Source of the DNA: Conexibacter woesei Iso977N
GTDB taxonomy: Bacteria; Actinomycetota; Thermoleophilia; Solirubrobacterales; Solirubrobacteraceae
DNA: 64,000 nt
Assembly: GCF_000424625.1 (NCBI RefSeq)
Contig: NZ_AUKG01000003.1
Coordinates: 496,001 to 560,000 of the forward strand
Direction of reading: 5' to 3'
Shown: positions 1-64,000 of the stretch, piece after piece
Layout of the letters: each line of letters begins with the position of its first letter
Position numbering within the stretch: the first letter of the stretch is position 1
Notes under the pieces: generated by a model
The model's input: only the letters and a program-made list of their open reading frames with translations
What the model was told of the DNA's origin: nothing
Databases searched by the model: none
Translations under genes and position numbers: made by a program

Positions 1-1330
1 CGCCCAGCAGCGCGTCCGGCGTGCTCGCGCCGCGCGCCAGCAGCGACCGCGTGCGGTCGTCGGAGAGCGAGCCGAGCGCCGCGATCCCGATCGCGGCGCT
101 GATCTGCAGCGACGTGTTCGTCAGTCCGGAGGCGACGCCCGCGTCGGCGGCCGGCACGCGCGCCATCGCGATCACCAGCAGCGGCATCAGCGACAGCCCC
201 GCGCCGAGGCCGGTCAGCAGGAACGACAGCACGAGCACCGGCACGTAGGCGGTGTGCTCGCCCGCGGTCGCCAGCAGCGCGAGGCCCGCGGCGATCAGCG
301 GCAACCCGGACAACAACGTCGCCCGCGGGCCGAAGCGCGCCACGAGCCTCGCCGTCGGGCCGAGCGACAACACCATCATCATCAGGGTCTGGGGCAGGAA
401 CGCGATGCCGGTCGTCAGCACGCTGTAGCCGCGCAGCTTCTCGATGTACAACACGCCGATCAGGAACGTCGAGAACAGCCCGACGATCAGCAGCCCGCGG
501 ACGACGCTCGTCGCCGCCAGCCCCGGGATCCGGAAGACCCGCAGCGGCATGATCGGGTTGGCGATCCGGCTCTCCAGCGCGACGAACGCCACGCCCATCG
601 CCAGCCCGAGCGCGCCGAAGCCCAGAGTGTGCGGCGATCCCCAGCCGTCGGTGCTCGCGGTGACGATCGCGTAGACGACGACCAGCATCGCGCCGGTGAT
701 CAGGACCGAGCCGAGCCAGTCGAGGTCGCGCCCGATCCCGGGCCCGGGGTTCTCGACCAGCCACAGCCGCCCGAGCACCAGCGTGACGACGCCGATCGGC
801 AGGTTGACGTAGAAGATCCAGTGCCAGTCGAGCACGGTCGTGATCACGCCGCCGAGGATCAGCCCGAGCGACCCGCCGCCGGCGATCACCAGCGTGTAGA
901 CCGACATCGCCCGCGCGCGCTCGCGCGGGTCCGGGAACTCGGAGGCGATGATCGCCACGATCACCGAGACCGCGGCCGCGCCGCCGAGGCCCTGCGCGAA
1001 GCGCGCCACGACGAGCGTCGCCTGGTCGGAGGCCAGCCCGCACGCGGCGGACGCGAGCGTGAACAGCGTGACGCCGACGAGGAACATCCTGCGCCGCCCG
1101 ACGAGGTCGCCGAGCCGCCCGCACAGCAGCAGGAACGAGCCGAAGGTGATCAGGTAGCCGTTCAGGACCCACGTCAGCGTCGACTGGCTGAAGTGCAGGT
1201 CATGCTGGATGTCGGGGAGTGCGACGTTGACGATCGTGGAGTCCAGGATCGACATCAGCTGCGCCATGCAGACGACGGTGAGGGCGACCCAGCGCGCGCT
1301 GGGGAGCTGGGCGCGGTCGGTGACTGTCAT
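1..1330 (-). CDS. MFS drug-exporter-type transporter (DHA2-like), 3' end beyond window
   Basis: Reading the minus strand from the ATG at 1330-1328 gives an uninterrupted frame to the window edge, about 443 codons, so the C-terminus is missing. The N-terminus carries DSTIVNVALP in helix 1 and GRLGDLVGRRRMF in loop 2-3, the usual signatures of 14-helix DHA2 exporters of the EmrB/QacA type, which expel drugs or metabolites using proton motive force. Many hydrophobic segments follow. It is divergent from a MarR-family gene, with a perfect palindrome lying only 3 bp upstream of its start, so repression by that regulator is likely. Substrate cannot be told from sequence. Confidence 0.85.
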   Translation of the reverse strand, partial: MTVTDRAQLPSARWVALTVVCMAQLMSILDSTIVNVALPDIQHDLHFSQSTLTWVLNGYLITFGSFLLLCGRLGDLVGRRRMFLVGVTLFTLASAACGLASDQATLVVARFAQGLGGAAAVSVIVAIIASEFPDPRERARAMSVYTLVIAGGGSLGLILGGVITTVLDWHWIFYVNLPIGVVTLVLGRLWLVENPGPGIGRDLDWLGSVLITGAMLVVVYAIVTASTDGWGSPHTLGFGALGLAMGVAFVALESRIANPIMPLRVFRIPGLAATSVVRGLLIVGLFSTFLIGVLYIEKLRGYSVLTTGIAFLPQTLMMMVLSLGPTARLVARFGPRATLLSGLPLIAAGLALLATAGEHTAYVPVLVLSFLLTGLGAGLSLMPLLVIAMARVPAADAGVASGLTNTSLQISAAIGIAALGSLSDDRTRSLLARGASTPDALLG

Positions 1331-1333
1331 GGA

Positions 1334-1357
1334 GATCATCCTTGCACAAGGATGATC
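1334..1357. promoter_or_regulatory. Perfect 11-bp inverted repeat, probable MarR operator
   Basis: Two 11-bp arms, GATCATCCTTG and CAAGGATGATC, are exact reverse complements separated by the dinucleotide CA. The site sits in the 50-bp gap between the divergent MFS and MarR genes. Length and symmetry fit a winged-helix MarR dimer site. Binding is inferred, not shown. Confidence 0.7.
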
Positions 1358-1380
1358 AGCAGTCCAATGGAGATCACGGG

Positions 1381-1818
1381 ATGGCCTACGATCCGGGCAT
1401 GGCCGTGAAGCACCGCGAGGGAACGCTGATGCTCCTCTCCCGCCTGTCCAAGCAGGCGATGCGCGCCACCCCCGAGGCCGACATGGGGATGTCGATCCGG
1501 CACTTCATGGCCCTGCACTCGATCCCCGGCGAGATGCCCCAGCGCCAGCTGGCCGACGTCATGTGCATCGACGCCAACAACACGGTGATCCTGCTCAACG
1601 AGCTGGAGGCCCTGGGCTGGGTCGTGCGCGAGCGCGACCCGCAGGACCGGCGCCGCCACGTCGTCCGGATCACCGACGCCGGCCGCGCCGCCTACGACCG
1701 CGCGCTGGGCGCCCGCGACGGCATCGAGGACGACGTCCTCGGCCCGCTGAGCGAAGCCGAGCGCCGGCAGCTGCACGACCTCCTCGCCCGCGCGTTGGGC
1801 GAGCCCGAAGCGTCCTAA
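1381..1818 (+). CDS. MarR-family transcriptional regulator
   Basis: A 145-residue winged-helix protein. The recognition-helix region (QRQLADVMCIDANNTVILL) and the beta-wing containing DRRRHVVRITDAGR (about residues 82-98) are typical of MarR. I chose the ATG at 1381 because GGAG lies 8 nt upstream (1369-1372); the frame is open further up to a TTG inside the operator, but that would put the operator within the coding region. MarR proteins bind palindromes as dimers and are released by small aromatic or drug-like ligands. Divergence from the MFS exporter suggests local control of efflux and of its own transcription. Confidence 0.85.
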   Translation: MAYDPGMAVKHREGTLMLLSRLSKQAMRATPEADMGMSIRHFMALHSIPGEMPQRQLADVMCIDANNTVILLNELEALGWVVRERDPQDRRRHVVRITDAGRAAYDRALGARDGIEDDVLGPLSEAERRQLHDLLARALGEPEAS

Positions 1819-1900
1819 CGAGCGCCGGCGCGCCAGGCGCGTCGAACGAGCGTCCATCGAATCTCCACCACATCGCTGGGAATCCGCTATGGTGGGTGAC

Positions 1901-2017
1901 GGTCAAGAGCGCCAGCGTCAAGCCCCGGCTCGCTGGCCGGCAACCCTCGTTCGCGGTGGGGTGCCCCGGGTGAAGACCAGGCCCGCGTGCCACGTGGCAC
2001 GCCAGCAAGCGCGGACC
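1901..2017 (+). ncRNA. SAM-IV riboswitch
   Basis: The 5' leader of the class V PLP gene carries the conserved SAM-IV core: CGTCAAGCCCCGGCT, then CTGGCCGGCAACCCTC, then CGGTGGGGTGCCCCGGGTGA and GACCAGG, followed by a GC-rich hairpin (GCGTGCCACGTGGCACGC) and the terminal CAAGCGCGGACC strand that forms the pseudoknotted 3' side. This matches, from memory, the actinobacterial SAM-IV aptamer that senses S-adenosylmethionine and usually represses methionine or cysteine genes. The 3' end overlaps an alternative hairpin GGACCC-AGCC-GGGTCC (2013-2028) just before the GGAGG ribosome site, a plausible translational expression platform. Confidence 0.88.
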
Positions 2018-2053
2018 CAGCCGGGTCCCGGACGACCCCACATGGAGGACCCG

Positions 2054-3406
2054 ATGGCTCTGATCGACGTTGTGCCCGTGGCCGCTCGCCGCACCGCCGC
2101 CGCCACCCCGACCGCGACCGACCCGCTGCTGCCCGTGCTGGGCGACGGCCTGCACGTCCCGCTCGCCGACGGCACCACGACCCGCAGCGTGAACCTCGAC
2201 TACGCGGCGACCGCGCCCGCGCTGACCGCCGTCGCCGAGCGCGTCGCGCAGGTGCTCCCCTACGCGGGCAGCGTCCACCGCGGCGCGGGCGTCCCGTCGC
2301 GCGTGGCCAGCACGCTCTACGAGGAGGCGCGCGCGAGCGTCGGCCGCCGGCTCGGCGCGCGCCCGACCGACCACATCATCTTCACGCGCAACACGACCGA
2401 CGCCATCAACCTGCTCGCCGCCTGCATCCCCGCGGGCGCGGGCGACGTCGTCACGCTCGACGTCGAGCACCACGCCAACCTCCTGCCCTGGCGCCGCGGC
2501 GCGGCCGGGCACCGGACCGTCCCGAACGCGCCGACGATCGAGGAGACGCTGCGCCGCCTCGACCGCGCGCTCGCCGAGCAGCCGACCGCGCTGCTGGCGA
2601 TCACCGGCGCGTCGAACGTCACCGGCGAGGTGCTCCCGCTCGCGCGCCTGACCGCGCTGGCCCGCCGTCACGGCGCGCGCACGTTCGTCGACGCCGCGCA
2701 GCTCGCGCCGCACCGCGCGATCGCGATCGAGGCCGACGGGATCGACTACCTCGCGCTCTCCGGCCACAAGGCCTACGCGCCCTACGGCGCCGGCGTGCTG
2801 GCCGGCCGCGCCGACTGGCTCGACGCCGCCGAGCCCTACCTCGCGGGCGGCGGCGCGGTCCTCGACGTCACGATCGACGACGTTGCGTGGGCCGACGGCC
2901 CGCGCCGCCACGAGGCCGGCACGCCGAACCTCGCGGGTGCCGTCGCGCTGGCGACCGCGCTGGAGCTGCTCGCGCCGACCGACCGCGAGGGCCACGAGGA
3001 CGCGCTGCGCGCCGCGCTGACCGACGGCCTGGAGCGGATCGACGGCGTCGAGACCCTCAACATCTGGGACGACGCCGGCGCCGCGATCGGGACCGTCGCG
3101 TTCACGGTCGCGGGCTACGACCCCGGGCTCGTCAGCGCCTACCTCTCGGCCGAGCACGGCATCAGCGTCCGCGCTGGGCGCTTCTGCGCGCACCCGCTGC
3201 TGGCGCGCCTCGGCCTGCCCGGCGGCGCGCTGCGCGCGAGCTTCGGCGCGGGCTCCCGCCTCGCCGACGCGCACGCGCTCGTCGCGGCGATCGAGCAGCT
3301 CGTCGCCGCGGGACCGACCGAGTCCTACATCTCGACCGCCGAGGGCTGGGCGCCGGCCACTGCCGAACCGGCGGAAAGCCTTCTTAGCCGATTGGGTTTG
3401 TGGTAA
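2054..3406 (+). CDS. Class V PLP aminotransferase / cysteine-desulfurase-like enzyme
   Basis: A 450-residue fold-type I PLP enzyme. The Schiff-base lysine is K239 in SGHKAYAPYGAG; EHHANLLPWRR and FVDAAQLAPH are the cofactor-binding strands. A cysteine (C378) in RAGRFCAHP sits where SufS-type desulfurases keep the persulfide cysteine, so cysteine desulfurase or C-S lyase activity is plausible. The start at 2054 is set by GGAGG 5 nt upstream; an in-frame ATG at 2042 is less likely. Control by SAM-IV ties it to methionine/cysteine supply rather than Fe-S assembly, and no suf genes are nearby. A paralogue lies at 37745-39103 with the same K and C motifs. The exact substrate is unknown. Confidence 0.85.
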   Translation: MALIDVVPVAARRTAAATPTATDPLLPVLGDGLHVPLADGTTTRSVNLDYAATAPALTAVAERVAQVLPYAGSVHRGAGVPSRVASTLYEEARASVGRRLGARPTDHIIFTRNTTDAINLLAACIPAGAGDVVTLDVEHHANLLPWRRGAAGHRTVPNAPTIEETLRRLDRALAEQPTALLAITGASNVTGEVLPLARLTALARRHGARTFVDAAQLAPHRAIAIEADGIDYLALSGHKAYAPYGAGVLAGRADWLDAAEPYLAGGGAVLDVTIDDVAWADGPRRHEAGTPNLAGAVALATALELLAPTDREGHEDALRAALTDGLERIDGVETLNIWDDAGAAIGTVAFTVAGYDPGLVSAYLSAEHGISVRAGRFCAHPLLARLGLPGGALRASFGAGSRLADAHALVAAIEQLVAAGPTESYISTAEGWAPATAEPAESLLSRLGLW

Positions 3407-3438
3407 TTTTGCTGCATGCCATCCGACGAGGTGCCGGC

Positions 3439-3684
3439 GTGTTGCCGGTCACGATCCTCGACCCGCGGGAACCCGCGGGGCGCGAGGCCTTCATCGACGA
3501 GCTGATCCCGCACGCGCGCAGGGTCGACGTCCGGCTGACGCTGGACGACGGCACGCCCGCGGAGGCCTGCCTCGAGCCTGACGACCTGGTCTGGCTCGGG
3601 CTCCGGCGCGGCGACATCGTGGGCGTCCGGCTCCTGCCGGTCCTGCCCGAGTGCAACGCCCCGGCGTTGCTGCTCAGCGTCTGA
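3439..3684 (+). CDS. Small uncharacterised protein next to the SAM-IV-controlled gene
   Basis: About 81 residues from a GTG at 3439 (GAGG about 8 nt upstream); an alternative GTG at 3400 would overlap the end of the PLP gene. The sequence is acidic, with no signal peptide or membrane segment, and ends in alternating hydrophobic strands (VGVRLLPVLP, ALLLSV) suggestive of a small beta-barrel. It lies 32 bp downstream of the PLP enzyme on the same strand, so it may be co-transcribed and SAM-controlled. I do not recognise the family. Confidence 0.55.
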   Translation: MLPVTILDPREPAGREAFIDELIPHARRVDVRLTLDDGTPAEACLEPDDLVWLGLRRGDIVGVRLLPVLPECNAPALLLSV

Positions 3685-3691
3685 ACCGCGC

Positions 3692-4147
3692 CTAGCGGCG
3701 GAAGCGCGCGTCGTCCTTCGCTGCGAGCGAGGCGACGCGCCTGGGCAGCTGCTGGTCGGCGAGGTGCTGGAGCGTCACGGTCTCCAGCACCGAGCGGACG
3801 TTCGCGCGCAGGGCGATCCAGACGTCCTGCAGCGCCTCGGTCGACTCCATGTACTTGAGGTTCTCGGGCGCCTCGCCGCGCACGTCGGCGAGCGGGCCCT
3901 CCATCGCGCGCATGATGTCGGCGACCGAGATCTGCGAGGCGGGGCGGGCCAGGCGGTGGCCGCCGTCGCGGCCGCGCGTCGCGGTCACGAGGTTCGCGAT
4001 CCGCATGTCGTTGAAGATCTTCTTGAGGAAGTAGACCGGGATCTCCTGCGCGGTCGCGACCGCCTCCGCGCTCAGCGGGGCATCGCCCGCGAGGGCGAGC
4101 TCGACGGCGGCACGGACCGCGTAGTCGGCCTTGGCGGAGATGCGCAC
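3692..4147 (-). CDS. Rrf2-family regulator (CymR-like, without Fe-S cysteines)
   Basis: A 151-residue winged-helix protein beginning VRISAKADYAVRAAVELA, the hallmark Rrf2 N-terminus, with the GGHRLARP wing near residue 60. The GTG at 4147 fits the family start; upstream extension is possible but unlike the family. It has no cysteines where IscR or NsrR bind Fe-S clusters, which resembles CymR, the cysteine-metabolism repressor that works with CysK. It is divergent from metNIQ with a palindrome in between. Control of sulfur uptake is inference from family and position. Confidence 0.85.
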   Translation of the reverse strand: MRISAKADYAVRAAVELALAGDAPLSAEAVATAQEIPVYFLKKIFNDMRIANLVTATRGRDGGHRLARPASQISVADIMRAMEGPLADVRGEAPENLKYMESTEALQDVWIALRANVRSVLETVTLQHLADQQLPRRVASLAAKDDARFRR

Positions 4148-4208
4148 CCGCGCATTCTCGCCGATCGCCCGGCGTCGTGTCGCCGTTGGCGCAAAGAAGG
4201 TAAAGAAG

Positions 4209-4225
4209 ATCAAGTTGACCTTGAT
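4209..4225. promoter_or_regulatory. Inverted repeat ATCAAG-N5-CTTGAT, candidate Rrf2 operator
   Basis: Exact 6-bp arms with a 5-bp spacer lie between the divergent Rrf2 gene (start 4147) and metN (start 4248), in a short relatively AT-rich patch (4190-4230). The position suits a repressor acting on both promoters. Confidence 0.5.
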
Positions 4226-4234
4226 TTGCTACCG
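4224..4234 (-). promoter_or_regulatory. CGGTAGCAAAT box upstream of metN
   Basis: On the minus strand this reads CGGTAGCAAAT. Nearly the same 11-mer occurs at 10542-10552 (CGGTAGGCAAT) and 62728-62738 (CGGTAGGAAAT), each beside sulfur-related genes. It abuts the ATCAAG palindrome. It could be the conserved half of a regulator site; the protein that binds it is unknown. Confidence 0.4.
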
Positions 4235-4247
4235 TGCCGCGCTCGCC

Positions 4248-5240
4248 GTGATCGACGTCTCCGACCTGACCAAGACCTTCACCCGCTCCGGGACCGAGCG
4301 GACCGTCCTCGACGGCGTCTCGTTGCACGTCGGCGCGGGGCAGATCGCGGGCGTCATCGGCCCGTCGGGCGCGGGCAAGTCGACGCTCGCGCGCTGCATC
4401 AACCTGCTGGAGCGCCCGACCGCCGGGACCGTCACGGTCGACGGCACCGACCTGACCGCCCTGCGGGAGCGCAGGCTGCAGCAGGCGCGGCGCCGGATCG
4501 GGACGATCTTCCAGGCCGCGTCGCTGCTGAGCTCGCGCACGGTGACCGGCAACGTCGCGCTGCCGCTGGAGCTGGCGGGCGGGGTGTCGCGCGCGCAGCG
4601 CCGCGCCCGCGTCGCCGAGCTGGTCGAGCGCGTCGGGCTGACCGACCACGCCGACGCGCACCCGGCACAGCTGTCGGGCGGCCAGCGCCAGCGCGTCGGG
4701 ATCGCGCGGGCGCTGGCGCTCAACCCGGCGGTGCTGCTCTCCGACGAGGCGACGTCCGGGCTGGACCCCGACACGACGCGCACGATCCTGGCGCTGCTGC
4801 GCGAGCTGCGCGACGACCTCGGGCTGACGATCCTCCTGATCACCCACGAGATGGACGTCGTGCGCGACATCTGCGACCACGTCACGCTGCTGCGCGACGG
4901 GCGCGTCGCGGAGTCCGGGACGGTCAGCGCGCTGGTCTCGGACCCCGACTCCGTCCTCGGCCGCGCGCTGGTCCCGGACCGCCCGCACCTCGACGCCGCC
5001 CACGGGCAGGTCGCCTGGCGCGTCGACTACGTCCAGCGCGGCGCCGACCCCGCGTGGCTCGCCGCGCTCGGCGTCCCGTTCGTCCTGCTCGGCGGCGCGG
5101 TCGAGGCCGTCGAGGGCGCCGCCGCCGGGCACGTCGTGCTCGCCGTGGACGAAGGAGTCGACTTGCACGCCTTGGTCGCGCCGCACGGCCTGCGGGCCAC
5201 GCCGGTCACCGCCGTCGTCGCCGCGGAGGCGGTCGCGTGA
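4248..5240 (+). CDS. metN: Methionine ABC transporter ATP-binding protein MetN
   Basis: About 330 residues. Walker A GPSGAGKST, Q-loop FQAASLLSS, signature LSGGQRQRVGIARAL, Walker B VLLSDEATSGLDP and the switch histidine in LLITHEMDV are all present. About 80 residues follow the ATPase; they include VPFVLLGGAVEAVEG and look like the small NIL domain by which MetN senses cytoplasmic methionine (trans-inhibition). The GTG at 4248 places the ATPase at the usual distance; earlier in-frame starts exist. It overlaps metI by one base (TGATG) and heads metNIQ, the D/L-methionine importer. The divergent Rrf2 gene and the intergenic palindrome suggest sulfur-responsive control. Confidence 0.93.
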   Translation: MIDVSDLTKTFTRSGTERTVLDGVSLHVGAGQIAGVIGPSGAGKSTLARCINLLERPTAGTVTVDGTDLTALRERRLQQARRRIGTIFQAASLLSSRTVTGNVALPLELAGGVSRAQRRARVAELVERVGLTDHADAHPAQLSGGQRQRVGIARALALNPAVLLSDEATSGLDPDTTRTILALLRELRDDLGLTILLITHEMDVVRDICDHVTLLRDGRVAESGTVSALVSDPDSVLGRALVPDRPHLDAAHGQVAWRVDYVQRGADPAWLAALGVPFVLLGGAVEAVEGAAAGHVVLAVDEGVDLHALVAPHGLRATPVTAVVAAEAVA

Positions 5241-5926
5241 TGCGCGCCGCCGCGATCCTCGCCACCGACACCGCCTGGGGCGACATGTGGCCGCTGCTCT
5301 GGCCCGCGCTCAAGGACACGCTCAACATGGTGTTGATCTCGACCGCGTTCGTCGCGGCGCTCGGGATCCCGCTCGGCGTCGCGCTGCACGTCACGGCGTC
5401 CGGCGGGCTGCGCCCGGTCCGGCCGGTCAGCGCGGTGCTGAGCGTCGTCGTCGGGATCGGCCGCTCGGTCCCGTTCATCGTGCTGCTGGCGGCGATCATC
5501 CCGTTCACGCGGCTGGTCGTCGGGACGTCGCTGGGCACCAGCGCGGTGATCGTCCCGCTGGTCGTCGCGCTGGTCCCGTTCTACGCGCGCGTCGTCGAGA
5601 CGACGCTGCGCGAGGTCCCGCGCGAGCTGATCGAGATGGCGCGCGCGGCCGGCGCGTCGCGCACCCAGACCGTGGCGAAGGTCCTGCTCCCCGAGGCGCT
5701 CCCCGGCCTCGTCGCGGGGTTGACCATCACCTTGGTCGCGATCGTCGGCTTCTCCGCCATGGGCGGCGCGGTCGGCGGCGGCGGCCTCGGCGAGCTGGCG
5801 ATCGACTACGGCTACAACCGCTTCGACGGCAACGTGATGCTCGCGACCGTCGTGCTCCTGGTCGTGGTCGTCCAGCTCTTCCAACTCGCCGGCGACCTAC
5901 TGTCCCGCCGCCTCTCCCATCGTTGA
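5240..5926 (+). CDS. metI: Methionine ABC transporter permease MetI
   Basis: A 228-residue inner-membrane permease with about five hydrophobic helices. The EAA loop, LIEMARAAGASRTQTVAKVLLPEALPG split by helix boundaries around residues 135-160, contacts MetN. Two copies form the channel. Its ATG overlaps the metN stop and metQ follows after 32 bp. Length matches E. coli MetI (217). Confidence 0.93.
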   Translation: MRAAAILATDTAWGDMWPLLWPALKDTLNMVLISTAFVAALGIPLGVALHVTASGGLRPVRPVSAVLSVVVGIGRSVPFIVLLAAIIPFTRLVVGTSLGTSAVIVPLVVALVPFYARVVETTLREVPRELIEMARAAGASRTQTVAKVLLPEALPGLVAGLTITLVAIVGFSAMGGAVGGGGLGELAIDYGYNRFDGNVMLATVVLLVVVVQLFQLAGDLLSRRLSHR

Positions 5927-5958
5927 ACACCCACCCCGAACCAGGAGCCCCTCTCCCC

Positions 5959-6819
5959 ATGAAGCACCATCGGTCCAAGATCATCATGTTGCTCGCCGCG
6001 CTGGCGGCGTCCGTCGCCCTCGCGGCGTGCGGCAGCAGCAGCGACGACAAGAGCTCGTCCTCGTCGGACTCGGCGAGCACGTCGCTCGGCAAGACGCTGA
6101 AGGTCGGCGCCTCGCCGGTCCCGCACGCCGAGATCCTCGACTACGTCGCCAAGAACCTGGCGCCCAGGGCCGGGATCAAGCTCGACGTCATCACCTACGA
6201 CGACTACATCCAGCCCAACGTCGCGCTGCAGGAGGGCAAGCTGGACGTCAACTACTTCCAGCACGTGCCGTACCTGGAGCAGCAGCAGAGGGACAACCCG
6301 TCCTACAAGGACCTCGTCGCGCTCAAGCCCGTCCACCTGGAGCCGCTCGGCATCTACTCCAAGAAGGTCAGGGACGTCAATGCGGTCAAGAACGGCGGGA
6401 CGGTCACGCTGTCCAACGACCCGGCCAACGAGGCGCGCGGGCTCAGGCTGCTCCAGCAGGCGGGCCTGATCAGGCTCAAGGACGGCGCCGGCCTGGACGC
6501 GACGCCCAACGACGTGGCCGACAACCCCAGGAACCTAAAGTTCAAGACGATCGCGCCGGCCAACCTGCCGCGCACGCTCGACGACGCCGACCTGGCGATC
6601 ATCAACGGCAACTACGCGATCGAGGCCAAGCTGACGCCGGCCAAGGACGCGCTCGTGCTGGAGAAGGCGGAGGGCAACCCCTACGGGAACCTGCTCGTCG
6701 CCAAGCAGGACAGGGTGAACGACCCGCGGATCCAGAAGCTCGAGCAGCTCCTGCACTCGCCCGAGGTCAAGAGGTTCATCAACGACAAGTACCAGGGCTC
6801 GGTCATCCCGAGCTTCTAG
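5959..6819 (+). CDS. metQ: Methionine-binding lipoprotein MetQ
   Basis: A 286-residue NlpA/MetQ solute-binding protein. The signal peptide ends in a lipobox LAAC (lipidated C24) followed by a Ser/Asp-rich linker. Conserved MetQ segments are VPHAEIL, YVQPN-like DYIQPNVALQ, NYFQHVPYL and the loop ending in NPYGNLLVAK. It captures methionine outside the membrane and delivers it to MetNI. Most arginines are AGG (for example about residues 137, 145, 160 and 170), whereas metN uses CGC/CGG almost only, a marked codon difference inside one operon. Confidence 0.93.
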   Translation: MKHHRSKIIMLLAALAASVALAACGSSSDDKSSSSSDSASTSLGKTLKVGASPVPHAEILDYVAKNLAPRAGIKLDVITYDDYIQPNVALQEGKLDVNYFQHVPYLEQQQRDNPSYKDLVALKPVHLEPLGIYSKKVRDVNAVKNGGTVTLSNDPANEARGLRLLQQAGLIRLKDGAGLDATPNDVADNPRNLKFKTIAPANLPRTLDDADLAIINGNYAIEAKLTPAKDALVLEKAEGNPYGNLLVAKQDRVNDPRIQKLEQLLHSPEVKRFINDKYQGSVIPSF

Positions 6820-6826
6820 GAAGGCC

Positions 6827-7312
6827 ATGGGCACCGAGGCCACCGGCGTCGAGGCGCACGCGCTGCGCGCGGCGATGGGCAACTTCGCGACCGGCGTCGC
6901 GGTGGTGACCGCCGCCGACGCCGGTGGCCGCCCGTTCGGGACGACGGCCAACGCGATCAGCTCGCTGTCGCTGCGGCCGCCGCTCGTGCTCGCCTGCCTG
7001 CGGCGCGAGTCCGAGACGCTGGCGGCGATCCGCTCCGGCGAGCGGTTCGCCATCAACCTGCTCGGCGGGGGCCAGCGCGCGCTCGCCGAGCGGTTCGCGC
7101 GGGCAGCGTCGGCGGAGACCTGGGACGGCGTCGGCCACCGCCTGGCCGACGGCGTCCCGGTCCTCGACGCCACGCTGGCGACGGTCGAGTGCACGCTGCA
7201 CACGCTCTCCGACGGCGGCGACCACGAGATCGTCGTCGGCCGAGTCGTCGGCGTCGAGCACGTCGAGGACCACACCGACCCCCTGCTCTTCTACCGCGGC
7301 GCGTTTGCCTGA
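6827..7312 (+). CDS. Flavin reductase (FMN-binding split-barrel)
   Basis: A 161-residue protein with the flavin reductase-like domain: AMGNFATGVAVVTA at the N-terminus, FGTTANAISSLSLRPPLVLACL binding FMN, and FAINLL. Such enzymes supply reduced FMN/FAD to two-component monooxygenases. It begins 7 bp after metQ with AGGAAGG before the ATG, so it is probably in the same operon. The four luciferase-like oxygenases within 6 kb, including SsuD, are natural partners, giving an SsuE-like role. NADH versus NADPH preference cannot be read here. Confidence 0.85.
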   Translation: MGTEATGVEAHALRAAMGNFATGVAVVTAADAGGRPFGTTANAISSLSLRPPLVLACLRRESETLAAIRSGERFAINLLGGGQRALAERFARAASAETWDGVGHRLADGVPVLDATLATVECTLHTLSDGGDHEIVVGRVVGVEHVEDHTDPLLFYRGAFA

Positions 7313-7366
7313 GTGGCAGGACACCGCGGCTTGTTTCTTCACTGAATCCATGGGTAATGTCCACTC

Positions 7367-8572
7367 ATGGAACGCCGCCTCACCCGCCGCCAGACGCTGA
7401 AGCTCGCCGCAGCGGGCAGCGTGCCGCTGCTGACCGGGCTGCGGCTGCCGCCGGCCGCGCGCGCCGCCGGGCCGGTGCCGGGGATCGTCAAGGACCTCCC
7501 GGCGGACCTGCTGATCCCGCGCGGCACGAACGCCGAGATGGTCTGGACCGCGATGTCCGGTCAGGGCTACCTGACGCCCTACGACCGCTTCTTCGTCCGC
7601 AACCACACGCGCACGCCGATCGTGAACCCGGCGACGTGGCGGCTGGAGCTGTTCGGGACCGGCCTGCGCGGGCAGCCCAGGCGCGGGGCCGGGGTCAAGT
7701 TGTCGTTGAAGGACCTGGAGCGGCTGGAACGCGTCACCGCGACCGTCGCGGTCGAGTGCGCGGGCAATGGGCGCTCGTACTTCGCCACCCAGCAGGGGAC
7801 GCCGGCGCCCGGAACGGCGTGGACGCTGGGTGGCATCGGGGTCGCCGAGTGGAAGGGCGTGCTGTTGCGCGACGTGCTGGAGCTGGCCGGCGTGCGCGGC
7901 GACGCGGTCGACGTCATGCCCGAGGGCCTGGACGATCCGGTCCCGGCCGCCGACGGCAGCTCGCTCGGCAACGTGCGCCGGCCGTTCCCCATCAAGAAGG
8001 CGTTGGACGATGTGTTGATCGCCCTGGAGATGAACGGCAAGACGCTGCCGTTCGACCACGGCTTCCCGGCGCGCATCGTCGTGCCGGGTTGGGTCGGCGT
8101 GGCGAACATCAAGTGGGTGGGGTCGATCCGCGTGGCCAACGGCCACCTCTCCTCGCCGTGGAACACCACCCAGTACAGGATGGTCGGGCCGACGTACCCG
8201 GCCGACGCGCCGCCGCTGACGACGCGCCCGCTCAAGAGCGCCTTCGAGCTCACGCCCGGCGCGCCGTTCAAGGTCGGCCAGCCGGTCGTGCTGACCGGCC
8301 GCGCGTGGTCGGGCGAGGCGCGGCCGCGCTCGGTCCGGGTCTCGACCGACGGCGGCAGGACGTGGCAGGGCGCGAAGACCTACGGCGCCAACGGCGACGG
8401 CGCGTGGCTGCGCTGGGAGCTGCCGTGGACGCCGACGACCGCGGGCACCGTGGCGCTGGCCGCGCAGGCGACCGACCGGCTCGGCCACCAGCAGCCCGAC
8501 GTCGTGCCGTTCAACCGCGACGGCTACCTCTTCGACGGGATCGTCAGGCTGCCGGTGCGCGTCGCGGCGTGA
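7367..8572 (+). CDS. Tat-exported sulfite-oxidase-family molybdopterin protein
   Basis: A 401-residue protein. The N-terminus MERRLTRRQTLKLAAAGS is a twin-arginine signal, so it folds with cofactor before export. The molybdopterin domain holds the cofactor cysteine C131 in VECAGNGRS, and PGWVGVANIKWV is the dimer/cofactor segment. The C-terminal region (from about 285) is the Mo-co dimerisation Ig-like domain with VRVSTDGGRTW. The family oxidises sulfite to sulfate or reduces S-oxides. In this cluster it would detoxify sulfite released by SsuD-type monooxygenases; that role is inferred. Its 3' end overlaps the convergent monooxygenase gene by 29 bp. Confidence 0.87.
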   Translation: MERRLTRRQTLKLAAAGSVPLLTGLRLPPAARAAGPVPGIVKDLPADLLIPRGTNAEMVWTAMSGQGYLTPYDRFFVRNHTRTPIVNPATWRLELFGTGLRGQPRRGAGVKLSLKDLERLERVTATVAVECAGNGRSYFATQQGTPAPGTAWTLGGIGVAEWKGVLLRDVLELAGVRGDAVDVMPEGLDDPVPAADGSSLGNVRRPFPIKKALDDVLIALEMNGKTLPFDHGFPARIVVPGWVGVANIKWVGSIRVANGHLSSPWNTTQYRMVGPTYPADAPPLTTRPLKSAFELTPGAPFKVGQPVVLTGRAWSGEARPRSVRVSTDGGRTWQGAKTYGANGDGAWLRWELPWTPTTAGTVALAAQATDRLGHQQPDVVPFNRDGYLFDGIVRLPVRVAA

Positions 8573-9779
8573 GCCCGAGGTGGTCGCGGAGGGTCGCGCC
8601 CTCCTCGTACTCGGTGCGCAGGACGCCGCGCTCCTGCAGCAACGGGACGACCTGGTCGGCGAACTCGTCGAGGCCGCCGGGGGTGATGTGGGGGACGAGG
8701 ATGAAGCCGTCGCAGGCGTTCTGCTGGACGTGGTCGTCGATCGCGTCGGCGACGGTCTGCGCTGAGCCGACGAAGGCGTGGCGGGCGCGGGTGCGGACCA
8801 TCACGTCGCGCAACGTCAAGTTGTCGTCGTCGGCGAGCGTGCGCAGCCGGGCGACGGTCTCGTGGCGCCTGCCGGCGAACGCGCGGGCCGGGATCGAGCC
8901 GGGCGCGATCGTGATCTCGCCCTCGATCGGGTCGACGTCGGGCAGCGGGCCCTCGGGGTCGTACTCGGAGAGGTCGCGGTTCCAGAGCTGCTCGGCGAAC
9001 ACGCGCGCGGTGCCGGCGGAGACCTGCTGGTAGCGGACGTGCTCGGCGCGCTCGGCCGCGTCGGCGTCGGTGTCGCCGAGGACGAACGTCGCGCCGGGCA
9101 ACACCAGGAGCTCGCTCGGCGAACGGCCGTAGCGGGCGAGGCGCCCCTTGACGTCGTCGTAGAACCGCTGCCCGTCCGGGATCGACGCGTGGCGGGTGAA
9201 GATCGCATCGGCGTGCTGCGCGGCGAACTCGCGCCCGCTGTCGCTGTCGCCGGCCTGCAGGATCAGCGGCCGCCCCTGCGGCAGCGCGTTGCGCGCCCAG
9301 TAGGCGTCGGCGTAGTCCAAGACCTCGGTCGCCCGCGCGTAGCGATCCTCGTAGGGCAGGTAGGCGCCGCGGCGGAAGTTCGCGCCCGACACCGCGTCGG
9401 TCGACGTCACGAGGTTCCAGGCCGCGCGCCCGCCGGAGATGTGGTCGAGCGTCGCGAGCTGGCGCGCCACCTCGTAGGGCTCGTGGTAGGTCGTCGTCAG
9501 CGTCGCGGCCAGGCCGAGGTGCTCGGTCACCGCCGACAACGCGGCGAGGATCGTCATCGCGTCCGGACGGCCGGCCACGTCGAGGTCGTGCAGATGCCCG
9601 GCGTGCTCGCGCAGGCTCAGGCCCTCGGCGAGGAAGAAGAGGTCGAACCGCGCGCGCTCGGCGGTCCGGGCCAGCGCCGCGAACGACGCGAAGTCGATGT
9701 GCGAGCCCGCGGCCGGGTCGCTCCACACGGTGGTGTTGTTGACGCCGGGGAAGTGCGCGGCGAGGCGGACCTGCTTCAT
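8544..9779 (-). CDS. NtaA/DszA-type flavin-dependent monooxygenase
   Basis: A 411-residue luciferase-like (LLM) oxygenase of the NtaA/SnaA/DszA group, which uses reduced flavin from a separate reductase. Recognisable segments are FFLAEGLSLREHAG, SAVTEHLGLAATLTTTYHEPYEVARQLATLDHISGGRAAWNLVTS (in parts, about residues 85-130) and LPYEDRYARATE. Family members oxidise nitrilotriacetate, EDTA or organosulfur compounds. It is translationally linked (ATGA) to a second LLM gene and lies among sulfur genes, so an organosulfur or sulfonate substrate is likely but unproven. Confidence 0.86.
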   Translation of the reverse strand: MKQVRLAAHFPGVNNTTVWSDPAAGSHIDFASFAALARTAERARFDLFFLAEGLSLREHAGHLHDLDVAGRPDAMTILAALSAVTEHLGLAATLTTTYHEPYEVARQLATLDHISGGRAAWNLVTSTDAVSGANFRRGAYLPYEDRYARATEVLDYADAYWARNALPQGRPLILQAGDSDSGREFAAQHADAIFTRHASIPDGQRFYDDVKGRLARYGRSPSELLVLPGATFVLGDTDADAAERAEHVRYQQVSAGTARVFAEQLWNRDLSEYDPEGPLPDVDPIEGEITIAPGSIPARAFAGRRHETVARLRTLADDDNLTLRDVMVRTRARHAFVGSAQTVADAIDDHVQQNACDGFILVPHITPGGLDEFADQVVPLLQERGVLRTEYEEGATLRDHLGLTPRRAPAA

Positions 9780-10543
9780 GCGCGCGCCACCTCCTCCAGG
9801 CCGAGGCGGGCACGGAGCGTCTCGCCGTCGCGCGGCGGCGTGCGGGCCAGCGCTGCGAGGCCGGCCTCCGTCACGTGGTGGAGCAGCAGCCCGTCGAACC
9901 CGTCGGCGTCGTGCGACCCCTCGCCGTGGTCGACCTCCAGCAGCCGCACCGGCGCGGGCGTCGCGTCGGCCGGATCGCGGACGAGCAGGACGTCGGCGAC
10001 GTCCGCCAGCGCCGGGTCGCGCACGACGACGGGCGGCCGGCCCTGCGGCGGGCGCGGCGTGATCGACGGGCCGCGGATGTCGAGGTACTTGCCTTTGTAG
10101 GCAAGGTGGTGGACTCGGTCGCGGTCGAAGAAGCGATCGGTGGAACGGTCGCGGATCTCGGCGTCGGCGTCCCACGTCGTCCACAGCCCGCGAACCACAT
10201 CAACATACTCGCGCGCGTCGCCGAGCACGTCCTCCGGAACGTCCCACGTGACGAGCGCGTCGGCGTCGGCGCGGTCGACCGTCTCCGCCAGCCACCCGGC
10301 GCGCCCGCGCGAGACGAAGTCGATCGTCGCCACCGCGGTGGACACGTGGAACGGCTCGGTCGTCGTGGTCGGCGCCGCGACGACGATCCCGATCGACGCC
10401 GTCAGCGCGGCGGCGCGCGCGCCCACCAGCAGCGGGTCCAGCGGTGCCTGCTCCAGGACCACCAGGTCGAGGCCCGCGGCCTCGGCCGCCGGGATCAGCG
10501 CGGGGTCGGTCAGCGACGCGGCGAGGAGGAGAGAATCGGACAT
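9776..10543 (-). CDS. Short luciferase-like (LLM) monooxygenase
   Basis: Only 255 residues, against roughly 330-450 for most LLM enzymes. The beginning (ALTASIGIVVAAPTTTTEPFHVSTAVATIDFVSRGRAGW in pieces, residues 45-85) is clearly LLM, and VHHLAYKGKYLDIRGPS matches the mid region, but the C-terminal third of the barrel is shortened. It is upstream of and overlaps the NtaA-type gene by 4 bp, so the two proteins are made together, perhaps as a heteromer in the manner of LuxAB. The 11-mer CGGTAGGCAAT covers its start codon. Confidence 0.78.
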   Translation of the reverse strand: MSDSLLLAASLTDPALIPAAEAAGLDLVVLEQAPLDPLLVGARAAALTASIGIVVAAPTTTTEPFHVSTAVATIDFVSRGRAGWLAETVDRADADALVTWDVPEDVLGDAREYVDVVRGLWTTWDADAEIRDRSTDRFFDRDRVHHLAYKGKYLDIRGPSITPRPPQGRPPVVVRDPALADVADVLLVRDPADATPAPVRLLEVDHGEGSHDADGFDGLLLHHVTEAGLAALARTPPRDGETLRARLGLEEVARA

Positions 10544-10552
10544 TGCCTACCG
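10542..10552 (-). promoter_or_regulatory. CGGTAGGCAAT box between divergent monooxygenase operons
   Basis: The 29-bp gap between two divergent LLM genes contains CGGTAGGCAAT on the minus strand, overlapping the minus-strand start codon. It differs by one base from the site before ssuC and by two from the site before metN. A regulator bound here could control both directions at once. Confidence 0.4.
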
Positions 10553-10572
10553 ACATGCTAGGAAGTCTGTCC

Positions 10573-11580
10573 ATGCTCCTCTCCGTCCTCGACCAGGCCC
10601 CGACCCGTGAGGGCGGCGCGCCCGGCCACGCGATCCGCGAGGCGATCGAGCTGGCGCAGCACGCCGACGCGCTCGGCTTCCACCGCTTCTGGGTCGCCGA
10701 GCACCACGCGATCGGCAGCGTCTCGATCTCGGCGCCCGAGGTCCTGATCGGCCTGATCGGGGCGCGCGCACAGCGGATCCGGATCGGCGCCGGCGGCATG
10801 CTGCTGCCCAACCACCGCCCGATCCACGTCGCCGAGCAGTTCCGCCTGCTGGAGGCGCTGCACCCCGGGCGCGTCGACCTCGGGATCGGCCGCAGCGAGG
10901 GCGCGCTCGACCCCGCGACGGTGCTGGCCTTCGGCCGCCCCGGCGACAACGCGCACGGCGCCGGCTTCGAGCAGCAGCTCGACCAGCTGCTGGCCTTCGG
11001 CGGCGTCACGCCGCTGCCGGACGACGACCCGCTGGCCGGCGCGCGCGCCGCGCCGACCGACGTCCCGCTGCCGCCGGTCTTCCTGCTCGGCTCCTCGCGC
11101 AACAGCGCGCAGACCGCCGCACGCAAGGGCCTCGGCTACGGCTTCGCCGCCCACACCAACCCCGCCGACGCCGCGACCGCGCTGCGCGAGTACCGCGACA
11201 ACTTCGTCCCGGCGCGCCCCGACGACCAGCCCCACGCGATCCTCGCGCTGAAGGTGATGGTGGGGGAGGACGACGCGCACGCCGCCGCGCTGGCGGCGCC
11301 GAGCCACCTCGGCCAGGTCCAGGCGCGGCTGGGCGTCAACCGCCCGCTGATGACCGTCGAGGCCGCGCTGGCCCACGCGTGGACCGACGAGGAGCGCGCG
11401 GTCGAGGCCAGCCACGGGGACACGAGCGCCGACGTCGCCGGCGGCCCCGAGACCGCCCGCGCGCAGCTGGAGGCCGCGGTCGCCGCGTCCGGCGCCGACG
11501 AGGTGGTCGCGATCACCAACACCTATGACTTCGACGAGCGCCGCGCGGCGATCGCGCGGCTGGGGAGGCTGTTCGCATGA
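10573..11580 (+). CDS. Luciferase-like (YhbW/MsnO8-type) flavin oxidoreductase
   Basis: A 335-residue LLM protein. MLLSVLDQAP at the start, FWVAEHHAIG near residue 40, IGAGGMLLPNHRPIHVAEQFRLLEALHPGRVDLGIGRS (in pieces, about 75-115) and FLLGSS are the hallmarks of the MsnO8/YhbW branch. I chose the ATG at 10573, which has TAGGAAG 7 nt upstream, over an ATG at 10555. It overlaps ssuD by 4 bp, so the two are co-translated. Substrate unknown; sulfur context suggests oxidation of an organosulfur compound with FMNH2. Confidence 0.85.
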   Translation: MLLSVLDQAPTREGGAPGHAIREAIELAQHADALGFHRFWVAEHHAIGSVSISAPEVLIGLIGARAQRIRIGAGGMLLPNHRPIHVAEQFRLLEALHPGRVDLGIGRSEGALDPATVLAFGRPGDNAHGAGFEQQLDQLLAFGGVTPLPDDDPLAGARAAPTDVPLPPVFLLGSSRNSAQTAARKGLGYGFAAHTNPADAATALREYRDNFVPARPDDQPHAILALKVMVGEDDAHAAALAAPSHLGQVQARLGVNRPLMTVEAALAHAWTDEERAVEASHGDTSADVAGGPETARAQLEAAVAASGADEVVAITNTYDFDERRAAIARLGRLFA

Positions 11581-12713
11581 CCATCGTCCCGCACTGGTTC
11601 CTGCCCACCAACGGCGACTCGCGCAGCGACCTGTCGCTCGGCAACGCGGTCGGCGTCGAGGGCTCGCGCGTCAACGCGAGCGGCGGCGTCGAGCGCGCGC
11701 CCGACATCAGCTACATCGGCCAGATCGCGCGGTCGGCCGAGCAGCTCGGGTTCGTGGGCGCGCTGACGCCGACGTCGTCGTGGTGCGAGGACGCGTGGGT
11801 GATCACCGCCGGGCTGACGCAGGTCACCGAGCGCTTCAAGTTCCTGGTGGCCTTCCGGCCCGGCCTGCAGTCGCCGACGCTGTCGGCGCAGATGGCCGCG
11901 ACCTACCAGCGGATCTCCGGCGGGCGGCTGCTGCTGAACGTCGTGACCGGTGGCGACGACGCCGAGCAGCGGCGCTTCGGCGACCACCTCACCAAGGCCG
12001 AGCGCTACGCGCGCGCCGGCGAGTTCCTCCACGTCGTGCGGGAGCTGTGGACCGGCGAGACCGTCGACCACCAAGGCAAGTACTACGACATCGAGGGCGC
12101 GCGGCTGCCCGCGGTCCCGCAGTGGCCGGACGTCTACCTCGGCGGCTCGTCGCCGGAGGCGCTGGAGGTCGCGGCGCGCTACGCCGACGTCTACCTGACG
12201 TGGGGCGAACCTCCGGCGCAGGTCGCCGAGAAGCTCGACCGCGTCCGCGAGGTCGCGGCGCGCGAAGGCCGCGAGCTGCGCTTCGGGATCCGCCTGCACG
12301 CGATCTCGCGCGACACGGCGGACGAAGCGTGGGCGGAGGCCGACCGGCTGCTGGCGGGGCTGGACGCCGAGCAGATCGCGGCTGCGCAGGCGGTCCAGCG
12401 CGCGTCGCAGTCCGAGGGCCAGCGGCGGATGACCGAGCTGCACGGCGGCCGCACCGACGACCTCGTCGTCTCGCCGAACCTGTGGGCGGGCGTCGGGCTC
12501 GTGCGCGGCGGCGCGGGGACCGCGCTGGTCGGCAGCCACCAGGAGGTCGCCGACCGGATCGAGGAGTACCACGACCTCGGGATCACCGAGTACATCTTCA
12601 GCGGCTATCCGCACCTGGAGGAGGCCTACCGCGTCGGCGAGGGCGTCCTGCCCGAGCTGCGGCGCCGCGGCCTGCTCGCCGACGACGGCGCCGCCGTCGG
12701 CGCGGCGTCGTGA
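11577..12713 (+). CDS. ssuD: Alkanesulfonate monooxygenase SsuD
   Basis: A 378-residue LLM enzyme close in length to E. coli SsuD (381). It has FVGALTPTSSWCEDAW near residue 60, FLVAFRPGLQSPTLSAQMAATYQRISGGRLLLNVVTGG in pieces at about 85-120, and YLGGSSPEA. SsuD cleaves C-S bonds of alkanesulfonates with FMNH2 and O2, giving aldehyde plus sulfite. Its start codon overlaps the preceding LLM stop (ATGA). The flavin reductase at 6827 and the ssuCB genes at the right end of the window could serve it. Confidence 0.88.
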   Translation: MTIVPHWFLPTNGDSRSDLSLGNAVGVEGSRVNASGGVERAPDISYIGQIARSAEQLGFVGALTPTSSWCEDAWVITAGLTQVTERFKFLVAFRPGLQSPTLSAQMAATYQRISGGRLLLNVVTGGDDAEQRRFGDHLTKAERYARAGEFLHVVRELWTGETVDHQGKYYDIEGARLPAVPQWPDVYLGGSSPEALEVAARYADVYLTWGEPPAQVAEKLDRVREVAAREGRELRFGIRLHAISRDTADEAWAEADRLLAGLDAEQIAAAQAVQRASQSEGQRRMTELHGGRTDDLVVSPNLWAGVGLVRGGAGTALVGSHQEVADRIEEYHDLGITEYIFSGYPHLEEAYRVGEGVLPELRRRGLLADDGAAVGAAS

Positions 12714-12720
12714 CGTCGGC

Positions 12721-13662
12721 ATGCGCGCGATCGAGCTGACCGCGTACGGCGACACCGACGCCGGCAACCTCCGCATCGCGGAGCGCCCCGAGCCGGTCCC
12801 GGAGGCCGGCCAGGTGCTGGTCGACGTCCGCCGCGCCGGGGTCAACTACGCCGACCTCTCGCGCCGCCGCGGGACCTATGACCGGCGCGACGGCCTCGCG
12901 CCGCCGCTGGTCCTCGGTGTCGAGGTCGCGGGCGTGCGCCGCGACACCGGCGCCCGGACCGTCGCGCTGACCGGCGGCTACGGCGGCTACGCGGAGGTCG
13001 CCGCGGTCGACGAGGGCCTGGCGTTCCCGGTCCCGGACGGCGTCACCGACGACGCGGCGCTGGCGCTCCTGCTGCAGGGCCTGACCGCCCACCACGTGCT
13101 GCGCACCGCCGGCGGGCTCGGGGCGGGGGAGAGCGTCGTGATCCACGCGGCGGCCGGCGGCGTCGGCTCGCTGGCGGTCCAGCTCGCGCGGATCTGGGAG
13201 GCCGGTCGAGTTGTAGGAGTCGCCTCGACGCCGGAGAAGCGGGAGCTCGTGCTGGAGCTCGGCGCCGACGCGGCGATCGACGCCGACCCGGACGGCCTGG
13301 CCGACCGGATCGCCGCCGCCAACCGCGGCCGCCGCGCCGACGTGATCGCCGAGAGCGTCGGCGGCGCGACGCGCGTGGCGTCGCGGGCCGCGCTCGCGCC
13401 CGGCGGGCGGCTCGTCACCTTCGGCGCGGCCGGCGGCGCGGGCAGCGGCGCGCCCGACCCCCGCGAGGTGGCGTTCAGCCTGCCCACGCTGCTCGGCGAC
13501 CGCGCCGCGCTGGCCGGCCCGCTGGCCGAGCTGCTCGCGCTCGCCCGCAGCGGTGCGCTGCAGCCGGTCCTCGGCGGCGTCTACGCGCTCGAGGACGCGG
13601 CCCGCGCGCACGCCGACCTGGCGGCGCGCCGCACGACCGGCAAGCTGCTGCTCGACGTCTAG
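12721..13662 (+). CDS. Zinc-free quinone oxidoreductase (MDR superfamily)
   Basis: A 313-residue NADPH:quinone reductase-like protein: GroES-like N-terminal half with RRAGVNYADLSRRRG, then a Rossmann half with HAAAGGVGSLAVQLA (about 140-155). It lacks the structural-zinc cysteines of alcohol dehydrogenases. It follows ssuD by 7 bp and may reduce reactive carbonyls, perhaps aldehydes made by the monooxygenases; that is inference. It converges with the 2OG oxygenase, overlapping by 4 bp. Confidence 0.82.
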   Translation: MRAIELTAYGDTDAGNLRIAERPEPVPEAGQVLVDVRRAGVNYADLSRRRGTYDRRDGLAPPLVLGVEVAGVRRDTGARTVALTGGYGGYAEVAAVDEGLAFPVPDGVTDDAALALLLQGLTAHHVLRTAGGLGAGESVVIHAAAGGVGSLAVQLARIWEAGRVVGVASTPEKRELVLELGADAAIDADPDGLADRIAAANRGRRADVIAESVGGATRVASRAALAPGGRLVTFGAAGGAGSGAPDPREVAFSLPTLLGDRAALAGPLAELLALARSGALQPVLGGVYALEDAARAHADLAARRTTGKLLLDV

Positions 13663-14675
13663 ACGAGGTCGGCGTGGTGGCGCGCGGCCACGTCCGGGTG
13701 CGCGCGCAGGCGCACCTTCAGCGAGTTCGCGCCGTAGTTGGACAAGATCGGGTTGTTGGGGTCGATGCTCTCGCCGCCCGGCGCCGCGGCCGCCAGCTCC
13801 GGCGGCAGGTCGACCGGCTCCACCTGCGCCTCGAACTTCGGGTTGAAGAAGTACGCGACCGAGACACGCGGGACGCCCGCGGGCGGCGAGACGACGCGGT
13901 GCGGCGTCGCGCGGAAGTAGCCGCGGCTGACGAGCTGGAGCAGCTCGCCGATGTTGACGACGAACGCGCCCGGCCGCGCGGGCACGGCGACCCACGCGCC
14001 GTGCACCTCTGCCTCGAGACCACCGACCGCGTCCTGGTGCACGAACGTCAGGAAGCCGCCGTCGGTGTGCACGCCGACGCCCTGGTCGGTCGGGAAGTCC
14101 TCCGACGGCGGCGGGTAGCGGATGATCTTCGTCAGGATCTCCGGCGGCGAGACGGCGGCGTCGAAGTGGTCGAGCGGCTGGCCGAGCGCGAGCGCGACCG
14201 CGTGGATGAGGTCGCGCCCGACGGCCTCCAGCGCCGCCAGCCACTCCGTGACCACTGTCCGGAACTCCGGCAGCTGCGCCGGCCACAGGTTCGGCCCGCG
14301 CAGGCGCAGCCAGTCCGGGTCGTCCGGCCCGATCGCCGGCGCCTCGAGCTCGCGCGAGACGTCGATCTGCTCGCGCAGGTCCTGGCGGCCGTTGGTCCGC
14401 TCGCCGCCGAGCCGCGTGTAGCCGCGGAACTGGGGCGAGTTGACGTTCTCGATCTCCAGCCGCTGCTCCTCGGGCAGCGCGAAGAACGCCTCGGCGACCT
14501 CGAAGATCCGGCGGTCGAGCCCGTCCGGCAGGCCGTGGCCGGTCAGGTAGGCGGCACCGATCTCGTGGAACACCTCGCGCAGCCGCGCGACGAACGCCGT
14601 GCCGTCCGAGCCGGCGGGATCGGCGCGGAAGCCGCTGATGTCGAGGACAGGAAGGGGCGGGTAGTTGTCGCTCAT
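13659..14675 (-). CDS. 2-oxoglutarate/Fe(II) oxygenase, isopenicillin-N-synthase family
   Basis: A 338-residue protein. The N-terminal DIOX_N domain has PVLDISGF; the double-stranded beta-helix carries the iron ligands H and D in GVHTDGG (about residue 200) and the distal His in RATPHRVVSP, followed by PRVSVAYFF, the RxS motif that binds the 2-oxoglutarate carboxylate. Such enzymes hydroxylate or cleave small molecules. Its position beside SsuD suggests a role in organosulfur use but the substrate is unknown. It has its own AT-rich upstream region. Confidence 0.83.
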   Translation of the reverse strand: MSDNYPPLPVLDISGFRADPAGSDGTAFVARLREVFHEIGAAYLTGHGLPDGLDRRIFEVAEAFFALPEEQRLEIENVNSPQFRGYTRLGGERTNGRQDLREQIDVSRELEAPAIGPDDPDWLRLRGPNLWPAQLPEFRTVVTEWLAALEAVGRDLIHAVALALGQPLDHFDAAVSPPEILTKIIRYPPPSEDFPTDQGVGVHTDGGFLTFVHQDAVGGLEAEVHGAWVAVPARPGAFVVNIGELLQLVSRGYFRATPHRVVSPPAGVPRVSVAYFFNPKFEAQVEPVDLPPELAAAAPGGESIDPNNPILSNYGANSLKVRLRAHPDVAARHHADLV

Positions 14676-14712
14676 GGTCTAAATATTCTAATTCCCATTG
14701 ACAAACTAGGAA
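14676..14712 (-). promoter_or_regulatory. AT-rich promoter region of the 2OG oxygenase
   Basis: The stretch immediately upstream of the ATG contains, on the minus strand, TTTGTCAATGGGAATTAGAA followed by TATTTAGACC. It is one of the few AT-rich patches in the region, so it probably holds the promoter, but I cannot place -35 and -10 with 16-18 bp spacing. The rest of the gap to 14782 shows nothing clear. Confidence 0.35.
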
Positions 14713-14782
14713 AAGTCCCGCGCCATCATGACCGGCGGCTCGACGCCCCGGACCTCGACCCGGAGCTCGAGCCCGAGCCCGC

Positions 14783-15643
14783 CTAGGTGAACTCCGGGAA
14801 CGCGTCGTCGTCGCCGAAGACCGGTGGCAGCCCGTCGCTGACGCGGTCGGGGAAGACGGCGGCGCGCTTCTCGAGGAACGAGGTCACGCCCTCGCGGGCG
14901 TCGGCCGATTGGCCGCGGGCGAACATCGCGCGCGAGTCGGCGCGGTGGGCGTCCATCGGGTGAGCGGCGCCGAGCATGCGCCACATCAGCTGGCGGGCGA
15001 GCGCGACGCTGACCGGCGCGGTGTTGTCGGCGATCTCGCGCGCCAGCGCCTGCGCGGCGGGCAGCACCTCGGCGGCGGGGAGGACCGCGCGCACGAGCCC
15101 GCCGTCGAGCGCCTCCTGCGCAGTGAAGATCCGGCCGGTCGCGACCCACTCCATGGCGCGGCTGATCCCGACGACGCGCGGCAGGAACCAGCTCGAGCAC
15201 GCCTCCGGCACGATCCCGCGGCGCGTGAAGACGAAGCCGAGCTTGGCGTCGTCGGCCACGAAGCGGACGTCCATCGGCAGCGTCATCGTCAGCCCGACGC
15301 CGACCGCGCTGCCGTTGAGCGCGCCGATCACCGGCTTGTTGCACTGGAAGATCCGCAGCGACAGCCGGCCGCCGCCGTCGCGCGGCGGCGGGCCGCCGGC
15401 CGCCACGCGGTCGCCCCAGTCGAACGTCTCGCCGCCGCGCTCCAGGTCGGCACCCGCGCAGTAGGCGCGCCCGGCACCGGTGAAGACCACCGCACGGACG
15501 TCGTCGTCGGCGTCGGCGTGGTCGAGCGCGGCCAGCAGCTCGTCCTGCATGACCTGCGTGTAGGCGTTGAGCCTGTCCGGACGGTTGAGCGTGATCGTCA
15601 GGACGCCGTCGTCCTGGCTGAGGAGGATCTCGGTCGGTTCCAT
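14783..15643 (-). CDS. Enoyl-CoA hydratase/isomerase
   Basis: A 286-residue crotonase. GAGRAYCAGADL (about 55-66) supplies the first oxyanion-hole amide, and NGSAVGVGLTMTLPMDVRF (about 110-128) the second; GFVFTRRGIVPEACSSWFLPR has the active-site glutamate region, with one Glu retained. It hydrates enoyl-CoA in beta-oxidation-type pathways. It is 9 bp downstream of an acyl-CoA dehydrogenase and below a TetR gene, forming a three-gene catabolic operon. Confidence 0.87.
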   Translation of the reverse strand: MEPTEILLSQDDGVLTITLNRPDRLNAYTQVMQDELLAALDHADADDDVRAVVFTGAGRAYCAGADLERGGETFDWGDRVAAGGPPPRDGGGRLSLRIFQCNKPVIGALNGSAVGVGLTMTLPMDVRFVADDAKLGFVFTRRGIVPEACSSWFLPRVVGISRAMEWVATGRIFTAQEALDGGLVRAVLPAAEVLPAAQALAREIADNTAPVSVALARQLMWRMLGAAHPMDAHRADSRAMFARGQSADAREGVTSFLEKRAAVFPDRVSDGLPPVFGDDDAFPEFT

Positions 15644-15652
15644 CGCCGCAAC

Positions 15653-16822
15653 CTACGCCAGGTGCCCGCCGACGCGGCGCCGTCCGGACAGCAGGTTCTT
15701 GGCGATCGCGCGGCGCTGGATCTCGTCGGTGCCCTCGAAGATCCGCCACAGCCGGACCTCGCGGTACCAGCGCTCGATCGGCAGCTCGCGGGTGTAGCCC
15801 ATGCCGCCGTGGATCTGCATGACGCGGTCGGCGATGTGGTTGGCCATCGTCGCGCCCGAGAGCTTGGCCATCGACGCGTGGTGGCGCGGGTCCTGGCCCT
15901 GGTCGACCGTCCACGCGGCGAGCAGGACGAGCCAGCGCGCGGACTCCAGCTCGACCTCGCTGTCGGCGATCATCGCCTGGATCATCTGGTGCTCGCCGAT
16001 CGTGGTGCCGAACGTCCTGCGCTGGCCGGCGTACTCGATCGCCATCGTCAGCATGCGCTCGGCCGCGCCGATCGCGACGGCCGGGATCCGCCAGCGCCCG
16101 CGGCCGATCCACTCCATCGCCAGCGGGAAGCCTTGGCCGACCTCGCCGAGGACGTTGCGCGCCGGGACGCGGACGTCGTCGAAGGACATGGAGATCGGGC
16201 GGGCCGGGCCCATCGTGTCGATGACCGACGACTCCCAGCCCATCGCGCGGTCGACGATGAACGCGGTGAAGCCGCCCTTGTACCCCAACTCGGGATCGGT
16301 GACGGCGATGACGATCGCGAAGTCGGCCTCGGCGCCGCGCGTGATGAACGTCTTCTCGCCGTTGAGCACCCAGTCGTCGCCGTCGCGCCGGGCGCGCATC
16401 CGGATCGCCGTCAGGTCGCTGCCCGCGTCGGGCTCGGTGACCGCGAAGCACGACGCGCGCGTGCCCTCCAGCGCGGGCAGCAGGTACTCGGCCTGCTGCT
16501 CCTCGTTGGCCTTGTACAGGATCACGTCGGTCTCGCCGCCGAACATGAACGGGACGAACGAGCGCCCGACCTCGGTCCAGATCAGCGCCTGCGTGAGGGT
16601 TGGCAGGTCGGCGCCGCCGAACGCGGCCGGCGTCCCGAGGCCCCAGAACCCGAAGTCGCGCGCCCTGGCCTGCAGCGCCCGCAGCTCGTCGTGGGGGAGC
16701 CCGGACTCGCCGCGGCGCTCGCGCGCCAGCAGCTCCGGCTCCAGCGGCATCACCTCCTTGGTGATGAACGCACGGGCGGTGTCGCGCAGGTCGCGCTGCT
16801 CGTCGGTGAGGGAGAAGTCCAT
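15653..16822 (-). CDS. Acyl-CoA dehydrogenase
   Basis: A 389-residue FAD enzyme. It begins MDFSLTDEQRDLRDTARAF, has CFAVTEPDAGSDLTAIRMRA (about 130-150) for FAD and substrate binding, and ends with WRIFEGTDEIQRRAIAKNLL. It makes enoyl-CoA from acyl-CoA, passing electrons to ETF. It lies between a TetR regulator (17 bp upstream) and the enoyl-CoA hydratase. Chain length or branched substrate cannot be read from sequence. Confidence 0.9.
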   Translation of the reverse strand: MDFSLTDEQRDLRDTARAFITKEVMPLEPELLARERRGESGLPHDELRALQARARDFGFWGLGTPAAFGGADLPTLTQALIWTEVGRSFVPFMFGGETDVILYKANEEQQAEYLLPALEGTRASCFAVTEPDAGSDLTAIRMRARRDGDDWVLNGEKTFITRGAEADFAIVIAVTDPELGYKGGFTAFIVDRAMGWESSVIDTMGPARPISMSFDDVRVPARNVLGEVGQGFPLAMEWIGRGRWRIPAVAIGAAERMLTMAIEYAGQRRTFGTTIGEHQMIQAMIADSEVELESARWLVLLAAWTVDQGQDPRHHASMAKLSGATMANHIADRVMQIHGGMGYTRELPIERWYREVRLWRIFEGTDEIQRRAIAKNLLSGRRRVGGHLA

Positions 16823-16839
16823 GGTGATGTCCTTCCCGG

Positions 16840-17469
16840 CTAGGCCGGGTTCTCGCGCACGATCAACGCGATCGCGCGGCGGGCGGTGTCGAGGTCGGGG
16901 TTCATCGCGGGGTCGCCGTTGTGATGCAGGAAGCGCTCGCCGACCGAGACGATGACGTCGGCCAGCAGCTCCGGATCCTCGGGCGGGCGGTAGTGGCCGG
17001 CGGCCACCTCGGCGTCGATCAGGTCGGTGGCGGTCGCGACCAGGCGCGGGCGCACGGCGCCGTCCAGGTCGGTGATCAGGCGCAGCCCGTTGTCGCCCTC
17101 GGCGGCGAGGAAGCGCTGCATCGAGCCGCTGCTGAGCGCCGTCAGGTAGTGGTCGGCGACCTCGCGGACGCGGTCCGCGCCGCGCGTGGTCGCGCGCTGC
17201 GCGATGTGCGTGAGCAGGCCGTGCATGTCGGCCCAGATCAAGTCCGACAACAACTGCTCGCGGTCGCCGGTCCAGCGGTAGAGCGTGGTCCGGGCGACAC
17301 CGAGCTCGGCCGCGAGCGCGGCCATGTCGAGCCGCTCGCCGCGCCGGAACGTCGCCTGCGCGAGCGCGAACGCCGCCGCGGGCGTCGCGCGTGACCGCTC
17401 GTGCGCGGCCCCGGCGAGCGCCTGGGCGAGGGCGGGCGACGGCGTGCCGGCCGGCGGTCGCGTGGGCAT
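16840..17469 (-). CDS. TetR-family regulator of the acyl-CoA operon
   Basis: A 209-residue protein. The helix-turn-helix is AALAAELGVARTTLYRWTGDREQLLSDLIW (about residues 50-80, quoted in part: ELGVARTTLYRWTG), close to the QsdR subgroup. The ligand domain follows. It is first in the TetR, acyl-CoA dehydrogenase, enoyl-CoA hydratase operon and probably represses it until an acyl-CoA or related ligand binds. A 26-bp inverted repeat lies 37 bp upstream of its start. Confidence 0.85.
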   Translation of the reverse strand: MPTRPPAGTPSPALAQALAGAAHERSRATPAAAFALAQATFRRGERLDMAALAAELGVARTTLYRWTGDREQLLSDLIWADMHGLLTHIAQRATTRGADRVREVADHYLTALSSGSMQRFLAAEGDNGLRLITDLDGAVRPRLVATATDLIDAEVAAGHYRPPEDPELLADVIVSVGERFLHHNGDPAMNPDLDTARRAIALIVRENPA

Positions 17470-17505
17470 GGCGCGCAGGCTACATCGTTCCGGTCGTGAT
17501 CCCAA

Positions 17506-17531
17506 CGCTACACTTGCACTCTTGTGTAGCG
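17506..17531. promoter_or_regulatory. Inverted repeat CGCTACAC-N10-GTGTAGCG, probable TetR operator
   Basis: Perfect 8-bp arms with a 10-bp spacer lie in the 79-bp divergent gap between the TetR gene (start 17469) and the secreted beta-propeller-like gene (start 17549). The 26-bp span fits a TetR dimer. The site could regulate both directions. Confidence 0.65.
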
Positions 17532-17548
17532 ACAGGTACGTTGCGCCC

Positions 17549-19498
17549 ATGTGTCGCATCTGGAGGAGTGGCACGGCCGTCGTCGCCGTGTTGATCGCGC
17601 TGTGCTGCGCCGGGCAGGCCGGGGCCAAGAACACCAACTTCGCGTTCCAGCCGATCAAGGTCCAGCGCATCGACCTGCCCAGGAACATCAGGTGGGCGCG
17701 CTTCCCGGGCTTCACCCACGACGGCCACCACCTGCTGTTCTGGAACGAGGGCGACGTCTGGATCACCGGCCTCAGGGGCCAGGGCACGCGCTGCCTGACC
17801 TGCGGGCTGAAGAACCGCCCGAAGATCGACGACCCCTACCAGCTCGCGACGATGCTGACCCCGTTCCCGGACGGCAGGCGCGTGCTGCTGGAGCAGGACA
17901 ACCAGGTCGCGACGACCCAGCTCGCCGTCCTGGAGTGCACGCCGAGCGTCGCCGACTGCGCCACGCGGCGGCTCGTGCCGATCGACTACGCGGCCGCCGA
18001 GCCGACCGCGATCGCGCCCGGCGGCGCGCTGCTGGCGCCGCAGATCGGGCTGCCCAACGTGGCCGCCCACGCCCAGCTCGCGCCCGACGGTAGGCACGTC
18101 GGCTTCTCCCAGGCGCGGTCCGACAGCGTCGAGGCGATGATCGTCGCCCGCCTGGACCGGCCCACGAACGACACCTACACCTTGAGCGACCCGCGCGTGA
18201 TCAACCCGGCCGGGCCGTCGTCGCCGAGCGACACGGGGCTCGCCGGCTGGTCGGACAGCAGCTCGCTGTTCGAGTTCAAGACCTTCACCAACGGCGGGGC
18301 CGACGCGACCTACGTCCAGGTCGGCGGCGCCTCGACCAACACCGACATCTGGTCGGTCAACCTCGCCACCGGCAGGCGTACGCGCCTGACCTCGCACCCG
18401 GACTGGGACGAGGACAACGCGGGCTCGCCCGACGGCAAGTTGATGACCATCTACAGCACCCGGACGATGCACTACACCGACTGGCTGGGCGGGCTGCTGC
18501 CGGTGCGCGACTTCGTCTGGGCGCCGGTCTCGGCGATGTCCTCGTCGATCGGCGGCAACACCGCGTGCATGGGCCCGATGTGGCTGCTGCCCGGCACCGG
18601 CGACCAGGGTGCGGCGCTGTCCGGCCAGCCGATCGTGGAGTACCGCTATCCCGGCGTGCACGTCGTCGACACGCTCGCGGAGTCCGCGCAGTGGAGCGCC
18701 GACGGCACGATGATCGCCCTCGACGCCACCGACGACCGCACCGGCAGGGCGCCGCCGTACCTGCTCGTCGCGCACCTGACGGCCAACCGGGCGAGCAGGC
18801 CGCTGCGCACGGTCAGCTCGCAGCCCGGCGCCTGGGCGGTCAAGCCGCAGGACTACCACGGCGCGATCGGCTACTCGGGCGACGTGACGCTGCCCGGCCC
18901 GGGCGGCGGCAGCGTGACCGTCCACTACGGCAGCACGACCGGCGCGCTGTCGGGGTCGTGGAGCGAGACCTACAACAACTACACGGAGAACGGCGACGTC
19001 GTCAACGGCACCGTCGCGGCGACCGGCGGGGCGGCCAGCGACGGCTCGCTCAGCTCGCACCTGACGATGACCGGCAGGCACACCGGCAGGGCCGACATCG
19101 AGCTGACGTTCAGCAGGGGCATCCACGGCCACGCGAAGGTGACCTACGACGGCGTCGCCGTCGAGGGCCCGAGCAAGGCGGAGGCCAACTCGAAGGTCTC
19201 CGGCGGCCCGAGCACCGCGTGCCCGTCGCTCCTGCCCAAGAAGCCCGCGCTGAAGGCGACGGCCACGCGCCTGTCCGGCGGCCGCTACCGCGTCACGGTG
19301 ACCGCGAGCGTCGCCGACACCGGCTCGAACGAGGGCGCGACCGCCACGTCGCCCGTGCGCCACGCGACGATCGCGGGCGCCGGCGGGACCAAGGCCTACA
19401 CCAACGCACAGGGCGTCGCGACCGTCCGCGGAAGCGGGCGCTTCACGGTCACGGCCGGCGACACCCTGCTGCCGGCGTCGGTGCGCCTCGCCCGCTAG
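17549..19498 (+). CDS. Secreted TolB/WD40-like beta-propeller protein
   Basis: A 649-residue exported protein. The signal peptide is MCRIWRSGTAVVAVLIALCC ending near AGAKN. Repeated motifs (FPGFTHDGHHLLFWN, QLAPDGRHVGFSQ, NAGSPDGKLMTIYST, SAQWSADGTMIALDATD) are TolB/PD40 propeller blades in the first about 400 residues. After that come a beta-rich domain and a C-terminal Ig-like domain. Cysteines in pairs (TRCLTCGLK) suggest disulfides. Role unknown; it may bind ligands or polymers outside the cell. It is transcribed away from the TetR gene across a shared operator. Confidence 0.75.
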   Translation: MCRIWRSGTAVVAVLIALCCAGQAGAKNTNFAFQPIKVQRIDLPRNIRWARFPGFTHDGHHLLFWNEGDVWITGLRGQGTRCLTCGLKNRPKIDDPYQLATMLTPFPDGRRVLLEQDNQVATTQLAVLECTPSVADCATRRLVPIDYAAAEPTAIAPGGALLAPQIGLPNVAAHAQLAPDGRHVGFSQARSDSVEAMIVARLDRPTNDTYTLSDPRVINPAGPSSPSDTGLAGWSDSSSLFEFKTFTNGGADATYVQVGGASTNTDIWSVNLATGRRTRLTSHPDWDEDNAGSPDGKLMTIYSTRTMHYTDWLGGLLPVRDFVWAPVSAMSSSIGGNTACMGPMWLLPGTGDQGAALSGQPIVEYRYPGVHVVDTLAESAQWSADGTMIALDATDDRTGRAPPYLLVAHLTANRASRPLRTVSSQPGAWAVKPQDYHGAIGYSGDVTLPGPGGGSVTVHYGSTTGALSGSWSETYNNYTENGDVVNGTVAATGGAASDGSLSSHLTMTGRHTGRADIELTFSRGIHGHAKVTYDGVAVEGPSKAEANSKVSGGPSTACPSLLPKKPALKATATRLSGGRYRVTVTASVADTGSNEGATATSPVRHATIAGAGGTKAYTNAQGVATVRGSGRFTVTAGDTLLPASVRLAR

Positions 19499-20919
19499 TC
19501 CCGCTCCGGGCGCAGCGCGACGGCGACCAGGGCGGCGGCCGCGAGGGCGATCGCGGCGTTGACGGCGATCGCGGTCGTGACGCCGCCGAGGACGTGGGCG
19601 GCCGTCGGCGCGCCGAGGCCGGCGGTTGCGATCGTCGACATGACCGGGATGCCGAGCGTGATGCCGACCTGCTGGCTCATCGAGGTCAGGCCGGTCGCGA
19701 CGCCCTGCTCGTCGTCGGGCAGCGCGCCCGTCGCGGTGACCATGAAGCCGACGATCGCCACCAGGTTGGCGACGCCGCCGGCGAACGTCGCGGCCAGCAG
19801 CAGCGCCATCCAGCCGCCGCTCGCGCCGAGCGCCACCAGCGTCGCGGTCGCGGCGGCCTGCACGACGAAGCCGCCGACGATCGCGCCGCGGCGCCCGAAC
19901 CGCGCGATCGCCCGCGGGCCGAGCGCGCCGCCGACGACGGTGCCCACGCCGAGGACCGCGAACGACAGGCCGGCGACCAACGGCGAGTAGCCCAGGACGT
20001 CCTGCAGGTACAGGGTCAGCAGGAACACCAGCGACGTCTCGGTCGCGAAGGCCAGGACGCCGGCGAGGTTGCTGACCGCGACCGTGCGGTTGCGCAGGAC
20101 GTGCAGCGGCACCAGCGGTGCGGCCGTCCGCTGCTCGACCACCGCGAAGACCATCAACAACACGACGCCCGCGGCCAGCGCGCCGAGCGTGGCCGGATCG
20201 GTCCAGGCGGTGGTCTCGGCGTGCGTCAGGCCGAACACGATCGCCAGCAGCGCGCCGGTGATCGCCAGCGCGCCGCCGACGTCCAGGCGCGGCCGTTGCG
20301 CCGGCCTGCTCTCGGTCAGCACGCGCGGAGCGACGGCGAGCACCGCGGCGGCGACGATCACGTTGATGAAGAACGCCCAGCGCCAGCTGAGCACGTCGGT
20401 CAGGACGCCGCCGAGGATCGCGCCGGTCGTGAAGCCGGCGGCCATCAGCGCGCCGTTGAGGCCGAGCGCGCGGTCGCGCAGCGGCCCGGCGGCGAACGCC
20501 GTCGTCAGCAGCGCGAGCGCCGAGGGCGTGACGATCGCGGTCGCCAGGCCCTGCGCGGCACGCGCGGTGAGCAGGACCGCCGGGCTCTGCGCCAGGCCGC
20601 CGACCAGGGACGCGGCGCCGAGCAGCGCCATGCCGACGAGGAACATCCGGCGCCGGCCGAACAGGTCGGCGACGCGGCCGAAGAGCAGCGTGAACCCGGC
20701 GGCGCCGAGCGCGAACGTGGTCGGGACCCACTGCAGGGCGCCGAGGGAGAGGCCGACGTCGCCGCCGACGACCGGCAGCGCGACGTTGAGGATCGAGAAG
20801 TCGACGGCGAGCGTGAAGCTCGCCGTGAGCAGGACCGCGAGCAGCAGGCGCTCGCGGGTCGCGGCGCGGGGTGGCGCGGCGACGGCTGGTGCGGGGAGAG
20901 AGCGGTCGATGGTCGACAT
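19495..20919 (-). CDS. MFS exporter, 14-helix DHA2 type
   Basis: About 474 residues. Helix 1 has FTLAVDFSILNVALPVV, loop 2-3 has FGRVADLFGRRRMFLVGMA, and motif C-like GFTTGAILGGVLTD is in helix 5, all typical of proton-driven drug exporters. I used the ATG at 20919, with GGAG about 10 nt upstream; an ATG at 20928 is possible. It is divergent from an XRE-family regulator, a common exporter/regulator pairing. Its 3' end overlaps the convergent propeller gene by 4 bp. Confidence 0.86.
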   Translation of the reverse strand: MSTIDRSLPAPAVAAPPRAATRERLLLAVLLTASFTLAVDFSILNVALPVVGGDVGLSLGALQWVPTTFALGAAGFTLLFGRVADLFGRRRMFLVGMALLGAASLVGGLAQSPAVLLTARAAQGLATAIVTPSALALLTTAFAAGPLRDRALGLNGALMAAGFTTGAILGGVLTDVLSWRWAFFINVIVAAAVLAVAPRVLTESRPAQRPRLDVGGALAITGALLAIVFGLTHAETTAWTDPATLGALAAGVVLLMVFAVVEQRTAAPLVPLHVLRNRTVAVSNLAGVLAFATETSLVFLLTLYLQDVLGYSPLVAGLSFAVLGVGTVVGGALGPRAIARFGRRGAIVGGFVVQAAATATLVALGASGGWMALLLAATFAGGVANLVAIVGFMVTATGALPDDEQGVATGLTSMSQQVGITLGIPVMSTIATAGLGAPTAAHVLGGVTTAIAVNAAIALAAAALVAVALRPERD

Positions 20920-21036
20920 GGGGTCCATGCTCCGCCGCGGCCGCGCGGCCAGCCAGACCCCGGCGCAGGGTCGGCACGGCGTGCCTACCACTCGCAGGGT
21001 CACCCAGGACCGCGCCGGGCGCGCGATACTGAGGGC
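20920..21036. promoter_or_regulatory. Divergent promoter region of MFS and XRE genes
   Basis: The 117-bp gap holds GATACT at 21025-21030, six bases before the GTG at 21037; this matches four of six bases of a -10 hexamer and would give a leaderless transcript. I see no strong palindrome. Confidence 0.3.
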
Positions 21037-21918
21037 GTGGCCGGATCAGCGACTTCTACAACAACTCCGGACGCGGCCAGGCGGCCGCTCGGCGAGTTCC
21101 TGCGCAGCCGCCGCGCGCGGTTGACGCCCGAGGCGGTCGGCCTCGTGTCCTACGGCGCGCGGCGCGTCCCGGGCCTGCGGCGCGAGGAGCTCGCCCAGCT
21201 GGCCGGGGTCAGCGCGACGTACTACACGCGGTTGGAGCAGGGGCTGAGCACCAACGCCGGCCGCTCGGTGATCGAGGCGATCGCCCGCGCGCTGCAGCTC
21301 GACGACGACGAGCGCGCGCACCTGTTCGACCTCGCCGGCCCCGCGGGCTCGGCACCGCGCCCGCGTCGCCCGCGGCCCGAGACGGCGAGCGCGAGCACGC
21401 TGCACCTCGTCGCCGCGATGCGCGACGTGCCCGCCGTCGTCCTCGGCCGCCGCACCGAGGTGCTGGCCTGGAACGCGCTCGGCCACCGCCTGCTCGCCGG
21501 GCACTACGACGTCGCCGCGCCCGAGCGATCGCGCGAGCGGCCCAACCTCACGCGCATGCTCTTCCTCGACGCGCACACGCGCGAGCTGTACCGCGACTGG
21601 ACGACCGAGGCGACGCGCGCGATCGCCTCGCTGCGGCTGGTCGTCGGGCGCTTCCCCGACGACCGGCTGCTGGAGGAGCTGGTCGGCGAGCTGTCGGTCA
21701 GGAGCGACGCGTTCGCCGCGCTCTGGGGCAGGCAGGCGGTCGCCAACTGCATCTCGGGGACCAAGCTCCTGCACCATCCCGAGGTCGGCGACCTCGACCT
21801 CGAGTTCCAAGCCCTACAACTTCCCGACGACTCCGGCCAGCGCCTGCTGACCTACGTCGCGGCGCCCGCCAGCCCGTCGGAGGCCGCGCTGACGCTGCTG
21901 CGCTCCGCGCTCGCCTGA
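21037..21918 (+). CDS. XRE-family regulator with MmyB-like sensor domain
   Basis: A 293-residue protein. The helix-turn-helix (about residues 30-80) has GLRREELAQLAGVSATYYTRLEQG, quoted in part, the signature of this actinobacterial group. The C-terminal MmyB-like domain has VLAWNALGHRLL and VANCISGTKLLHHPEVGDLDLEFQAL in pieces; this PAS-like fold is thought to bind a fatty acid or similar ligand. It is expected to control the divergent MFS gene. The GTG at 21037 is the only start that keeps the normal N-terminus. Confidence 0.85.
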   Translation: MAGSATSTTTPDAARRPLGEFLRSRRARLTPEAVGLVSYGARRVPGLRREELAQLAGVSATYYTRLEQGLSTNAGRSVIEAIARALQLDDDERAHLFDLAGPAGSAPRPRRPRPETASASTLHLVAAMRDVPAVVLGRRTEVLAWNALGHRLLAGHYDVAAPERSRERPNLTRMLFLDAHTRELYRDWTTEATRAIASLRLVVGRFPDDRLLEELVGELSVRSDAFAALWGRQAVANCISGTKLLHHPEVGDLDLEFQALQLPDDSGQRLLTYVAAPASPSEAALTLLRSALA

Positions 21919-21928
21919 GCGCGCGGCC

Positions 21929-23452
21929 TCAGCGCCAGTAGGGCTCGCGCAGGAGGTACTTCTGCACCTTGCCCGTGGAGGTGCGCGGCAGCGCGTCGCG
22001 CACCTCCACCGAGGTGGGGCACTTGAAGCCCGCCAGGCGCTCCTTGCAGTAGGCGATGATCTCGGTCTCGTCGAGGGTCGCGCCGTCGCGGCCGACGACG
22101 AGCGCCTTGACGGTCTCGCCCCAGCGGTCGTGCGGCACGCCGATGACCGCGGCGTCCGCGATGTCCGGGTGGTCGTAGAGCACCGCCTCGACCTGGAGCG
22201 AGGACACGTTCTCGCCGCCGGTGACGATCACGTCCTTCTTGCGGTCGGTGATCCGCAGGACGCCGCCGTCGTCCAGCTCGCCGCCGTCGCCGGTCGCGAA
22301 CCAGCCGTCGTCGAGCAGCACCTGCGCCGAGACGTCGGGCTTCTCCCAGTAGCCGCTCATCGTCTTGGCGCTGCGCGCGAGCACCTGGCCGTCCTCGTCG
22401 ATCGCCAGCCGGACGCCGACCAGCGGCGCGCCCGCGGCGGCGAGGCGCTGCGCGCGCTGCGCCGGATCCAGGCCCTCGGAGGGCAGCACGCGGTTGACGG
22501 TCAGCACCGGCGCGGTCTCGGTCAGCCCGTAGGCGTGGATCATCTCCCAGCCGGTCGCGCGCTCGAACTGCTCGATCACCGCCGCGGGCGTCGGCGCGCC
22601 GCCGGAGACCATCCGCGCGGTGCCGTCGCCGGGCACGTCCTGGCCCGCCGCGCGCAGCTCGCCCGCGGCCTGCTCGATCGTCGCGGCGACCGGCGCGGCG
22701 CCGCAGAGCAAGGTGATGGACTCGCTCTGCACGCGCCGCAGGATCTCCGGCCCACGCACCTCGCGCTGGATCACCTGCGGGACGCCGAGCGCGGCGCACG
22801 CCAGCGGCAGGCCCCAGCCGTTGACGTGGAAGATCGGCAGCGTGTGGAGGTAGCGGTCGCCCGGCCCGAGGCCGAAGCCCCAGCCACCGGTCACCGCGTT
22901 GAGCCAGTGGCTGCGGTGCGTGAGCACGACGCCCTTGGGCGCCGCGGTCGTCCCCGAGGTGTAGTTGATGGTCGCGATCGCGTCCTCCTCGATCCGTGGC
23001 CACTCGGCACCGCCGCCGTCGGGCGCGAACAGCGCGCCGTCCTGCTCGCCGTCGAGCACGATCCGGCGCGGGGCGGTGACCGCGGCGAAGCGCTCGTCCA
23101 GGCCCGGGTCGACGAGCAGCAGCTGCGCGCCGCAGTCGTCGACGATGTACTGCGCCTCGTCGGCGGTCAGCCGGAAGTTGATCGGGACGAGCACGCGGCC
23201 CGAGCCCATCGTCGCGAACAAGGCCACCAACAACTTCGCAGCGTTGGGGGAGACGATCGCGACGCGCTCGCCCGGCCCGATCCCGAGCCGGTCGAGCTCG
23301 CGGATCATGCCGTCGCAGCGCGCCATGACCTCGCCGTAGGTCAGGCGCCCGAGCGCGCCGGCGACGCCGGGCTCGTCGACGACGCCGAGCCTGTCGTGGT
23401 GCAGGGCGCGGGCCTGGTGGCAGAAGTCGGCGGTGGTGAGCGGGACGGTCAT
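21929..23452 (-). CDS. Acyl-CoA synthetase (AMP-forming)
   Basis: A 507-residue ANL-superfamily adenylating enzyme. The P-loop-like motif is NYTSGTTAAPKGVVLTHR (about 165), A5 is HAYGLTETAP, A7 GWFATGDGG, A8 RITDRKKDVIVTGGENVSS and the catalytic lysine is in TSTGKVQKYLLR near the end. It activates a carboxylic acid to acyl-CoA, probably medium or long chain, feeding the nearby dehydrogenase and hydratase. The ATG at 23452 gives the usual N-terminus. Confidence 0.88.
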   Translation of the reverse strand: MTVPLTTADFCHQARALHHDRLGVVDEPGVAGALGRLTYGEVMARCDGMIRELDRLGIGPGERVAIVSPNAAKLLVALFATMGSGRVLVPINFRLTADEAQYIVDDCGAQLLLVDPGLDERFAAVTAPRRIVLDGEQDGALFAPDGGGAEWPRIEEDAIATINYTSGTTAAPKGVVLTHRSHWLNAVTGGWGFGLGPGDRYLHTLPIFHVNGWGLPLACAALGVPQVIQREVRGPEILRRVQSESITLLCGAAPVAATIEQAAGELRAAGQDVPGDGTARMVSGGAPTPAAVIEQFERATGWEMIHAYGLTETAPVLTVNRVLPSEGLDPAQRAQRLAAAGAPLVGVRLAIDEDGQVLARSAKTMSGYWEKPDVSAQVLLDDGWFATGDGGELDDGGVLRITDRKKDVIVTGGENVSSLQVEAVLYDHPDIADAAVIGVPHDRWGETVKALVVGRDGATLDETEIIAYCKERLAGFKCPTSVEVRDALPRTSTGKVQKYLLREPYWR

Positions 23453-23605
23453 CGCTGCAGACCGTCCCACACCGCCGTCGGCGCGGGTGCCGCTTGACCG
23501 TCGATACCTGATCGCGATCGGCGCGCCCACGGACGACGCCCAACCGGGCGATGTCGTTACGAAGAGGTCACGAAAACGCTCGCCCGATCGCGTAGACCAT
23601 AGGGC

Positions 23606-23627
23606 GTGCCGGAAGGGGGTCCGGCAC
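23606..23627 (+). other. 8-bp hairpin in the 5' leader of the alpha/beta hydrolase
   Basis: GTGCCGGA and TCCGGCAC pair perfectly around the loop AGGGGG, 33 bp before the hydrolase ATG. There is no U-tract, and the upstream gene points the other way, so it is not a terminator of that gene. It may be a leader structure or a protein site. The remaining part of the 23453-23660 gap shows TTGACC near 23492 but no matching -10. Confidence 0.4.
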
Positions 23628-23660
23628 TCCACCTCACAGCATCACGATTGGAGCAGGACC

Positions 23661-24485
23661 ATGCCCACCATCACCTCGAACGACGGCACCGAGATCTTCT
23701 ACAAGGACTGGGGGACCGGTCAGCCGATCGTCTTCAGCCACGGCTGGCCGCTGTCCTCGGACGACTGGGACACGCAGATGCTGTTCTTCCTGGCCCAGGG
23801 CTACCGCGTGGTCGCGGCCGACCGTCGCGGTCACGGCCGCTCGGAGCAGGTCCGCGGCGGCCACGACATGGACCACTACGCCGACGACCTCAAGGCCGTC
23901 GTCGACCACCTCGACCTCACGGACGCCATCCACGTCGGGCACAGCACCGGCGGTGGCGAGGTCGTGCACTACATCGCCCGCCACGGCGAGGACCGCGTCG
24001 CGAAGGCCGCGATCATCTCCGCCGTCCCGCCGCTGATGGTCCAGACCGACGCCAACCCGGAGGGCCTGCCCAGGAGCTTCTTCGACGAGGTCCAGGCCGG
24101 CATGGCCGCGGGCCGGGCGTCCTTCTTCCGCGGCTTCGCGGCCGGGCCGTTCTACAACTACAACAACGACCCGGAGAAGACCGACGACGCGATCGTCGAC
24201 AACTGGGTCCGCCAGGGCCTCAACGGCGGCGCGATCGCCCACTACGACGGCATCGTCGCGTTCTCCCAGACCGACTTCACCGAGGACCTCAAGAAGATCA
24301 CGGTCCCCGTCCTGGTCATGCACTCCGAGGACGACCAGGTCGTGCCCTACGCCGACTCGGGCCCGAAGTCCGCGGCGCTGCTGCAGAACGGCACCCTGAA
24401 GACCTACAGGGGCTTCCCGCACGGCATGCCGACGACGGAGGCCGCGACGATCAACGCCGACCTCCTGGAGTTCATCAAGGCCTAG
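23661..24485 (+). CDS. Alpha/beta hydrolase, cofactor-free haloperoxidase type
   Basis: A 274-residue alpha/beta hydrolase. The oxyanion region is FSHGWPLSSDDWD, the nucleophile elbow GHSTGGGEVVHY (Ser about residue 97), the acid is in SEDDQVVPY and the catalytic His in GFPHGMPTT. This matches non-haem chloroperoxidase/esterases such as CPO-T and perhydrolases. The natural role is usually ester or lactone hydrolysis. GGAG lies 10 nt before the ATG. It converges with an SDR gene, overlapping by 4 bp. Confidence 0.88.
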   Translation: MPTITSNDGTEIFYKDWGTGQPIVFSHGWPLSSDDWDTQMLFFLAQGYRVVAADRRGHGRSEQVRGGHDMDHYADDLKAVVDHLDLTDAIHVGHSTGGGEVVHYIARHGEDRVAKAAIISAVPPLMVQTDANPEGLPRSFFDEVQAGMAAGRASFFRGFAAGPFYNYNNDPEKTDDAIVDNWVRQGLNGGAIAHYDGIVAFSQTDFTEDLKKITVPVLVMHSEDDQVVPYADSGPKSAALLQNGTLKTYRGFPHGMPTTEAATINADLLEFIKA

Positions 24486-25264
24486 CGCTTGTCCTCGACG
24501 ACGGCGTTGCCGCCGTCGACCACGAGCACTTGCCCCGTGACGTAGGACGCCGCCGGCAGCGCGAGGAACGCGACTGCTGCGGCGACCTCGTCCGGGGTGC
24601 CGGGGCGGCCGGCGGGTGTGGCGTTGCCCGCCGCGAGCTCCTCCTCCGGCGAGGATGGCGTCGCGATCCAGCCCGGCAGGACCGCGTTGGCGGTCAGGCC
24701 GGATGCGGCCTCCTCGATCGCCAGCGCGCGCGTCAGGCCGACCATCCCGGCCTTCGCGGCGTGGTAGGCCGCGTCGCCCGCGTAGGCGACCAACGGCCCG
24801 GAGACCGAGGCCACCATGATGACCCGCGCGGCGTCCGACGCCGCCAGGTGCGGCAGCGCCGCGCGCGTGACCTGGAACGCCGTCGTGAGGTTGCGGTCCA
24901 GCGCGCTGCGCCACAGCGCGTCCGACGTGTCGCGCAGCGACCCGGACCCCTCGGGGTCCGACACCGACGTCATCCCCGCGTTGTTGACGACCACGTCGAC
25001 GCGCCCGAACGCCTCCACGGTCGCGGCAACCAGCGCCCGCGCCGCCGCGTCGTCGGTGAGGTCGGCGACGAACGCGGCCGCCTCGACGCCCTCCGCCCGC
25101 AGCTCCTCGGCGCGCTCGAAGACCCGCTCGGTCGTCGCCGTCACCATCACCCGGGCACCCAGCGCGCCCAACCGCCGCGCGCATGCGAACCCGATCGCGC
25201 CGGCGCTCCCCGCGCCCGTGACGAGCGCGGCGCGGCCGCGCAGGTCGAACGCGGGGAGCGTCAC
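24482..25264 (-). CDS. Short-chain dehydrogenase/reductase (SDR)
   Basis: A 260-residue classical SDR. The cofactor motif appears as VTGAGSAGAIGFACARRLG (about 15-33), then NNAG at about 92, catalytic Ser in VASVSGPL and YxxxK as YHAAK. The last segment VTGQVLVVDGGNAV is typical. The Tyr-based motif implies NAD(P)H-linked oxidation or reduction of an alcohol or ketone. The GTG start at 25264 lies 2 bp after the MFS stop, so the two are probably one operon. Confidence 0.86.
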   Translation of the reverse strand: MTLPAFDLRGRAALVTGAGSAGAIGFACARRLGALGARVMVTATTERVFERAEELRAEGVEAAAFVADLTDDAAARALVAATVEAFGRVDVVVNNAGMTSVSDPEGSGSLRDTSDALWRSALDRNLTTAFQVTRAALPHLAASDAARVIMVASVSGPLVAYAGDAAYHAAKAGMVGLTRALAIEEAASGLTANAVLPGWIATPSSPEEELAAGNATPAGRPGTPDEVAAAVAFLALPAASYVTGQVLVVDGGNAVVEDKR

Positions 25265-25266
25265 GC

Positions 25267-26751
25267 TCAGGCCGCCTCGTGGGCCGGCGTCGTGACCGGC
25301 GCGGGCGCGCGGGCCGCGCCGATCCTGCGCGGCAGGACGACCAAGGCCACGAAGAACCCGAGGGCGAACAGGCCGCCCGCGACGTAGAACGCGGTCGTGT
25401 AGCCGTGCACCGCTGCCGCGGCCTCCACACCCCGCTGGCCCCTGTGGTCGCTGACGTAGCCGGACACCGCGCTGGCGAAGATGGTGGACAACAGCGCGGT
25501 GCCGACCGCGCCGCCGACCTGCTGGCACGTGTTGACCATCGCGCTCGCCACACCCGCCTCGTAGCGGTCGACGCCGAGCGTCGCGGTCGCGAACGACGGC
25601 GCGAAGATGCACGGCATCCCGATGCCGAGGATGATCAGCCCCGGCAGGACGTCGCTCGTGTAGGACGACGTCGGCGTCAGCTGGGCGAAGAACACCAACA
25701 TGCTGATGACGCCGAGCGTCATGCCGGTCATGATGATGGGCTTGACCCCGACCCTCGGCAGCACCTTGGTCTGCAGCGTCGGCGCGACGATGAAGATCAG
25801 CACGGTCATCGGCAGGAACGCGACGCCGGTCTTCAGCGGCGAGTAGCCGAGGTTCTGCTGCATGAAGTAGGTCAGGAACAGGAACACGGCGAACACGCTG
25901 CAGCCGGCGATCGCGATCGCCGAGTAGGCCCCGCCGCGCGCGCGGTTCGCCACGATGTGCAGCGGCAGCAGCGGCTGCGGCGCGCGCCTCTGCCAGACCA
26001 CGAAGGACACCAGCAGCACGACGCCGAGCGCGAGCGACACGACCGTCCTGGCCGAGGTCCAGGAGTCGGTCGCGGCCTCCGAGAAGCCGAACACGATCGC
26101 GAACAGGCCGCCGGACGCGAGCACGACGCCGAGCCAGTCGATCTTCGGCCGCGACGGGTTGGCGTCGGTGACGATCAGCCGCAGCGCGAAGAACGCCGCC
26201 GGGATCGCGATCACGAGGTTGACGTACAGGCACCAGCGCCACGTCAGGACGTCGGTCAGCAGGCCGCCGAGCAGCAGCCCGACCGACGCGCCGGCGGTCG
26301 CGACCGCGGCGAAGATCCCGAACGCCTTCGGCCGGTCCGGCGAGTCGGCGAACGTCACGGTCAGCAGCGACAGCGCCGACGGCGCGAGCAGCGCGCCGAA
26401 CACGCCCTGCAGCGCGCGGGAGGCCACGAGCACGCCGAACGTCGGCGCGAGACCACCGATGAACGAGACGACGGCGAAGCCGATCAGGCCGGTGAAGAAC
26501 GTCCACTTGCGCCCGAAGAGGTCGCCGATCTTGCCGCCGACGAGCAGCAGCGAGCCGAACGCCAGCGCGTAGGCGGTGACGATCCACTGGCGCGACTCGT
26601 CGGAGAAGCCGAGGTCCTGCTGGGCGCTGGGCAGCGCGATGTTGACGATCGTCGAGTCGAGCACGACCATCAGCTGGGCGATGCCGAGCAGCGCCAGGAC
26701 CGCCCAGCGGTTCGGCGCGGCGCTCGCGGTGGGGGAAGGGGAGGAGGCCAT
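25267..26751 (-). CDS. MFS drug-exporter-type transporter (DHA2)
   Basis: About 494 residues with 14 hydrophobic helices. Helix 1 has QLMVVLDSTIVNIALPSAQ and loop 2-3 GGKIGDLFGRKWTF. Exporter motif C-like AGASVGLLLGGLLTD follows. The ATG at 26751 is used; an ATG at 26763 is possible. It is upstream of, and probably co-transcribed with, the SDR gene, so it may export a metabolite that the SDR modifies or detoxifies. This is the third DHA2 exporter in 27 kb. Confidence 0.86.
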   Translation of the reverse strand: MASSPSPTASAAPNRWAVLALLGIAQLMVVLDSTIVNIALPSAQQDLGFSDESRQWIVTAYALAFGSLLLVGGKIGDLFGRKWTFFTGLIGFAVVSFIGGLAPTFGVLVASRALQGVFGALLAPSALSLLTVTFADSPDRPKAFGIFAAVATAGASVGLLLGGLLTDVLTWRWCLYVNLVIAIPAAFFALRLIVTDANPSRPKIDWLGVVLASGGLFAIVFGFSEAATDSWTSARTVVSLALGVVLLVSFVVWQRRAPQPLLPLHIVANRARGGAYSAIAIAGCSVFAVFLFLTYFMQQNLGYSPLKTGVAFLPMTVLIFIVAPTLQTKVLPRVGVKPIIMTGMTLGVISMLVFFAQLTPTSSYTSDVLPGLIILGIGMPCIFAPSFATATLGVDRYEAGVASAMVNTCQQVGGAVGTALLSTIFASAVSGYVSDHRGQRGVEAAAAVHGYTTAFYVAGGLFALGFFVALVVLPRRIGAARAPAPVTTPAHEAA

Positions 26752-26857
26752 CCCGTCCACCATACAAAGCGGAGGGCGCCTCCGGTGAACCTGGCGCGGG
26801 CCCGCCTGAACGGAGGGGATGGCCGTGAGGTTGGCGCGTCGCCGCCCGTCCAGCTGG

Positions 26858-26891
26858 ACCGGTGCATAGGTGCGCCGCACCGGTTACCGGT
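26858..26891. promoter_or_regulatory. Cluster of three ACCGGT palindromes
   Basis: ACCGGT occurs at 26858-26863, 26879-26884 and 26886-26891. The first two sit within an 8-bp inverted repeat (ACCGGTGC, 11-nt spacer, GCACCGGT). The cluster ends 13 bp before the ATG of the secreted protein and is within the 152-bp gap that it shares with the MFS operon. It could be an operator or a leader hairpin that hides the start. Confidence 0.4.
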
Positions 26892-26903
26892 CACGCTTCC
26901 GCG

Positions 26904-29210
26904 ATGAGCTTCGCGCGTAGGCTGGTGCTGGTCGCGACTGCGATCGCGACCCTGAGTGCTGTGACTGCCGGAGCGGCGGGCGCCGCCGACATCTGCTGGA
27001 ACGGGCCGAACACCGGCGGCGACTGGGCGACGCCCACCAACTGGAGGGGCGGCGTCGTCCCCGGGGTCAACGACACCGCACGGCTCAACGGGATCAGCGG
27101 CGGATGCAACAACCCGGCCGACGTGACGGTCAGGGCGAACGCGTCGATCGGCGCGCTCTCGATGTTCAGCGACACGCTGAAGGTCACGTCGGGCGCCACG
27201 CTGACGATCACCGGCAACAACGCGTCCGAGGAGGGCATGCAGTCGCTGGACGTGGCCGACGGCTCCAGGCTCGTGATCGCCGCGGGCGCCCACGTGAACG
27301 CCGGCGGCGGCTGGAACCTCAACAGCACCGGCGCGGTCACCGTCAACGGCACGCTCGAGTCGGCGTTCACCAGCATCCAGTTCGCGGGCGGGACGCTGAC
27401 GATCCCCGTGGGCGGCACGCTGCACGCGGGCGAGTACACCCAGCTCGGCATGCAGAACACCAGGTTCGACATGCAGGGCACGGTGGACCTCACCACGCCC
27501 AGCGACGGCGGCGGCGGGCAGTTCTACTTCAAGCCGTCGGCCGACTCGCCGACCAGCGCGGGGACGTGGATCGGCAACGCGAGGTCGGACTTCGTCGGCA
27601 ACATCCTCGGCGGCACGACCTTCACGATCACCGGGCCGGTGTCCGGGACCTGGGAGCCGCAGGCCAACGGCGGCAACGGCCCGTCGATCCTGCGCTTCGC
27701 GGGTTCGTCGTCGTGCGCGCTGATCGCCGTGACCGTCCACCCGCCGGGCGGCCTGCAGGTCGATCGCGACTGCTCGATCTCCGGCCTCTTCAAGATCTAC
27801 AGCTCGAGCTACCGCTACGCCGGGCGCTCCGGCACCGCGACGCTGACGGCCGCGAGGGGCGAGATCGACGGCGGCGGCATCTACGGCCCCGGGCTGACGC
27901 GGATCACCGGCGACACCACCATCGTCGGGAACTCCGGCGGGCCCGCGATCTACGACGGCGCGACGCTGCGCACCGAGGGCGCGACGACGTGGCAGCAGGG
28001 CTACGTCACGCTCGGCGCGTCCAACCAGACCGGGCCGGGGACGTGGGAGAACGCGGGCGCGCTGAGGATCGACAACACCAACGCCAACGACCAGTACCAC
28101 AGCCCGCTCGGCCTGCTCGACTACAGCCCGGATCTCAGGAGCGGCGGCGTCCTGAAGAACCTCGCGGGCGCCACGATCACACGCACGACGCCGACCGGGA
28201 CGTTCCCGATCAGCGCGCGGATCGAGAACGCCGGGTCGATCGACGTCCAGGCGGGCGCGATGGGCGGGTCGTTCGGCGCGGTGTTCCCCTATGGGTCGCT
28301 CGTGCAGTCCGGCGGCGTCACGCGCGTGGCGTCCGGCGCGACGCTCGACCTCGACACCACCTTGAACGGCGGCACGCTGAAGGGCAACGGCACCGTGCGC
28401 TCGGTCGCCAACCCGGGCGGGACCGTCGCGCCGGGCGAGTCGCCGGGCGCGCTGACGATCGCCTCGACGTTCACGCAGGGGCCGGGCGGGACGTTGTTGG
28501 AGGACATCGCGGGCACCGACCCGGCGAGCTTCGACCGCCTGCTGGTGGCCGGCGCGGCGACGCTCGGCGGCACGGTCAAGATCGTGAAGGACCCTGCGTA
28601 CTCGCCGGCCGACGGCGACACCTACAACATCCTGACCGCCGCGAGCCGGACCGGCGAGTTCGCCGGGCTGAGCGGTGACGCCGCGGGGTTCGCCGCGAGC
28701 TACCGCGCCGACGGCGCGACGCTGACGTACGGCAGCGGCGGCACGCCGCCCGGGGGCGGCGGTGGCGGCACCAGGACGCCGCCGGTCGTCACCAGGACCG
28801 GCGGCGGCACGTCGAGCGGCGGCTCCGGCGGGACCACGACGACGACCTCGAGGACGCCGGTCACCGGCAGTGGCGCCACCACGCCGCCGCCCGCGCCCAG
28901 GACGACCGCGCCCAGGACCGTCGCGGTCACGTCGATCGCCACGCTCCCCTCGGCCAGGTCGTGCGTCAGCCGCCGCGACTTCACGATCCGGCTCAGGGTC
29001 CCGAAGGGCAAGAGGGTCACGAGCGCCGAGGTGAAGGTCGCGGGCAGGAGGTCGCTCGTCCTCAAGGGCAGGCGCCTGACCGCGCGCGTGAAGCTGACCG
29101 GCCTGCCCAAGGGCACGTTCAAGGTCACGATCACGCTGACGCTGTCCAACGGCTCCAAGCTCCAGGGCGCGCGGACCTACCACACCTGCGCGCCGAGGAA
29201 GGCGTCGTGA
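26904..29210 (+). CDS. Large secreted beta-helix-like protein with C-terminal Lys/Arg-rich domain
   Basis: A 768-residue protein. Signal peptide MSFARRLVLVATAIATLSAV, cleaved near AGAAGA. Residues about 30-590 are Gly/Thr/Asn-rich strands with recurring tails such as TVNGTLES, GGTLHAG, GGTLKGNGTV and GTLLEDIAG, resembling beta-helix or autotransporter passenger folds. A Gly- and Thr-Pro-rich linker (about 625-690) leads to a C-terminal domain (SCVSRRDFTIRLR ... YHTCAPRK) that I associate with exported Solirubrobacterales proteins. Probably cell-surface or extracellular; function unknown. It overlaps the next gene by GTGA. Confidence 0.75.
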   Translation: MSFARRLVLVATAIATLSAVTAGAAGAADICWNGPNTGGDWATPTNWRGGVVPGVNDTARLNGISGGCNNPADVTVRANASIGALSMFSDTLKVTSGATLTITGNNASEEGMQSLDVADGSRLVIAAGAHVNAGGGWNLNSTGAVTVNGTLESAFTSIQFAGGTLTIPVGGTLHAGEYTQLGMQNTRFDMQGTVDLTTPSDGGGGQFYFKPSADSPTSAGTWIGNARSDFVGNILGGTTFTITGPVSGTWEPQANGGNGPSILRFAGSSSCALIAVTVHPPGGLQVDRDCSISGLFKIYSSSYRYAGRSGTATLTAARGEIDGGGIYGPGLTRITGDTTIVGNSGGPAIYDGATLRTEGATTWQQGYVTLGASNQTGPGTWENAGALRIDNTNANDQYHSPLGLLDYSPDLRSGGVLKNLAGATITRTTPTGTFPISARIENAGSIDVQAGAMGGSFGAVFPYGSLVQSGGVTRVASGATLDLDTTLNGGTLKGNGTVRSVANPGGTVAPGESPGALTIASTFTQGPGGTLLEDIAGTDPASFDRLLVAGAATLGGTVKIVKDPAYSPADGDTYNILTAASRTGEFAGLSGDAAGFAASYRADGATLTYGSGGTPPGGGGGGTRTPPVVTRTGGGTSSGGSGGTTTTTSRTPVTGSGATTPPPAPRTTAPRTVAVTSIATLPSARSCVSRRDFTIRLRVPKGKRVTSAEVKVAGRRSLVLKGRRLTARVKLTGLPKGTFKVTITLTLSNGSKLQGARTYHTCAPRKAS

Positions 29211-32200
29211 GCCTGCGCCGCGCCGCGCTCGCGGCGGCGCTCGTCGCCGTCGCCGCCGCGCTCCCGGCGACCGCGACCGCGGCCGCCGCCACGGCGCGCC
29301 CGGACCTCGCGCGCCTCCCGCTCGCCTTCGAGCGCAACGACGGCCAGGCCGCCCACGGCGTCCGCTTCCTCGCCCGCGCGCCCGGCTACGCGCTCGCGCT
29401 GACCGCGGACGGCTCGTCGCTCGCGCTCGGCCGCCGCCACGCGCGGCTCACCGGGCGCTTCGTCAACCCAATGGCATCGACAACGGTCACGGGCAGCGGC
29501 CGGCCCAGCGGCCACGTCAACTACCTCATCGGCAGCCGTCGCAGCGGCTGGCACGCGGGCGTCCCGGCCTACGCCGGCGTCACCTACCGCGGCGTCTGGC
29601 CCGGCATCGACGTCGCCTTCCACGGCGACCGCAGCGAGCTGGAGTACGACTACAACGTGGCCCCCGGCGCCGACCCGTCGCGGATCGGCCAGCGCCTGAC
29701 CGGCGCCCGCAGCCTGCGCATCGCCAAGAACGGTGACCTGATCATCGGCCTGCCCGGCGGCGCGGTCCGCCAGCGCGCGCCGGTCAGCTACCAGGACATC
29801 GACGGCGCCCGCGTCCCCGTCGCCAGCCGTTTCGTCCTGCACGGCACGACGGTCCGAATCGCGCTCGGGCACTACGACCGCTCGCACCGGCTGACCATCG
29901 ACCCGTCGCTGTCCTACGCGACCTACCTCGGTGGCGACTACGTCGACTACGGCGTCGCCGTCGCGCTCGACGACGACGGCAACGCCTACGTGACGGGCCA
30001 GACCTGGTCGTCGGGCTTCGCGACCGACGGTGCCTACCAGACCACCGGCGGCGCCGGCACGAAGGACGCGTTCGTCGCCAAGCTGTCCTCCGGCGGCGAC
30101 AGGGTCGAGTGGGTGACCTACCTCGGCGGCAGCGGCGACGAGGAGGGCGACGCGCTCCAGGTGGATGACGACGGCAACGTCTACGTCGGCGGCTTCACCA
30201 AGTCCAACAACTTCCCGACGGTCAACCCCTACCAGGCGTTCCGCAGCTCGGGCGACACGACCTCCGACGGCTTCGTCGCGCGGCTGAGCCCGGACGGCAG
30301 CAGGCTCGGCTGGTCGACCTACCTCGGCGGGAGCAAGGACGACAGCGTCGCCGGGCTCGTGCTCGACAGCGCCGGCCGGACGATCGTCGCGGGCGCGACC
30401 TCGTCCACCAACTTCCCGACCGCGGGCGGCGGCCTCGGCTCCAGCTACAGGGGCGGCAGCAGCGACGGGTTCGTGGTCGAGCTGGGCACGACCGGCTCCG
30501 CGCTGGAGCGCGGCGGCTACCTCGGCGGCGCCGACACCGACTCGATCGGGGCGATCGCCATCGACGGCAGCGACCGCGTCTACGTCGCGGGCGAGAGCGT
30601 CTCCCAGGACTTCCCGACGACCGCCGGCGCGCCCCAGGGCACGCACAACGGCACCGATCCCGACGACCCCAACAGCTTCGCGTACTACGCCAGCGACGGG
30701 ACCCTGACGCGCATCGACGGCAACCTGGGGCAGATCGGGTTCTCCACCTACATGGGCGGCGAGTCCTCCGACGTCTTCGACGGCGTCGCGGCCGACGACA
30801 ACGGCAACGCCTACGTCACGGGCTCCAGCTCGTCGAGGAGCTTCCCGACGACGAGCGGCGCCTACCAGCCGGCCAAGGCCGACATCAACACCTACGACGC
30901 GGTCGTCGCGAAGATCCCGACGCTGCCCGGCCCGTCCGGCTGGGCGACCTACCTCGGCGGCTCCTCGCACGACTTCGGCGAGGACGTCGGGATCGACGGC
31001 GACGGCAACGTGTACGTGACGGGCCAGACCTACTCCACCACCTTCCCGGTGACCGACGACGCGTTCGACGGGACGAGGAAGGGCGACACCGACGGGTTCC
31101 TGTCGAGCCTGAGCCCGGACGGGGCGGAGCTCGACAGCTCGACCTTCCTCGGCGGCAGCGACGGCGAGTCGGCCAACGGGCTGGCGGTCGGCTCCGACGG
31201 CGACGTGCTCGTCACCGGCGTGACGTACTCCACCAACTTCCCGGCGTCGTCGGGCGCGGCGCAGCCCGCCAGCGCCGGCTCGGGGGACGCGTTCCTGTTC
31301 GTCGCGCCGACGCGGCGCGCGAGCGCGGTCAGCGTGACGTGCGGCACGCCGTCGATCACGCCCGGCAGGACCGTGACGTGCACGGCGACCGTGACCGACG
31401 CGGGCGACGGGCCGAGCGTGACGCCGACCGGGACCGTCGGCTTCGAGACCGACGACGACGGGATCTTCAGCGCGAGGACGTGCGACATCGACGGGCCGCA
31501 CGCGTCGGGCGCGTGTGGCGTCGACTACACGCCGACGACGGCCGGCTCGGGCAGGCACACGATCACCGCCTCCTACCGCGGCGACGGCGACCACGCCGGC
31601 AGCTCGGGGACGGCGGTGCTGATCGTCAGGCCGGTCGGCGGCGGCGACCCGGGCGCCGGCGGGGGTAGGGACGACGACGGCGATGACGACAACAACGGCG
31701 GCGGCTCCGGCGGGTCGAACAGCGGCGGCGGCTCCGGCACCAACGGCAGCGTCGGCGGAGCGAGCGGCGGCAGGTCGGGCGGCAGGGACGACACGAGGGG
31801 CAGCGGCTCCGGCGCCTCCGGCGACGACGTCATCGACGACTTCGGCTTCACCTCGCCGTCCTTCCGCGCGGCGGACTCCGGGCCGAGCGCGACCGCCGCG
31901 GCGACGCCGGTCGGCACGGTCGTCACCTACACCTTGGCCCGCGCGGCGCGTGTCACGTTCACGGTCCAGAAGCCCGCACCCGGCCGCTCGGTCAAGCACG
32001 GGAAGCGAACCACCTGCGACAAGCAATCGAAGAAGAACAGGAAGAAGAAGGCCTGCACACGCTGGACGAACGTCCGAGGCTCGTTCACGCGCGACGGCGT
32101 CGCCGGGGCCAACCGCTTCCGCTTCACCGGCCGCATGGCCAATCACAAGCTCGCGCCCGGGAAGTACCGCCTGGTCGCCACGCCGTCGGCCGGCGGGAGG

Positions 32201-32242
32201 CGGCTCACGGTCGCCTACGCCGCGTTCCGGGTCGTGCGCTGA
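29207..32242 (+). CDS. Large secreted SBBP-repeat beta-propeller protein
   Basis: 1011 residues from a GTG overlapping the previous stop. After a signal peptide (LAAALVAVAAALPATATA), residues about 40-240 form the domain that commonly precedes SBBP repeats (LAFERNDGQ, VTYRGVWPGIDVAFHGD, RLTIDPSLSYATYLGG). From about 245 there are some eight SBBP repeats of the form YLGG, then VALDDDGNAYVTGQT, then FPT. An Ig-like domain with PSITPGRTVTCTATVTD follows at about 705-800, then a Gly/Asp-rich linker and a basic C-terminal domain. Arginine codons are CGN in the N-terminal domain but AGG appears from the repeats onward. Likely surface-associated; ligand unknown. Confidence 0.8.
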   Translation: MSLRRAALAAALVAVAAALPATATAAAATARPDLARLPLAFERNDGQAAHGVRFLARAPGYALALTADGSSLALGRRHARLTGRFVNPMASTTVTGSGRPSGHVNYLIGSRRSGWHAGVPAYAGVTYRGVWPGIDVAFHGDRSELEYDYNVAPGADPSRIGQRLTGARSLRIAKNGDLIIGLPGGAVRQRAPVSYQDIDGARVPVASRFVLHGTTVRIALGHYDRSHRLTIDPSLSYATYLGGDYVDYGVAVALDDDGNAYVTGQTWSSGFATDGAYQTTGGAGTKDAFVAKLSSGGDRVEWVTYLGGSGDEEGDALQVDDDGNVYVGGFTKSNNFPTVNPYQAFRSSGDTTSDGFVARLSPDGSRLGWSTYLGGSKDDSVAGLVLDSAGRTIVAGATSSTNFPTAGGGLGSSYRGGSSDGFVVELGTTGSALERGGYLGGADTDSIGAIAIDGSDRVYVAGESVSQDFPTTAGAPQGTHNGTDPDDPNSFAYYASDGTLTRIDGNLGQIGFSTYMGGESSDVFDGVAADDNGNAYVTGSSSSRSFPTTSGAYQPAKADINTYDAVVAKIPTLPGPSGWATYLGGSSHDFGEDVGIDGDGNVYVTGQTYSTTFPVTDDAFDGTRKGDTDGFLSSLSPDGAELDSSTFLGGSDGESANGLAVGSDGDVLVTGVTYSTNFPASSGAAQPASAGSGDAFLFVAPTRRASAVSVTCGTPSITPGRTVTCTATVTDAGDGPSVTPTGTVGFETDDDGIFSARTCDIDGPHASGACGVDYTPTTAGSGRHTITASYRGDGDHAGSSGTAVLIVRPVGGGDPGAGGGRDDDGDDDNNGGGSGGSNSGGGSGTNGSVGGASGGRSGGRDDTRGSGSGASGDDVIDDFGFTSPSFRAADSGPSATAAATPVGTVVTYTLARAARVTFTVQKPAPGRSVKHGKRTTCDKQSKKNRKKKACTRWTNVRGSFTRDGVAGANRFRFTGRMANHKLAPGKYRLVATPSAGGRRLTVAYAAFRVVR

Positions 32243-32348
32243 GCCGGTGATCTGACGCCCGGCAGGGGCTATCTTGCCATTCCCGATCAGTTTGGTGTAG
32301 TTTGGTGCCGGACACCCCTCGCCCCGGTCCAAGGAAGTACCCCACACC
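32243..32348 (+). promoter_or_regulatory. Leader/promoter of the symporter operon with tandem decamer
   Basis: The 106-bp gap contains AGTTTGGTGT (32289-32298) directly followed by AGTTTGGTGC (32299-32308), a tandem 10-bp repeat one helical turn apart that could seat two regulator subunits side by side. AAGGAAG precedes the ATG at 32349. No riboswitch core is visible. Confidence 0.4.
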
Positions 32349-33938
32349 ATGCACATCAACTGGTCGGAACTGGTCCCGCTGCTCGCGGTGGCGGCCTCGT
32401 GGGCCGGCATCTGGTGGCTGCGCAGGAAGCAGCTCAACTTCAGCCTGATCGCGCTCTTCGCGCTCGGCGTCGGCGTCCCGATCGGCCTGCTCGCAGGCGC
32501 GCACACCAAGGACATCAACCCGATCGGGCACATCTACATCAACGTGCTTCTGGCCACGGTCGCGCCGCTGGTGCTGGTCGCGATCGTCTCGGCGATCACG
32601 TCGCTCGGCAGCCTGGAGAAGCTGCGCACGATCGGCCTGCGCTCGGTCTTCTGGCTGCTGCTCTCCAACGCGCTGGCGGTGATCCTGGCGCTCGGCCTCG
32701 CGCTCACGTTCCAGCCCGGCAGCGGCCTGCACCGCACGCTCGGCACGCTGTCGACCGACACGATCTCGGCGCAGGTCCAGGACTTCACGCAGGTCGTCGT
32801 CGGCTTCTTCCCGACCAACGTCGCCGAGAACTTCAGCGCCAACGACATCATCCCCATCATCATGATCGCGGTGGTCCTCTCGGTCGCCTACCTGGCGCTG
32901 GCCGAGAGGGAGCCGGAGCTGGTGCGGCCGTTCGGCGCGGGCGCCGAGGCGCTCAAGCTCGTGATCTTCAAGGCGGTCGGCTACGTGATCCGGCTGACGC
33001 CGTACGCGATCGTCGCGCTGACCGCCGACATGGTCGGCACGAGCTCGAACCTCGGCCACGACTTCACGTCGCTGCTCGGCCTGCTCGCGCTCGTCTGGGT
33101 CGCCTGCGCGATCCACGCCTACGTGTTCAACGGCGCGATCCTCGCGGCGTTCGCCGACGTCCCGGTGATCCCGTTCTTCCGCAAGATCTTCCCGGCGCAG
33201 GTGACCGCGTTCTCGACGCAGAGCTCGGTCGGCACGCTGCCCGTCACGACCGAGCAGCTGACGCGCAAGGTCGGCGTCCACTCCGAGATCGCGCACTTCA
33301 CCGCGCCGCTGGGGACGACGATCGGGATGCCGGGCTGCGCCGGGATCTGGCCGGTGATGATCGCCGTCTGGGGGATCAACGCCTACGGGATCCAGTACTC
33401 GGTCGGCGACTACGTGACGCTGGCCGTGCTCAGCACGATCGTGTCGATCGGCATCGCGGGCGTCCCGGGTGCGGCGACGGTCGCGGCGGCGACCGTGATG
33501 TCGGCGGCCCACCTGCCGCTGGAGTTCGTCGCGGCGACGATCCCGATCGGCATCATCGCCGACATGGCGCGCACGGCCACCAACGTGACCGCGGCGGCCG
33601 TGAGCGCGACGGTCGTCGCACGCCAGACCGGGCTGCTCGACGACGAGATCTTCGCGGGCCGCAAGGCCTACGTGGAGGCGGACCCGCCACCGCTCACGGC
33701 TCCGGCCTTCGCGCCCGCGGCCAACGGAGCGCCCGCGCCCAACGGCGCGGCGGTCGTCCCGCCGGGGTACGTCGCGGTGCCGGCCAGCGCCGTCGCCTAC
33801 GTCCCGGCGAGCGGCCCGGTCCCGGCGCCGCCGGCGGGCCCCACGCCATTCCCGTCCCCGGGCACCTACGGCGGCTTCCCGCGCGTCTACTGGGGCCCGA
33901 CCGAGCTGGCCGCCACCGGCGAGCGCAACGACAACTGA
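32349..33938 (+). CDS. Dicarboxylate/amino-acid:cation symporter (possibly cystine, TcyP-like)
   Basis: A 529-residue DAACS-family carrier. Hallmarks are the re-entrant loop region FSTQSSVGTLPVTTEQ (about 290-306), the helix containing HFTAPLGTTIGMPGCAG, and the final MARTATNVTAAA helix that carries substrate-binding Asp/Arg-Asn residues. The last about 90 residues are a Pro/Ala-rich tail, longer than usual. Family substrates are C4-dicarboxylates, glutamate or, for TcyP/YdjN types, L-cystine. The downstream secreted thioredoxin-like protein and desulfurase-like enzyme make cystine the attractive choice, by inference. It starts a four-gene unit. Confidence 0.82.
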   Translation: MHINWSELVPLLAVAASWAGIWWLRRKQLNFSLIALFALGVGVPIGLLAGAHTKDINPIGHIYINVLLATVAPLVLVAIVSAITSLGSLEKLRTIGLRSVFWLLLSNALAVILALGLALTFQPGSGLHRTLGTLSTDTISAQVQDFTQVVVGFFPTNVAENFSANDIIPIIMIAVVLSVAYLALAEREPELVRPFGAGAEALKLVIFKAVGYVIRLTPYAIVALTADMVGTSSNLGHDFTSLLGLLALVWVACAIHAYVFNGAILAAFADVPVIPFFRKIFPAQVTAFSTQSSVGTLPVTTEQLTRKVGVHSEIAHFTAPLGTTIGMPGCAGIWPVMIAVWGINAYGIQYSVGDYVTLAVLSTIVSIGIAGVPGAATVAAATVMSAAHLPLEFVAATIPIGIIADMARTATNVTAAAVSATVVARQTGLLDDEIFAGRKAYVEADPPPLTAPAFAPAANGAPAPNGAAVVPPGYVAVPASAVAYVPASGPVPAPPAGPTPFPSPGTYGGFPRVYWGPTELAATGERNDN

Positions 33939-33940
33939 CC

Positions 33941-35011
33941 ATGACCAAGAAGAGCATGAACATCTCCCCACGCAGGGTCCGCGCGACGGGCCTGGTCCTC
34001 CTCGGCGCTGCCGCGCTCGCGGTGCCCGCCGCGGCGCTGGCCACCGACATCACCAACCCCGCCCAGCACCCGGACCCGATCTCGGTGACGATCGACGGCC
34101 AGGTCTACAAGGACGGCGCGGACACGCTGCCCGGCTACGACGACTACGCCTGCACGCCGATCCCGAACGTCCAGTACGACTTCGACGACGACCAGATCCA
34201 GTACTACGACGGCGACGGCAACCTGATCAGGGCCGTCCACTGGACCGAGTGGCAGCGCATCAGCTCCTACGCGACCTGGCAGGCCCAGCACCAGGCGGCG
34301 ACGACCACGACGACGTCGACCAACGCGGCCACGACCACCACGACGACGACCACGACGGCGGGCGGCTCGGGCAGCTCCGGCGGTGGCGGCAGCAGCACGG
34401 CGAGCGCGGCCCCGGCGGCGTCCTCGGCGCCCGCCGCGTCGAGCACCCCGGCGGCGAGCACGCAGGCCGCGACGACGAGCGGCACGGCGACGACGACCAG
34501 GTCCTCGTCCTCGACCTCGTCCAGGTCGGCGGCCAGGAGCGGCGCCAGCACCAAGAGCACCAACTCGACCGCGGCCGCGACGACGACGTCCAAGGCCAAG
34601 CACTCGACCGCGGCGAGGGACGCCGCGACCGCGACGACCGCGGCCGACGGCACGACGTCGAGCGCCACCACGGCGCACGCCGCGGCGAGGCACGGCAGGG
34701 CCGCCACCACCACCGGCGCGGCGGCGCCCGCCGCCGACGGGACCCCCGCGGTCGACGGCACGCCCGTCGCCGGTGCGACGACCGCCGCGCCCAGCACGAC
34801 CGCCGCCGCGGCACCCGTCGCCGGCGCCGCGAACGGCGCGACCGCGGCCGGCGCCGCGCCCAGGTACAAGCTCGTCAGCGACAGGGGCGGCGCCACCTCG
34901 GCGCCCAACACCCGCGCCCTCGGCGTCGGGATCCTCGTCGCCCTCCTCGCAGTGGCCGGCGCCGCGTTCCTGTTCGGCCTCGGCCGGCGCGGCGTCCGAC
35001 GCTCCATCTGA
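33941..35011 (+). CDS. Secreted Thr/Ala/Ser-rich protein with C-terminal membrane anchor
   Basis: 356 residues, starting 2 bp after the symporter stop. Signal peptide with VLLGAAALAVPAAALA; then a short folded module (about 35-110, YDFDDDQIQYYDGDGNL) with the sole cysteine of the protein, C71 in YACTPIP. Residues about 115-310 are low-complexity Thr, Ala and Ser, a likely cell-wall-spanning stalk. A C-terminal hydrophobic helix (GVGILVALLAVAGAAFLFGLG) ending in basic residues anchors it; there is no clear LPXTG. It may display its N-terminal module beyond the wall. The family is not recognised. Confidence 0.75.
   Translation: MTKKSMNISPRRVRATGLVLLGAAALAVPAAALATDITNPAQHPDPISVTIDGQVYKDGADTLPGYDDYACTPIPNVQYDFDDDQIQYYDGDGNLIRAVHWTEWQRISSYATWQAQHQAATTTTTSTNAATTTTTTTTTAGGSGSSGGGGSSTASAAPAASSAPAASSTPAASTQAATTSGTATTTRSSSSTSSRSAARSGASTKSTNSTAAATTTSKAKHSTAARDAATATTAADGTTSSATTAHAAARHGRAATTTGAAAPAADGTPAVDGTPVAGATTAAPSTTAAAAPVAGAANGATAAGAAPRYKLVSDRGGATSAPNTRALGVGILVALLAVAGAAFLFGLGRRGVRRSI
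34297..34860 (+). repeat. Low-complexity Thr/Ala/Ser-coding tract
   Basis: Degenerate ACC/ACG, GCG/GCC and AGC/TCC codon runs encode a stalk with two poly-Thr blocks near its start. It is a protein-level composition bias, not a DNA tandem repeat of fixed unit. A similar Thr/Pro tract occurs at about 37315-37425 in the next gene. Confidence 0.6.
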
Positions 35012-35047
35012 TCCAGCAGCACCCCACCCCGACAAGAGAGCAACACC

Positions 35048-37732
35048 ATGCACATCACCTCCCGCTGGACGCGGGCGGGTGGAGCGCTGGCGGCCGCGGC
35101 CGCCACGCTCGCCCTTGCCTCCGTCCCGGCCGCGCAGGCGGCGCCCGAGCGCGTCGCCGACACGACCGGCTACACCACCACCACCTACCTCCAGCACGCC
35201 CTCGGCCTGCCGGCCGGCGACACCACGCCGGCGATCGAGCCCGTCACCTACGACCGCTTCCAGTGGCTGCTCCAGCAGCCCGGCAAGTTCGCGTTCCTGA
35301 TCGGCGATCCGGCGAGCACGACCGACACCACGTTCGCCCAGCGCGCCCAGGACGTCGAGGCCGAGGCCAAGAGCGAGGGCATCAGGAAGGTCTACTGGTT
35401 CAACCCCAACCTGTCGGGCAACGCGGTCGTCGGCACGATCACCGAGCCGACCCTCGACATCCGCGACGCGTCGTCGATCGGCCTCGCCTCGGCGTCGCAG
35501 ACCAAGTACGACAACGCCTGGAAGACGCTGATCGCCGACTACCTCGGCAACGGCCTCTCCGCCACGCACACGGGCGTCAACTCCGAGAGCGCGATCGTCA
35601 GGATCGACCCCTCTCCGAGCACCAAGAACGACAACGGCGGCACGAAGTTCGGCGGCAACGGCACCGACACCCCGCTGTTCGACTACACCAGCAGCACGCC
35701 GGCGAACATCCTGCACTCGTACTTCCTGGTCTACGACAAGGACCACACCGTCTCTGGCAGGACGGCGAAGATCCTCGGCTGGACCGACCTCTCGGCCGAC
35801 ACCCAGCAGGCGACGACCGAGGCCGTCGACGACGCGGTCGATGTCGTCGGCAGCGGCTCGGACTTCACCCAGCTCGACCAGTTCGCCTGGTGGAAGGACG
35901 AGGTCAACGCCAAGCACGCCGAGCAGGCCTCGGTCGTGCAGGGCAGGAACCACCCGGTCCTGACCGACGCCGACGCCGCCGACGGCTGGGACGTCGAGCA
36001 GATCACCTACCCCGAGCTGGTCGACCTGCTCAAGAGCGGCGCGAACGACAAGAACGCCGCGATCCTGTTCGGCGGCACCTGGTGCCCGAACACGCGCCCG
36101 GTCCTGCCGACCATCAACAAGGGCGCGCAGCGCAACGGCGTGCACGTGTTCAACTTCGACACGGTCCTCGACGGCGGCCTGGTCGGCGACGCGACGACGT
36201 CGTCGAAGAACCCGCTCCAGACGCGCAACACGCAGGACAACACGTCGACGAGGACCGCCAACTCGAACCCGACGTCGCTGTACGGCGACCTGGTCAACCA
36301 GTACCTCACCAACATCAACACCGAGTACGGCTCGATCGTCACCTACTACGCGGGTGGCAACACGGGCGGCACGCTCCTGAACGCCAAGAAGCTCCAGGTG
36401 CCGTTCCTGATCGGCTACGGCGGCAACGGCAGCACGGCCGCCAACCCCGGCGTCAAGCGCCAGTGGATCATCAGGAACAGCGACGGTTCGTACAAGGAGT
36501 ACATGACGAACTGGGGCGCGGTGAACCCGCAGCCGAACGAGCTGAACATCGACACGACCAGGCTCCCGGCCGGCGCCCCGATCTGGACCACGATCAATGC
36601 GCAGCTGGCGGCGTACACCCCGCAGACCGACCCGACGACGCTGTACGCGAACACGGCCGTCTACTCGGACTCCGACAGGTACCTGGTGGCGGGTGAGACC
36701 GCGACCGTGTCCTACAACTCCGCGAGTCAGAACCCCTGGACGATCTCACTGACCGGCCCGGTGGACATCAGCCCGACCGCGCTGTCGACGGCGCTGACCG
36801 CGCTGGGCAGCTCTGCGCCGGCGAACCTCGCCGACGCGAAGACCGCGTTGATCGCGGCGCTCTCGGGCTCCGACGCGCCGTTGACGGCCAACCTCAAGAC
36901 GGTCGTCGGCGCCTGGCAGCTCGCAACGAACGCCAAGAACGCCGTCAACGGCGCGTGGGGCAACGCGACCACGCCCGGCTCGGTCGCCGGCGGCCTCGCC
37001 GCGGTGCGCGCCGCCGACGTGTTCTTCGACGGCCTCCCGGGCGCGGTCGCGTCGCGGCGGACGGTCACGGCCGACGCGTCGAGCATCACGGTCAGGATCG
37101 ACACCGACTACGACCGCAACCCGACGGGCAACGTCGCGCTGACCCTGAAGAAGGGCGGCACGACGGTGACGACGGCCAGCGCCGCGGTCTCCGGTGGCAG
37201 CGCGACGTTCACGCTGCCGTCGTCGCTCGACGCGGGGTCGTACGACTACACGCTGACCTACGCGACCGACGAGCAGATCTTCGGCTTCACGGAGACCGGC
37301 TCGCTGACGGTGCCGGCGAGGACGACGACGACCACCACCACCACGACGACGCCGACCACGACGACCACGACCACGCCGTCGAGGACGCCGACCAGGCCGA
37401 CGACGACGCCCACCGCGCCGAGGGCCAGGAAGGCCAGCGCCGGCGCGGTCAGGGTCGTGCTCGTCTCGCGCCCGACGTCGAAGAAGGGTGGCAGGTACAC
37501 CGTGTCGATCGCGGCGGCCAGGGGCAAGGCGGCCGTCAGCGGCAAGGTGACGATCAAGCTCAAGAAGGGCTCGGTCACCAAGACGATCACGGCCAAGCTG
37601 GTCAAGGGCAAGGCGACGTTCACGCTGCCGAAGCTCGCCAAGGGCACGTGGAAGGTCACGATCGCGTGGCCGGGCAACACCACCTACAGGTCGCTGTCGA
37701 AGACCGCGACGTCGATCAAGGTCATCAAGTAG
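35048..37732 (+). CDS. Secreted protein with tandem thioredoxin-like modules and a single cysteine
   Basis: 894 residues. Signal peptide to about residue 32 (LALASVPAAQAA). A first thioredoxin-like module (about 65-130) has GKFAFLIGDPAS where an active site would be. A second (about 320-380) has AAILFGGTWCPNTRPVLP; C346 is the only cysteine in the whole protein, so this is a one-Cys WCPN site. A helical and beta region follows, then a Thr/Pro-rich linker (about 757-795) and a Lys-rich Ig-like domain ending KVTIAWPGNTTYRSLSKTA. It is between a symporter/stalk pair and a PLP enzyme. A monothiol role such as thiol transfer or disulfide capture is inferred. Confidence 0.75.
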   Translation: MHITSRWTRAGGALAAAAATLALASVPAAQAAPERVADTTGYTTTTYLQHALGLPAGDTTPAIEPVTYDRFQWLLQQPGKFAFLIGDPASTTDTTFAQRAQDVEAEAKSEGIRKVYWFNPNLSGNAVVGTITEPTLDIRDASSIGLASASQTKYDNAWKTLIADYLGNGLSATHTGVNSESAIVRIDPSPSTKNDNGGTKFGGNGTDTPLFDYTSSTPANILHSYFLVYDKDHTVSGRTAKILGWTDLSADTQQATTEAVDDAVDVVGSGSDFTQLDQFAWWKDEVNAKHAEQASVVQGRNHPVLTDADAADGWDVEQITYPELVDLLKSGANDKNAAILFGGTWCPNTRPVLPTINKGAQRNGVHVFNFDTVLDGGLVGDATTSSKNPLQTRNTQDNTSTRTANSNPTSLYGDLVNQYLTNINTEYGSIVTYYAGGNTGGTLLNAKKLQVPFLIGYGGNGSTAANPGVKRQWIIRNSDGSYKEYMTNWGAVNPQPNELNIDTTRLPAGAPIWTTINAQLAAYTPQTDPTTLYANTAVYSDSDRYLVAGETATVSYNSASQNPWTISLTGPVDISPTALSTALTALGSSAPANLADAKTALIAALSGSDAPLTANLKTVVGAWQLATNAKNAVNGAWGNATTPGSVAGGLAAVRAADVFFDGLPGAVASRRTVTADASSITVRIDTDYDRNPTGNVALTLKKGGTTVTTASAAVSGGSATFTLPSSLDAGSYDYTLTYATDEQIFGFTETGSLTVPARTTTTTTTTTTPTTTTTTTPSRTPTRPTTTPTAPRARKASAGAVRVVLVSRPTSKKGGRYTVSIAAARGKAAVSGKVTIKLKKGSVTKTITAKLVKGKATFTLPKLAKGTWKVTIAWPGNTTYRSLSKTATSIKVIK

Positions 37733-37744
37733 GTCGATCAGCAA

Positions 37745-39103
37745 GTGACGCAGGTGCAGACCACCGCCGCCGGCAGGCTCCTCGAGCTTGTCGGCGGCGA
37801 CCTGCGGGTCCCGCTCGTGGATGGCACGACGGCCCGCTACGTCAACCTCGACAACGCGGCGAGCGCCCCGGCGCTCGCGCCGGTCGCCGCGGTCGTCGAC
37901 GAGCTCTTGGAGTACTACGGCAGCGTGCACCGCGGCGCGGGGTTCGCCTCGATCGTCAGCACCGAGGCCTACACCGCGGCGCGCGAGGTCGTCCGCGGCT
38001 TCGTCGGCGCGCGCGACGACGACCTGGTGTTGTTCACGCGCAACACGACCGACGCCTTCAACCTGCTCGCCGCGGCGCTGCCGCCGGGCACGACGGTCGT
38101 GACGTTCGCGGGCGAGCACCACGCGAACCTGCTGCCGTGGCGCAGACACGCGCAGACCGTCCACCTGCCGATCCCGTCCGGACCGGCGGAGGCGCTGGCC
38201 GCGCTCGACGGCGAGCTGCACCGGCTCGGCGGGCGCGGGCCGGTGCTCGTGTCGGTGACGGGCGCGTCGAACGTGACCGGCGAGGTCTGGCCGATCGAGG
38301 AGATCGTGGCGATCGCGCAGCGCCACGGCGCGCGCGTCGCGCTGGACGCCGCGCAGCTGGCGGCGCACCGTGTTCTTGATGTTGAAGCCTGGGGCGTCGA
38401 CTACGTCGCGTTCTCGGGCCACAAGGTGTACGCCCCGTACGGGGCGGGCGTGCTCGCGGGGCGGGCGGACTGGCTCGACGCCGGCCGCCCGCACGTCGCG
38501 GGCGGCGGTGCCGTCCGGCGCGTCGGCGTCGATGATGTGGAATGGGCGACCGGTCCCGCGCGCCACGAGGGCGGCACGCCCGCGGCGCTCGGCGCCGTGG
38601 CGATCGCCGCCGCCGTGCGGACGCTGGACGCCGCCGGCTGGGACGCGATCGTCGAGCACGAGGAGGAGCTCTTGCAGCGGTTGCTCGACGGCCTCGACGC
38701 GCTGCCCGGCCTCCGGACCTACACGCTCTGGGACCGGGCGCCGGACCGCGTCGGCGTCGTGACCTTCGGGGTCGACGGCCTCGACTCCGCGCTGCTCGCC
38801 GCCGCCCTCGGCGCCGAGCACGCGATCGGCGTCCGCGACGGATCGTTCTGCGCCCACCCGCTGATGGAGCACTTCGGCGGCGGCCCGGCGCTCCGTGCCT
38901 CGATCGGCGTCGGCACGAGCGCCGACGACATCGACCGCCTGCTCAACGCGCTGAGCGACATCATCAACAACGGACCCCGCTGGACCTACGTCGAGGCCGA
39001 CGGCTACGTGCTGCCCTCGCCGGACCCGCGCCCGCGCCCGTCGCTGGGCGGCCTCCTCGGCGCGACTCCGGTGGTCGTCGCCGGCGCGCCCTGCCGCACC
39101 TGA
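37745..39103 (+). CDS. Class V PLP aminotransferase / cysteine-desulfurase-like paralogue
   Basis: A 452-residue paralogue of the SAM-IV-controlled enzyme at 2054. PLP lysine K227 in SGHKVYAPYGAG; C369 in GSFCAHPLMEH at the desulfurase cysteine position; EHHANLLPWRR and VSVTGASNVTGEV are shared blocks. The GTG start at 37745 is 12 bp after the thioredoxin-like gene, so it probably closes the same operon. Given its neighbours it may release sulfur from imported cyst(e)ine. Fe-S assembly is less likely, since no suf or isc genes are present. Substrate unproven. Confidence 0.83.
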   Translation: MTQVQTTAAGRLLELVGGDLRVPLVDGTTARYVNLDNAASAPALAPVAAVVDELLEYYGSVHRGAGFASIVSTEAYTAAREVVRGFVGARDDDLVLFTRNTTDAFNLLAAALPPGTTVVTFAGEHHANLLPWRRHAQTVHLPIPSGPAEALAALDGELHRLGGRGPVLVSVTGASNVTGEVWPIEEIVAIAQRHGARVALDAAQLAAHRVLDVEAWGVDYVAFSGHKVYAPYGAGVLAGRADWLDAGRPHVAGGGAVRRVGVDDVEWATGPARHEGGTPAALGAVAIAAAVRTLDAAGWDAIVEHEEELLQRLLDGLDALPGLRTYTLWDRAPDRVGVVTFGVDGLDSALLAAALGAEHAIGVRDGSFCAHPLMEHFGGGPALRASIGVGTSADDIDRLLNALSDIINNGPRWTYVEADGYVLPSPDPRPRPSLGGLLGATPVVVAGAPCRT

Positions 39104-39116
39104 GCGCGCCGGTCGG

Positions 39117-39899
39117 CTACTTCCTGCCCAGCTCGGCCATCGTCTTGCGCAGGGCCTCCATGAGGTCCGGCGCGGGCGATGGCTCGTCGTCCTGGGCGGG
39201 CGCGTCGATCGTCCCGTCCCTCTCCTTGGCCCTGACGATCCTCTGCAGCCGCCTGCGGTGCTCGTCCCTGTAGGCCTTGGGGTCGAAGTCCACCGACAAC
39301 GCCTCGACGAGCCTGACCGCCTGGGACAGCGCCTTGGCCGCCGGCCTCCTGCCGCCGTTGTCGATGTCCTTGGTCGGCCGGATCTCGTCCGGGAACAACA
39401 TGGTGGTCAACGCGAGCAGGTTGTCGCGGACACGGACGGTGACGAGGTACTCCTTCGTGCGCAGCACGAAGCGCCCGAGCGCCACGCGGTCGGTGCTGCC
39501 CATCGCCTCGATCAGAAGGCGGTAGGCGCGCTTGGTCCCGGCCGACTCGCCGGTCGGCAGCAGCCAGTAGGGGTGGTCGAAGAGGATCGGGTCGACGTCG
39601 GCGGCGTCGACGAAGGACTGGATCTCGATCGTGCGCGTGCGCTGGGGCGCGATCGCGGCCAGCTCGTCGTCGGTCAGGACGACCTGCCTGCCGGACCTCA
39701 ACTCATAGGCCTTGCCGATGTCCTCGTAGGCGACCTCCTCGTCCTCCCTGCTGCAGAAGCGCCGGATCTCGACCCGCGCGCCGTCCTTCTCGTGCAGCTG
39801 GTGGAAGTGCACGTCGAGGTCGCGCCCCGCGCTGTAGAGCGCGACCGGGACGTTGACGAGCCCGAAGCTCAGCGAGCCCGACCAGAGCGAGCGGGCCAT
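39117..39899 (-). CDS. ku: Ku-family DNA end-binding protein (second of a tandem pair)
   Basis: A 260-residue bacterial Ku core. It starts ARSLWSGSLSFGLVNVPVALYSA and contains RRFCSREDEEVAYEDIGKAYEL, quoted in parts. Ku rings thread onto double-strand ends and recruit LigD for non-homologous end joining. It has a short acidic C-terminal tail. Its ATG overlaps the stop of the other ku gene by one base. The two copies are clearly divergent in sequence and may form a heterodimer, as proposed for other bacteria with two ku genes. Confidence 0.92.
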   Translation of the reverse strand: MARSLWSGSLSFGLVNVPVALYSAGRDLDVHFHQLHEKDGARVEIRRFCSREDEEVAYEDIGKAYELRSGRQVVLTDDELAAIAPQRTRTIEIQSFVDAADVDPILFDHPYWLLPTGESAGTKRAYRLLIEAMGSTDRVALGRFVLRTKEYLVTVRVRDNLLALTTMLFPDEIRPTKDIDNGGRRPAAKALSQAVRLVEALSVDFDPKAYRDEHRRRLQRIVRAKERDGTIDAPAQDDEPSPAPDLMEALRKTMAELGRK

Positions 39900-40714
39900 C
39901 AGGCGGCCGCCTTCTTCTTGGTGGCCTTGGCCCTGGTCCTGCCCCTGCGCCTCGGCAGGCTCGCCTCCAAGGCGGCGGCGAGGTCGTCGCGCTCCTCCTC
40001 GGGCTCCGCCTCCGGGATGTCGATGTCCCTGCCCCTGGCCTTGTCCCTGATCGCGGCGAGCACGGTCTCGCGGTACTCGTCGTGCAGCCTGCCGGGGCGG
40101 AAGTCCTCGGTCAGCGCCGCGACGAGCTGCTCGGCCATCCTGACCTCCCTGGCCTCCGGCCTGCCCGCGAGGCGCGGCGCGTCGAGGTCCCTGCGCGTGA
40201 CCAGCTCGTCGGCGAAGCGCATCGTGTGCAAGGCCAGGACCTTCTCATAGGCCTTGATCGCGACCAGGTACTCGCGGTGGTGGAACGTGAAGCGTCCGAT
40301 CGCGGCGCGGCCGGTCTGCTCGAGCGCGTCGTGCAGCAACCGATAGGCGTCGCCGCCCTCGTCGCGCGCGCCCAAGAAGTAGGCCTTGTCGAAGTACACC
40401 GGGTCGATCGCGGCGGCGTCGACGAAGTGCTCGACGTCGATGATCCGCGAGCGCGAGCCGCCGGCCGCGTCGATCTCCTCCTGGTCGACGACGACGTACC
40501 TGCCCTCGCGCACCTCGAAGCCCTTGACGACCTCGTCCTTGGCGACCTCCCTGTCCTCCTTGGTGCAGAACGGCCGGTGCTCGATCCGCGCGCCGTCCTT
40601 CAGGTGCACCTCGTGGAAGTGCACCGTCCTGGGCGCGACCGCCGAGTAGAGCTTGATCGGGACGGCGACCGCGCCGAACGCGATCGTGCCGTTCCACAGC
40701 GAGCGGGGTGCCAT
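39899..40714 (-). CDS. ku: Ku-family DNA end-binding protein (first of a tandem pair)
   Basis: A 271-residue Ku core: APRSLWNGTIAFGAVAVPIKLYSA at the N-terminus (quoted in part), then RPFCTKEDREVAKDEVVKGFEV. The C-terminus is a basic Lys/Arg/Ala tail (RRRGRTRAKATKKKAAA), as in mycobacterial and streptomycete Ku, where it aids DNA binding. It is first in a two-gene operon. No LigD ligase/polymerase gene is in the window. Confidence 0.92.
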   Translation of the reverse strand: MAPRSLWNGTIAFGAVAVPIKLYSAVAPRTVHFHEVHLKDGARIEHRPFCTKEDREVAKDEVVKGFEVREGRYVVVDQEEIDAAGGSRSRIIDVEHFVDAAAIDPVYFDKAYFLGARDEGGDAYRLLHDALEQTGRAAIGRFTFHHREYLVAIKAYEKVLALHTMRFADELVTRRDLDAPRLAGRPEAREVRMAEQLVAALTEDFRPGRLHDEYRETVLAAIRDKARGRDIDIPEAEPEEERDDLAAALEASLPRRRGRTRAKATKKKAAA

Positions 40715-40735
40715 GCCCCGGGCCTACCCGGCGCG

Positions 40736-41677
40736 CTACGGGATCAGCGCGAGCTTGCCGCCCGGGTGGCCGCCGCGCAGGAGCTCCAGCGCCGCGGGCG
40801 CCTCGTCGAGCGGGAACGTGCGGGCGATCGGGACGACGAGGTCGCCCGCGGCGGCGAGCGCGATCAGCTCGGGGCGGATCGTGTCGCGGAAGGCGGCGGA
40901 GGTCGGGTTCGACCCGCCGAGCTGGTGGAAGCCGGCCTCCCGCGCGCGGGCCATGTTCGCGACGGTCAGGATCCGGCCGCGGTCGGCGACGAGGCTCAGC
41001 GACACGTCGGACGCCTCGTCGGTCCCGGCCGTGTCGAGCGCGACGTCGATCCCGCCGGGCGCCAGCTCGCGCACGCGCGCCTCGAGGCCGTCGCCGTAGG
41101 CGACCGGCTCGCCGCCGAAGCGCGTCACGACGTCGCGGCGCGCGTCGCTCGTCGTCCCGATCACGCGCGCGCCGCGGCGGCGTGCGAGCTGCAGCACCGC
41201 GACGCCGACCGCGCCCGACGCGCCGTGGAGCAGCACCGTGTCGGTGTCGGTGACCTTGGTCACCTCGAGCATCTCGGCGGCGGTCGCGCCCGCGAGCAGG
41301 AGGTTCGCGGCCTCCGGGAACGGCAGCGTCGCGGGCTTGAGGAACACGTCCTTGGCCGGGACCGTGAGCGTGCTCGCGTAGCCGCCGGTGACGCGGAACG
41401 CGAGCACCTCGTCGCCCACGTTCGCGGGGCCGGAGCCGATGCCGGTGTCCGGCCCGATCGCGGTCAGCGTGCCCGCGACCTCGAAGCCGGGCGCGTAGGG
41501 CAGGACCGCCGGGTCGCCGGCCGCGAAGCGCTTGAAGTCCGCGGGGTTCATGCCGGCGGCGGCGACCGCGATCGTCACCTCGCCCGGCCCGGGCTCCGGG
41601 ACGTCGGCCTCGACGAGCGTGAGGGCGTCCTGCGGTGTGCCGAAGCGCTCGGCGATCCAGCGGCGGGCGGTGGGCAT
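40736..41677 (-). CDS. NADP-dependent quinone oxidoreductase (MDR superfamily)
   Basis: A 313-residue zinc-independent medium-chain reductase. AAAGMNPADFKRFAAGDP is the GroES-like substrate region, VLLHGASGAVGVAVLQLARRRGARVIGTTS in parts the Rossmann motif at about 150-180. It probably reduces quinones or enals with NADPH. It lies between Ku and selD, transcribed away from selD across a 44-bp gap with no clear operator. Confidence 0.83.
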   Translation of the reverse strand: MPTARRWIAERFGTPQDALTLVEADVPEPGPGEVTIAVAAAGMNPADFKRFAAGDPAVLPYAPGFEVAGTLTAIGPDTGIGSGPANVGDEVLAFRVTGGYASTLTVPAKDVFLKPATLPFPEAANLLLAGATAAEMLEVTKVTDTDTVLLHGASGAVGVAVLQLARRRGARVIGTTSDARRDVVTRFGGEPVAYGDGLEARVRELAPGGIDVALDTAGTDEASDVSLSLVADRGRILTVANMARAREAGFHQLGGSNPTSAAFRDTIRPELIALAAAGDLVVPIARTFPLDEAPAALELLRGGHPGGKLALIP

Positions 41678-41721
41678 GCACCCGAGTCTCGCAAAACCGG
41701 CGCGGGAGTATGGTGGGGCGC

Positions 41722-42756
41722 ATGGCCGCCGTCACCAGCCCGGTCCCGCTGACGTCGCTGTCCTCGGGCGCCGGCTGCGGCTGCAAGCTCGCCGCCGCCG
41801 ACCTGCTCCCGATCGTCAGGGACCTCCCGGCCGCGACCGACCCGCGCCTGCTCGTCGGCTCGTCGACCGGCGACGACGCCGCGGTGTTCCGGATCAGCGA
41901 CGACGTCGCGCTGGTCCAGACGATCGACTTCTTCACCCCGTTGGTGGACGATCCTTACGACTTCGGCCGTGTCGCCGCCGCCAACGCGCTGAGCGACGTG
42001 TACGCCATGGGCGGCGTCCCGGTGACCGCGATGAACGTCGTCGCGTTCCCGCTGGAGCGCCTCGGCGGCGACGTGCTCGGCGCGATCCTGCGCGGGGGCG
42101 CCGACGTGGTGGCGCAAGCGGGCGCGTCGGTCGTCGGCGGGCACTCGATCAAGGACGACGAGCCGAAGTACGGGTTGGCGGTGACCGGGACGGTGCACCC
42201 GGACCGGATCGTGGCGAACGCGGGCGGGCAGGTCGGCGATGTCCTGGTGTTGACCAAGCCGCTCGGCGTCGGCGCGATCGTCACCGCCGCCAAGCGCGGC
42301 GCCGCGGGGCCGGACCTCGTCGCGCGCGCGGTCGAGGTCATGGTGGAGCTCAACGCCGACGCGTCGCGCGTCGCGCTGGCCGCGGGCGTGCACGCGATGA
42401 CCGACGTGACGGGCTTCGGGTTGTTGGGGCACTTGCACAACGTCGCGCGCGAGAGCGGGCTGGCGGCGGAGGTCGACGCGGCCGCGGTCCCGGCGATCGA
42501 CGGGGTCGAGGCGCTGCTGTGCGCCGAGGGCGCCGTCTCCGGCGGCAGCGCCCGCAACGCCGAGTGGGCGGCGGGCTTCGCGACGATCGGCGACCGCGTC
42601 GAGCCCTGGCGCGCGCGGCTGCTGACCGACGCCACGACGTCCGGCGGGTTGTTGATGGCCTTGCCCGCTCAGACCGACGTCGCCGCCGCGATCCCCGGCG
42701 GCACGGTGGTCGGCCGCCTCACCGACGGCCCGCCTGGCACGATCTCGGTCGCATGA
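41722..42756 (+). CDS. selD: Selenophosphate synthase SelD (Cys form)
   Basis: 344 residues. The Gly-rich N-terminus SSGAGCGCK holds C19 and K22, equivalent to catalytic C17 and K20 of E. coli SelD; several organisms have selenocysteine at that cysteine, this one does not. VGSSTGDDAAV, QTIDFFTPLVDDPYDFGRVAAANALSDVYAMGG in parts, and TDVTGFGLLGHL are conserved. It makes selenophosphate from selenide and ATP for SelA. The ATG at 41722 is preferred to an ATG 12 bp upstream because GGTGGGG precedes it closely. It is first in selD, tRNA-Sec, selB, selA. Confidence 0.95.
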   Translation: MAAVTSPVPLTSLSSGAGCGCKLAAADLLPIVRDLPAATDPRLLVGSSTGDDAAVFRISDDVALVQTIDFFTPLVDDPYDFGRVAAANALSDVYAMGGVPVTAMNVVAFPLERLGGDVLGAILRGGADVVAQAGASVVGGHSIKDDEPKYGLAVTGTVHPDRIVANAGGQVGDVLVLTKPLGVGAIVTAAKRGAAGPDLVARAVEVMVELNADASRVALAAGVHAMTDVTGFGLLGHLHNVARESGLAAEVDAAAVPAIDGVEALLCAEGAVSGGSARNAEWAAGFATIGDRVEPWRARLLTDATTSGGLLMALPAQTDVAAAIPGGTVVGRLTDGPPGTISVA

Positions 42757-42766
42757 CGCAGCACCT

Positions 42767-42858
42767 GGAGCGGCCCGGGGCCGGTGCCCCGATCGGCCTT
42801 CAAAGCCGCTGGCGGCGCCTCGACCGCGCCGGGAAGGTTCGACTCCTTCGCCGCTCCG
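42767..42858 (+). tRNA. selC: tRNA-Sec (anticodon UCA)
   Basis: Acceptor stem GGAGCGGC/GCCGCTCC is 8 bp and perfect; the T stem GAAGG/CCTTC (5 bp, loop TTCGACT) follows it directly, giving the bacterial 8+5 arrangement. The D arm CGGGGC-CGGT-GCCCCG is long (6 bp). The anticodon arm CGGC-CTTCAAA-GCCG carries TCA at 42800-42802. A long variable arm (about 42810-42831) follows. The discriminator is G; CCA is not encoded. It starts 10 bp after selD and ends one base before the selB ATG. Confidence 0.96.
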
Positions 42859-42859
42859 T

Positions 42860-44374
42860 ATGAGTCCGCCGCCGTATGGCGCGGCGGCCGCCGTCCCGCC
42901 GCTGACGCTCGGGACCGCGGGGCACATCGACCACGGCAAGAGCGCGCTGGTGCGGGCGCTGACCGGGGTCGAGACCGACCGGTTGGAGGAGGAGCGGCGG
43001 CGGGGGATCTCGATCGTGCTCGGGTACGCGCCGCTGGCGCTGCCGTCGGGGCGGCGGGTGAGCGTCGTGGACGTCCCGGGGCACGAGCGGTTCGTCCGGA
43101 CGATGGTTGCGGGGGCGACCGGGATCGACTGCTACATGATGGTCGTCGCGGCCGACGACGGGGTGATGCCGCAGACGGTCGAGCACGCGACGGTGCTCGA
43201 CGCGCTTGGCGTACATGATGGTGTCGTCGCGATCACGAAGGCCGACGTCGCCGCCCCGGAGCGCGCGCTGGCTGAGGCGCGCGAGCTGCTGCCGCGCGCT
43301 GCGGCGTTCGTGCCGTGCTCGGCGGTGACGGGGCAGGGCGTGGCGGACGTGGCCGCGGCACTCGACGCGGTCGCCGCGGGGCTGCCGGGACGCGCGGGGG
43401 ACGACGGCGACGCGGTCCTGCACGTCGACCGCGCGTTCACGGTCGACGGGATCGGGACGGTCGTCACGGGCACGCTGTGGTCGGGCCGGATCGCGCGGGG
43501 CGACATGATGGCTTTGCTCCCCGGCGGGCGCGAGGCGCGGGTCCGGTCGGTCCAGGTCCATGATGTCGACGTGGACGCCGCCGAGGCGGGGCAGCGCGTC
43601 GCGGTCGCGCTGGCGGGCGTCCGAGCGCGAGAGGTGGCGCGCGGCGACGTCCTGGCCGCGCCGGGCGCGCGGAGCGAGTCCACCATCTTGGACTGCGCGC
43701 TGGCGCTGCGCGACGACGCGCGCCACGGCGAGCGCGTCCACGTCCACCATGGGACGCGCGAGGCGCCCGCGCGGCTGAGCGACCTCGGCGACGGCCTCTG
43801 GCAGCTGCGCCTGGAGGCACCGCTGATGGCTGCCGACGGCGACCGCGTCGTCGTCCGCCGCCTCTCGCCGCCCGACACGCTCGGCGGCGGCACCGTCCTC
43901 GACGCGCGCGCGAGCAAGCACGGCCGCCGCGCCGACGTCCTCGCCCGCCTCGTCGCGCGCCGCGACGGGCGGCCGGAGCCCGCGGCGCCCGTGCCTGCCG
44001 AGGCGCCCGCGCCGCCCGCCGCCGCCGCGCCCGCCGTCGCCCCGGAACAGCGCGCCGCCGCCGACGCGCTCGCCGCCGAGCTGCGCGCCACGCTGCTGCT
44101 CTCCGAGGCGCAGGTCGACCGCGCCGCGCTCGCGCTGCTGCGGGAAGAGGGGCGAGCGGTCCGGATCAGTGGCACCCTGTACGCCGATGCGGCGATCGCC
44201 GACGAGACCCGGAGCAAGATCATGGCGTTGATCGCGGAGCGCGGCTCGGCGTCGCTCGCCGAGGTCCGCGACGCGCTCGCCACCGGCCGCAAGCCCGCGC
44301 AGGCGTTCCTCGAGCACCTCGACGCCCAGCGCGTCACGCGCCGCTTGCCCGACGACCGCCGCGTGCTGCGATGA
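42860..44374 (+). CDS. selB: Selenocysteine-specific elongation factor SelB
   Basis: 504 residues, shorter than E. coli SelB (614). The GTPase has G1 GTAGHIDHGKS, G3 DVPGHERFV and G4 ITKAD, the EF-Tu-like beta domains follow (about 175-350), then an Ala/Pro-rich linker (about 370-395) and a C-terminal winged-helix region of about 110 residues, room for about two of the usual four winged helices. These bind the SECIS hairpin. It delivers Sec-tRNA to UGA. Its ATG lies one base past tRNA-Sec with no Shine-Dalgarno, so the mRNA may be leaderless after tRNA 3' processing. Confidence 0.95.
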   Translation: MSPPPYGAAAAVPPLTLGTAGHIDHGKSALVRALTGVETDRLEEERRRGISIVLGYAPLALPSGRRVSVVDVPGHERFVRTMVAGATGIDCYMMVVAADDGVMPQTVEHATVLDALGVHDGVVAITKADVAAPERALAEARELLPRAAAFVPCSAVTGQGVADVAAALDAVAAGLPGRAGDDGDAVLHVDRAFTVDGIGTVVTGTLWSGRIARGDMMALLPGGREARVRSVQVHDVDVDAAEAGQRVAVALAGVRAREVARGDVLAAPGARSESTILDCALALRDDARHGERVHVHHGTREAPARLSDLGDGLWQLRLEAPLMAADGDRVVVRRLSPPDTLGGGTVLDARASKHGRRADVLARLVARRDGRPEPAAPVPAEAPAPPAAAAPAVAPEQRAAADALAAELRATLLLSEAQVDRAALALLREEGRAVRISGTLYADAAIADETRSKIMALIAERGSASLAEVRDALATGRKPAQAFLEHLDAQRVTRRLPDDRRVLR

Positions 44375-45687
44375 CCACGCAGAACGAGCTCCTGCGCGCG
44401 CTGCCCGCCGTCGACCGCCTCGCCGCCGAGGCCGGTGGGCCGGAGGCGATCGCTGCCGCGCGCGCCGTCGTGGAGGAGCGCCGCGCTGAGATCCTCGCGG
44501 GCGCGACCGACGACCCCAACCTGCTCGACCGCGTCCGCGCGCGCCTGGCGCCGTCGCCGCGCCGCGTCGTCAACGCGACCGGCGTGATCATCCACACCAA
44601 CTTGGGTCGCGCCCCGCTGGCCGAGCAGGCCGCCGAAGCGGTCGCGCGCGCCGCGCGCGGCTACCTCGACCTTGAGCTGGACCTCGCCTCCGGCCGCCGC
44701 GGCGGCCGCGACGCCCACGCCGCGCGGCTGATCGCCGAGCTGACCGGCGCGCAGGACGCGCTCGTCGTCAACAACGGCGCGGCCGCGACGCTGCTGGCCG
44801 CCGCCGCGCTCGCCGGGCCGGGGAAGGCGATCGTCGTCTCCCGCGGCCAGCTGGTCGAGATCGGCGGTGGCTTCCGCGTCCCGGAGGTCGTGGCCCAGGC
44901 CGGCGCGCGCCTGGTCGAGGTCGGCACGACCAACCGCACCAACATCACGGACTACGAGCGCGCGCTCGCCGACGGCGCCGACGTGATCCTGCGCGTGCAC
45001 CAGTCGAACTTCCGCACGGTCGGCTTCACCGCCGACGTCGGCATCGAGCAACTCACCGCACTGGGCGCGCCCGTGATCGACGACCTCGGCTCCGGCGTCC
45101 TGGCCGAGGACCCGATCTTCGCCGACGAGCCGTCGGTCCGCGCCTCGATCGCCGCCGGGGCGGCGCTCGTCGCGTTCAGCGGCGACAAGCTGCTCGGCGG
45201 CCCGCAGGCCGGGATCCTCGCCGGGACCAAGGCTGCCGTCGCGCAGGCCCGCGCCCACCCGCTCGCCCGCGCGCTGCGCGTCGGCCGCCTCCCGATGGCT
45301 GCGCTGACCGCCACGCTGCGCCTCTACCGCGACCCGGCGCACGCCCGCCAGGCGATCCCGGTCCTGGCCATGCTCGACGTCCCGGAGCATGTCCTCCAAC
45401 AACGCGCGCAGCGCATCGCACAGGCCACCGGCGGTGAGATCGTCACCGCGACCTCCAAGGTCGGCGGCGGCGCGCTCCCGCTCCTGGAGCTGCGCGGCCC
45501 CGCGGTCGCGGTCGGCCCGCTCGGCGCGGGTGTCGACGCGCTCGCCGCGCGCCTCCGCGCCCAGGACCCGCCGCTGCTCGTCCGCGTCCACGAGGGCCGC
45601 GTCCTCGTCGACCCCCGGACGCTCTACGACGACGCCGAGCTCGGCGCGGCACTGGCCGCGCTGCGCGCAGCGCTCGCCGCGGCCTAG
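44371..45687 (+). CDS. selA: L-seryl-tRNA(Sec) selenium transferase SelA
   Basis: 438 residues. The PLP lysine is K273 in AFSGDKLLGGPQAG; NATGVIIHTNLGRAPL and VIDDLGSGVL are SelA hallmarks. The decameric enzyme turns Ser-tRNA-Sec into Sec-tRNA-Sec with selenophosphate. It overlaps selB by 4 bp (ATGA), so it is translationally coupled. Its stop overlaps the convergent formate-channel gene by 4 bp. Confidence 0.95.
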   Translation: MTTQNELLRALPAVDRLAAEAGGPEAIAAARAVVEERRAEILAGATDDPNLLDRVRARLAPSPRRVVNATGVIIHTNLGRAPLAEQAAEAVARAARGYLDLELDLASGRRGGRDAHAARLIAELTGAQDALVVNNGAAATLLAAAALAGPGKAIVVSRGQLVEIGGGFRVPEVVAQAGARLVEVGTTNRTNITDYERALADGADVILRVHQSNFRTVGFTADVGIEQLTALGAPVIDDLGSGVLAEDPIFADEPSVRASIAAGAALVAFSGDKLLGGPQAGILAGTKAAVAQARAHPLARALRVGRLPMAALTATLRLYRDPAHARQAIPVLAMLDVPEHVLQQRAQRIAQATGGEIVTATSKVGGGALPLLELRGPAVAVGPLGAGVDALAARLRAQDPPLLVRVHEGRVLVDPRTLYDDAELGAALAALRAALAAA

Positions 45688-46484
45688 CCGGCCGCTTCGG
45701 CCGGCGCGTCCTTCACGTACAGGTACCAGTACGTCGTCGCCACGAAGATCGCCGCGCCGACCAGGTTGCCCAGGAACGCGAAGGCCCAGTTCTTGAGGAC
45801 GTCGCCCCAGTCGAGGCCCGGCACGTGGGCGAAGATCGCGGCCGGCAGGAAGAACATGTTGGCCACGACGTGGTCGAAGCCCATCGCGACGAACGCCATG
45901 ATCGGGAAGAAGATCGCCAGCACCTTGCCGCCGATGTCCTCGGCGCCGAGGGCCATCCACACGGCCAGGCAGACCAGCCAGTTGCAGCCGACCGCGCGCA
46001 GGAAGATCTGCCAGTCGGTCTCCGTCACGCCCTTCGCGGTCGCGATCCCGGCCAGTCGCGCGAGCGGCATCGGCGCAGTGACGACGCCCGTCTCCTTGGC
46101 CAGGAAGTAGGCCACGAACAACGAGCCGGCCAGGTTCCCGATCAGGACCCAGAAGAAGTTGAAGGACAACCGGCCGAGCGTGACCCTCCTGTCCAGCAGC
46201 GCCAGCGGGACCAGCGCCATGTTCCCGGTCAGCAGCTCGGAGCCCGCGACCACCACCAGGATCAGGCCCAGCGCGAACACGCCGCCGGTGACCAGCGTCT
46301 GGACGCCGCCCCAGATCTTGGGGTCCATGCCCGCCGACGTCACGATCGCCAGCAGCCCGGCGAACGCGATGTAGGCCCCGGCCAGGAACCCGGCGACGAG
46401 CGCGTGGTCCCAGCTCAGCGCGGCCTTCGTCGTTCCGGTCTGGACCCCTGCGCGGGCGATCTCGGCGGGCGACTTGAAGGACAT
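45684..46484 (-). CDS. Formate/nitrite transporter family channel
   Basis: 266 residues with six membrane helices. Conserved FNT features are GFLAGAYIAFAGLLA, the GSELLTGN motif (about 93-100) and VGCNWLVCLAVWMA. Pentameric FNT channels carry formate, nitrite or hydrosulfide. As the last gene after formate dehydrogenase it most likely supplies formate to, or releases it from, the enzyme. GGAG precedes its ATG, 15 bp downstream of fdhC. Confidence 0.9.
   Translation of the reverse strand: MSFKSPAEIARAGVQTGTTKAALSWDHALVAGFLAGAYIAFAGLLAIVTSAGMDPKIWGGVQTLVTGGVFALGLILVVVAGSELLTGNMALVPLALLDRRVTLGRLSFNFFWVLIGNLAGSLFVAYFLAKETGVVTAPMPLARLAGIATAKGVTETDWQIFLRAVGCNWLVCLAVWMALGAEDIGGKVLAIFFPIMAFVAMGFDHVVANMFFLPAAIFAHVPGLDWGDVLKNWAFAFLGNLVGAAIFVATTYWYLYVKDAPAEAAG
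45687..45705. terminator. GC hairpin at the convergent selA/formate-channel ends
   Basis: GCCGGCCG-CTT-CGGCCGGC is a perfect 8-bp stem starting at the last base of selA and lying inside the 3' end of the formate-channel gene. It lacks a U-tract but could slow or stop polymerase from both directions. Confidence 0.4.
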
Positions 46485-46499
46485 GGCGTGGGGTCTCCT

Positions 46500-47654
46500 C
46501 TACATCGTGGTGGTGACGTCCATGTCGTGATCGGGCTCCTCGCGCGTCGCGAGCCCGCGGTGGTTGAGGGCGACGGCTTCGTCGTCGCGTGCGGAGGCGA
46601 TACCCGATTCCACCCACGCGAAGCGGAAGCAGAGGGCGGCGGACATGAACGCGGCGCTTGCGAGGTGGTCGGCCCAGCGCCCGAACCCGCGCCGGCGCGA
46701 CAGCCGCAGCGCCAGCCCGCCGCGCGCCAGCCACTTCGCGCGCGAGAACCACCTGCCGCCCTCGCCCTCCTCCAACACGGAGGCCAACCGGCCCAGGTGA
46801 TGGTGGTTGATCTCCGACAACAGCAACTCGCTCGCCATCGCACCGCTCTCGATGACCAGCAGCGCGCGCTGCGACGGGTGGTCCTCGTCCTGGCCGAGCG
46901 CCGCGAGCGTCAGCCGCACCGCGCCCGCGCCCGTCAGCGTCGCGGTCGAGACGAAGATCGGCCCGAGCAGCCACTTCGACCGGTTCCACACCGGGACCGC
47001 CGTCGCGGCGAGCAGCACGCCCGTGTAGGACCCCAAGTAGCCGCCGACGACCGCGTTGGCGCCGCCGAGCGCGCGCGCCGTCCGCCGTCGCCCGAGCAGG
47101 TCCGCGCCGACCGCGCCCGCGCCGAGCGTCCCGAAGAGCGACAGGCACCACGTGCCCATCGACATCGGCGACCGCGTCTTGAAGATCCGCAACATGTGGA
47201 AGAAGCGCTCGGGCCGCCCGAGGTCCTTGATCAGCAGCGGCGGCGCCGGGGCGAGCGCGAACAGCGCGACCTTGCGCGCGACCCGCGCCGACCGCTCGTC
47301 GCCCGCGAGGTCGCAGGCCAGGGCCACGAACGACGCGCCCGCCGCCATCCCGCCGACCCAGAAGTAGATCGGGATCTCGTGGCTCCAGACCGGCGCGTTC
47401 ATCATCGGCCCCTGGACGAGCTCCGGCGGCGGGCCGCCGCGGCCGCGCCGGTTGGCGTCCTCGACCAATCCGGGTTCCGGAGGCTCGGCCTGCGCGTAGC
47501 GCGTGTCGCGCCGGTAGATCGACGACCAGCGCGCGTCCTGCCAGCCGCGCCTGTGCAGCGCGACGCCCGCGCCCGCGACCGCGCGCCGCCACACGCCGGG
47601 CTCGCCCGGGACGCCGACGGCCGGCGTCATGTCGCGATCGCGCGGCCCGCTCAC
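46500..47654 (-). CDS. fdhC: Formate dehydrogenase membrane subunit, NrfD-type
   Basis: 384 residues. A hydrophilic N-terminus of about 75 residues precedes WSHEIPIYFWVGGMAAGASFVALA, quoted in part, the typical NrfD/PsrC start, and eight or so helices including LLIKDLGRPERFFHMLRIFKTRSPMSMG (in parts), a conserved loop of quinone-reacting NrfD proteins. It replaces the haem b subunit FdnI of E. coli: no paired haem histidines are evident. It should pass electrons from FdhB to menaquinone. The GTG at 47654 overlaps the fdhB stop; an ATG at 47630 is the alternative. Confidence 0.85.
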   Translation of the reverse strand: MSGPRDRDMTPAVGVPGEPGVWRRAVAGAGVALHRRGWQDARWSSIYRRDTRYAQAEPPEPGLVEDANRRGRGGPPPELVQGPMMNAPVWSHEIPIYFWVGGMAAGASFVALACDLAGDERSARVARKVALFALAPAPPLLIKDLGRPERFFHMLRIFKTRSPMSMGTWCLSLFGTLGAGAVGADLLGRRRTARALGGANAVVGGYLGSYTGVLLAATAVPVWNRSKWLLGPIFVSTATLTGAGAVRLTLAALGQDEDHPSQRALLVIESGAMASELLLSEINHHHLGRLASVLEEGEGGRWFSRAKWLARGGLALRLSRRRGFGRWADHLASAAFMSAALCFRFAWVESGIASARDDEAVALNHRGLATREEPDHDMDVTTTM

Positions 47655-48718
47655 GCGCGCCGCCCCCGGCGCCGCTTGTCCCACGCGTCCCGCGCCAGCT
47701 CCAGCCCGCCCGCGGCCAGCGCCGCGCCGGTCAGCACGCCGCCGCCCGCCTTGGAGCCGACCCGCGACGACCGCCGCGCCGCGCCGAAGGCGACCGCCAC
47801 GCCCGCCGCCGCGGCCAGCCCCGCGCCGACCGCCGCGACCGTCGCGCTGACGACGTTCTCCTGGATCGGCGAGTCCGCCTGCGCCGGCAGGCCGTAGCGC
47901 TCGGGCGGCTGGGTCAGCAGGAAGATCGAGCCCAGGCCGCCCGCCAGCTGCTCGCCCTCCGCGTCGCCGCCGCCGTAGAGGTAGGCGTCGGTCCGGCCGC
48001 GCGCGTGCAGGGTCGCGACCCGCCGCCGCGCGACGTCGAGCAGCTCCTCGGTCGTGCCGAACTGGATCGAGTCGGTCGGGCACGCCTTCGCGCACGCGGG
48101 CTCCAGCCCGTCCTCGAGGCGGTCGTAGCAGAGCGTGCATTTGGCGGCGCGGCCGTCGTTCCTGTCGCGGTCGATCACGCCGAACGGGCACGCCGGCACG
48201 CAGTAGCCGCAGCCGTTGCAGATGTCCTGCTGGACGATGATCGTCTCGAACTCGGTCCGGACCAGCGCGCCGGTCGGGCACGCGTCCATGCAGCCGGCGT
48301 GCGTGCAGTGCTTGCACACGTCGGACATGAAGATCCAGCGCGACATGTCGGCGACCGCGGCGGCGATGTCGACCTCCGGCTCCACACCGGTCTCCTCCGC
48401 GCGTTGCTCCGCGACGGCGACCAAGTCAAGGTCATTGGCTTCGCTCACCGTCAGCGGCGTCGGCTCGTCCAGCTCGATGAAGCGCACGTGGCGCCACGTC
48501 GCGGCGCCGAGCCGGCCCGTGTGGTCGTACGAGCCGCCGCGCTTGAACTGCGAGCCGTCGGCCGGGAGGTCGTTCCACTGCTTGCAGGCGACCTCGCACG
48601 CCTTGCAGCCGATGCAGACCGTCGTGTCGGTGAAGAAGCCCATGCGCTCGGCCGACTCGCGCCGGACCGACACCTCGCCGCGCGGGGAATGGGGGATTTG
48701 GACCCGCCCGCCCCTCAT
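47651..48718 (-). CDS. fdhB: Formate dehydrogenase iron-sulfur subunit
   Basis: 355 residues. Four [4Fe-4S] motifs: CIGCKACEVACKQW, CKHCTHAGCMDACP, CNGCGYCVPACP and CTLCYDRLEDGLEPACAKACP. A C-terminal hydrophobic segment (VVSATVAAVGAGLAAAAGVAVAF) resembles the FdnH anchor. It relays electrons from FdhA to the membrane subunit. There is no export signal. It overlaps fdhA by ATGA, fixing the start at 48718, and overlaps fdhC by GTGA. Confidence 0.92.
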   Translation of the reverse strand: MRGGRVQIPHSPRGEVSVRRESAERMGFFTDTTVCIGCKACEVACKQWNDLPADGSQFKRGGSYDHTGRLGAATWRHVRFIELDEPTPLTVSEANDLDLVAVAEQRAEETGVEPEVDIAAAVADMSRWIFMSDVCKHCTHAGCMDACPTGALVRTEFETIIVQQDICNGCGYCVPACPFGVIDRDRNDGRAAKCTLCYDRLEDGLEPACAKACPTDSIQFGTTEELLDVARRRVATLHARGRTDAYLYGGGDAEGEQLAGGLGSIFLLTQPPERYGLPAQADSPIQENVVSATVAAVGAGLAAAAGVAVAFGAARRSSRVGSKAGGGVLTGAALAAGGLELARDAWDKRRRGRRA

Positions 48719-51700
48719 GCGTCGTTCTCCTCGAGGCTCGACGGTGAGAGCTTCGGCGTCTCGGCGACGTGGTCGCGGTTGACCGCCGCGTGCCCGACCG
48801 GCGCGAGGGTGACCCGCGAGGTCGCGGGCGTCGCGCGCCGTCCGGCGCGCACGTCGCAGGTCAGCGCCTTGGTCGTCTCGATGTTCACGTTGGGGTCCCC
48901 GCTCAGGTGCAGGACGTCGTTGGCGGAGTCGCCGGTGCTGACGCCGTTGTAGCCCCAGTGCCACGGCACCGCGACCTGGTGGATGGTCCTGCCCGCGATC
49001 CGCAGCGGCTTCATCCGGCCGGTGACCTTCGCGCGCGCCTCGATCTCCCCGCGGGCGGTGGAGAGGACGAGCCAGCCGCCGTCCTCGATCCCGCGCGCGG
49101 CCGCCAGCTCGGGGTCGAGCTCCACGAACATCTCGGGCTGCAGCTCCGACAGCCACGGCAGCGTCCGCGACATGCCGCCCGCGGTGTGGTGCTCGGTCAG
49201 CCGGAACGTCGTCATCACGACCGGCCAGCGCGGGTCGGCGGTCTTGTTGATGGGGTTGTCGGGCCGCTCCCAGTGGATGGCGATGGGGTTGGAGCCCAAG
49301 GCGGGGTACAACAGGTTCGGGACCGGCGACTCGACCGGCTCGTAGTAGGTCGGCAGCGGCCCGTCGAGCAGGCCCGACGGCGCGTAGAGCCAGCCGCGGC
49401 CGTCGGCCATCATGATGAAGGGGTCGGTCCCGGCGATCGCGTCCATGCCCTCGCCGCCGTTCTCGGGCGGGACGTAGTCGGGGCGCTTGTCGACCGGGAA
49501 GTCCGGGACGTCGTAGCCCGTCCACTTGCCGGCCTCCTCGTCCCACCACACGTACTTCTTGCGCTCCGACCACGGCCTGCCGGACGGGTCGGCGGAGGCG
49601 CGGTTGTACAACATGCGCCGGTTCGCGGGCCAGACCCAGCCCCACTCGGGCGAGACCTCGCCGCCGGGCGCCGTGATGTCGCCCGCGTCGCGGCGCCTGG
49701 CCTGGTTGACGCCGTCGGCGAAGATCCCCGCGTAGATCCAGCAACCACATGCGGTCGATCCGTCGTTCTTGAGGTCCGCGAACCCGGAGACCGGCCTGCC
49801 GGTCGCGACGTCGTAGCCGTTGATCTCCCTCAGCACCTGCTCGACGACCGGCTCGGCGTGGGGGCCGTGCTCGGCGTAGGGCCAGCTCAGGTGGACGACC
49901 GGCCAGTCCTTCGGGTCCGCCGAGCCCTCGTAGTGCTTCATGATGCGCTTGGTCAGGTGGTGCATGAACCACAGCTCGCTGCGCGCGTCGCCCGGCGGGT
50001 CGAGCGCCTTGTCGCGCCACTGCACCATCCGCTGGGTCTGGGTGAAGGACCCCTCCTTCTCGACGTGCGTGGCCGCGGGCATCAGGAAGACCTCGGTCTG
50101 GATGTCCTCGGTCCGCACCTCGCCGGCCTGGACCTCCGGCGCGTCGCGCCAGAACGTCGCGGTCTCGATCTCGTTGAGGTCGCGGACGACCAACCACCTC
50201 ATGTTGCGCAGCGCGCGGCGCATGAGCCCGCCGTTCTGCGAGCCGACCGCCGGGTTCTGGCCCATCACGAGCATCCCGTCGAGGCCGCCGTCGACCGCGC
50301 GCATCATCGTCGGGTAGTGCGCGTGGTTGCCGGTGATCTTCGGGAAGTGCCCGAAGCCGTAGTCGTTCTCGGCCGTCGCGGCGTCGCCGAACCAGGCCTT
50401 CAACAACGAGATGATGTACTGGTCGAAGTGCGACCACCACCCGCGGCGCGCGCCGCCGGTGTCGATGTAGGACTTGAGCGTCGTCTCGTCCTCGTGCGCG
50501 CGCGGCTGGTGCAGGTAGCCGGGGAGCAGGTCGTACAACGTGGGGATGTCGCTGGAGCCCTGGATCGTCGCGTGGCCGCGCAGCGCCATGATCCCGCCGC
50601 CGGGGCGGCCGATGTTGCCCAGCAGCAGCTGCAGGATCGCGCCGGCGCGGATGATCTGGACGCCGTTGGCGTGCTGGGTCCAGCCGACCGCGTAGCAGAG
50701 GGCGGAGGTGCGCTCGCGGCCGGAGTTCTCGATCAGCGCGTTGGCGACCTCGAGGAACTGCTCGCGCGGGATGCCGCAGATCTCGGCGACCATCTCGGGC
50801 GTGTAGCGGGCGTAGTGGCGCCTGATGATCTGGAAGACGCAGCGCGGGTCCTGGAGCGTCTCGTCGCGCGTGGGCGCGCCGTCGAGCATGCCGGCGCCGG
50901 TCGAGTGCACGAAGGCCTGGGTGGAGTGCTCGCGCTGGCCCGCGGCCGAGGAGATCTCGCCGCCCTCGTAGTTCCAGGTGTTGCGGTCGTACATCCCGGT
51001 CTCGGGGTCGAAGCCGGAGAAGAGGCCGCCGAGATCCTCGGTGTCCTCGAACCTGTCGTTGATGATCGTCGAGGCGTTGGTGTAGGCCTTGACGTAGTCC
51101 TCGAAGTAGGACTCCGTCTCGATGATGTGGGAGATCAGCCCGCCGAGGAACGCGATGTCGGTCCCGGCGCGGATCGGGACGTGCGTGTCCGCCGACGCGC
51201 CGGTGCGGCCGAGCCGCGGGTCGACGTGGATGACGCGCGCGCCGCGCTCCTTCGCGCGCATGACCCAGCGGAAGCCCACGGGATGGGCCTCGGCCATGTT
51301 GGAGCCCTGGATCAGGATGCAGTCGCTGTTGGCGAGGTCCTGCAGGAAGGTCGTCGCGCCGCCGCGACCGAACGAGGTCCCCAGACCGGGGACCGTGGAG
51401 GAGTGTCATATCCGCGCCTGGTTCTCGATCTGCACCGCGCCGAGCGCGGTGAAGGACTTGCGGATGAGGTAGTTCTCCTCGTTGTCGAGCGTGGCGCCGC
51501 CGAGGTGCGCGAACCCGAGCGTGCGGTCGACGCGCTTGCCGGTGTCCGGGTCGACGGTCTGCCAGCCCGCCTCGCGCGCCGCGATGACGCGCTCGGCGAT
51601 CATGTCCATCGCGCGTTCGAGCGGCAGGTCCTCCCACTCGGTGCCGCCGGGCCTGCGGTACCTGACGGTCGTCAGCCGGCCCGGCTGCTGGACAAGCTGG

Positions 51701-51996
51701 CGCGACGCCGTCCCCTTCGGGCACATCGTGCCCTGGTTGACCGGCGAGCCGGGATGGCCCTCGATGTCGACCAGCTCACCACCGCGCGTGTACACCGCCT
51801 GCGCGCACCCGACCGCGCAGTACGGGCAGACCGACGACGTGACGTCGAGGCCCGCGATGCGAGAACCCGCGCCCTTGGTGGCCTTCGAGACGCTGTGCGG
51901 CCCCATGCCCCAGTCGGCGGCGCGGCCGACGAGCGGCAGGTCGCGGAGCTTGCGGAAGGGCGTGGGGTCTTTCGGGGCCACCGGCCGGACCATCAT
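48715..51996 (-). CDS. fdhA: Formate dehydrogenase catalytic subunit, selenoprotein (in-frame UGA = Sec197)
   Basis: One gene of 1093 codons interrupted by TGA at 51408-51406, read as selenocysteine. The [4Fe-4S] motif SVCPYCAVGC ... GTMCPKG precedes it; the UGA context is NQARI-U-HSSTVPGLGTSFGRGG, the molybdenum-site motif of FdnG/FdoG, and frame and homology continue past it (GSNMAEAHPVGFRW). With the ATG at 51996 Sec is residue 197, almost the same as Sec196 of E. coli FdnG. It oxidises formate to CO2 at a Mo/W-bis-MGD centre. No Tat signal is visible, unlike FdnG, so the active site probably faces the cytoplasm. selDBA and tRNA-Sec adjoin. Confidence 0.95.
51376..51394 (-). promoter_or_regulatory. 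Bacterial SECIS hairpin of fdhA
   Basis: In the mRNA, eleven bases after the UGA, GGUCCCC and GGGGACC form a perfect 7-bp stem around the loop GGUCU. The loop is the same as that of the E. coli fdhF SECIS apical loop (from memory), whose G and U contact SelB. The spacing is right for a bSECIS element. Confidence 0.9.
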
Positions 51997-52072
51997 CGCG
52001 CACGACCGGGGGCGATGCCAGGCGCGTTGACGGATGCGGACGCAGTGGCCGCGCGGGATGCTGGTTCGTGTC

Positions 52073-52723
52073 ATGAGCGAGGTCATCGAGCAGGTGGTGT
52101 GCGCGGAGGTGTTCGCGCCGTGGGCGGATGCGCAGCGGACCGTGGAGGCGCTGGCGCTGGAGCCGTTGATGGACCCGCGCGCGCTGCGGCACGGTCCGGG
52201 GTTGCTGGCGCGGGAGGAGGCGGCGCGGATCGCGCGGTGGTTCGGCGGGCCGTCGTACGCGCCCGCTCACCTGATCGCCGATGCCTATGAGGCGCTGGAG
52301 CGCGAGACGCGCGCGCTGCACGCCGTCGTCCGGGCGACGCTCGGCGTCCGCGTGCACTACACGCACGGCTCGACCGACCCCTATGACAACGCCGAGGAGC
52401 TGTGCGCCGACCTGCGCGCGACGCGCACGATGATGCTCCGGACCGCGGCGCTCGACACGCCGCACCCGCGGCTGGACTCGTCGCGCGGCGGGACCCTCGA
52501 CCGCCTGCGGGTCGTCCACGACGTCTTCGGCCACGCTGCGCTCGGCCTCGGCTTCGACCTGCAGTCCGAGTACGCGACCTGGCTGCAGTGCCGGACCCTC
52601 TTCTCCCCGCGCGCGCGAGGCGCGGCGTTCACCGAGCTCGTCGGCGCGGTCACGACGTTCGTGGCGACCGGCGCCAAGCCGACGCTGCGCGCCGACCTCC
52701 CGCCGGAGGACCTGCTGGCGTAG
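52073..52723 (+). CDS. Uncharacterised protein with HDVFGH metal-site-like motif
   Basis: About 216 residues from ATG 52073 (an ATG at 52058 is possible). Soluble, no signal peptide. RVVHDVFGHAALGLGFDLQSEYATW (split; H149, H154, E166) has the H-x4-H spacing of the iron site in aromatic amino acid hydroxylases (HELLGH) though the rest does not match, and it is not an HExxH metalloprotease. It is divergent from fdhA (76 bp) and 12 bp before a TPP enzyme gene. Family not recognised. Confidence 0.6.
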   Translation: MSEVIEQVVCAEVFAPWADAQRTVEALALEPLMDPRALRHGPGLLAREEAARIARWFGGPSYAPAHLIADAYEALERETRALHAVVRATLGVRVHYTHGSTDPYDNAEELCADLRATRTMMLRTAALDTPHPRLDSSRGGTLDRLRVVHDVFGHAALGLGFDLQSEYATWLQCRTLFSPRARGAAFTELVGAVTTFVATGAKPTLRADLPPEDLLA

Positions 52724-52735
52724 GATCGCGCCCGG

Positions 52736-54376
52736 ATGGCCGGGCAGACGGTGGCGGAGGCGGTCGGGGAGCAGCTCGCGCGCGAGGGCGCGCAGGTCGT
52801 CTTCGGGCTGATGGGCTCCGGCAACCTGGTGGTGACCAACGCGCTCGTCGCGGGCGGCGCGCGGTTCTTCGCGGCGCGGCACGAGAACGGCGCGGTCGGG
52901 ATGGCCGACGGCTACGCGCGGACGACGGGCAGCGTCGGCTTCGCGTCGGTGCACCAGGGCCCGGGGTTGACCAACACCTTGACGGCGCTGACCGAGGCCG
53001 CGAAGGCCCGGACGCCGCTGGTCGTGCTCGCGGGGGAGACGCCGGCGGCGGCGCTCAGCTCGAACTTCCGGATCGATCAGCATGACCTCGTGGAGTCGGT
53101 CGGCGCGGCCGCCGAGCGCGTGCACTCCGCCGCGACCGCCCGCGCCGATGCGACCCGCGCCCACCTGCGCGCGCAGCGCGAGCGGCGGCCGGTCGTCCTG
53201 ATGCTCCCGATCGACATCCAGGCGCAGCCCGCGCCGCCGGAGGATCCGGCCGCCGCGGAGGCGCGCGCGGTGGTGGCTCTGCCCCCGGCGCCGAACCCGG
53301 CGGCGCTCGACGCGGTCGCGGCGCGACTGGCGGCGGCGGAGCGGCCGGTCGTGCTCGGTGGGCGAGGGGCGGTCGTCGCGGAGGCCGGGCCTGCTCTGCG
53401 GCGGCTCGCCGAGCAGAACGGTGCGCTGCTGGCGACGAGCGCGGTCGCGCACGGCCTCTTCTCCGGCGACTCCTACAACATCGGCATCTCCGGCGGGTTC
53501 GCGTCGCCGCTGGCCGCCGAGCTGCTCCCGCAGGCCGACCTGATCCTCGCGTTCGGCGCGACGCTCAACCACTGGACGACGCGCCACGGCGCGCTGATCG
53601 GGCCGGACGCCGAGGTCATCCACATCGACTTGGACCCCGCGGTGGCGACCGTCGTCGGCGACGCCGCCGCGACCGCCGACGCGCTCCTCGCGCGCGCGTC
53701 CGACTCCAGGCCCGGCTGGCGGACCGAGGCCCTGGCCCAGCGGATCGCGAGCGAGCGCTGGAACGACGTGCCGTTCGACGACGCGCCGCAGCCGGGCACG
53801 ATCGACCCGCGCACGCTGTCCAACGCGCTGGCGGCGCGGCTGCCGGAGGACGTCGCGATCGCCGTCGACTCCGGGCACTTCACCGGCTGGCCCGCGATGC
53901 ACCTGCACGTTGCGAACGCGCGGTCGTGGCTGTTCGCCAACGCGTTCCAGGCGGTCGGCCTCGGCCTCGGGATGGCGATCGGCGCCGCGGTCGCGCGCGG
54001 CCCGGAACGCGTGACGGTCGCCGCGCTCGGCGACGGCGGGACGTTCCTCTCGCTCCAGGAGCTCGAGACCGCGGCGCGCCTGCAGCTGCGCCTGCTCGTC
54101 GTGGTCTACGACGACCACGCCTACGGCGCCGAGGTCCATCACTTCGCGCCGCTCGGCGTCGACGTCGCGCCCGCGCAGTTCCCACCCGCGGACCTCGCCG
54201 CGATCGCGCAGGCGCTCGGCGTGCGGGGCGTGACGGTCGAGTCGGCCGCCGATCTCGACGCCGCGCTCGCGGGCTGGCTCGGAGCAGGCGCCGGCTCGGG
54301 CCCGCTGCTGCTCGACGCCAAGGTCGATCCCACGATCGCCGCCGCGTGGCTCGAAGAGGCCTTCCGCGCGGGCTAG
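52736..54376 (+). CDS. Thiamine-diphosphate-dependent enzyme, acetolactate-synthase-like
   Basis: 546 residues. The N-terminal Pyr domain has the TPP-activating glutamate in FFAARHENGAVGMADGYAR (about residue 51), the middle domain PVVLGGRGAVVAEAG, and the C-terminal PP domain ALGDGGTFLSLQELETAARLQLRLLVVVYDD in parts, with GDG ... D metal binding. This is the IlvB/benzoylformate decarboxylase family. It lacks the features to say acetolactate synthase; a 2-oxo acid decarboxylase or ligase is equally possible. It is followed by a cyclase-type hydrolase after 42 bp. Confidence 0.82.
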   Translation: MAGQTVAEAVGEQLAREGAQVVFGLMGSGNLVVTNALVAGGARFFAARHENGAVGMADGYARTTGSVGFASVHQGPGLTNTLTALTEAAKARTPLVVLAGETPAAALSSNFRIDQHDLVESVGAAAERVHSAATARADATRAHLRAQRERRPVVLMLPIDIQAQPAPPEDPAAAEARAVVALPPAPNPAALDAVAARLAAAERPVVLGGRGAVVAEAGPALRRLAEQNGALLATSAVAHGLFSGDSYNIGISGGFASPLAAELLPQADLILAFGATLNHWTTRHGALIGPDAEVIHIDLDPAVATVVGDAAATADALLARASDSRPGWRTEALAQRIASERWNDVPFDDAPQPGTIDPRTLSNALAARLPEDVAIAVDSGHFTGWPAMHLHVANARSWLFANAFQAVGLGLGMAIGAAVARGPERVTVAALGDGGTFLSLQELETAARLQLRLLVVVYDDHAYGAEVHHFAPLGVDVAPAQFPPADLAAIAQALGVRGVTVESAADLDAALAGWLGAGAGSGPLLLDAKVDPTIAAAWLEEAFRAG

Positions 54377-54418
54377 CCCGACGCAACACCACCAACAACC
54401 CAGACCAAGGACCAGCAC

Positions 54419-55192
54419 ATGCCGATCGCCGACCTCCTCGCCGCCCTCGCCGACGGCTCCGTCACCGTCGTCGACCTGACCCAGCCGCTGTCGGAGACCA
54501 CGCCGGTCCTGATCCTGCCCGAGCCGTTCGCCAACACGCCGCACCTCAGCCGCGAGCGCCTGTCGAAGTACGACGACGCCGGCCCCGCGTGGGCGTGGGA
54601 CGTCCTGACCTTCGGCGAGCACACCGGCACGCACCTCGACGCGCCGATCCACTGGATCACCGGCCAGGGCGGCGAGGACGTCGCGTCGATCGCGCCCGCG
54701 CGGCTGGTCGGCCCGCTGCGCGTCGTCGACAAGACGGCGGAGACCGCGGCCGATCCCGGCTACCTGCTGACCGCGCAGGACCTCCAGGATCACGAGGCCG
54801 AGCATGGCCCGATCGAGCCCGGGACGTGGGTCGTCTTCCGCACCGGCTGGGGCTCGCGCGCGAGCGACGAGGCCGCGTTCCTGAACGCCGGCGAGCAGGG
54901 TCCCGTGACGCCCGGCCCGGACGTCGAGGCGTCGCGCTGGCTGGCCGAGCACCCCAACATCGTCGGGTTCGGCGTCGAGACCGTCGGCATCGACGCGGGT
55001 GCCGCCGGGGGCTTCGACCCCGGCTTCCCGGTCCACAACTTCCTGCTCGGCGCGGGCCGCTACGGCCTCACCCAGCTGGCGAACGCCGATCGCCTGCCCG
55101 CGACCGGCGCCCTGATCGTCGTGGCCCCGCTGAAGCTGGTCGACGGCACCGGCAGCCCGGCCCGCGTGCTGGCCTTCGTGCCGTCGACCTAA
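54419..55192 (+). CDS. Cyclase-family metal hydrolase (kynurenine-formamidase-like)
   Basis: 257 residues. The metal motif HTGTHLDAPIHW (about residues 62-73) is the signature of PF04199 cyclase-like hydrolases such as KynB and isatin hydrolase. VVDLTQPLSETTPV near the start and FGVETVGIDAG are also conserved. It probably hydrolyses an amide or lactone; the TPP enzyme upstream may be in the same pathway. Substrate unknown. Confidence 0.86.
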   Translation: MPIADLLAALADGSVTVVDLTQPLSETTPVLILPEPFANTPHLSRERLSKYDDAGPAWAWDVLTFGEHTGTHLDAPIHWITGQGGEDVASIAPARLVGPLRVVDKTAETAADPGYLLTAQDLQDHEAEHGPIEPGTWVVFRTGWGSRASDEAAFLNAGEQGPVTPGPDVEASRWLAEHPNIVGFGVETVGIDAGAAGGFDPGFPVHNFLLGAGRYGLTQLANADRLPATGALIVVAPLKLVDGTGSPARVLAFVPST

Positions 55193-55206
55193 CTCCGGAG
55201 CGACAA

Positions 55207-55845
55207 CTAGGCCTTGGCTGCGGCCTTCTTCTTGGCCTTGGACTTCTTCTTGGTGGCCTTGGGCCTGGTCGCCCTGGCCGGCGCCGGCGAGGCGAGCTCG
55301 TCGTCGGACGGGATGCGGGTCCTGCCGCCGCTGGCGGACTTCGGGCAGCCGCGCGGGCGGCCGAGGTCGTACGGACCCGAGATGTACTGGGTGACCCTGC
55401 CCCTGTTGTCGGCCGTCGCGTAGGTGACGGTCAGCAGCGGGTCGACGCGCGGCTCGGCGCACAGCGCGGTGCCGATCGCGAACTGGCCCGTGATCTTGGC
55501 GTACTGGTTGCCCGTGTACGTGCCGATGCAGTTGAACCCGTAGCCGGGGAAGTCGCCGTTGCAGGTGAACGAGTCGGTGATGACCGCGTTGCCCTGCAGG
55601 TCGAAGACCGGGACGTCGGTGCCGAACGAGGTGTCGCTGATCTGCGGCTGGATCTGGTAGCCCGTGATCGGGCCGCCGCAGGCGAACACGTACTGGACCT
55701 GCGTGTCGGTGTCACCGGGCGCCGGCTTGCCGGCCTCGATGTGGCCGCCACAGTCGTAGTTGTTGGCGTTGGTGGAAGCGCCGGCGGTCGGCGCCCACAC
55801 CGCAAGGGCGAGGGCGACGGCCAGCAAGGGGCGTGCGAGGGTCAA
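55207..55845 (-). CDS. Secreted cysteine-containing protein
   Basis: 212 residues from a TTG at 55845 with CGGAGG 5 nt upstream; no ATG or GTG gives the signal peptide LARPLLAVALALAVWAPTAGA. Six cysteines in the mature part (DCGGH, ACGGP, TCNGD, NCIGT, LCAEP, GCPKS) suggest three disulfides. The C-terminus is a Lys/Ala-rich basic tail. The start overlaps the upstream gene's stop (TTGA), so the two are coupled. Family not recognised. Confidence 0.7.
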   Translation of the reverse strand: MTLARPLLAVALALAVWAPTAGASTNANNYDCGGHIEAGKPAPGDTDTQVQYVFACGGPITGYQIQPQISDTSFGTDVPVFDLQGNAVITDSFTCNGDFPGYGFNCIGTYTGNQYAKITGQFAIGTALCAEPRVDPLLTVTYATADNRGRVTQYISGPYDLGRPRGCPKSASGGRTRIPSDDELASPAPARATRPKATKKKSKAKKKAAAKA

Positions 55846-57224
55846 GGAGACCTCCGTGTCGTGGACGTTGTGGTTGTTGATGGGGTGGAAGATGTTGGGG
55901 TGGTCGACGTCGCCGCCGGCAGCACCGGGTCGAGCGCGCCCGCGGTGGCGTCCGCGGCGGTCGCCAGTGGGTCGAGGCCGAAGAGGCCGTCGAGCGAGCG
56001 CAGCAGCGCGACCGGCCCGGTGGCGGTCGCGTCGGTCGCGCCCGCGGTGACCCTCGGCGAGAGGACCAGCGCGCCCGGCGGCGGGGCGTCGGGGACGATC
56101 ACCAGGACGCCGTCCTTCTTGTAGGCGTCGCTCGCGGTGATCTGCGCGACGAGCGGCGCGAGCTCGGTCGCCGGGTCCCTGGGGACGATCAGCGAGAGCG
56201 CGGGCGTCCTGTCGCTGTCCTTGAGGTCGGCCGCGAGCGCGTCGGTCCCGACGGTCGTCGTCGCGCAGTCCGGGCGGTCGCGCAGCGTCGTGAACAGCGA
56301 CGTCGGGACCAGCGCGCTGGGCGCGGCGCAGCGCAGCGCGGCGTCGGCGACGTAGGCCTTCCACGTCAGGTTGATCGCCGTGAGCTGGTCGGGCAGCGAC
56401 GTCTCGCCCGCGGGCAGGACGCACGGGGTGGCGTCGGCCGTGCAGTCCGCGGTCGGCACCTGCCCGCCGAGCAGCGCGACGCCGTTGACCGCCGCGCTCG
56501 GCCCCGCGCCCGTGTAGCCGGAGAGCGTCGCGCCCTGCGCGGCGAGCGGGGTCAAGATGGTGGGATCGGTCCCCGCGGGCAGCGCGACGAGCCAGACGTG
56601 CGCCGGAGTCGTGCCGGCCGGGACCGTCGTCGACTCCGGGGCGGAGGAGGACGTGCTGTCGTCGTCGCTCGTCGTGTCCGTGTCGTCGTCCGCGGTCGAG
56701 TCGGTCGAGTCGGTGGTCTTGGTCGCGGCGGGCGTTGCGTCGGCGGCCGCCGTGGCGTCGTCGTCGGCGCTCGGAGCGGCCGCCGGGGTGGCGGCGGAGT
56801 GCCTCGGCGTCGCCGGCTGCCTCGCCGCGGGCGCCTCCGCAGCAGCGGTCGTCGTGGCCTCCGGGACGACGAGCGCGACAACTTGGCGCGCCGGCGCTGC
56901 CGCCAGCGAGTCCTCCGGCGTCGGCCCCAAGGCCGCCCCCGCAACCCCACCGAGAACCAGCGCACCCGCGGCCATCGCGACCGCGACCCGCGGCGAAGGC
57001 CTCCGCCTTGCCGGGCCGGCAGCACTCGATCCCGCCGGAACCGCTGCCGGAGCGGCAGGAACGGTGGTCGGCTCGCCGCCGAGCGCCTCCTCCGGCGGGA
57101 ACCCCAGCGCCAGCAGGGGATCCACGCGGCGGGGCGCGACGAGCGCGCCGCAGCCCAGGCAATAGCGCTGCTCGGCGTCGTAGAGCGCTGAGCACGAGGG
57201 GCATGTGGAGGGTCGAAGGGTCAT
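55842..57224 (-). CDS. Zinc-ribbon, membrane-anchored phosphoesterase-like protein, probably inactive
   Basis: 460 residues. N-terminal zinc ribbon CPSC ... QRYCLGCG (residues 8-27), a transmembrane helix at about 80-100 (VAVAMAAGALVLGGVAGAAL), a Thr/Ala/Asp-rich linker, then an extracytoplasmic domain. That domain follows the order of PF04185 phosphoesterases: LAAQGATLSGYTGAGPSA, SLPDQLTAINLTWKAYVAD, SLIVPRDPATEL, KDGVLVIVPD. The usual catalytic Asn in ENHSYD and the DxHD region appear replaced. It is divergent from pstS and shares its ribbon type with the protein at 61733. Confidence 0.7.
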   Translation of the reverse strand: MTLRPSTCPSCSALYDAEQRYCLGCGALVAPRRVDPLLALGFPPEEALGGEPTTVPAAPAAVPAGSSAAGPARRRPSPRVAVAMAAGALVLGGVAGAALGPTPEDSLAAAPARQVVALVVPEATTTAAAEAPAARQPATPRHSAATPAAAPSADDDATAAADATPAATKTTDSTDSTADDDTDTTSDDDSTSSSAPESTTVPAGTTPAHVWLVALPAGTDPTILTPLAAQGATLSGYTGAGPSAAVNGVALLGGQVPTADCTADATPCVLPAGETSLPDQLTAINLTWKAYVADAALRCAAPSALVPTSLFTTLRDRPDCATTTVGTDALAADLKDSDRTPALSLIVPRDPATELAPLVAQITASDAYKKDGVLVIVPDAPPPGALVLSPRVTAGATDATATGPVALLRSLDGLFGLDPLATAADATAGALDPVLPAATSTTPTSSTPSTTTTSTTRRSP

Positions 57225-57315
57225 GCCCCAGACCTTTTATGTGCAAACCCGATCTGAATTGTGTGGTTAGGATATTGTCCAGCAACCAACCATGCAAACT
57301 GGGAAAGGGAGTTCC
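57225..57315. promoter_or_regulatory. Divergent promoter region of pst and the zinc-ribbon operon
   Basis: A 91-bp relatively AT-rich gap. TAGGAT at 57268-57273 is a -10 candidate for pstS, but no -35 is at proper spacing. I cannot identify repeated PHO-box direct repeats with confidence. Confidence 0.3.
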
Positions 57316-58143
57316 GTGGAGATGACTCGCTCTCGTCGCCTCACCGCCGCGGTCGCCGCCGTCGGCGTCCTCGCAGTGGCAGCACCCGCCGGCGCACAGG
57401 CCAAGGCCAGCACGATCACGATCAGTGGTGCGACCGGCTCAGCGCCGCTGATCGCGCTGCTCGCCAAGAAGTACGTCGCGCTCAAGCCCGGCAAGGTCAG
57501 GTTCAAGCTCGCCCAGGGCGGCGGCGAGGTCGGCATCCAGGACGCCGCGGCCGGCCGCGTCACGATCGGCAACGCCGCGCGCGACCCGCGCCCGAGCGAT
57601 CCGTCGGGCCTGGTCTTCTACCCGATCGCCAGGGACTTCTTCTGCTTCGACACCAACCCGGCCAACCCGCTGCCGAACCTGTCGCTGCAGCAGGCGCAGG
57701 CGATCTGGACCGGTCAGGTCCGCAACTGGGAGGACATCCCGGGCTCGAGGGTCACGGGCACGATCGACCTGATCGGCCGCACCTCGGCCTCGTCGCTGCC
57801 GCCGCTCGTCCAGCAGCTCCTGCTCGGCAACAAGACGATCTCGTCGCTCGCAGCGCTGAAGCCGTCTGACGGCCTCGTCGAGTCGACCGTCGGCAGCGAC
57901 AAGAACGCGATCGGCTTCAACTCGGGGTACTACGCCTCGCAGAGGGACGTCCACGCGGTCTCGTTCAACGGCGTCGCCTGCAACCTCGCCAACGCGAAGT
58001 CCGGCCAGTACCCGGGCATCCGCACGTACTACGAGGTCACCCGCGGCCCGGCCCAGGGCGCGGCCTCCGCGTTCATCCACTGGATCCAGAAGTCGCCGGT
58101 GGCCCGCAGGATCATCGCGTCGATCGCGATCCCGCTGGACTGA
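57316..58143 (+). CDS. pstS: Phosphate-binding protein PstS (short form)
   Basis: 275 residues, shorter than most PstS (about 340-370). Signal peptide LTAAVAAVGVLAVAAPAGA. TISGATGSAPLIALLAKKY matches the phosphate-loop start, RVTIGNAARDPRP, and NLSLQQAQAIWTGQVRNWEDI is the PBP/PstS hallmark. No lipobox is present, so it may be free or held by its partners. AAAGGGA precedes the GTG at 57316 (in-frame ATG at 57322). It overlaps pstC by one base. It captures phosphate for PstCAB. Confidence 0.87.
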   Translation: MEMTRSRRLTAAVAAVGVLAVAAPAGAQAKASTITISGATGSAPLIALLAKKYVALKPGKVRFKLAQGGGEVGIQDAAAGRVTIGNAARDPRPSDPSGLVFYPIARDFFCFDTNPANPLPNLSLQQAQAIWTGQVRNWEDIPGSRVTGTIDLIGRTSASSLPPLVQQLLLGNKTISSLAALKPSDGLVESTVGSDKNAIGFNSGYYASQRDVHAVSFNGVACNLANAKSGQYPGIRTYYEVTRGPAQGAASAFIHWIQKSPVARRIIASIAIPLD

Positions 58144-59135
58144 TGCTGTCCCGGCTCATCAGGCGTGAGCCATGGACGGACCGCAAGGCCGCCGCGCTGC
58201 TCGGCGCGGTGGCCTCGCTGGTCCTGTTGATCATCGTGCTGATGGTCGGCTTCGTCGCCGTGCGCGCGTGGCCGGCGATCCATGCCAATGGCTATGTGAA
58301 GTGGCTCGGCCCCGGCGGCGACGTCGACAAGCAGCTCGGCTCGATGATCGCGACCGGGCAGCATCCGCCGGAGTCGGCGTACCACCTGCGCGCGTGGCCG
58401 CTCGTCTACGGGACGCTGCTGACGACGGGCGTCGCCGTGATCGTCGGCCTCGTCTTCTCGATCTTCTGCGCGATCTTCATCGTGGAGTTCGCGCCCGCCC
58501 GCCTGCGCAGGGTCGTCGTCCCCGCGGTGCGCCTGCTCGCCGCGGTCCCGAGCGTCATCTACGGGTTGATCGGGATCCTCGTGCTCGCGCCGTTCGTGGG
58601 CAACCACATCATCTCGCTCGACCGCAAGGCGTCGGTCCAGAACGTCGTCCAGCTCGACGGGACCGGCGTGCTCGTCGCGATCGTCGTCCTGACCGTGATG
58701 ATCACGCCGATCATGATCGCGATCGTGGTCGACGCCCTGCGCGCGATCCCGACCGCCTGGACCGAGGGCGCCTCGGCGCTCGGCGCCAACCGCTGGGAGG
58801 CGATCTGGACGGTCTCCGTCCGCGCGTCGCGCCCCGCGATCGTCGCCGCCGCGGTCCTCGCGACGGCCCGCGCGCTCGGCGAGGCGGTCGCGTTGTCGAT
58901 GGTGTCGGGCTCGCGCGGCTTCTCGCCCAACCCGCTCGACGGCATCACCTACATCTTCGAGCCGATCCGGCCGCTGGCCGCGTCGATGGTCGAGAACGTG
59001 GACGCGATGAACGCGCCGGCGGTCAAGTCCTCCATCTACGCGTTCGCCCTGCTGTTGCTGCTCTCCAGCTTCGCGCTGTCGGTCGGCGGCTTCTTCGCCA
59101 AGCTCCCGATGCGCCGCCAGGGGCTGCGGGTCTGA
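58143..59135 (+). CDS. pstC: Phosphate ABC transporter permease PstC
   Basis: 330 residues, about six membrane helices. LLAAVPSVIYGLIGILVLAPF and TEGASALGANRWEAIWTVSVRASRP (EAA loop, in parts) are characteristic. With PstA it forms the phosphate channel. Stop/start overlaps at both ends (TGATG) show translational coupling. Confidence 0.93.
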   Translation: MLSRLIRREPWTDRKAAALLGAVASLVLLIIVLMVGFVAVRAWPAIHANGYVKWLGPGGDVDKQLGSMIATGQHPPESAYHLRAWPLVYGTLLTTGVAVIVGLVFSIFCAIFIVEFAPARLRRVVVPAVRLLAAVPSVIYGLIGILVLAPFVGNHIISLDRKASVQNVVQLDGTGVLVAIVVLTVMITPIMIAIVVDALRAIPTAWTEGASALGANRWEAIWTVSVRASRPAIVAAAVLATARALGEAVALSMVSGSRGFSPNPLDGITYIFEPIRPLAASMVENVDAMNAPAVKSSIYAFALLLLLSSFALSVGGFFAKLPMRRQGLRV

Positions 59136-60118
59136 TGGCGACCTACGCCCCCGAGCAGCCGCCGCAGGAGTACCCCGCGCCGCTGCGCCCCGCGCCGAAG
59201 GGCGACTCGATCCGCAACTGGCGCTGGTCGCACAGGCTCGCGTTCGTGTCCGCCTGGGCCTGCGGGATCGCGCTCTGCCTCGTCGCCGCGGCGATCGTCA
59301 TCTACATGGCGGTGCGCGGCCTGCAGTACCTCAACATCAACCTGCTCACGTCGCGCCCGCAGCCCGCCCTGCAGCAGGCCAGGACCGGCGGCATCCTCGA
59401 CCCGATCGGCGGCACGCTGCTGCTGACGCTGATCGGGATCGCGATCGCCGTGCCGCTCGCGGTGACCACCGCGGTGTGGCTCGTCGAGTACGGCAGGCCC
59501 GCGCCGCTGGCCCGCGCGGTCGAGTCCGGGATCGAGGTCGTCGCCGGGACGCCCGACATCGTCATCGCGATCTTCGGTCTGGCGATCTTCCAGCTGCACC
59601 TGTTCGCGCCGCTGTCGTTCACCGCGTCGGGCGGCGGCGTCTTCGGCCGCTCGTTCGTCGCGGCCGGCGCGATGATGTCGCTCATCGCGCTGCCGCTCGT
59701 CTTCGGCGCCGCGCGCGAGGGCCTGCTGTCGATCCCGTCGCACACGCGCGAGGCGTCGTGGGCGCTGGGCAAGACGCGCATCTGCACCATCCGCACCATC
59801 CTGCTCCCGCAGATCCGCCACAACGTGGCGACCGGCGCCGCGCTCGGGATGGGCCGGATCGTGGGGGACACGGCAGTTGTTGTCGTCCTTCTGGGCGCGA
59901 CGCTGCAGATCGAGCCCCAGGGTGACGTCCCGATCCTCGGGACGCTGCGCGGGACCGGCTCGACCCTGACCAGCTACGTGTACAACGCCTCGCCCGCCGG
60001 CGAGGGCAACGCGCCGCAGAAGGCCTACGCTGCGGCGTTCGTCCTGCTGGTGATCGTGATGTCGTTGAACTTCGCCGTCGACCGCCTCGGCCGCGGCCGC
60101 AAGGAGGCCTCGCTGTGA
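59135..60118 (+). CDS. pstA: Phosphate ABC transporter permease PstA
   Basis: 327 residues. GIEVVAGTPDIVIAIFGLAIF corresponds to the PstA PSIV loop region (quoted at 20 or fewer: VVAGTPDIVIAIFG), and TREASWALGKTRICTIRTILLPQ is the EAA loop. MGRIVGDTAVVVVLLGA follows. About six helices after a Pro-rich N-terminus. Partner of PstC. Confidence 0.92.
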   Translation: MATYAPEQPPQEYPAPLRPAPKGDSIRNWRWSHRLAFVSAWACGIALCLVAAAIVIYMAVRGLQYLNINLLTSRPQPALQQARTGGILDPIGGTLLLTLIGIAIAVPLAVTTAVWLVEYGRPAPLARAVESGIEVVAGTPDIVIAIFGLAIFQLHLFAPLSFTASGGGVFGRSFVAAGAMMSLIALPLVFGAAREGLLSIPSHTREASWALGKTRICTIRTILLPQIRHNVATGAALGMGRIVGDTAVVVVLLGATLQIEPQGDVPILGTLRGTGSTLTSYVYNASPAGEGNAPQKAYAAAFVLLVIVMSLNFAVDRLGRGRKEASL

Positions 60119-60987
60119 GCACCCTGGAGATGCCGCCGCCGCGGCGCCCGATCCGCCTCGACCGCACCCCGCTGCCCGAGCCGGAGCCGACGCTCGACGT
60201 CACCCGCAACGCCGCGCCGCGCGGCCCCGGCGGGCCGGAGCGCATGCGCGTCGAGCAGCTGTCGGTGTTCTACGGCGCCAAGGCCGCGGTCAACGACGTG
60301 TCCTTGCCGATCCACGCGGGCGAGGCGCTGGCGCTGATCGGCCCGTCGGGCTGCGGCAAGACGACGCTGCTGCGCACGCTCAACCGGCTGACCGAGACGA
60401 CCGCGGGCGCGACGCGCGGCGGCCGCGTCCTGCTCGACGGCACCGACGTCGAGCAGCTCGAGGTGACCGCGCTGCGCCGCCGCGTCGCGATGGTCTTCCA
60501 GCAGCCCAACCCGTTCCCGATGTCGATCTTCGACAACGTGGCCTACGCGATCCGCGTGCAGAACAAGAAGCGCCCGGGCCGCAGGGAGCTGATGCCGCAG
60601 GTCGTCGACGCGCTGCGCCGCGCGGGGCTCTACGACGAGGTCGCCGACGGCCTCGACCGCCCGGCGCTGCGCCTGTCCGGCGGCCAGCAGCAGCGGCTCT
60701 GCATCGCGCGCGCGATCGCCACGCGGCCGGAGGTGCTGCTGATGGACGAGCCGTGCAGCGCGCTGGACCCGCGCTCGACCGCGGTCATCGAGGAGCTGAT
60801 CGGCGAGCTGCGCCGCGACCTCGCGGTCGTGATCGTCACCCACAACCTCGCCCAGGCGCACCGCGTCGGGGACAAGGTCGCGTTCATGTACCTGGGCGAC
60901 CTGGTGGAGTACGGTGCGGCCGAGCAGGTCTTCGCCGCGCCGCGCGCCGAGCGCACGCGCGACTACGTCGCCGGGGCCTTCGGGTGA
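60115..60987 (+). CDS. pstB: Phosphate ABC transporter ATPase PstB
   Basis: 290 residues with an N-terminal extension of about 40 over the usual 250-260. Walker A GPSGCGKTT, Q-loop FQQPNPFPMSIFDNVAY (PstB-specific), signature LSGGQQQRLCIARAI, Walker B VLLMDEPCSALDP. Starts at a GTG overlapping pstA by 4 bp. It drives phosphate import. No phoU is within the window. Confidence 0.94.
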   Translation: MSTLEMPPPRRPIRLDRTPLPEPEPTLDVTRNAAPRGPGGPERMRVEQLSVFYGAKAAVNDVSLPIHAGEALALIGPSGCGKTTLLRTLNRLTETTAGATRGGRVLLDGTDVEQLEVTALRRRVAMVFQQPNPFPMSIFDNVAYAIRVQNKKRPGRRELMPQVVDALRRAGLYDEVADGLDRPALRLSGGQQQRLCIARAIATRPEVLLMDEPCSALDPRSTAVIEELIGELRRDLAVVIVTHNLAQAHRVGDKVAFMYLGDLVEYGAAEQVFAAPRAERTRDYVAGAFG

Positions 60988-61712
60988 TCCGGGCGGTCAT
61001 CATGATGCTGTTGCTCACGACCGTCGCCGCCGCCCTGTCGGCGTGCGAGTCGACGGAGGAGAAGAGCGCCCGGATCGCCAGGGAGGGCAGGCAGGCGTTC
61101 ACGGACAACAAGACGTTGCGTGTGGATCGCTCGCGCGACCTGCGGGTCGCGCGGACCGCGGTGATCCGCGGCGACGGCGGCGCGATCGCCGCGGCGGTCG
61201 AGATCCGCAACGCGGGCGCGAAGGCCCAGCGCGACGTCCCGGTCCTGATCGACGTCCGCGGCAGCGGCGGGACCAGCCTGTACAAGAACGACACGGTCGG
61301 CCTGCAGCCCGCACTGCAGCGGCTCGCGTCGGTGCGCGCGCACGGGACGGCCTGGTGGGTCAACGACCAGGTGACCGCGGCGAGCGCGCCGCGCAGGGTC
61401 GTCGCCGAGGTCGGCGCCGCGCCCGCGGCGACCACGATCCCGGCGCTCGCGATCGAGGACCCGCACTTCGACGGCGACGCGACCGGCCGCTTCCTGACCG
61501 GCACGGTGACCAACCCCACCAACAAGCTGCTCAAGCAGGTCCCGGTCTTCGCGGTCGCGCTCAAGGGCTCACGCGTCGTCGCCGCGGGCCGCGCGTTCGT
61601 CACCAAGCTGCTGCCCAAGGGCGCCAGGAAGCGCGCCGCGTTCCGCATCTACTTCGTCGGCGACCCGCGCGGCGCGCGGGTCGCCCTGACCGTCGCACCC
61701 CCTGCCTCATGA
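60984..61712 (+). CDS. Lipoprotein following pstB
   Basis: 242 residues, GTG start overlapping the pstB stop (GTGA). Signal with lipobox LSAC, lipidated C21. The mature part is beta-rich, with two related halves resembling FxLyD-like immunoglobulin folds (AVEIRNAGAKAQRDVPVLIDV and GTVTNPTNKLLKQVPVFAVAL, in parts). It is attached outside the membrane and co-transcribed with pst, so it may help phosphate capture or sense the envelope. Not a known Pst component. Confidence 0.75.
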   Translation: MIRAVIMMLLLTTVAAALSACESTEEKSARIAREGRQAFTDNKTLRVDRSRDLRVARTAVIRGDGGAIAAAVEIRNAGAKAQRDVPVLIDVRGSGGTSLYKNDTVGLQPALQRLASVRAHGTAWWVNDQVTAASAPRRVVAEVGAAPAATTIPALAIEDPHFDGDATGRFLTGTVTNPTNKLLKQVPVFAVALKGSRVVAAGRAFVTKLLPKGARKRAAFRIYFVGDPRGARVALTVAPPAS

Positions 61713-61732
61713 GCATCATCAAGGAGAACGTC

Positions 61733-62347
61733 GTGACCACCTGCCCGAGCTGCGGAGCACCGCTCGCGGGTAACCAGCGCTACTGCCTGAACTGCGGCAC
61801 GCGCCATCCGGAGGCGCGCCTGGAGTTCCTCGACGTGCTCGACGAGGACGTCCGCGCGCGCAGCGCGCCGCCGGTCGTCGTGCAACCCCATGGGGTTGCT
61901 CCGGCGGGCGGGAGGCTCCAGGCCCACACCGGCCTGCTCGCGCTCGCGTCGCTGCTGGTGCTGACGCTGCTGTGCGGGCTGCTCGTCGGCCACTGGGTGA
62001 CCGACCGCAGGTCCAACGACGCGCCGGCCGTCGCGGCGCCCGCGCCGCAGGTGATCCGCGTGGAGGGCGGCGCCGCGACGTCGGCCGCGCCCGCCGCGAC
62101 CGCTCCGGCGACGAGCACGCCGGGCGCCGGCGCCGGCGCGGCGAGGACCGCGAGGAGGAGCGACAGCAGCGACGCGAAGACGGCCAAGGCGCCCAAGGGC
62201 GCCGTGTCGGTCAGGTCGCTCACCTCCAAGAAGGCCGTCGATGACGCGGTCAGGAAGGGCAAGCCGATCTCGACCGGGACCGGCAGGCTGCCGCCCAAGG
62301 ACGACAAGGCCGCCGGTGGCGGTTCGGCCTTCGAGACGATCGGATGA
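61733..62347 (+). CDS. Zinc-ribbon membrane protein of the pst operon
   Basis: About 204 residues. I prefer the GTG at 61733, with AAGGAG 6 nt upstream, though the ATG at 61709 overlaps the lipoprotein stop. Zinc ribbon CPSCGAP ... QRYCLNCG within the first 25 residues, almost the same as that in the divergent phosphoesterase-like gene. A membrane helix (LLALASLLVLTLLCGLLVGH) follows, then an extracytoplasmic Ala/Lys-rich part. Function unknown; probably works with its neighbours. Confidence 0.75.
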   Translation: MTTCPSCGAPLAGNQRYCLNCGTRHPEARLEFLDVLDEDVRARSAPPVVVQPHGVAPAGGRLQAHTGLLALASLLVLTLLCGLLVGHWVTDRRSNDAPAVAAPAPQVIRVEGGAATSAAPAATAPATSTPGAGAGAARTARRSDSSDAKTAKAPKGAVSVRSLTSKKAVDDAVRKGKPISTGTGRLPPKDDKAAGGGSAFETIG

Positions 62348-62724
62348 GCATGACCACCAACAACGAGACGCCGCTGCCCGGCCCGACGTCGCTCGACGAG
62401 CTGCGCCGCCGCCGCCACGAGCTCGCGCGCCAGGTCGCCGCGCTGACCTTCGACCTCGGCGGCCTGACCTTCGAGATGGCCACGCGCGACCACTACCGCC
62501 TCGACGTCCTCTCCCGCCGCGCCGCCGAGCTGCAGCGCGTGGACGCCGAGCTGGGCGAGGTCGAGCGCCTGCTGGCCGCCGCGCAGGACGGCGTCACCGG
62601 CGCCTGCCGATCCTGCGGCGCGGTCCGCTCGCGCGGCGCGACGTTCTGCTGGCAGTGCGGCCAGCCGCTGGTCGACGGGGTCGCGCCGCCCGCCGCCAGT
62701 CCGCGGGCAGACGTATCCGCATAA
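62344..62724 (+). CDS. Small coiled-coil zinc-ribbon protein
   Basis: 126 residues overlapping the previous gene by ATGA. Residues about 15-75 are Leu/Arg/Glu heptads (LDELRRRRHELARQVAAL and AAELQRVDAELGEVERLLAA) forming a coiled coil; a zinc ribbon CRSCGAV ... FCWQCGQ follows at about 88-108. Soluble, no membrane segment. It may oligomerise or bind nucleic acid or protein. Probably the last gene of the pst transcript. Confidence 0.72.
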   Translation: MSMTTNNETPLPGPTSLDELRRRRHELARQVAALTFDLGGLTFEMATRDHYRLDVLSRRAAELQRVDAELGEVERLLAAAQDGVTGACRSCGAVRSRGATFCWQCGQPLVDGVAPPAASPRADVSA

Positions 62725-62727
62725 ATT

Positions 62728-62738
62728 CGGTAGGAAAT
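62728..62738 (+). promoter_or_regulatory. CGGTAGGAAAT box upstream of ssuC
   Basis: The 11-mer lies just after the preceding gene and 8 bp before the first possible ssuC start. It matches the boxes at 4224-4234 and 10542-10552 beside other sulfur genes. Confidence 0.4.
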
Positions 62739-62745
62739 AGGGCAT

Positions 62746-63576
62746 ATGAGGTGCGAGCCCATGAGCGCACCTCCTTTCTCCGCATCCACCACCGTTCGCG
62801 CGGCGCGTCGCAGGGCGCCGCGCGCGATCAACCTGTCGTGGTTGGTCCGTTGGATCAGCCCACTGGCGATCCTGCTGCTCTGGCAGCTGGCGTCGTCGAC
62901 CGGCCTGCTCTCGCCGAAGGACCTGGCGGCGCCCACCACGATCCTCACCGCCGCGTGGGACCTGGTCCAGAACGGCCAGCTCCCGGACGCGTTGTTGGTG
63001 TCGTTGCGCCGGGCGGCGCTCGGCCTCGCCGTCGGGACCGCGTTCGCGGTCGTCCTCGGCGCGATCGCCGGGCTGTCGAAGACCGGCGACGCGATCGTCG
63101 ACCCGCCGCTGCAGATGCTGCGCACGCTGCCGCTGTTCGGCCTGATCCCGCTGTTCATCCTCTGGTTCGGGATCGGCGAGACGCCGAAGGTGCTGCTCGT
63201 CGCGCTCGGCGTCGTGATCCCGTTGTACCTCAACCTGGTCGCCGCGCTGCGCGGGATCGACCCGGAGCTGTTCGAGGTCGCCGACACGCTGCGCCTCACG
63301 CGGCGCGAGCGGTTCAAGCACATCATCATCCCGGGCGCGCTGCCCGGCGCGCTCGTCGGCTTCCGCCAGTCGCTGGGCGTCGCGTGGCTGGCGCTGGTCG
63401 TCGCCGAGCAGGTCAACGCCGGCTCGGGCCTCGGCTACCTCATCAACAACGCGCGGGATTTCCTGCAGACCGACGTCGTGGTCGTCGGGCTGCTCACCTA
63501 CGCGGTGCTCGGCCTGCTGACCGACTGGCTCGTCCGGATCCTCGAGCGGCGCGCGCTGCGCTGGCGGGACGCGTGA
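62746..63576 (+). CDS. ssuC: Sulfonate-type ABC transporter permease
   Basis: 276 residues from ATG 62746 (ATG 62761 possible). Six helices. LLLWQLASSTGLL, PPLQMLRTLPLFGLIPLFILWFGIGETPK in parts, and the EAA-type loop FEVADTLRLTRRERFKHIIIPGALPG (in parts) place it in the SsuC/TauC/NrtB family for sulfonates, taurine or nitrate. Its overlap (TGATG) with an ssuB-like gene, the shared 11-mer upstream and ssuD elsewhere in the window favour sulfonate. Confidence 0.85.
   Translation: MRCEPMSAPPFSASTTVRAARRRAPRAINLSWLVRWISPLAILLLWQLASSTGLLSPKDLAAPTTILTAAWDLVQNGQLPDALLVSLRRAALGLAVGTAFAVVLGAIAGLSKTGDAIVDPPLQMLRTLPLFGLIPLFILWFGIGETPKVLLVALGVVIPLYLNLVAALRGIDPELFEVADTLRLTRRERFKHIIIPGALPGALVGFRQSLGVAWLALVVAEQVNAGSGLGYLINNARDFLQTDVVVVGLLTYAVLGLLTDWLVRILERRALRWRDA
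62748..62773 (+). other. 8-bp inverted repeat spanning the ssuC start region
   Basis: GAGGTGCG and CGCACCTC pair exactly with a 10-nt spacer that contains the ATG at 62761. In mRNA the second ATG would lie in the loop and the GAGG would be sequestered, which could tune translation. Confidence 0.4.
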
Positions 63577-64000
63577 TGACGGTCGCCGCGCTCCACGACG
63601 CCGGGCGCAGCTTCGACGGCGCGGTCGTGCTCGACGGCGTCGACGTCGAGCTCGCACCCGGCGAGATCGTCGCGCTGCTCGGCCGCTCCGGCTCCGGCAA
63701 GACGACGTTGTTGAAGGCGTTGGCCGGGCTCGACCACGGTGTGACCGGCGCGGTCGACACGGCCGAGCGCGTCGCGGTCGTCTTCCAGGACCCGCGGCTG
63801 CTGCCGTGGCGCGACGTGCTCACCAACGTCGCGCTCGGCGTCCGCGGCCCGGACCCGGAGGGGCGGGCGCGCACCGCGCTGGCCGAGGTCGGTCTCGCCG
63901 GCCGCGAGCACGCGTGGCCGCGCCAGCTCTCCGGCGGCCAGCGCCAGCGCGTCGCGCTGGCCCGCGCGCTGGTGCGCGAGCCGGACCTGCTGCTGCTCGA
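63576..64000 (+). CDS. ssuB: Sulfonate-type ABC transporter ATPase, truncated by window end
   Basis: The first 141 codons are present; the frame is open to the edge. Walker A GRSGSGKTT, Q-loop FQDPRLLPWRDV (typical of SsuB/TauB) and signature LSGGQRQRVALARAL are seen; Walker B begins at the last bases. Its ATG overlaps the ssuC stop. It powers the import of sulfonates or related anions. Confidence 0.85.
   Translation, partial: MTVAALHDAGRSFDGAVVLDGVDVELAPGEIVALLGRSGSGKTTLLKALAGLDHGVTGAVDTAERVAVVFQDPRLLPWRDVLTNVALGVRGPDPEGRARTALAEVGLAGREHAWPRQLSGGQRQRVALARALVREPDLLLL

What the first reader, a model, noticed from the sequence alone, without database searches (positions are those of the whole stretch)
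32349..39103. Candidate undescribed cyst(e)ine acquisition system
Four closely spaced genes encode an amino-acid symporter, a wall-spanning stalk protein with one cysteine, a tandem thioredoxin-like secreted protein with one cysteine, and a desulfurase-like enzyme. Together they could capture disulfides outside, reduce or transfer them, import the amino acid and release sulfur. I know of no described system with this set.
Basis: inference. Interest (0 to 1): 0.72.

Follow-up and report, generated by a model that had tools for sequence, protein, structure and literature searches.

The report
Surface-assisted cystine uptake operon
A four-gene cassette in soil actinobacteria of the Solirubrobacter family joins a cystine-type importer to two exported proteins that each keep one invariant cysteine and to a sulfur-releasing enzyme, so it probably scavenges sulfur amino acids at the cell surface by a layout I could not find described before.

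Summary
The four genes are real, and their linkage is not chance. The symporter, the tethered one-cysteine protein and the tandem-thioredoxin protein occur together, in the same order, in the same 14 of 146 genomes of the family. The desulfurase follows directly in 9 of the 13 genomes where this can be judged, and it has no ortholog elsewhere in those 146. Flanking genes are not shared, so the unit is a discrete cassette. One promoter-like box precedes the symporter in all 11 operons examined.

The symporter is not a dicarboxylate carrier by descent. It is sister to the TcyP cystine symporters (support 100/96) and shares their one-residue insertion with Cys in TM7. The desulfurase belongs to a subfamily whose other members lie behind SAM-IV riboswitches, including a paralog in this window; this points to sulfur metabolism. 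The secreted protein is a genuine tandem thioredoxin-like repeat with exactly one cysteine (WC[PT]NT) in all 13 sequences.

Import of cystine or a close analogue is likely, but the extracellular step is inferred only, and the upstream box is not sulfur-specific. I judge it a new variant of a known kind (TcyP cystine uptake): about 0.5 confidence in the whole mechanism, 0.7 in substrate class.

The parts
32279..32303 (+). conserved promoter/operator box, consensus AAACCCGAYCAGNTTNGTGTAGATT
   Evidence: present in all 11 operons examined, 45-50 nt (once 68) before the symporter start; core pattern: 1 match in 64 kb, 0.01 expected
32349..33938 (+). TcyP-clade DAACS/SDF symporter; TM7 motif GTTIGMPGCAGIWP; Pro/Ala-rich C-terminal tail
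   Evidence: Pfam SDF E 7.5e-94; sister to TcyP 100/96; only SDF gene found in the genome
33941..35011 (+). exported, membrane-tethered stalk protein (signal peptide, small domain, long linker, TM helix)
   Evidence: alignment of 12 sequences; AlphaFold2 model: beta domain about 45-100, disorder to 325, helix 324-346
34049..34279 (+). conserved globular part of the stalk (residues 37-113)
   Evidence: the part that aligns across orthologs; linker does not
34151..34153 (+). invariant Cys71 of the stalk (GYDDYACTPIP)
   Evidence: invariant in 12 of 12 aligned sequences
35048..37732 (+). secreted tandem thioredoxin-like protein with helical region and C-terminal Ig-like domain, no membrane or sortase anchor seen
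35231..35548 (+). thioredoxin-like repeat 1, cysteine-less (LIGDPA in place of GGTWCPNT)
   Evidence: hhalign to repeat 2, P 9.8e-6; no direct match to TrxA
35990..36310 (+). thioredoxin-like repeat 2 with the motif GGTWCPNTR
   Evidence: hhalign to E. coli TrxA P 7e-5; profile to 6lyw E 0.012 at the same site
36083..36085 (+). invariant single Cys346 (WC[PT]NT)
   Evidence: only cysteine in all 13 sequences
37481..37723 (+). C-terminal Big_3_5 Ig-like domain
   Evidence: Pfam E 2.9e-11
37745..39103 (+). cytosolic class-V PLP cysteine-desulfurase-like enzyme
   Evidence: Aminotran_5 E 4.7e-85; TIGR01979 288 bits, below its 475 cut-off; own clade
38849..38851 (+). active-site cysteine Cys369 (VRDGSFCAHPLM)
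   Evidence: aligned with the SufS/CsdA active-site cysteine
39092..39094 (+). C-terminal tail cysteine Cys450
   Evidence: conserved in all 8 operon enzymes aligned and most SAM-IV-controlled relatives

Best explanation
It is a cyst(e)ine-scavenging operon with a surface module. Inferred steps: the stalk protein, anchored by its C-terminal helix, holds a small one-cysteine domain away from the membrane. The secreted tandem-thioredoxin protein has no anchor of its own and docks there, possibly through a disulfide between the two single cysteines. Its monothiol WC[PT]NT site takes part in thiol-disulfide exchange with cystine or mixed disulfides near the wall. Better supported steps: the TcyP-clade symporter brings cystine or a close analogue into the cell, and the cytosolic PLP desulfurase releases its sulfur as a persulfide for reuse. 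Shown here: gene set, order, co-inheritance, families, conserved cysteines and shared upstream box. Not shown: substrate, docking, electron flow, induction.
For: Symporter orthologs (71-85% identity) are in exactly the 14 of 146 genomes that have the thioredoxin-like gene; all other SDF hits are at most 32% identical. Order symporter-stalk-Trx holds in every locus with enough flank, and essentially only these genes are shared between loci. Symporter is sister to TcyP, 100/97, and 100/96 after removing long branches; grouping it with the other Cys-insert clade is rejected, p-AU 0.012. The TM7 GCAG insertion is shared with annotated cystine transporters and absent in GltP, DctA, SstT. Desulfurase orthologs (72-78%) in 9 genomes, always directly after the Trx gene, none elsewhere in the family. 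SAM-IV riboswitch before the window paralog and before 8 of 10 relatives at 53-57% identity. One invariant cysteine in each exported protein. TcyP is an established cystine importer (PMC4383340; PMC8015009).
Against: Substrate specificity cannot be read from a tree: the ortholog clade sits on a long branch (about 2.4 changes per column) and has GMPG where TcyP has GQNG. No extracellular reductant or electron donor such as CcdA is in the cassette. 4 of 13 genomes lack the desulfurase next to the core. The upstream box also occurs before peptide-type, sugar-type and (weakly) phosphate uptake genes, so it is not a sulfur signature. The AlphaFold model of the Trx-like protein is too poor to use (pLDDT 43.6). 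Co-occurrence is confined to one family.
Confidence: 0.5

Rival explanations
1. Oxidative-stress shuttle: the operon mainly returns cystine formed when exported cysteine is oxidised, or keeps surface thiols reduced, in UV-exposed soil bacteria. The surface monothiol protein is a redox buffer and nutrition is secondary.
For: E. coli uses cystine importers in a cysteine/cystine shuttle against peroxide (PMC4383340); pneumococcal surface thioredoxin lipoproteins protect against oxidants (PMC3914529); Solirubrobacter is abundant in high-UV desert soils (PMC10722151).
Against: A resolving cysteine is missing, so no standard dithiol reductase; no peroxidase, Msr or CcdA in the cassette; a desulfurase from a SAM-controlled subfamily points to sulfur use.
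Confidence: 0.2
2. Acidic amino acid or dicarboxylate importer: the symporter carries aspartate, glutamate or another acid, and the exported proteins are unrelated surface or wall proteins that travel with it.
For: The arginine of the TM8 motif is kept (DMART); Pfam and NCBIfam names are generic; the best PDB match is labelled aspartate transporter.
Against: TcyP keeps the same arginine. The NMDGT motif is replaced by GMPGCAG; the tree places it with TcyP and rejects the other Cys-insert clade. The PDB match carries the ordinary NMDGT motif. Does not explain the desulfurase or the invariant cysteines.
Confidence: 0.13
3. Selenium route: the operon imports selenocystine and the enzyme acts as a selenocysteine lyase that feeds the selenoprotein genes about 3 kb downstream.
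For: selD, tRNA-Sec, selB and a selA-like gene lie at 41.7-45.7 kb; TcyP proteins admit selenocystine (PMC8015009); selenocysteine lyase SclA is a distant relative of the enzyme.
Against: The window's sel genes have no counterpart next to any other copy of the operon; relatives of the enzyme are under SAM-IV riboswitches; selenocystine is rare in nature (general knowledge).
Confidence: 0.06
4. Import of another sulfur amino acid such as S-sulfocysteine, cystathionine or a mycothiol-derived mixed disulfide rather than cystine itself, with the same downstream logic.
For: E. coli TcyP is annotated cystine/sulfocysteine symporter; the ortholog clade is long-branched and its TM7 motif differs from TcyP.
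Against: No enzyme for sulfocysteine, cystathionine or mycothiol conjugates in the cassette.
Confidence: 0.11

Closest known systems
TcyP / YdjN L-cystine symporters (DAACS/SDF family)
   Same: Same transporter family, sister clade (100/96), shared TM7 insertion with Cys (GCAG), shared DM[GA]RT motif.
   Different: GMPG instead of GQNG; Pro/Ala-rich C-terminal tail; fixed operon with two exported one-cysteine proteins and usually a desulfurase. E. coli tcyP has no such neighbours.
SAM-IV-riboswitch-controlled class-V desulfurases of Solirubrobacteraceae (paralog at window 2051-3406)
   Same: 53-57% identity, same FCAH active site, often the same C-terminal tail cysteine.
   Different: Operon enzymes form their own clade (98/99), have no riboswitch and sit behind the Trx-like gene.
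SufS / CsdA cysteine desulfurases
   Same: PLP lysine motif SGHK, EHHAN, active-site cysteine aligned.
   Different: Separated by a long branch with 100/100 support; active-site HCA[MQ]P changed to FCAHP; below every NCBIfam cut-off; no SufE/SufU/SufBCD seen beside it.
Surface thioredoxin lipoproteins Etrx1/Etrx2 of Streptococcus pneumoniae (PMC3914529)
   Same: Thioredoxin-fold proteins outside the cell.
   Different: Etrx are lipoproteins in CcdA pathways that serve MsrAB2; here there is a monothiol, unlipidated tandem repeat beside a cystine-type symporter.
Thioredoxin (E. coli TrxA)
   Same: Second repeat aligns through the active-site strand and helix.
   Different: Second active-site cysteine replaced by Thr; first repeat has no cysteine; secreted, 894 aa with an Ig-like domain.

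Membership tests
TcyP cystine symporter | SDF/DAACS family | tested here: met
   Pfam SDF E 7.5e-94
TcyP cystine symporter | TM7 one-residue insertion with Cys-Ala-Gly (NGCAG) | tested here: met
   GMPGCAGIWP against GQNGCAGLYP in four annotated TcyP; absent in GltP, DctA, SstT
TcyP cystine symporter | falls inside the TcyP clade | tested here: not met
   it is the sister group of TcyP plus a Melissococcus protein, not nested within
TcyP cystine symporter | transports L-cystine | not testable with these tools
   needs an uptake assay
thioredoxin-fold proteins | strand-WC-helix active-site pattern at the canonical place | tested here: met
   hhalign to TrxA P 7e-5; PDB profile hit to 6lyw E 0.012 at the same site
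thioredoxin-fold proteins | CXXC dithiol for reductase activity | tested here: not met
   WC[PT]NT, only one cysteine in all 13 sequences
thioredoxin-fold proteins | three-dimensional fold | tested here: inconclusive
   AlphaFold2 model too weak, pLDDT 43.6
SufS-type cysteine desulfurase | PLP lysine and active-site cysteine | tested here: met
   SGHK and FCAHP aligned with SufS and CsdA
SufS-type cysteine desulfurase | NCBIfam SufS subfamily cut-off (475 bits) | tested here: not met
   288 bits
SufS-type cysteine desulfurase | sulfur acceptor SufE/SufU or SufBCD in the locus | tested here: not met
   not among the shared genes; flanks differ between loci
CymR-type sulfur regulon | operator shared with sulfur genes and an Rrf2 regulator | tested here: inconclusive
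   in G155 the box precedes a sulfite-dehydrogenase-like gene in an Rrf2/MetQ cluster, and a weak match lies between rrf2 and metN in the window, but the box also precedes non-sulfur uptake genes

The most novel reading that the evidence does not exclude
A surface receptor for a secondary (DAACS) transporter: a stalk-tethered monothiol tandem-thioredoxin protein captures extracellular cystine or mixed disulfides by covalent thiol exchange and hands the amino acid to a dedicated TcyP-type symporter. That would be the first such covalent capture module known to me for an elevator-type symporter.
Probability: 0.22. Interest if true: 0.82.

Novelty: new variant of a known kind. Interest (0 to 1): 0.6.

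Why it matters
How thick-walled Gram-positive soil bacteria obtain organic sulfur outside the cell is poorly known, and TcyP-type symporters are, as far as I know, stand-alone genes. A conserved cassette that couples one to two exported single-cysteine proteins makes the question of an extracytoplasmic redox or capture step directly testable. It also corrects a likely misannotation (dicarboxylate symporter) and links a desulfurase subfamily to sulfur control through SAM-IV riboswitches.

Tried and rejected
Dicarboxylate or glutamate carrier: rejected as most likely by motif and tree. Top PDB match 9bgy/9bgz (aspartate transporter): looked at; it carries the ordinary NMDGT motif, so not taken as substrate evidence (from memory it may be a reconstructed sequence, not checked). 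Sulfur-specific regulon: the box first seemed shared with an Rrf2/MetQ cluster, but further copies precede SBP_bac_5, MBL/ABC and (weakly) Pst genes, so the claim was reduced to a shared uptake-type promoter. Riboswitch on the operon itself: none in 7 loci. Selenium link: not conserved. Distant homologs of the Trx-like protein outside the family: none in the other 395 of 396 genomes sampled across the phylum (one marginal partial hit, E 0.026) nor in plasmids. AlphaFold of the Trx-like protein: too poor, so no fold search was run. Literature searches for a described system with this gene set found none; one query was malformed.

Full report
What is there. The window lies in a 5.7 Mb genome whose best matches are Solirubrobacter and kin. 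Four genes on the + strand fill 32349-39103 with gaps of 2, 36 and 12 nt. In relatives the symporter and stalk genes overlap or abut, e.g. L014, L016, L018, L035, which fits translational coupling.

Conservation and linkage. With the thioredoxin-like gene as query, 14 of 146 family genomes (4 of 25 genera, the window's own included) match, the others at 47-61% identity, and no more are found in the order. The symporter query finds orthologs at 71-85% in exactly those genomes; every other SDF protein is at most 32% identical. The order symporter-stalk-Trx holds in every locus with enough flank. The desulfurase follows directly in 9 genomes; it is absent next to the core in G001, G059, G079 and G078, and G054 ends too early to tell. 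Two of the 14 (G150, G151) are near copies. Outside the four genes almost nothing is shared between loci. A cassette kept together while its surroundings change argues for joint function, although all evidence comes from one family.

Symporter. It is the only SDF gene found in this genome. Against E. coli it scores best with TcyP (162 bits for a family profile, GltP 127, DctA 96). The TM7 motif GTTIGMPGCAGIWP carries the one-residue insertion with Cys seen in annotated L-cystine transporters and not in GltP, DctA, SstT or aspartate-type carriers. In trees of 68 and 58 sequences it is sister to TcyP with 100/97 and 100/96 support. Placing it with the other Cys-insert clade (TKMDGC, widespread in Actinomycetota) is rejected at p-AU 0.012. 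Published TcyP proteins import cystine: E. coli YdjN (PMC4383340) and C. jejuni Cj0025c, which had been annotated as a sodium:dicarboxylate transporter (PMC8015009). The branch to this clade is long, so substrate class is likely but exact substrate is open.

Exported proteins. The stalk has a signal peptide by eye, a conserved domain (residues 37-113) with invariant Cys71, a linker of about 200 residues and a C-terminal helix. The Trx-like protein has a signal peptide by eye and no visible anchor. Its second repeat aligns with TrxA at the active site (P 7e-5; decoys >=0.019 over both domain-2 queries) and its first repeat aligns with the second over 100 columns (P 9.8e-6; shuffles >=0.037). 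Exactly one cysteine occurs in all 13 sequences, at WC[PT]NT. From established thiol chemistry, such a monothiol site can form mixed disulfides but cannot resolve them alone. That the unanchored protein docks to the stalk, or that the two cysteines pair, is inference.

Desulfurase. PLP lysine, histidines and active-site cysteine are kept, but the motif is FCAHP instead of HCA[MQ]P, and the clade is remote from SufS and CsdA (100/100). A paralog at 2051-3406 sits directly behind a SAM-IV riboswitch at 1901-2017, and 8 of 10 relatives in other genomes have a SAM-IV match in their fetched locus, in the position expected upstream. The operon copies have none. This ties the subfamily to sulfur amino acid metabolism independently of sequence names. 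A conserved C-terminal tail cysteine is shared with most of those relatives and may accept sulfur (inference).

Regulation. A box AAACCCGAYCAGNTTNGTGTAGATT precedes the symporter in all 11 operons at nearly constant distance, while the rest of the upstream DNA does not align by eye. Elsewhere the box lies 6-8 nt before start codons (L140, L158, L163), as a -10 element of leaderless transcripts would, so it is probably a promoter with an overlapping operator. One copy in G155 precedes a sulfite-dehydrogenase-like gene in an Rrf2/MetQ cluster, but others precede ABC solute-binding or metallo-hydrolase genes and, weakly, pstS. I conclude one probable transcript with shared control of uptake genes, not a proven sulfur regulon.

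Verdict. Observation confirmed; interpretation partly supported and strengthened on three points (co-inheritance, TcyP kinship, sulfur-controlled enzyme subfamily). The extracellular step remains a hypothesis. Works like: TcyP cystine uptake with a surface thiol module. Member of: the SDF family, sister to but not inside TcyP; not a SufS; not a dithiol thioredoxin.

Noticed in passing
window 1901-3406: SAM-IV riboswitch directly upstream of a second desulfurase-like gene; SAM-IV matches also accompany 8 of 10 relatives in other genomes of the family.
   Followed up: yes
window 3692-8572: Sulfur-type cluster: Rrf2 regulator (closest equivalog CymR, far below cut-off), divergent MetN/MetI/MetQ-like importer, flavin reductase, sulfite-dehydrogenase-like molybdoenzyme; palindromic site AATCAAGGTCAACTTGATCTTC between rrf2 and metN.
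   Followed up: partly
window 41704-45687: Complete-looking selenocysteine set: selD, tRNA-Sec (42767-42857), selB and a selA-like gene.
   Followed up: partly
window 39117-40714: Two adjacent Ku-like genes on the minus strand directly after the operon.
   Followed up: no
window 57245-57269: Weak copy of the operon's upstream box before a pstS-like gene (57292-58143).
   Followed up: partly
L104 391-1800: Melissococcus plutonius plasmid SDF symporter of the TcyP side lies next to a CoA-disulfide reductase gene, another pairing of such a symporter with a disulfide enzyme.
   Followed up: no
L106, L114, L128 and others: A widespread actinobacterial SDF clade with TM7 motif TKMDGCAAIYPA shares the Cys insertion with TcyP; substrate unknown to me.
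   Followed up: no
L155, L161: The same upstream box precedes a conserved secreted protein in two genomes (no Pfam match for the one tested); in one (L170) it lies beside Pst-type permease genes.
   Followed up: partly
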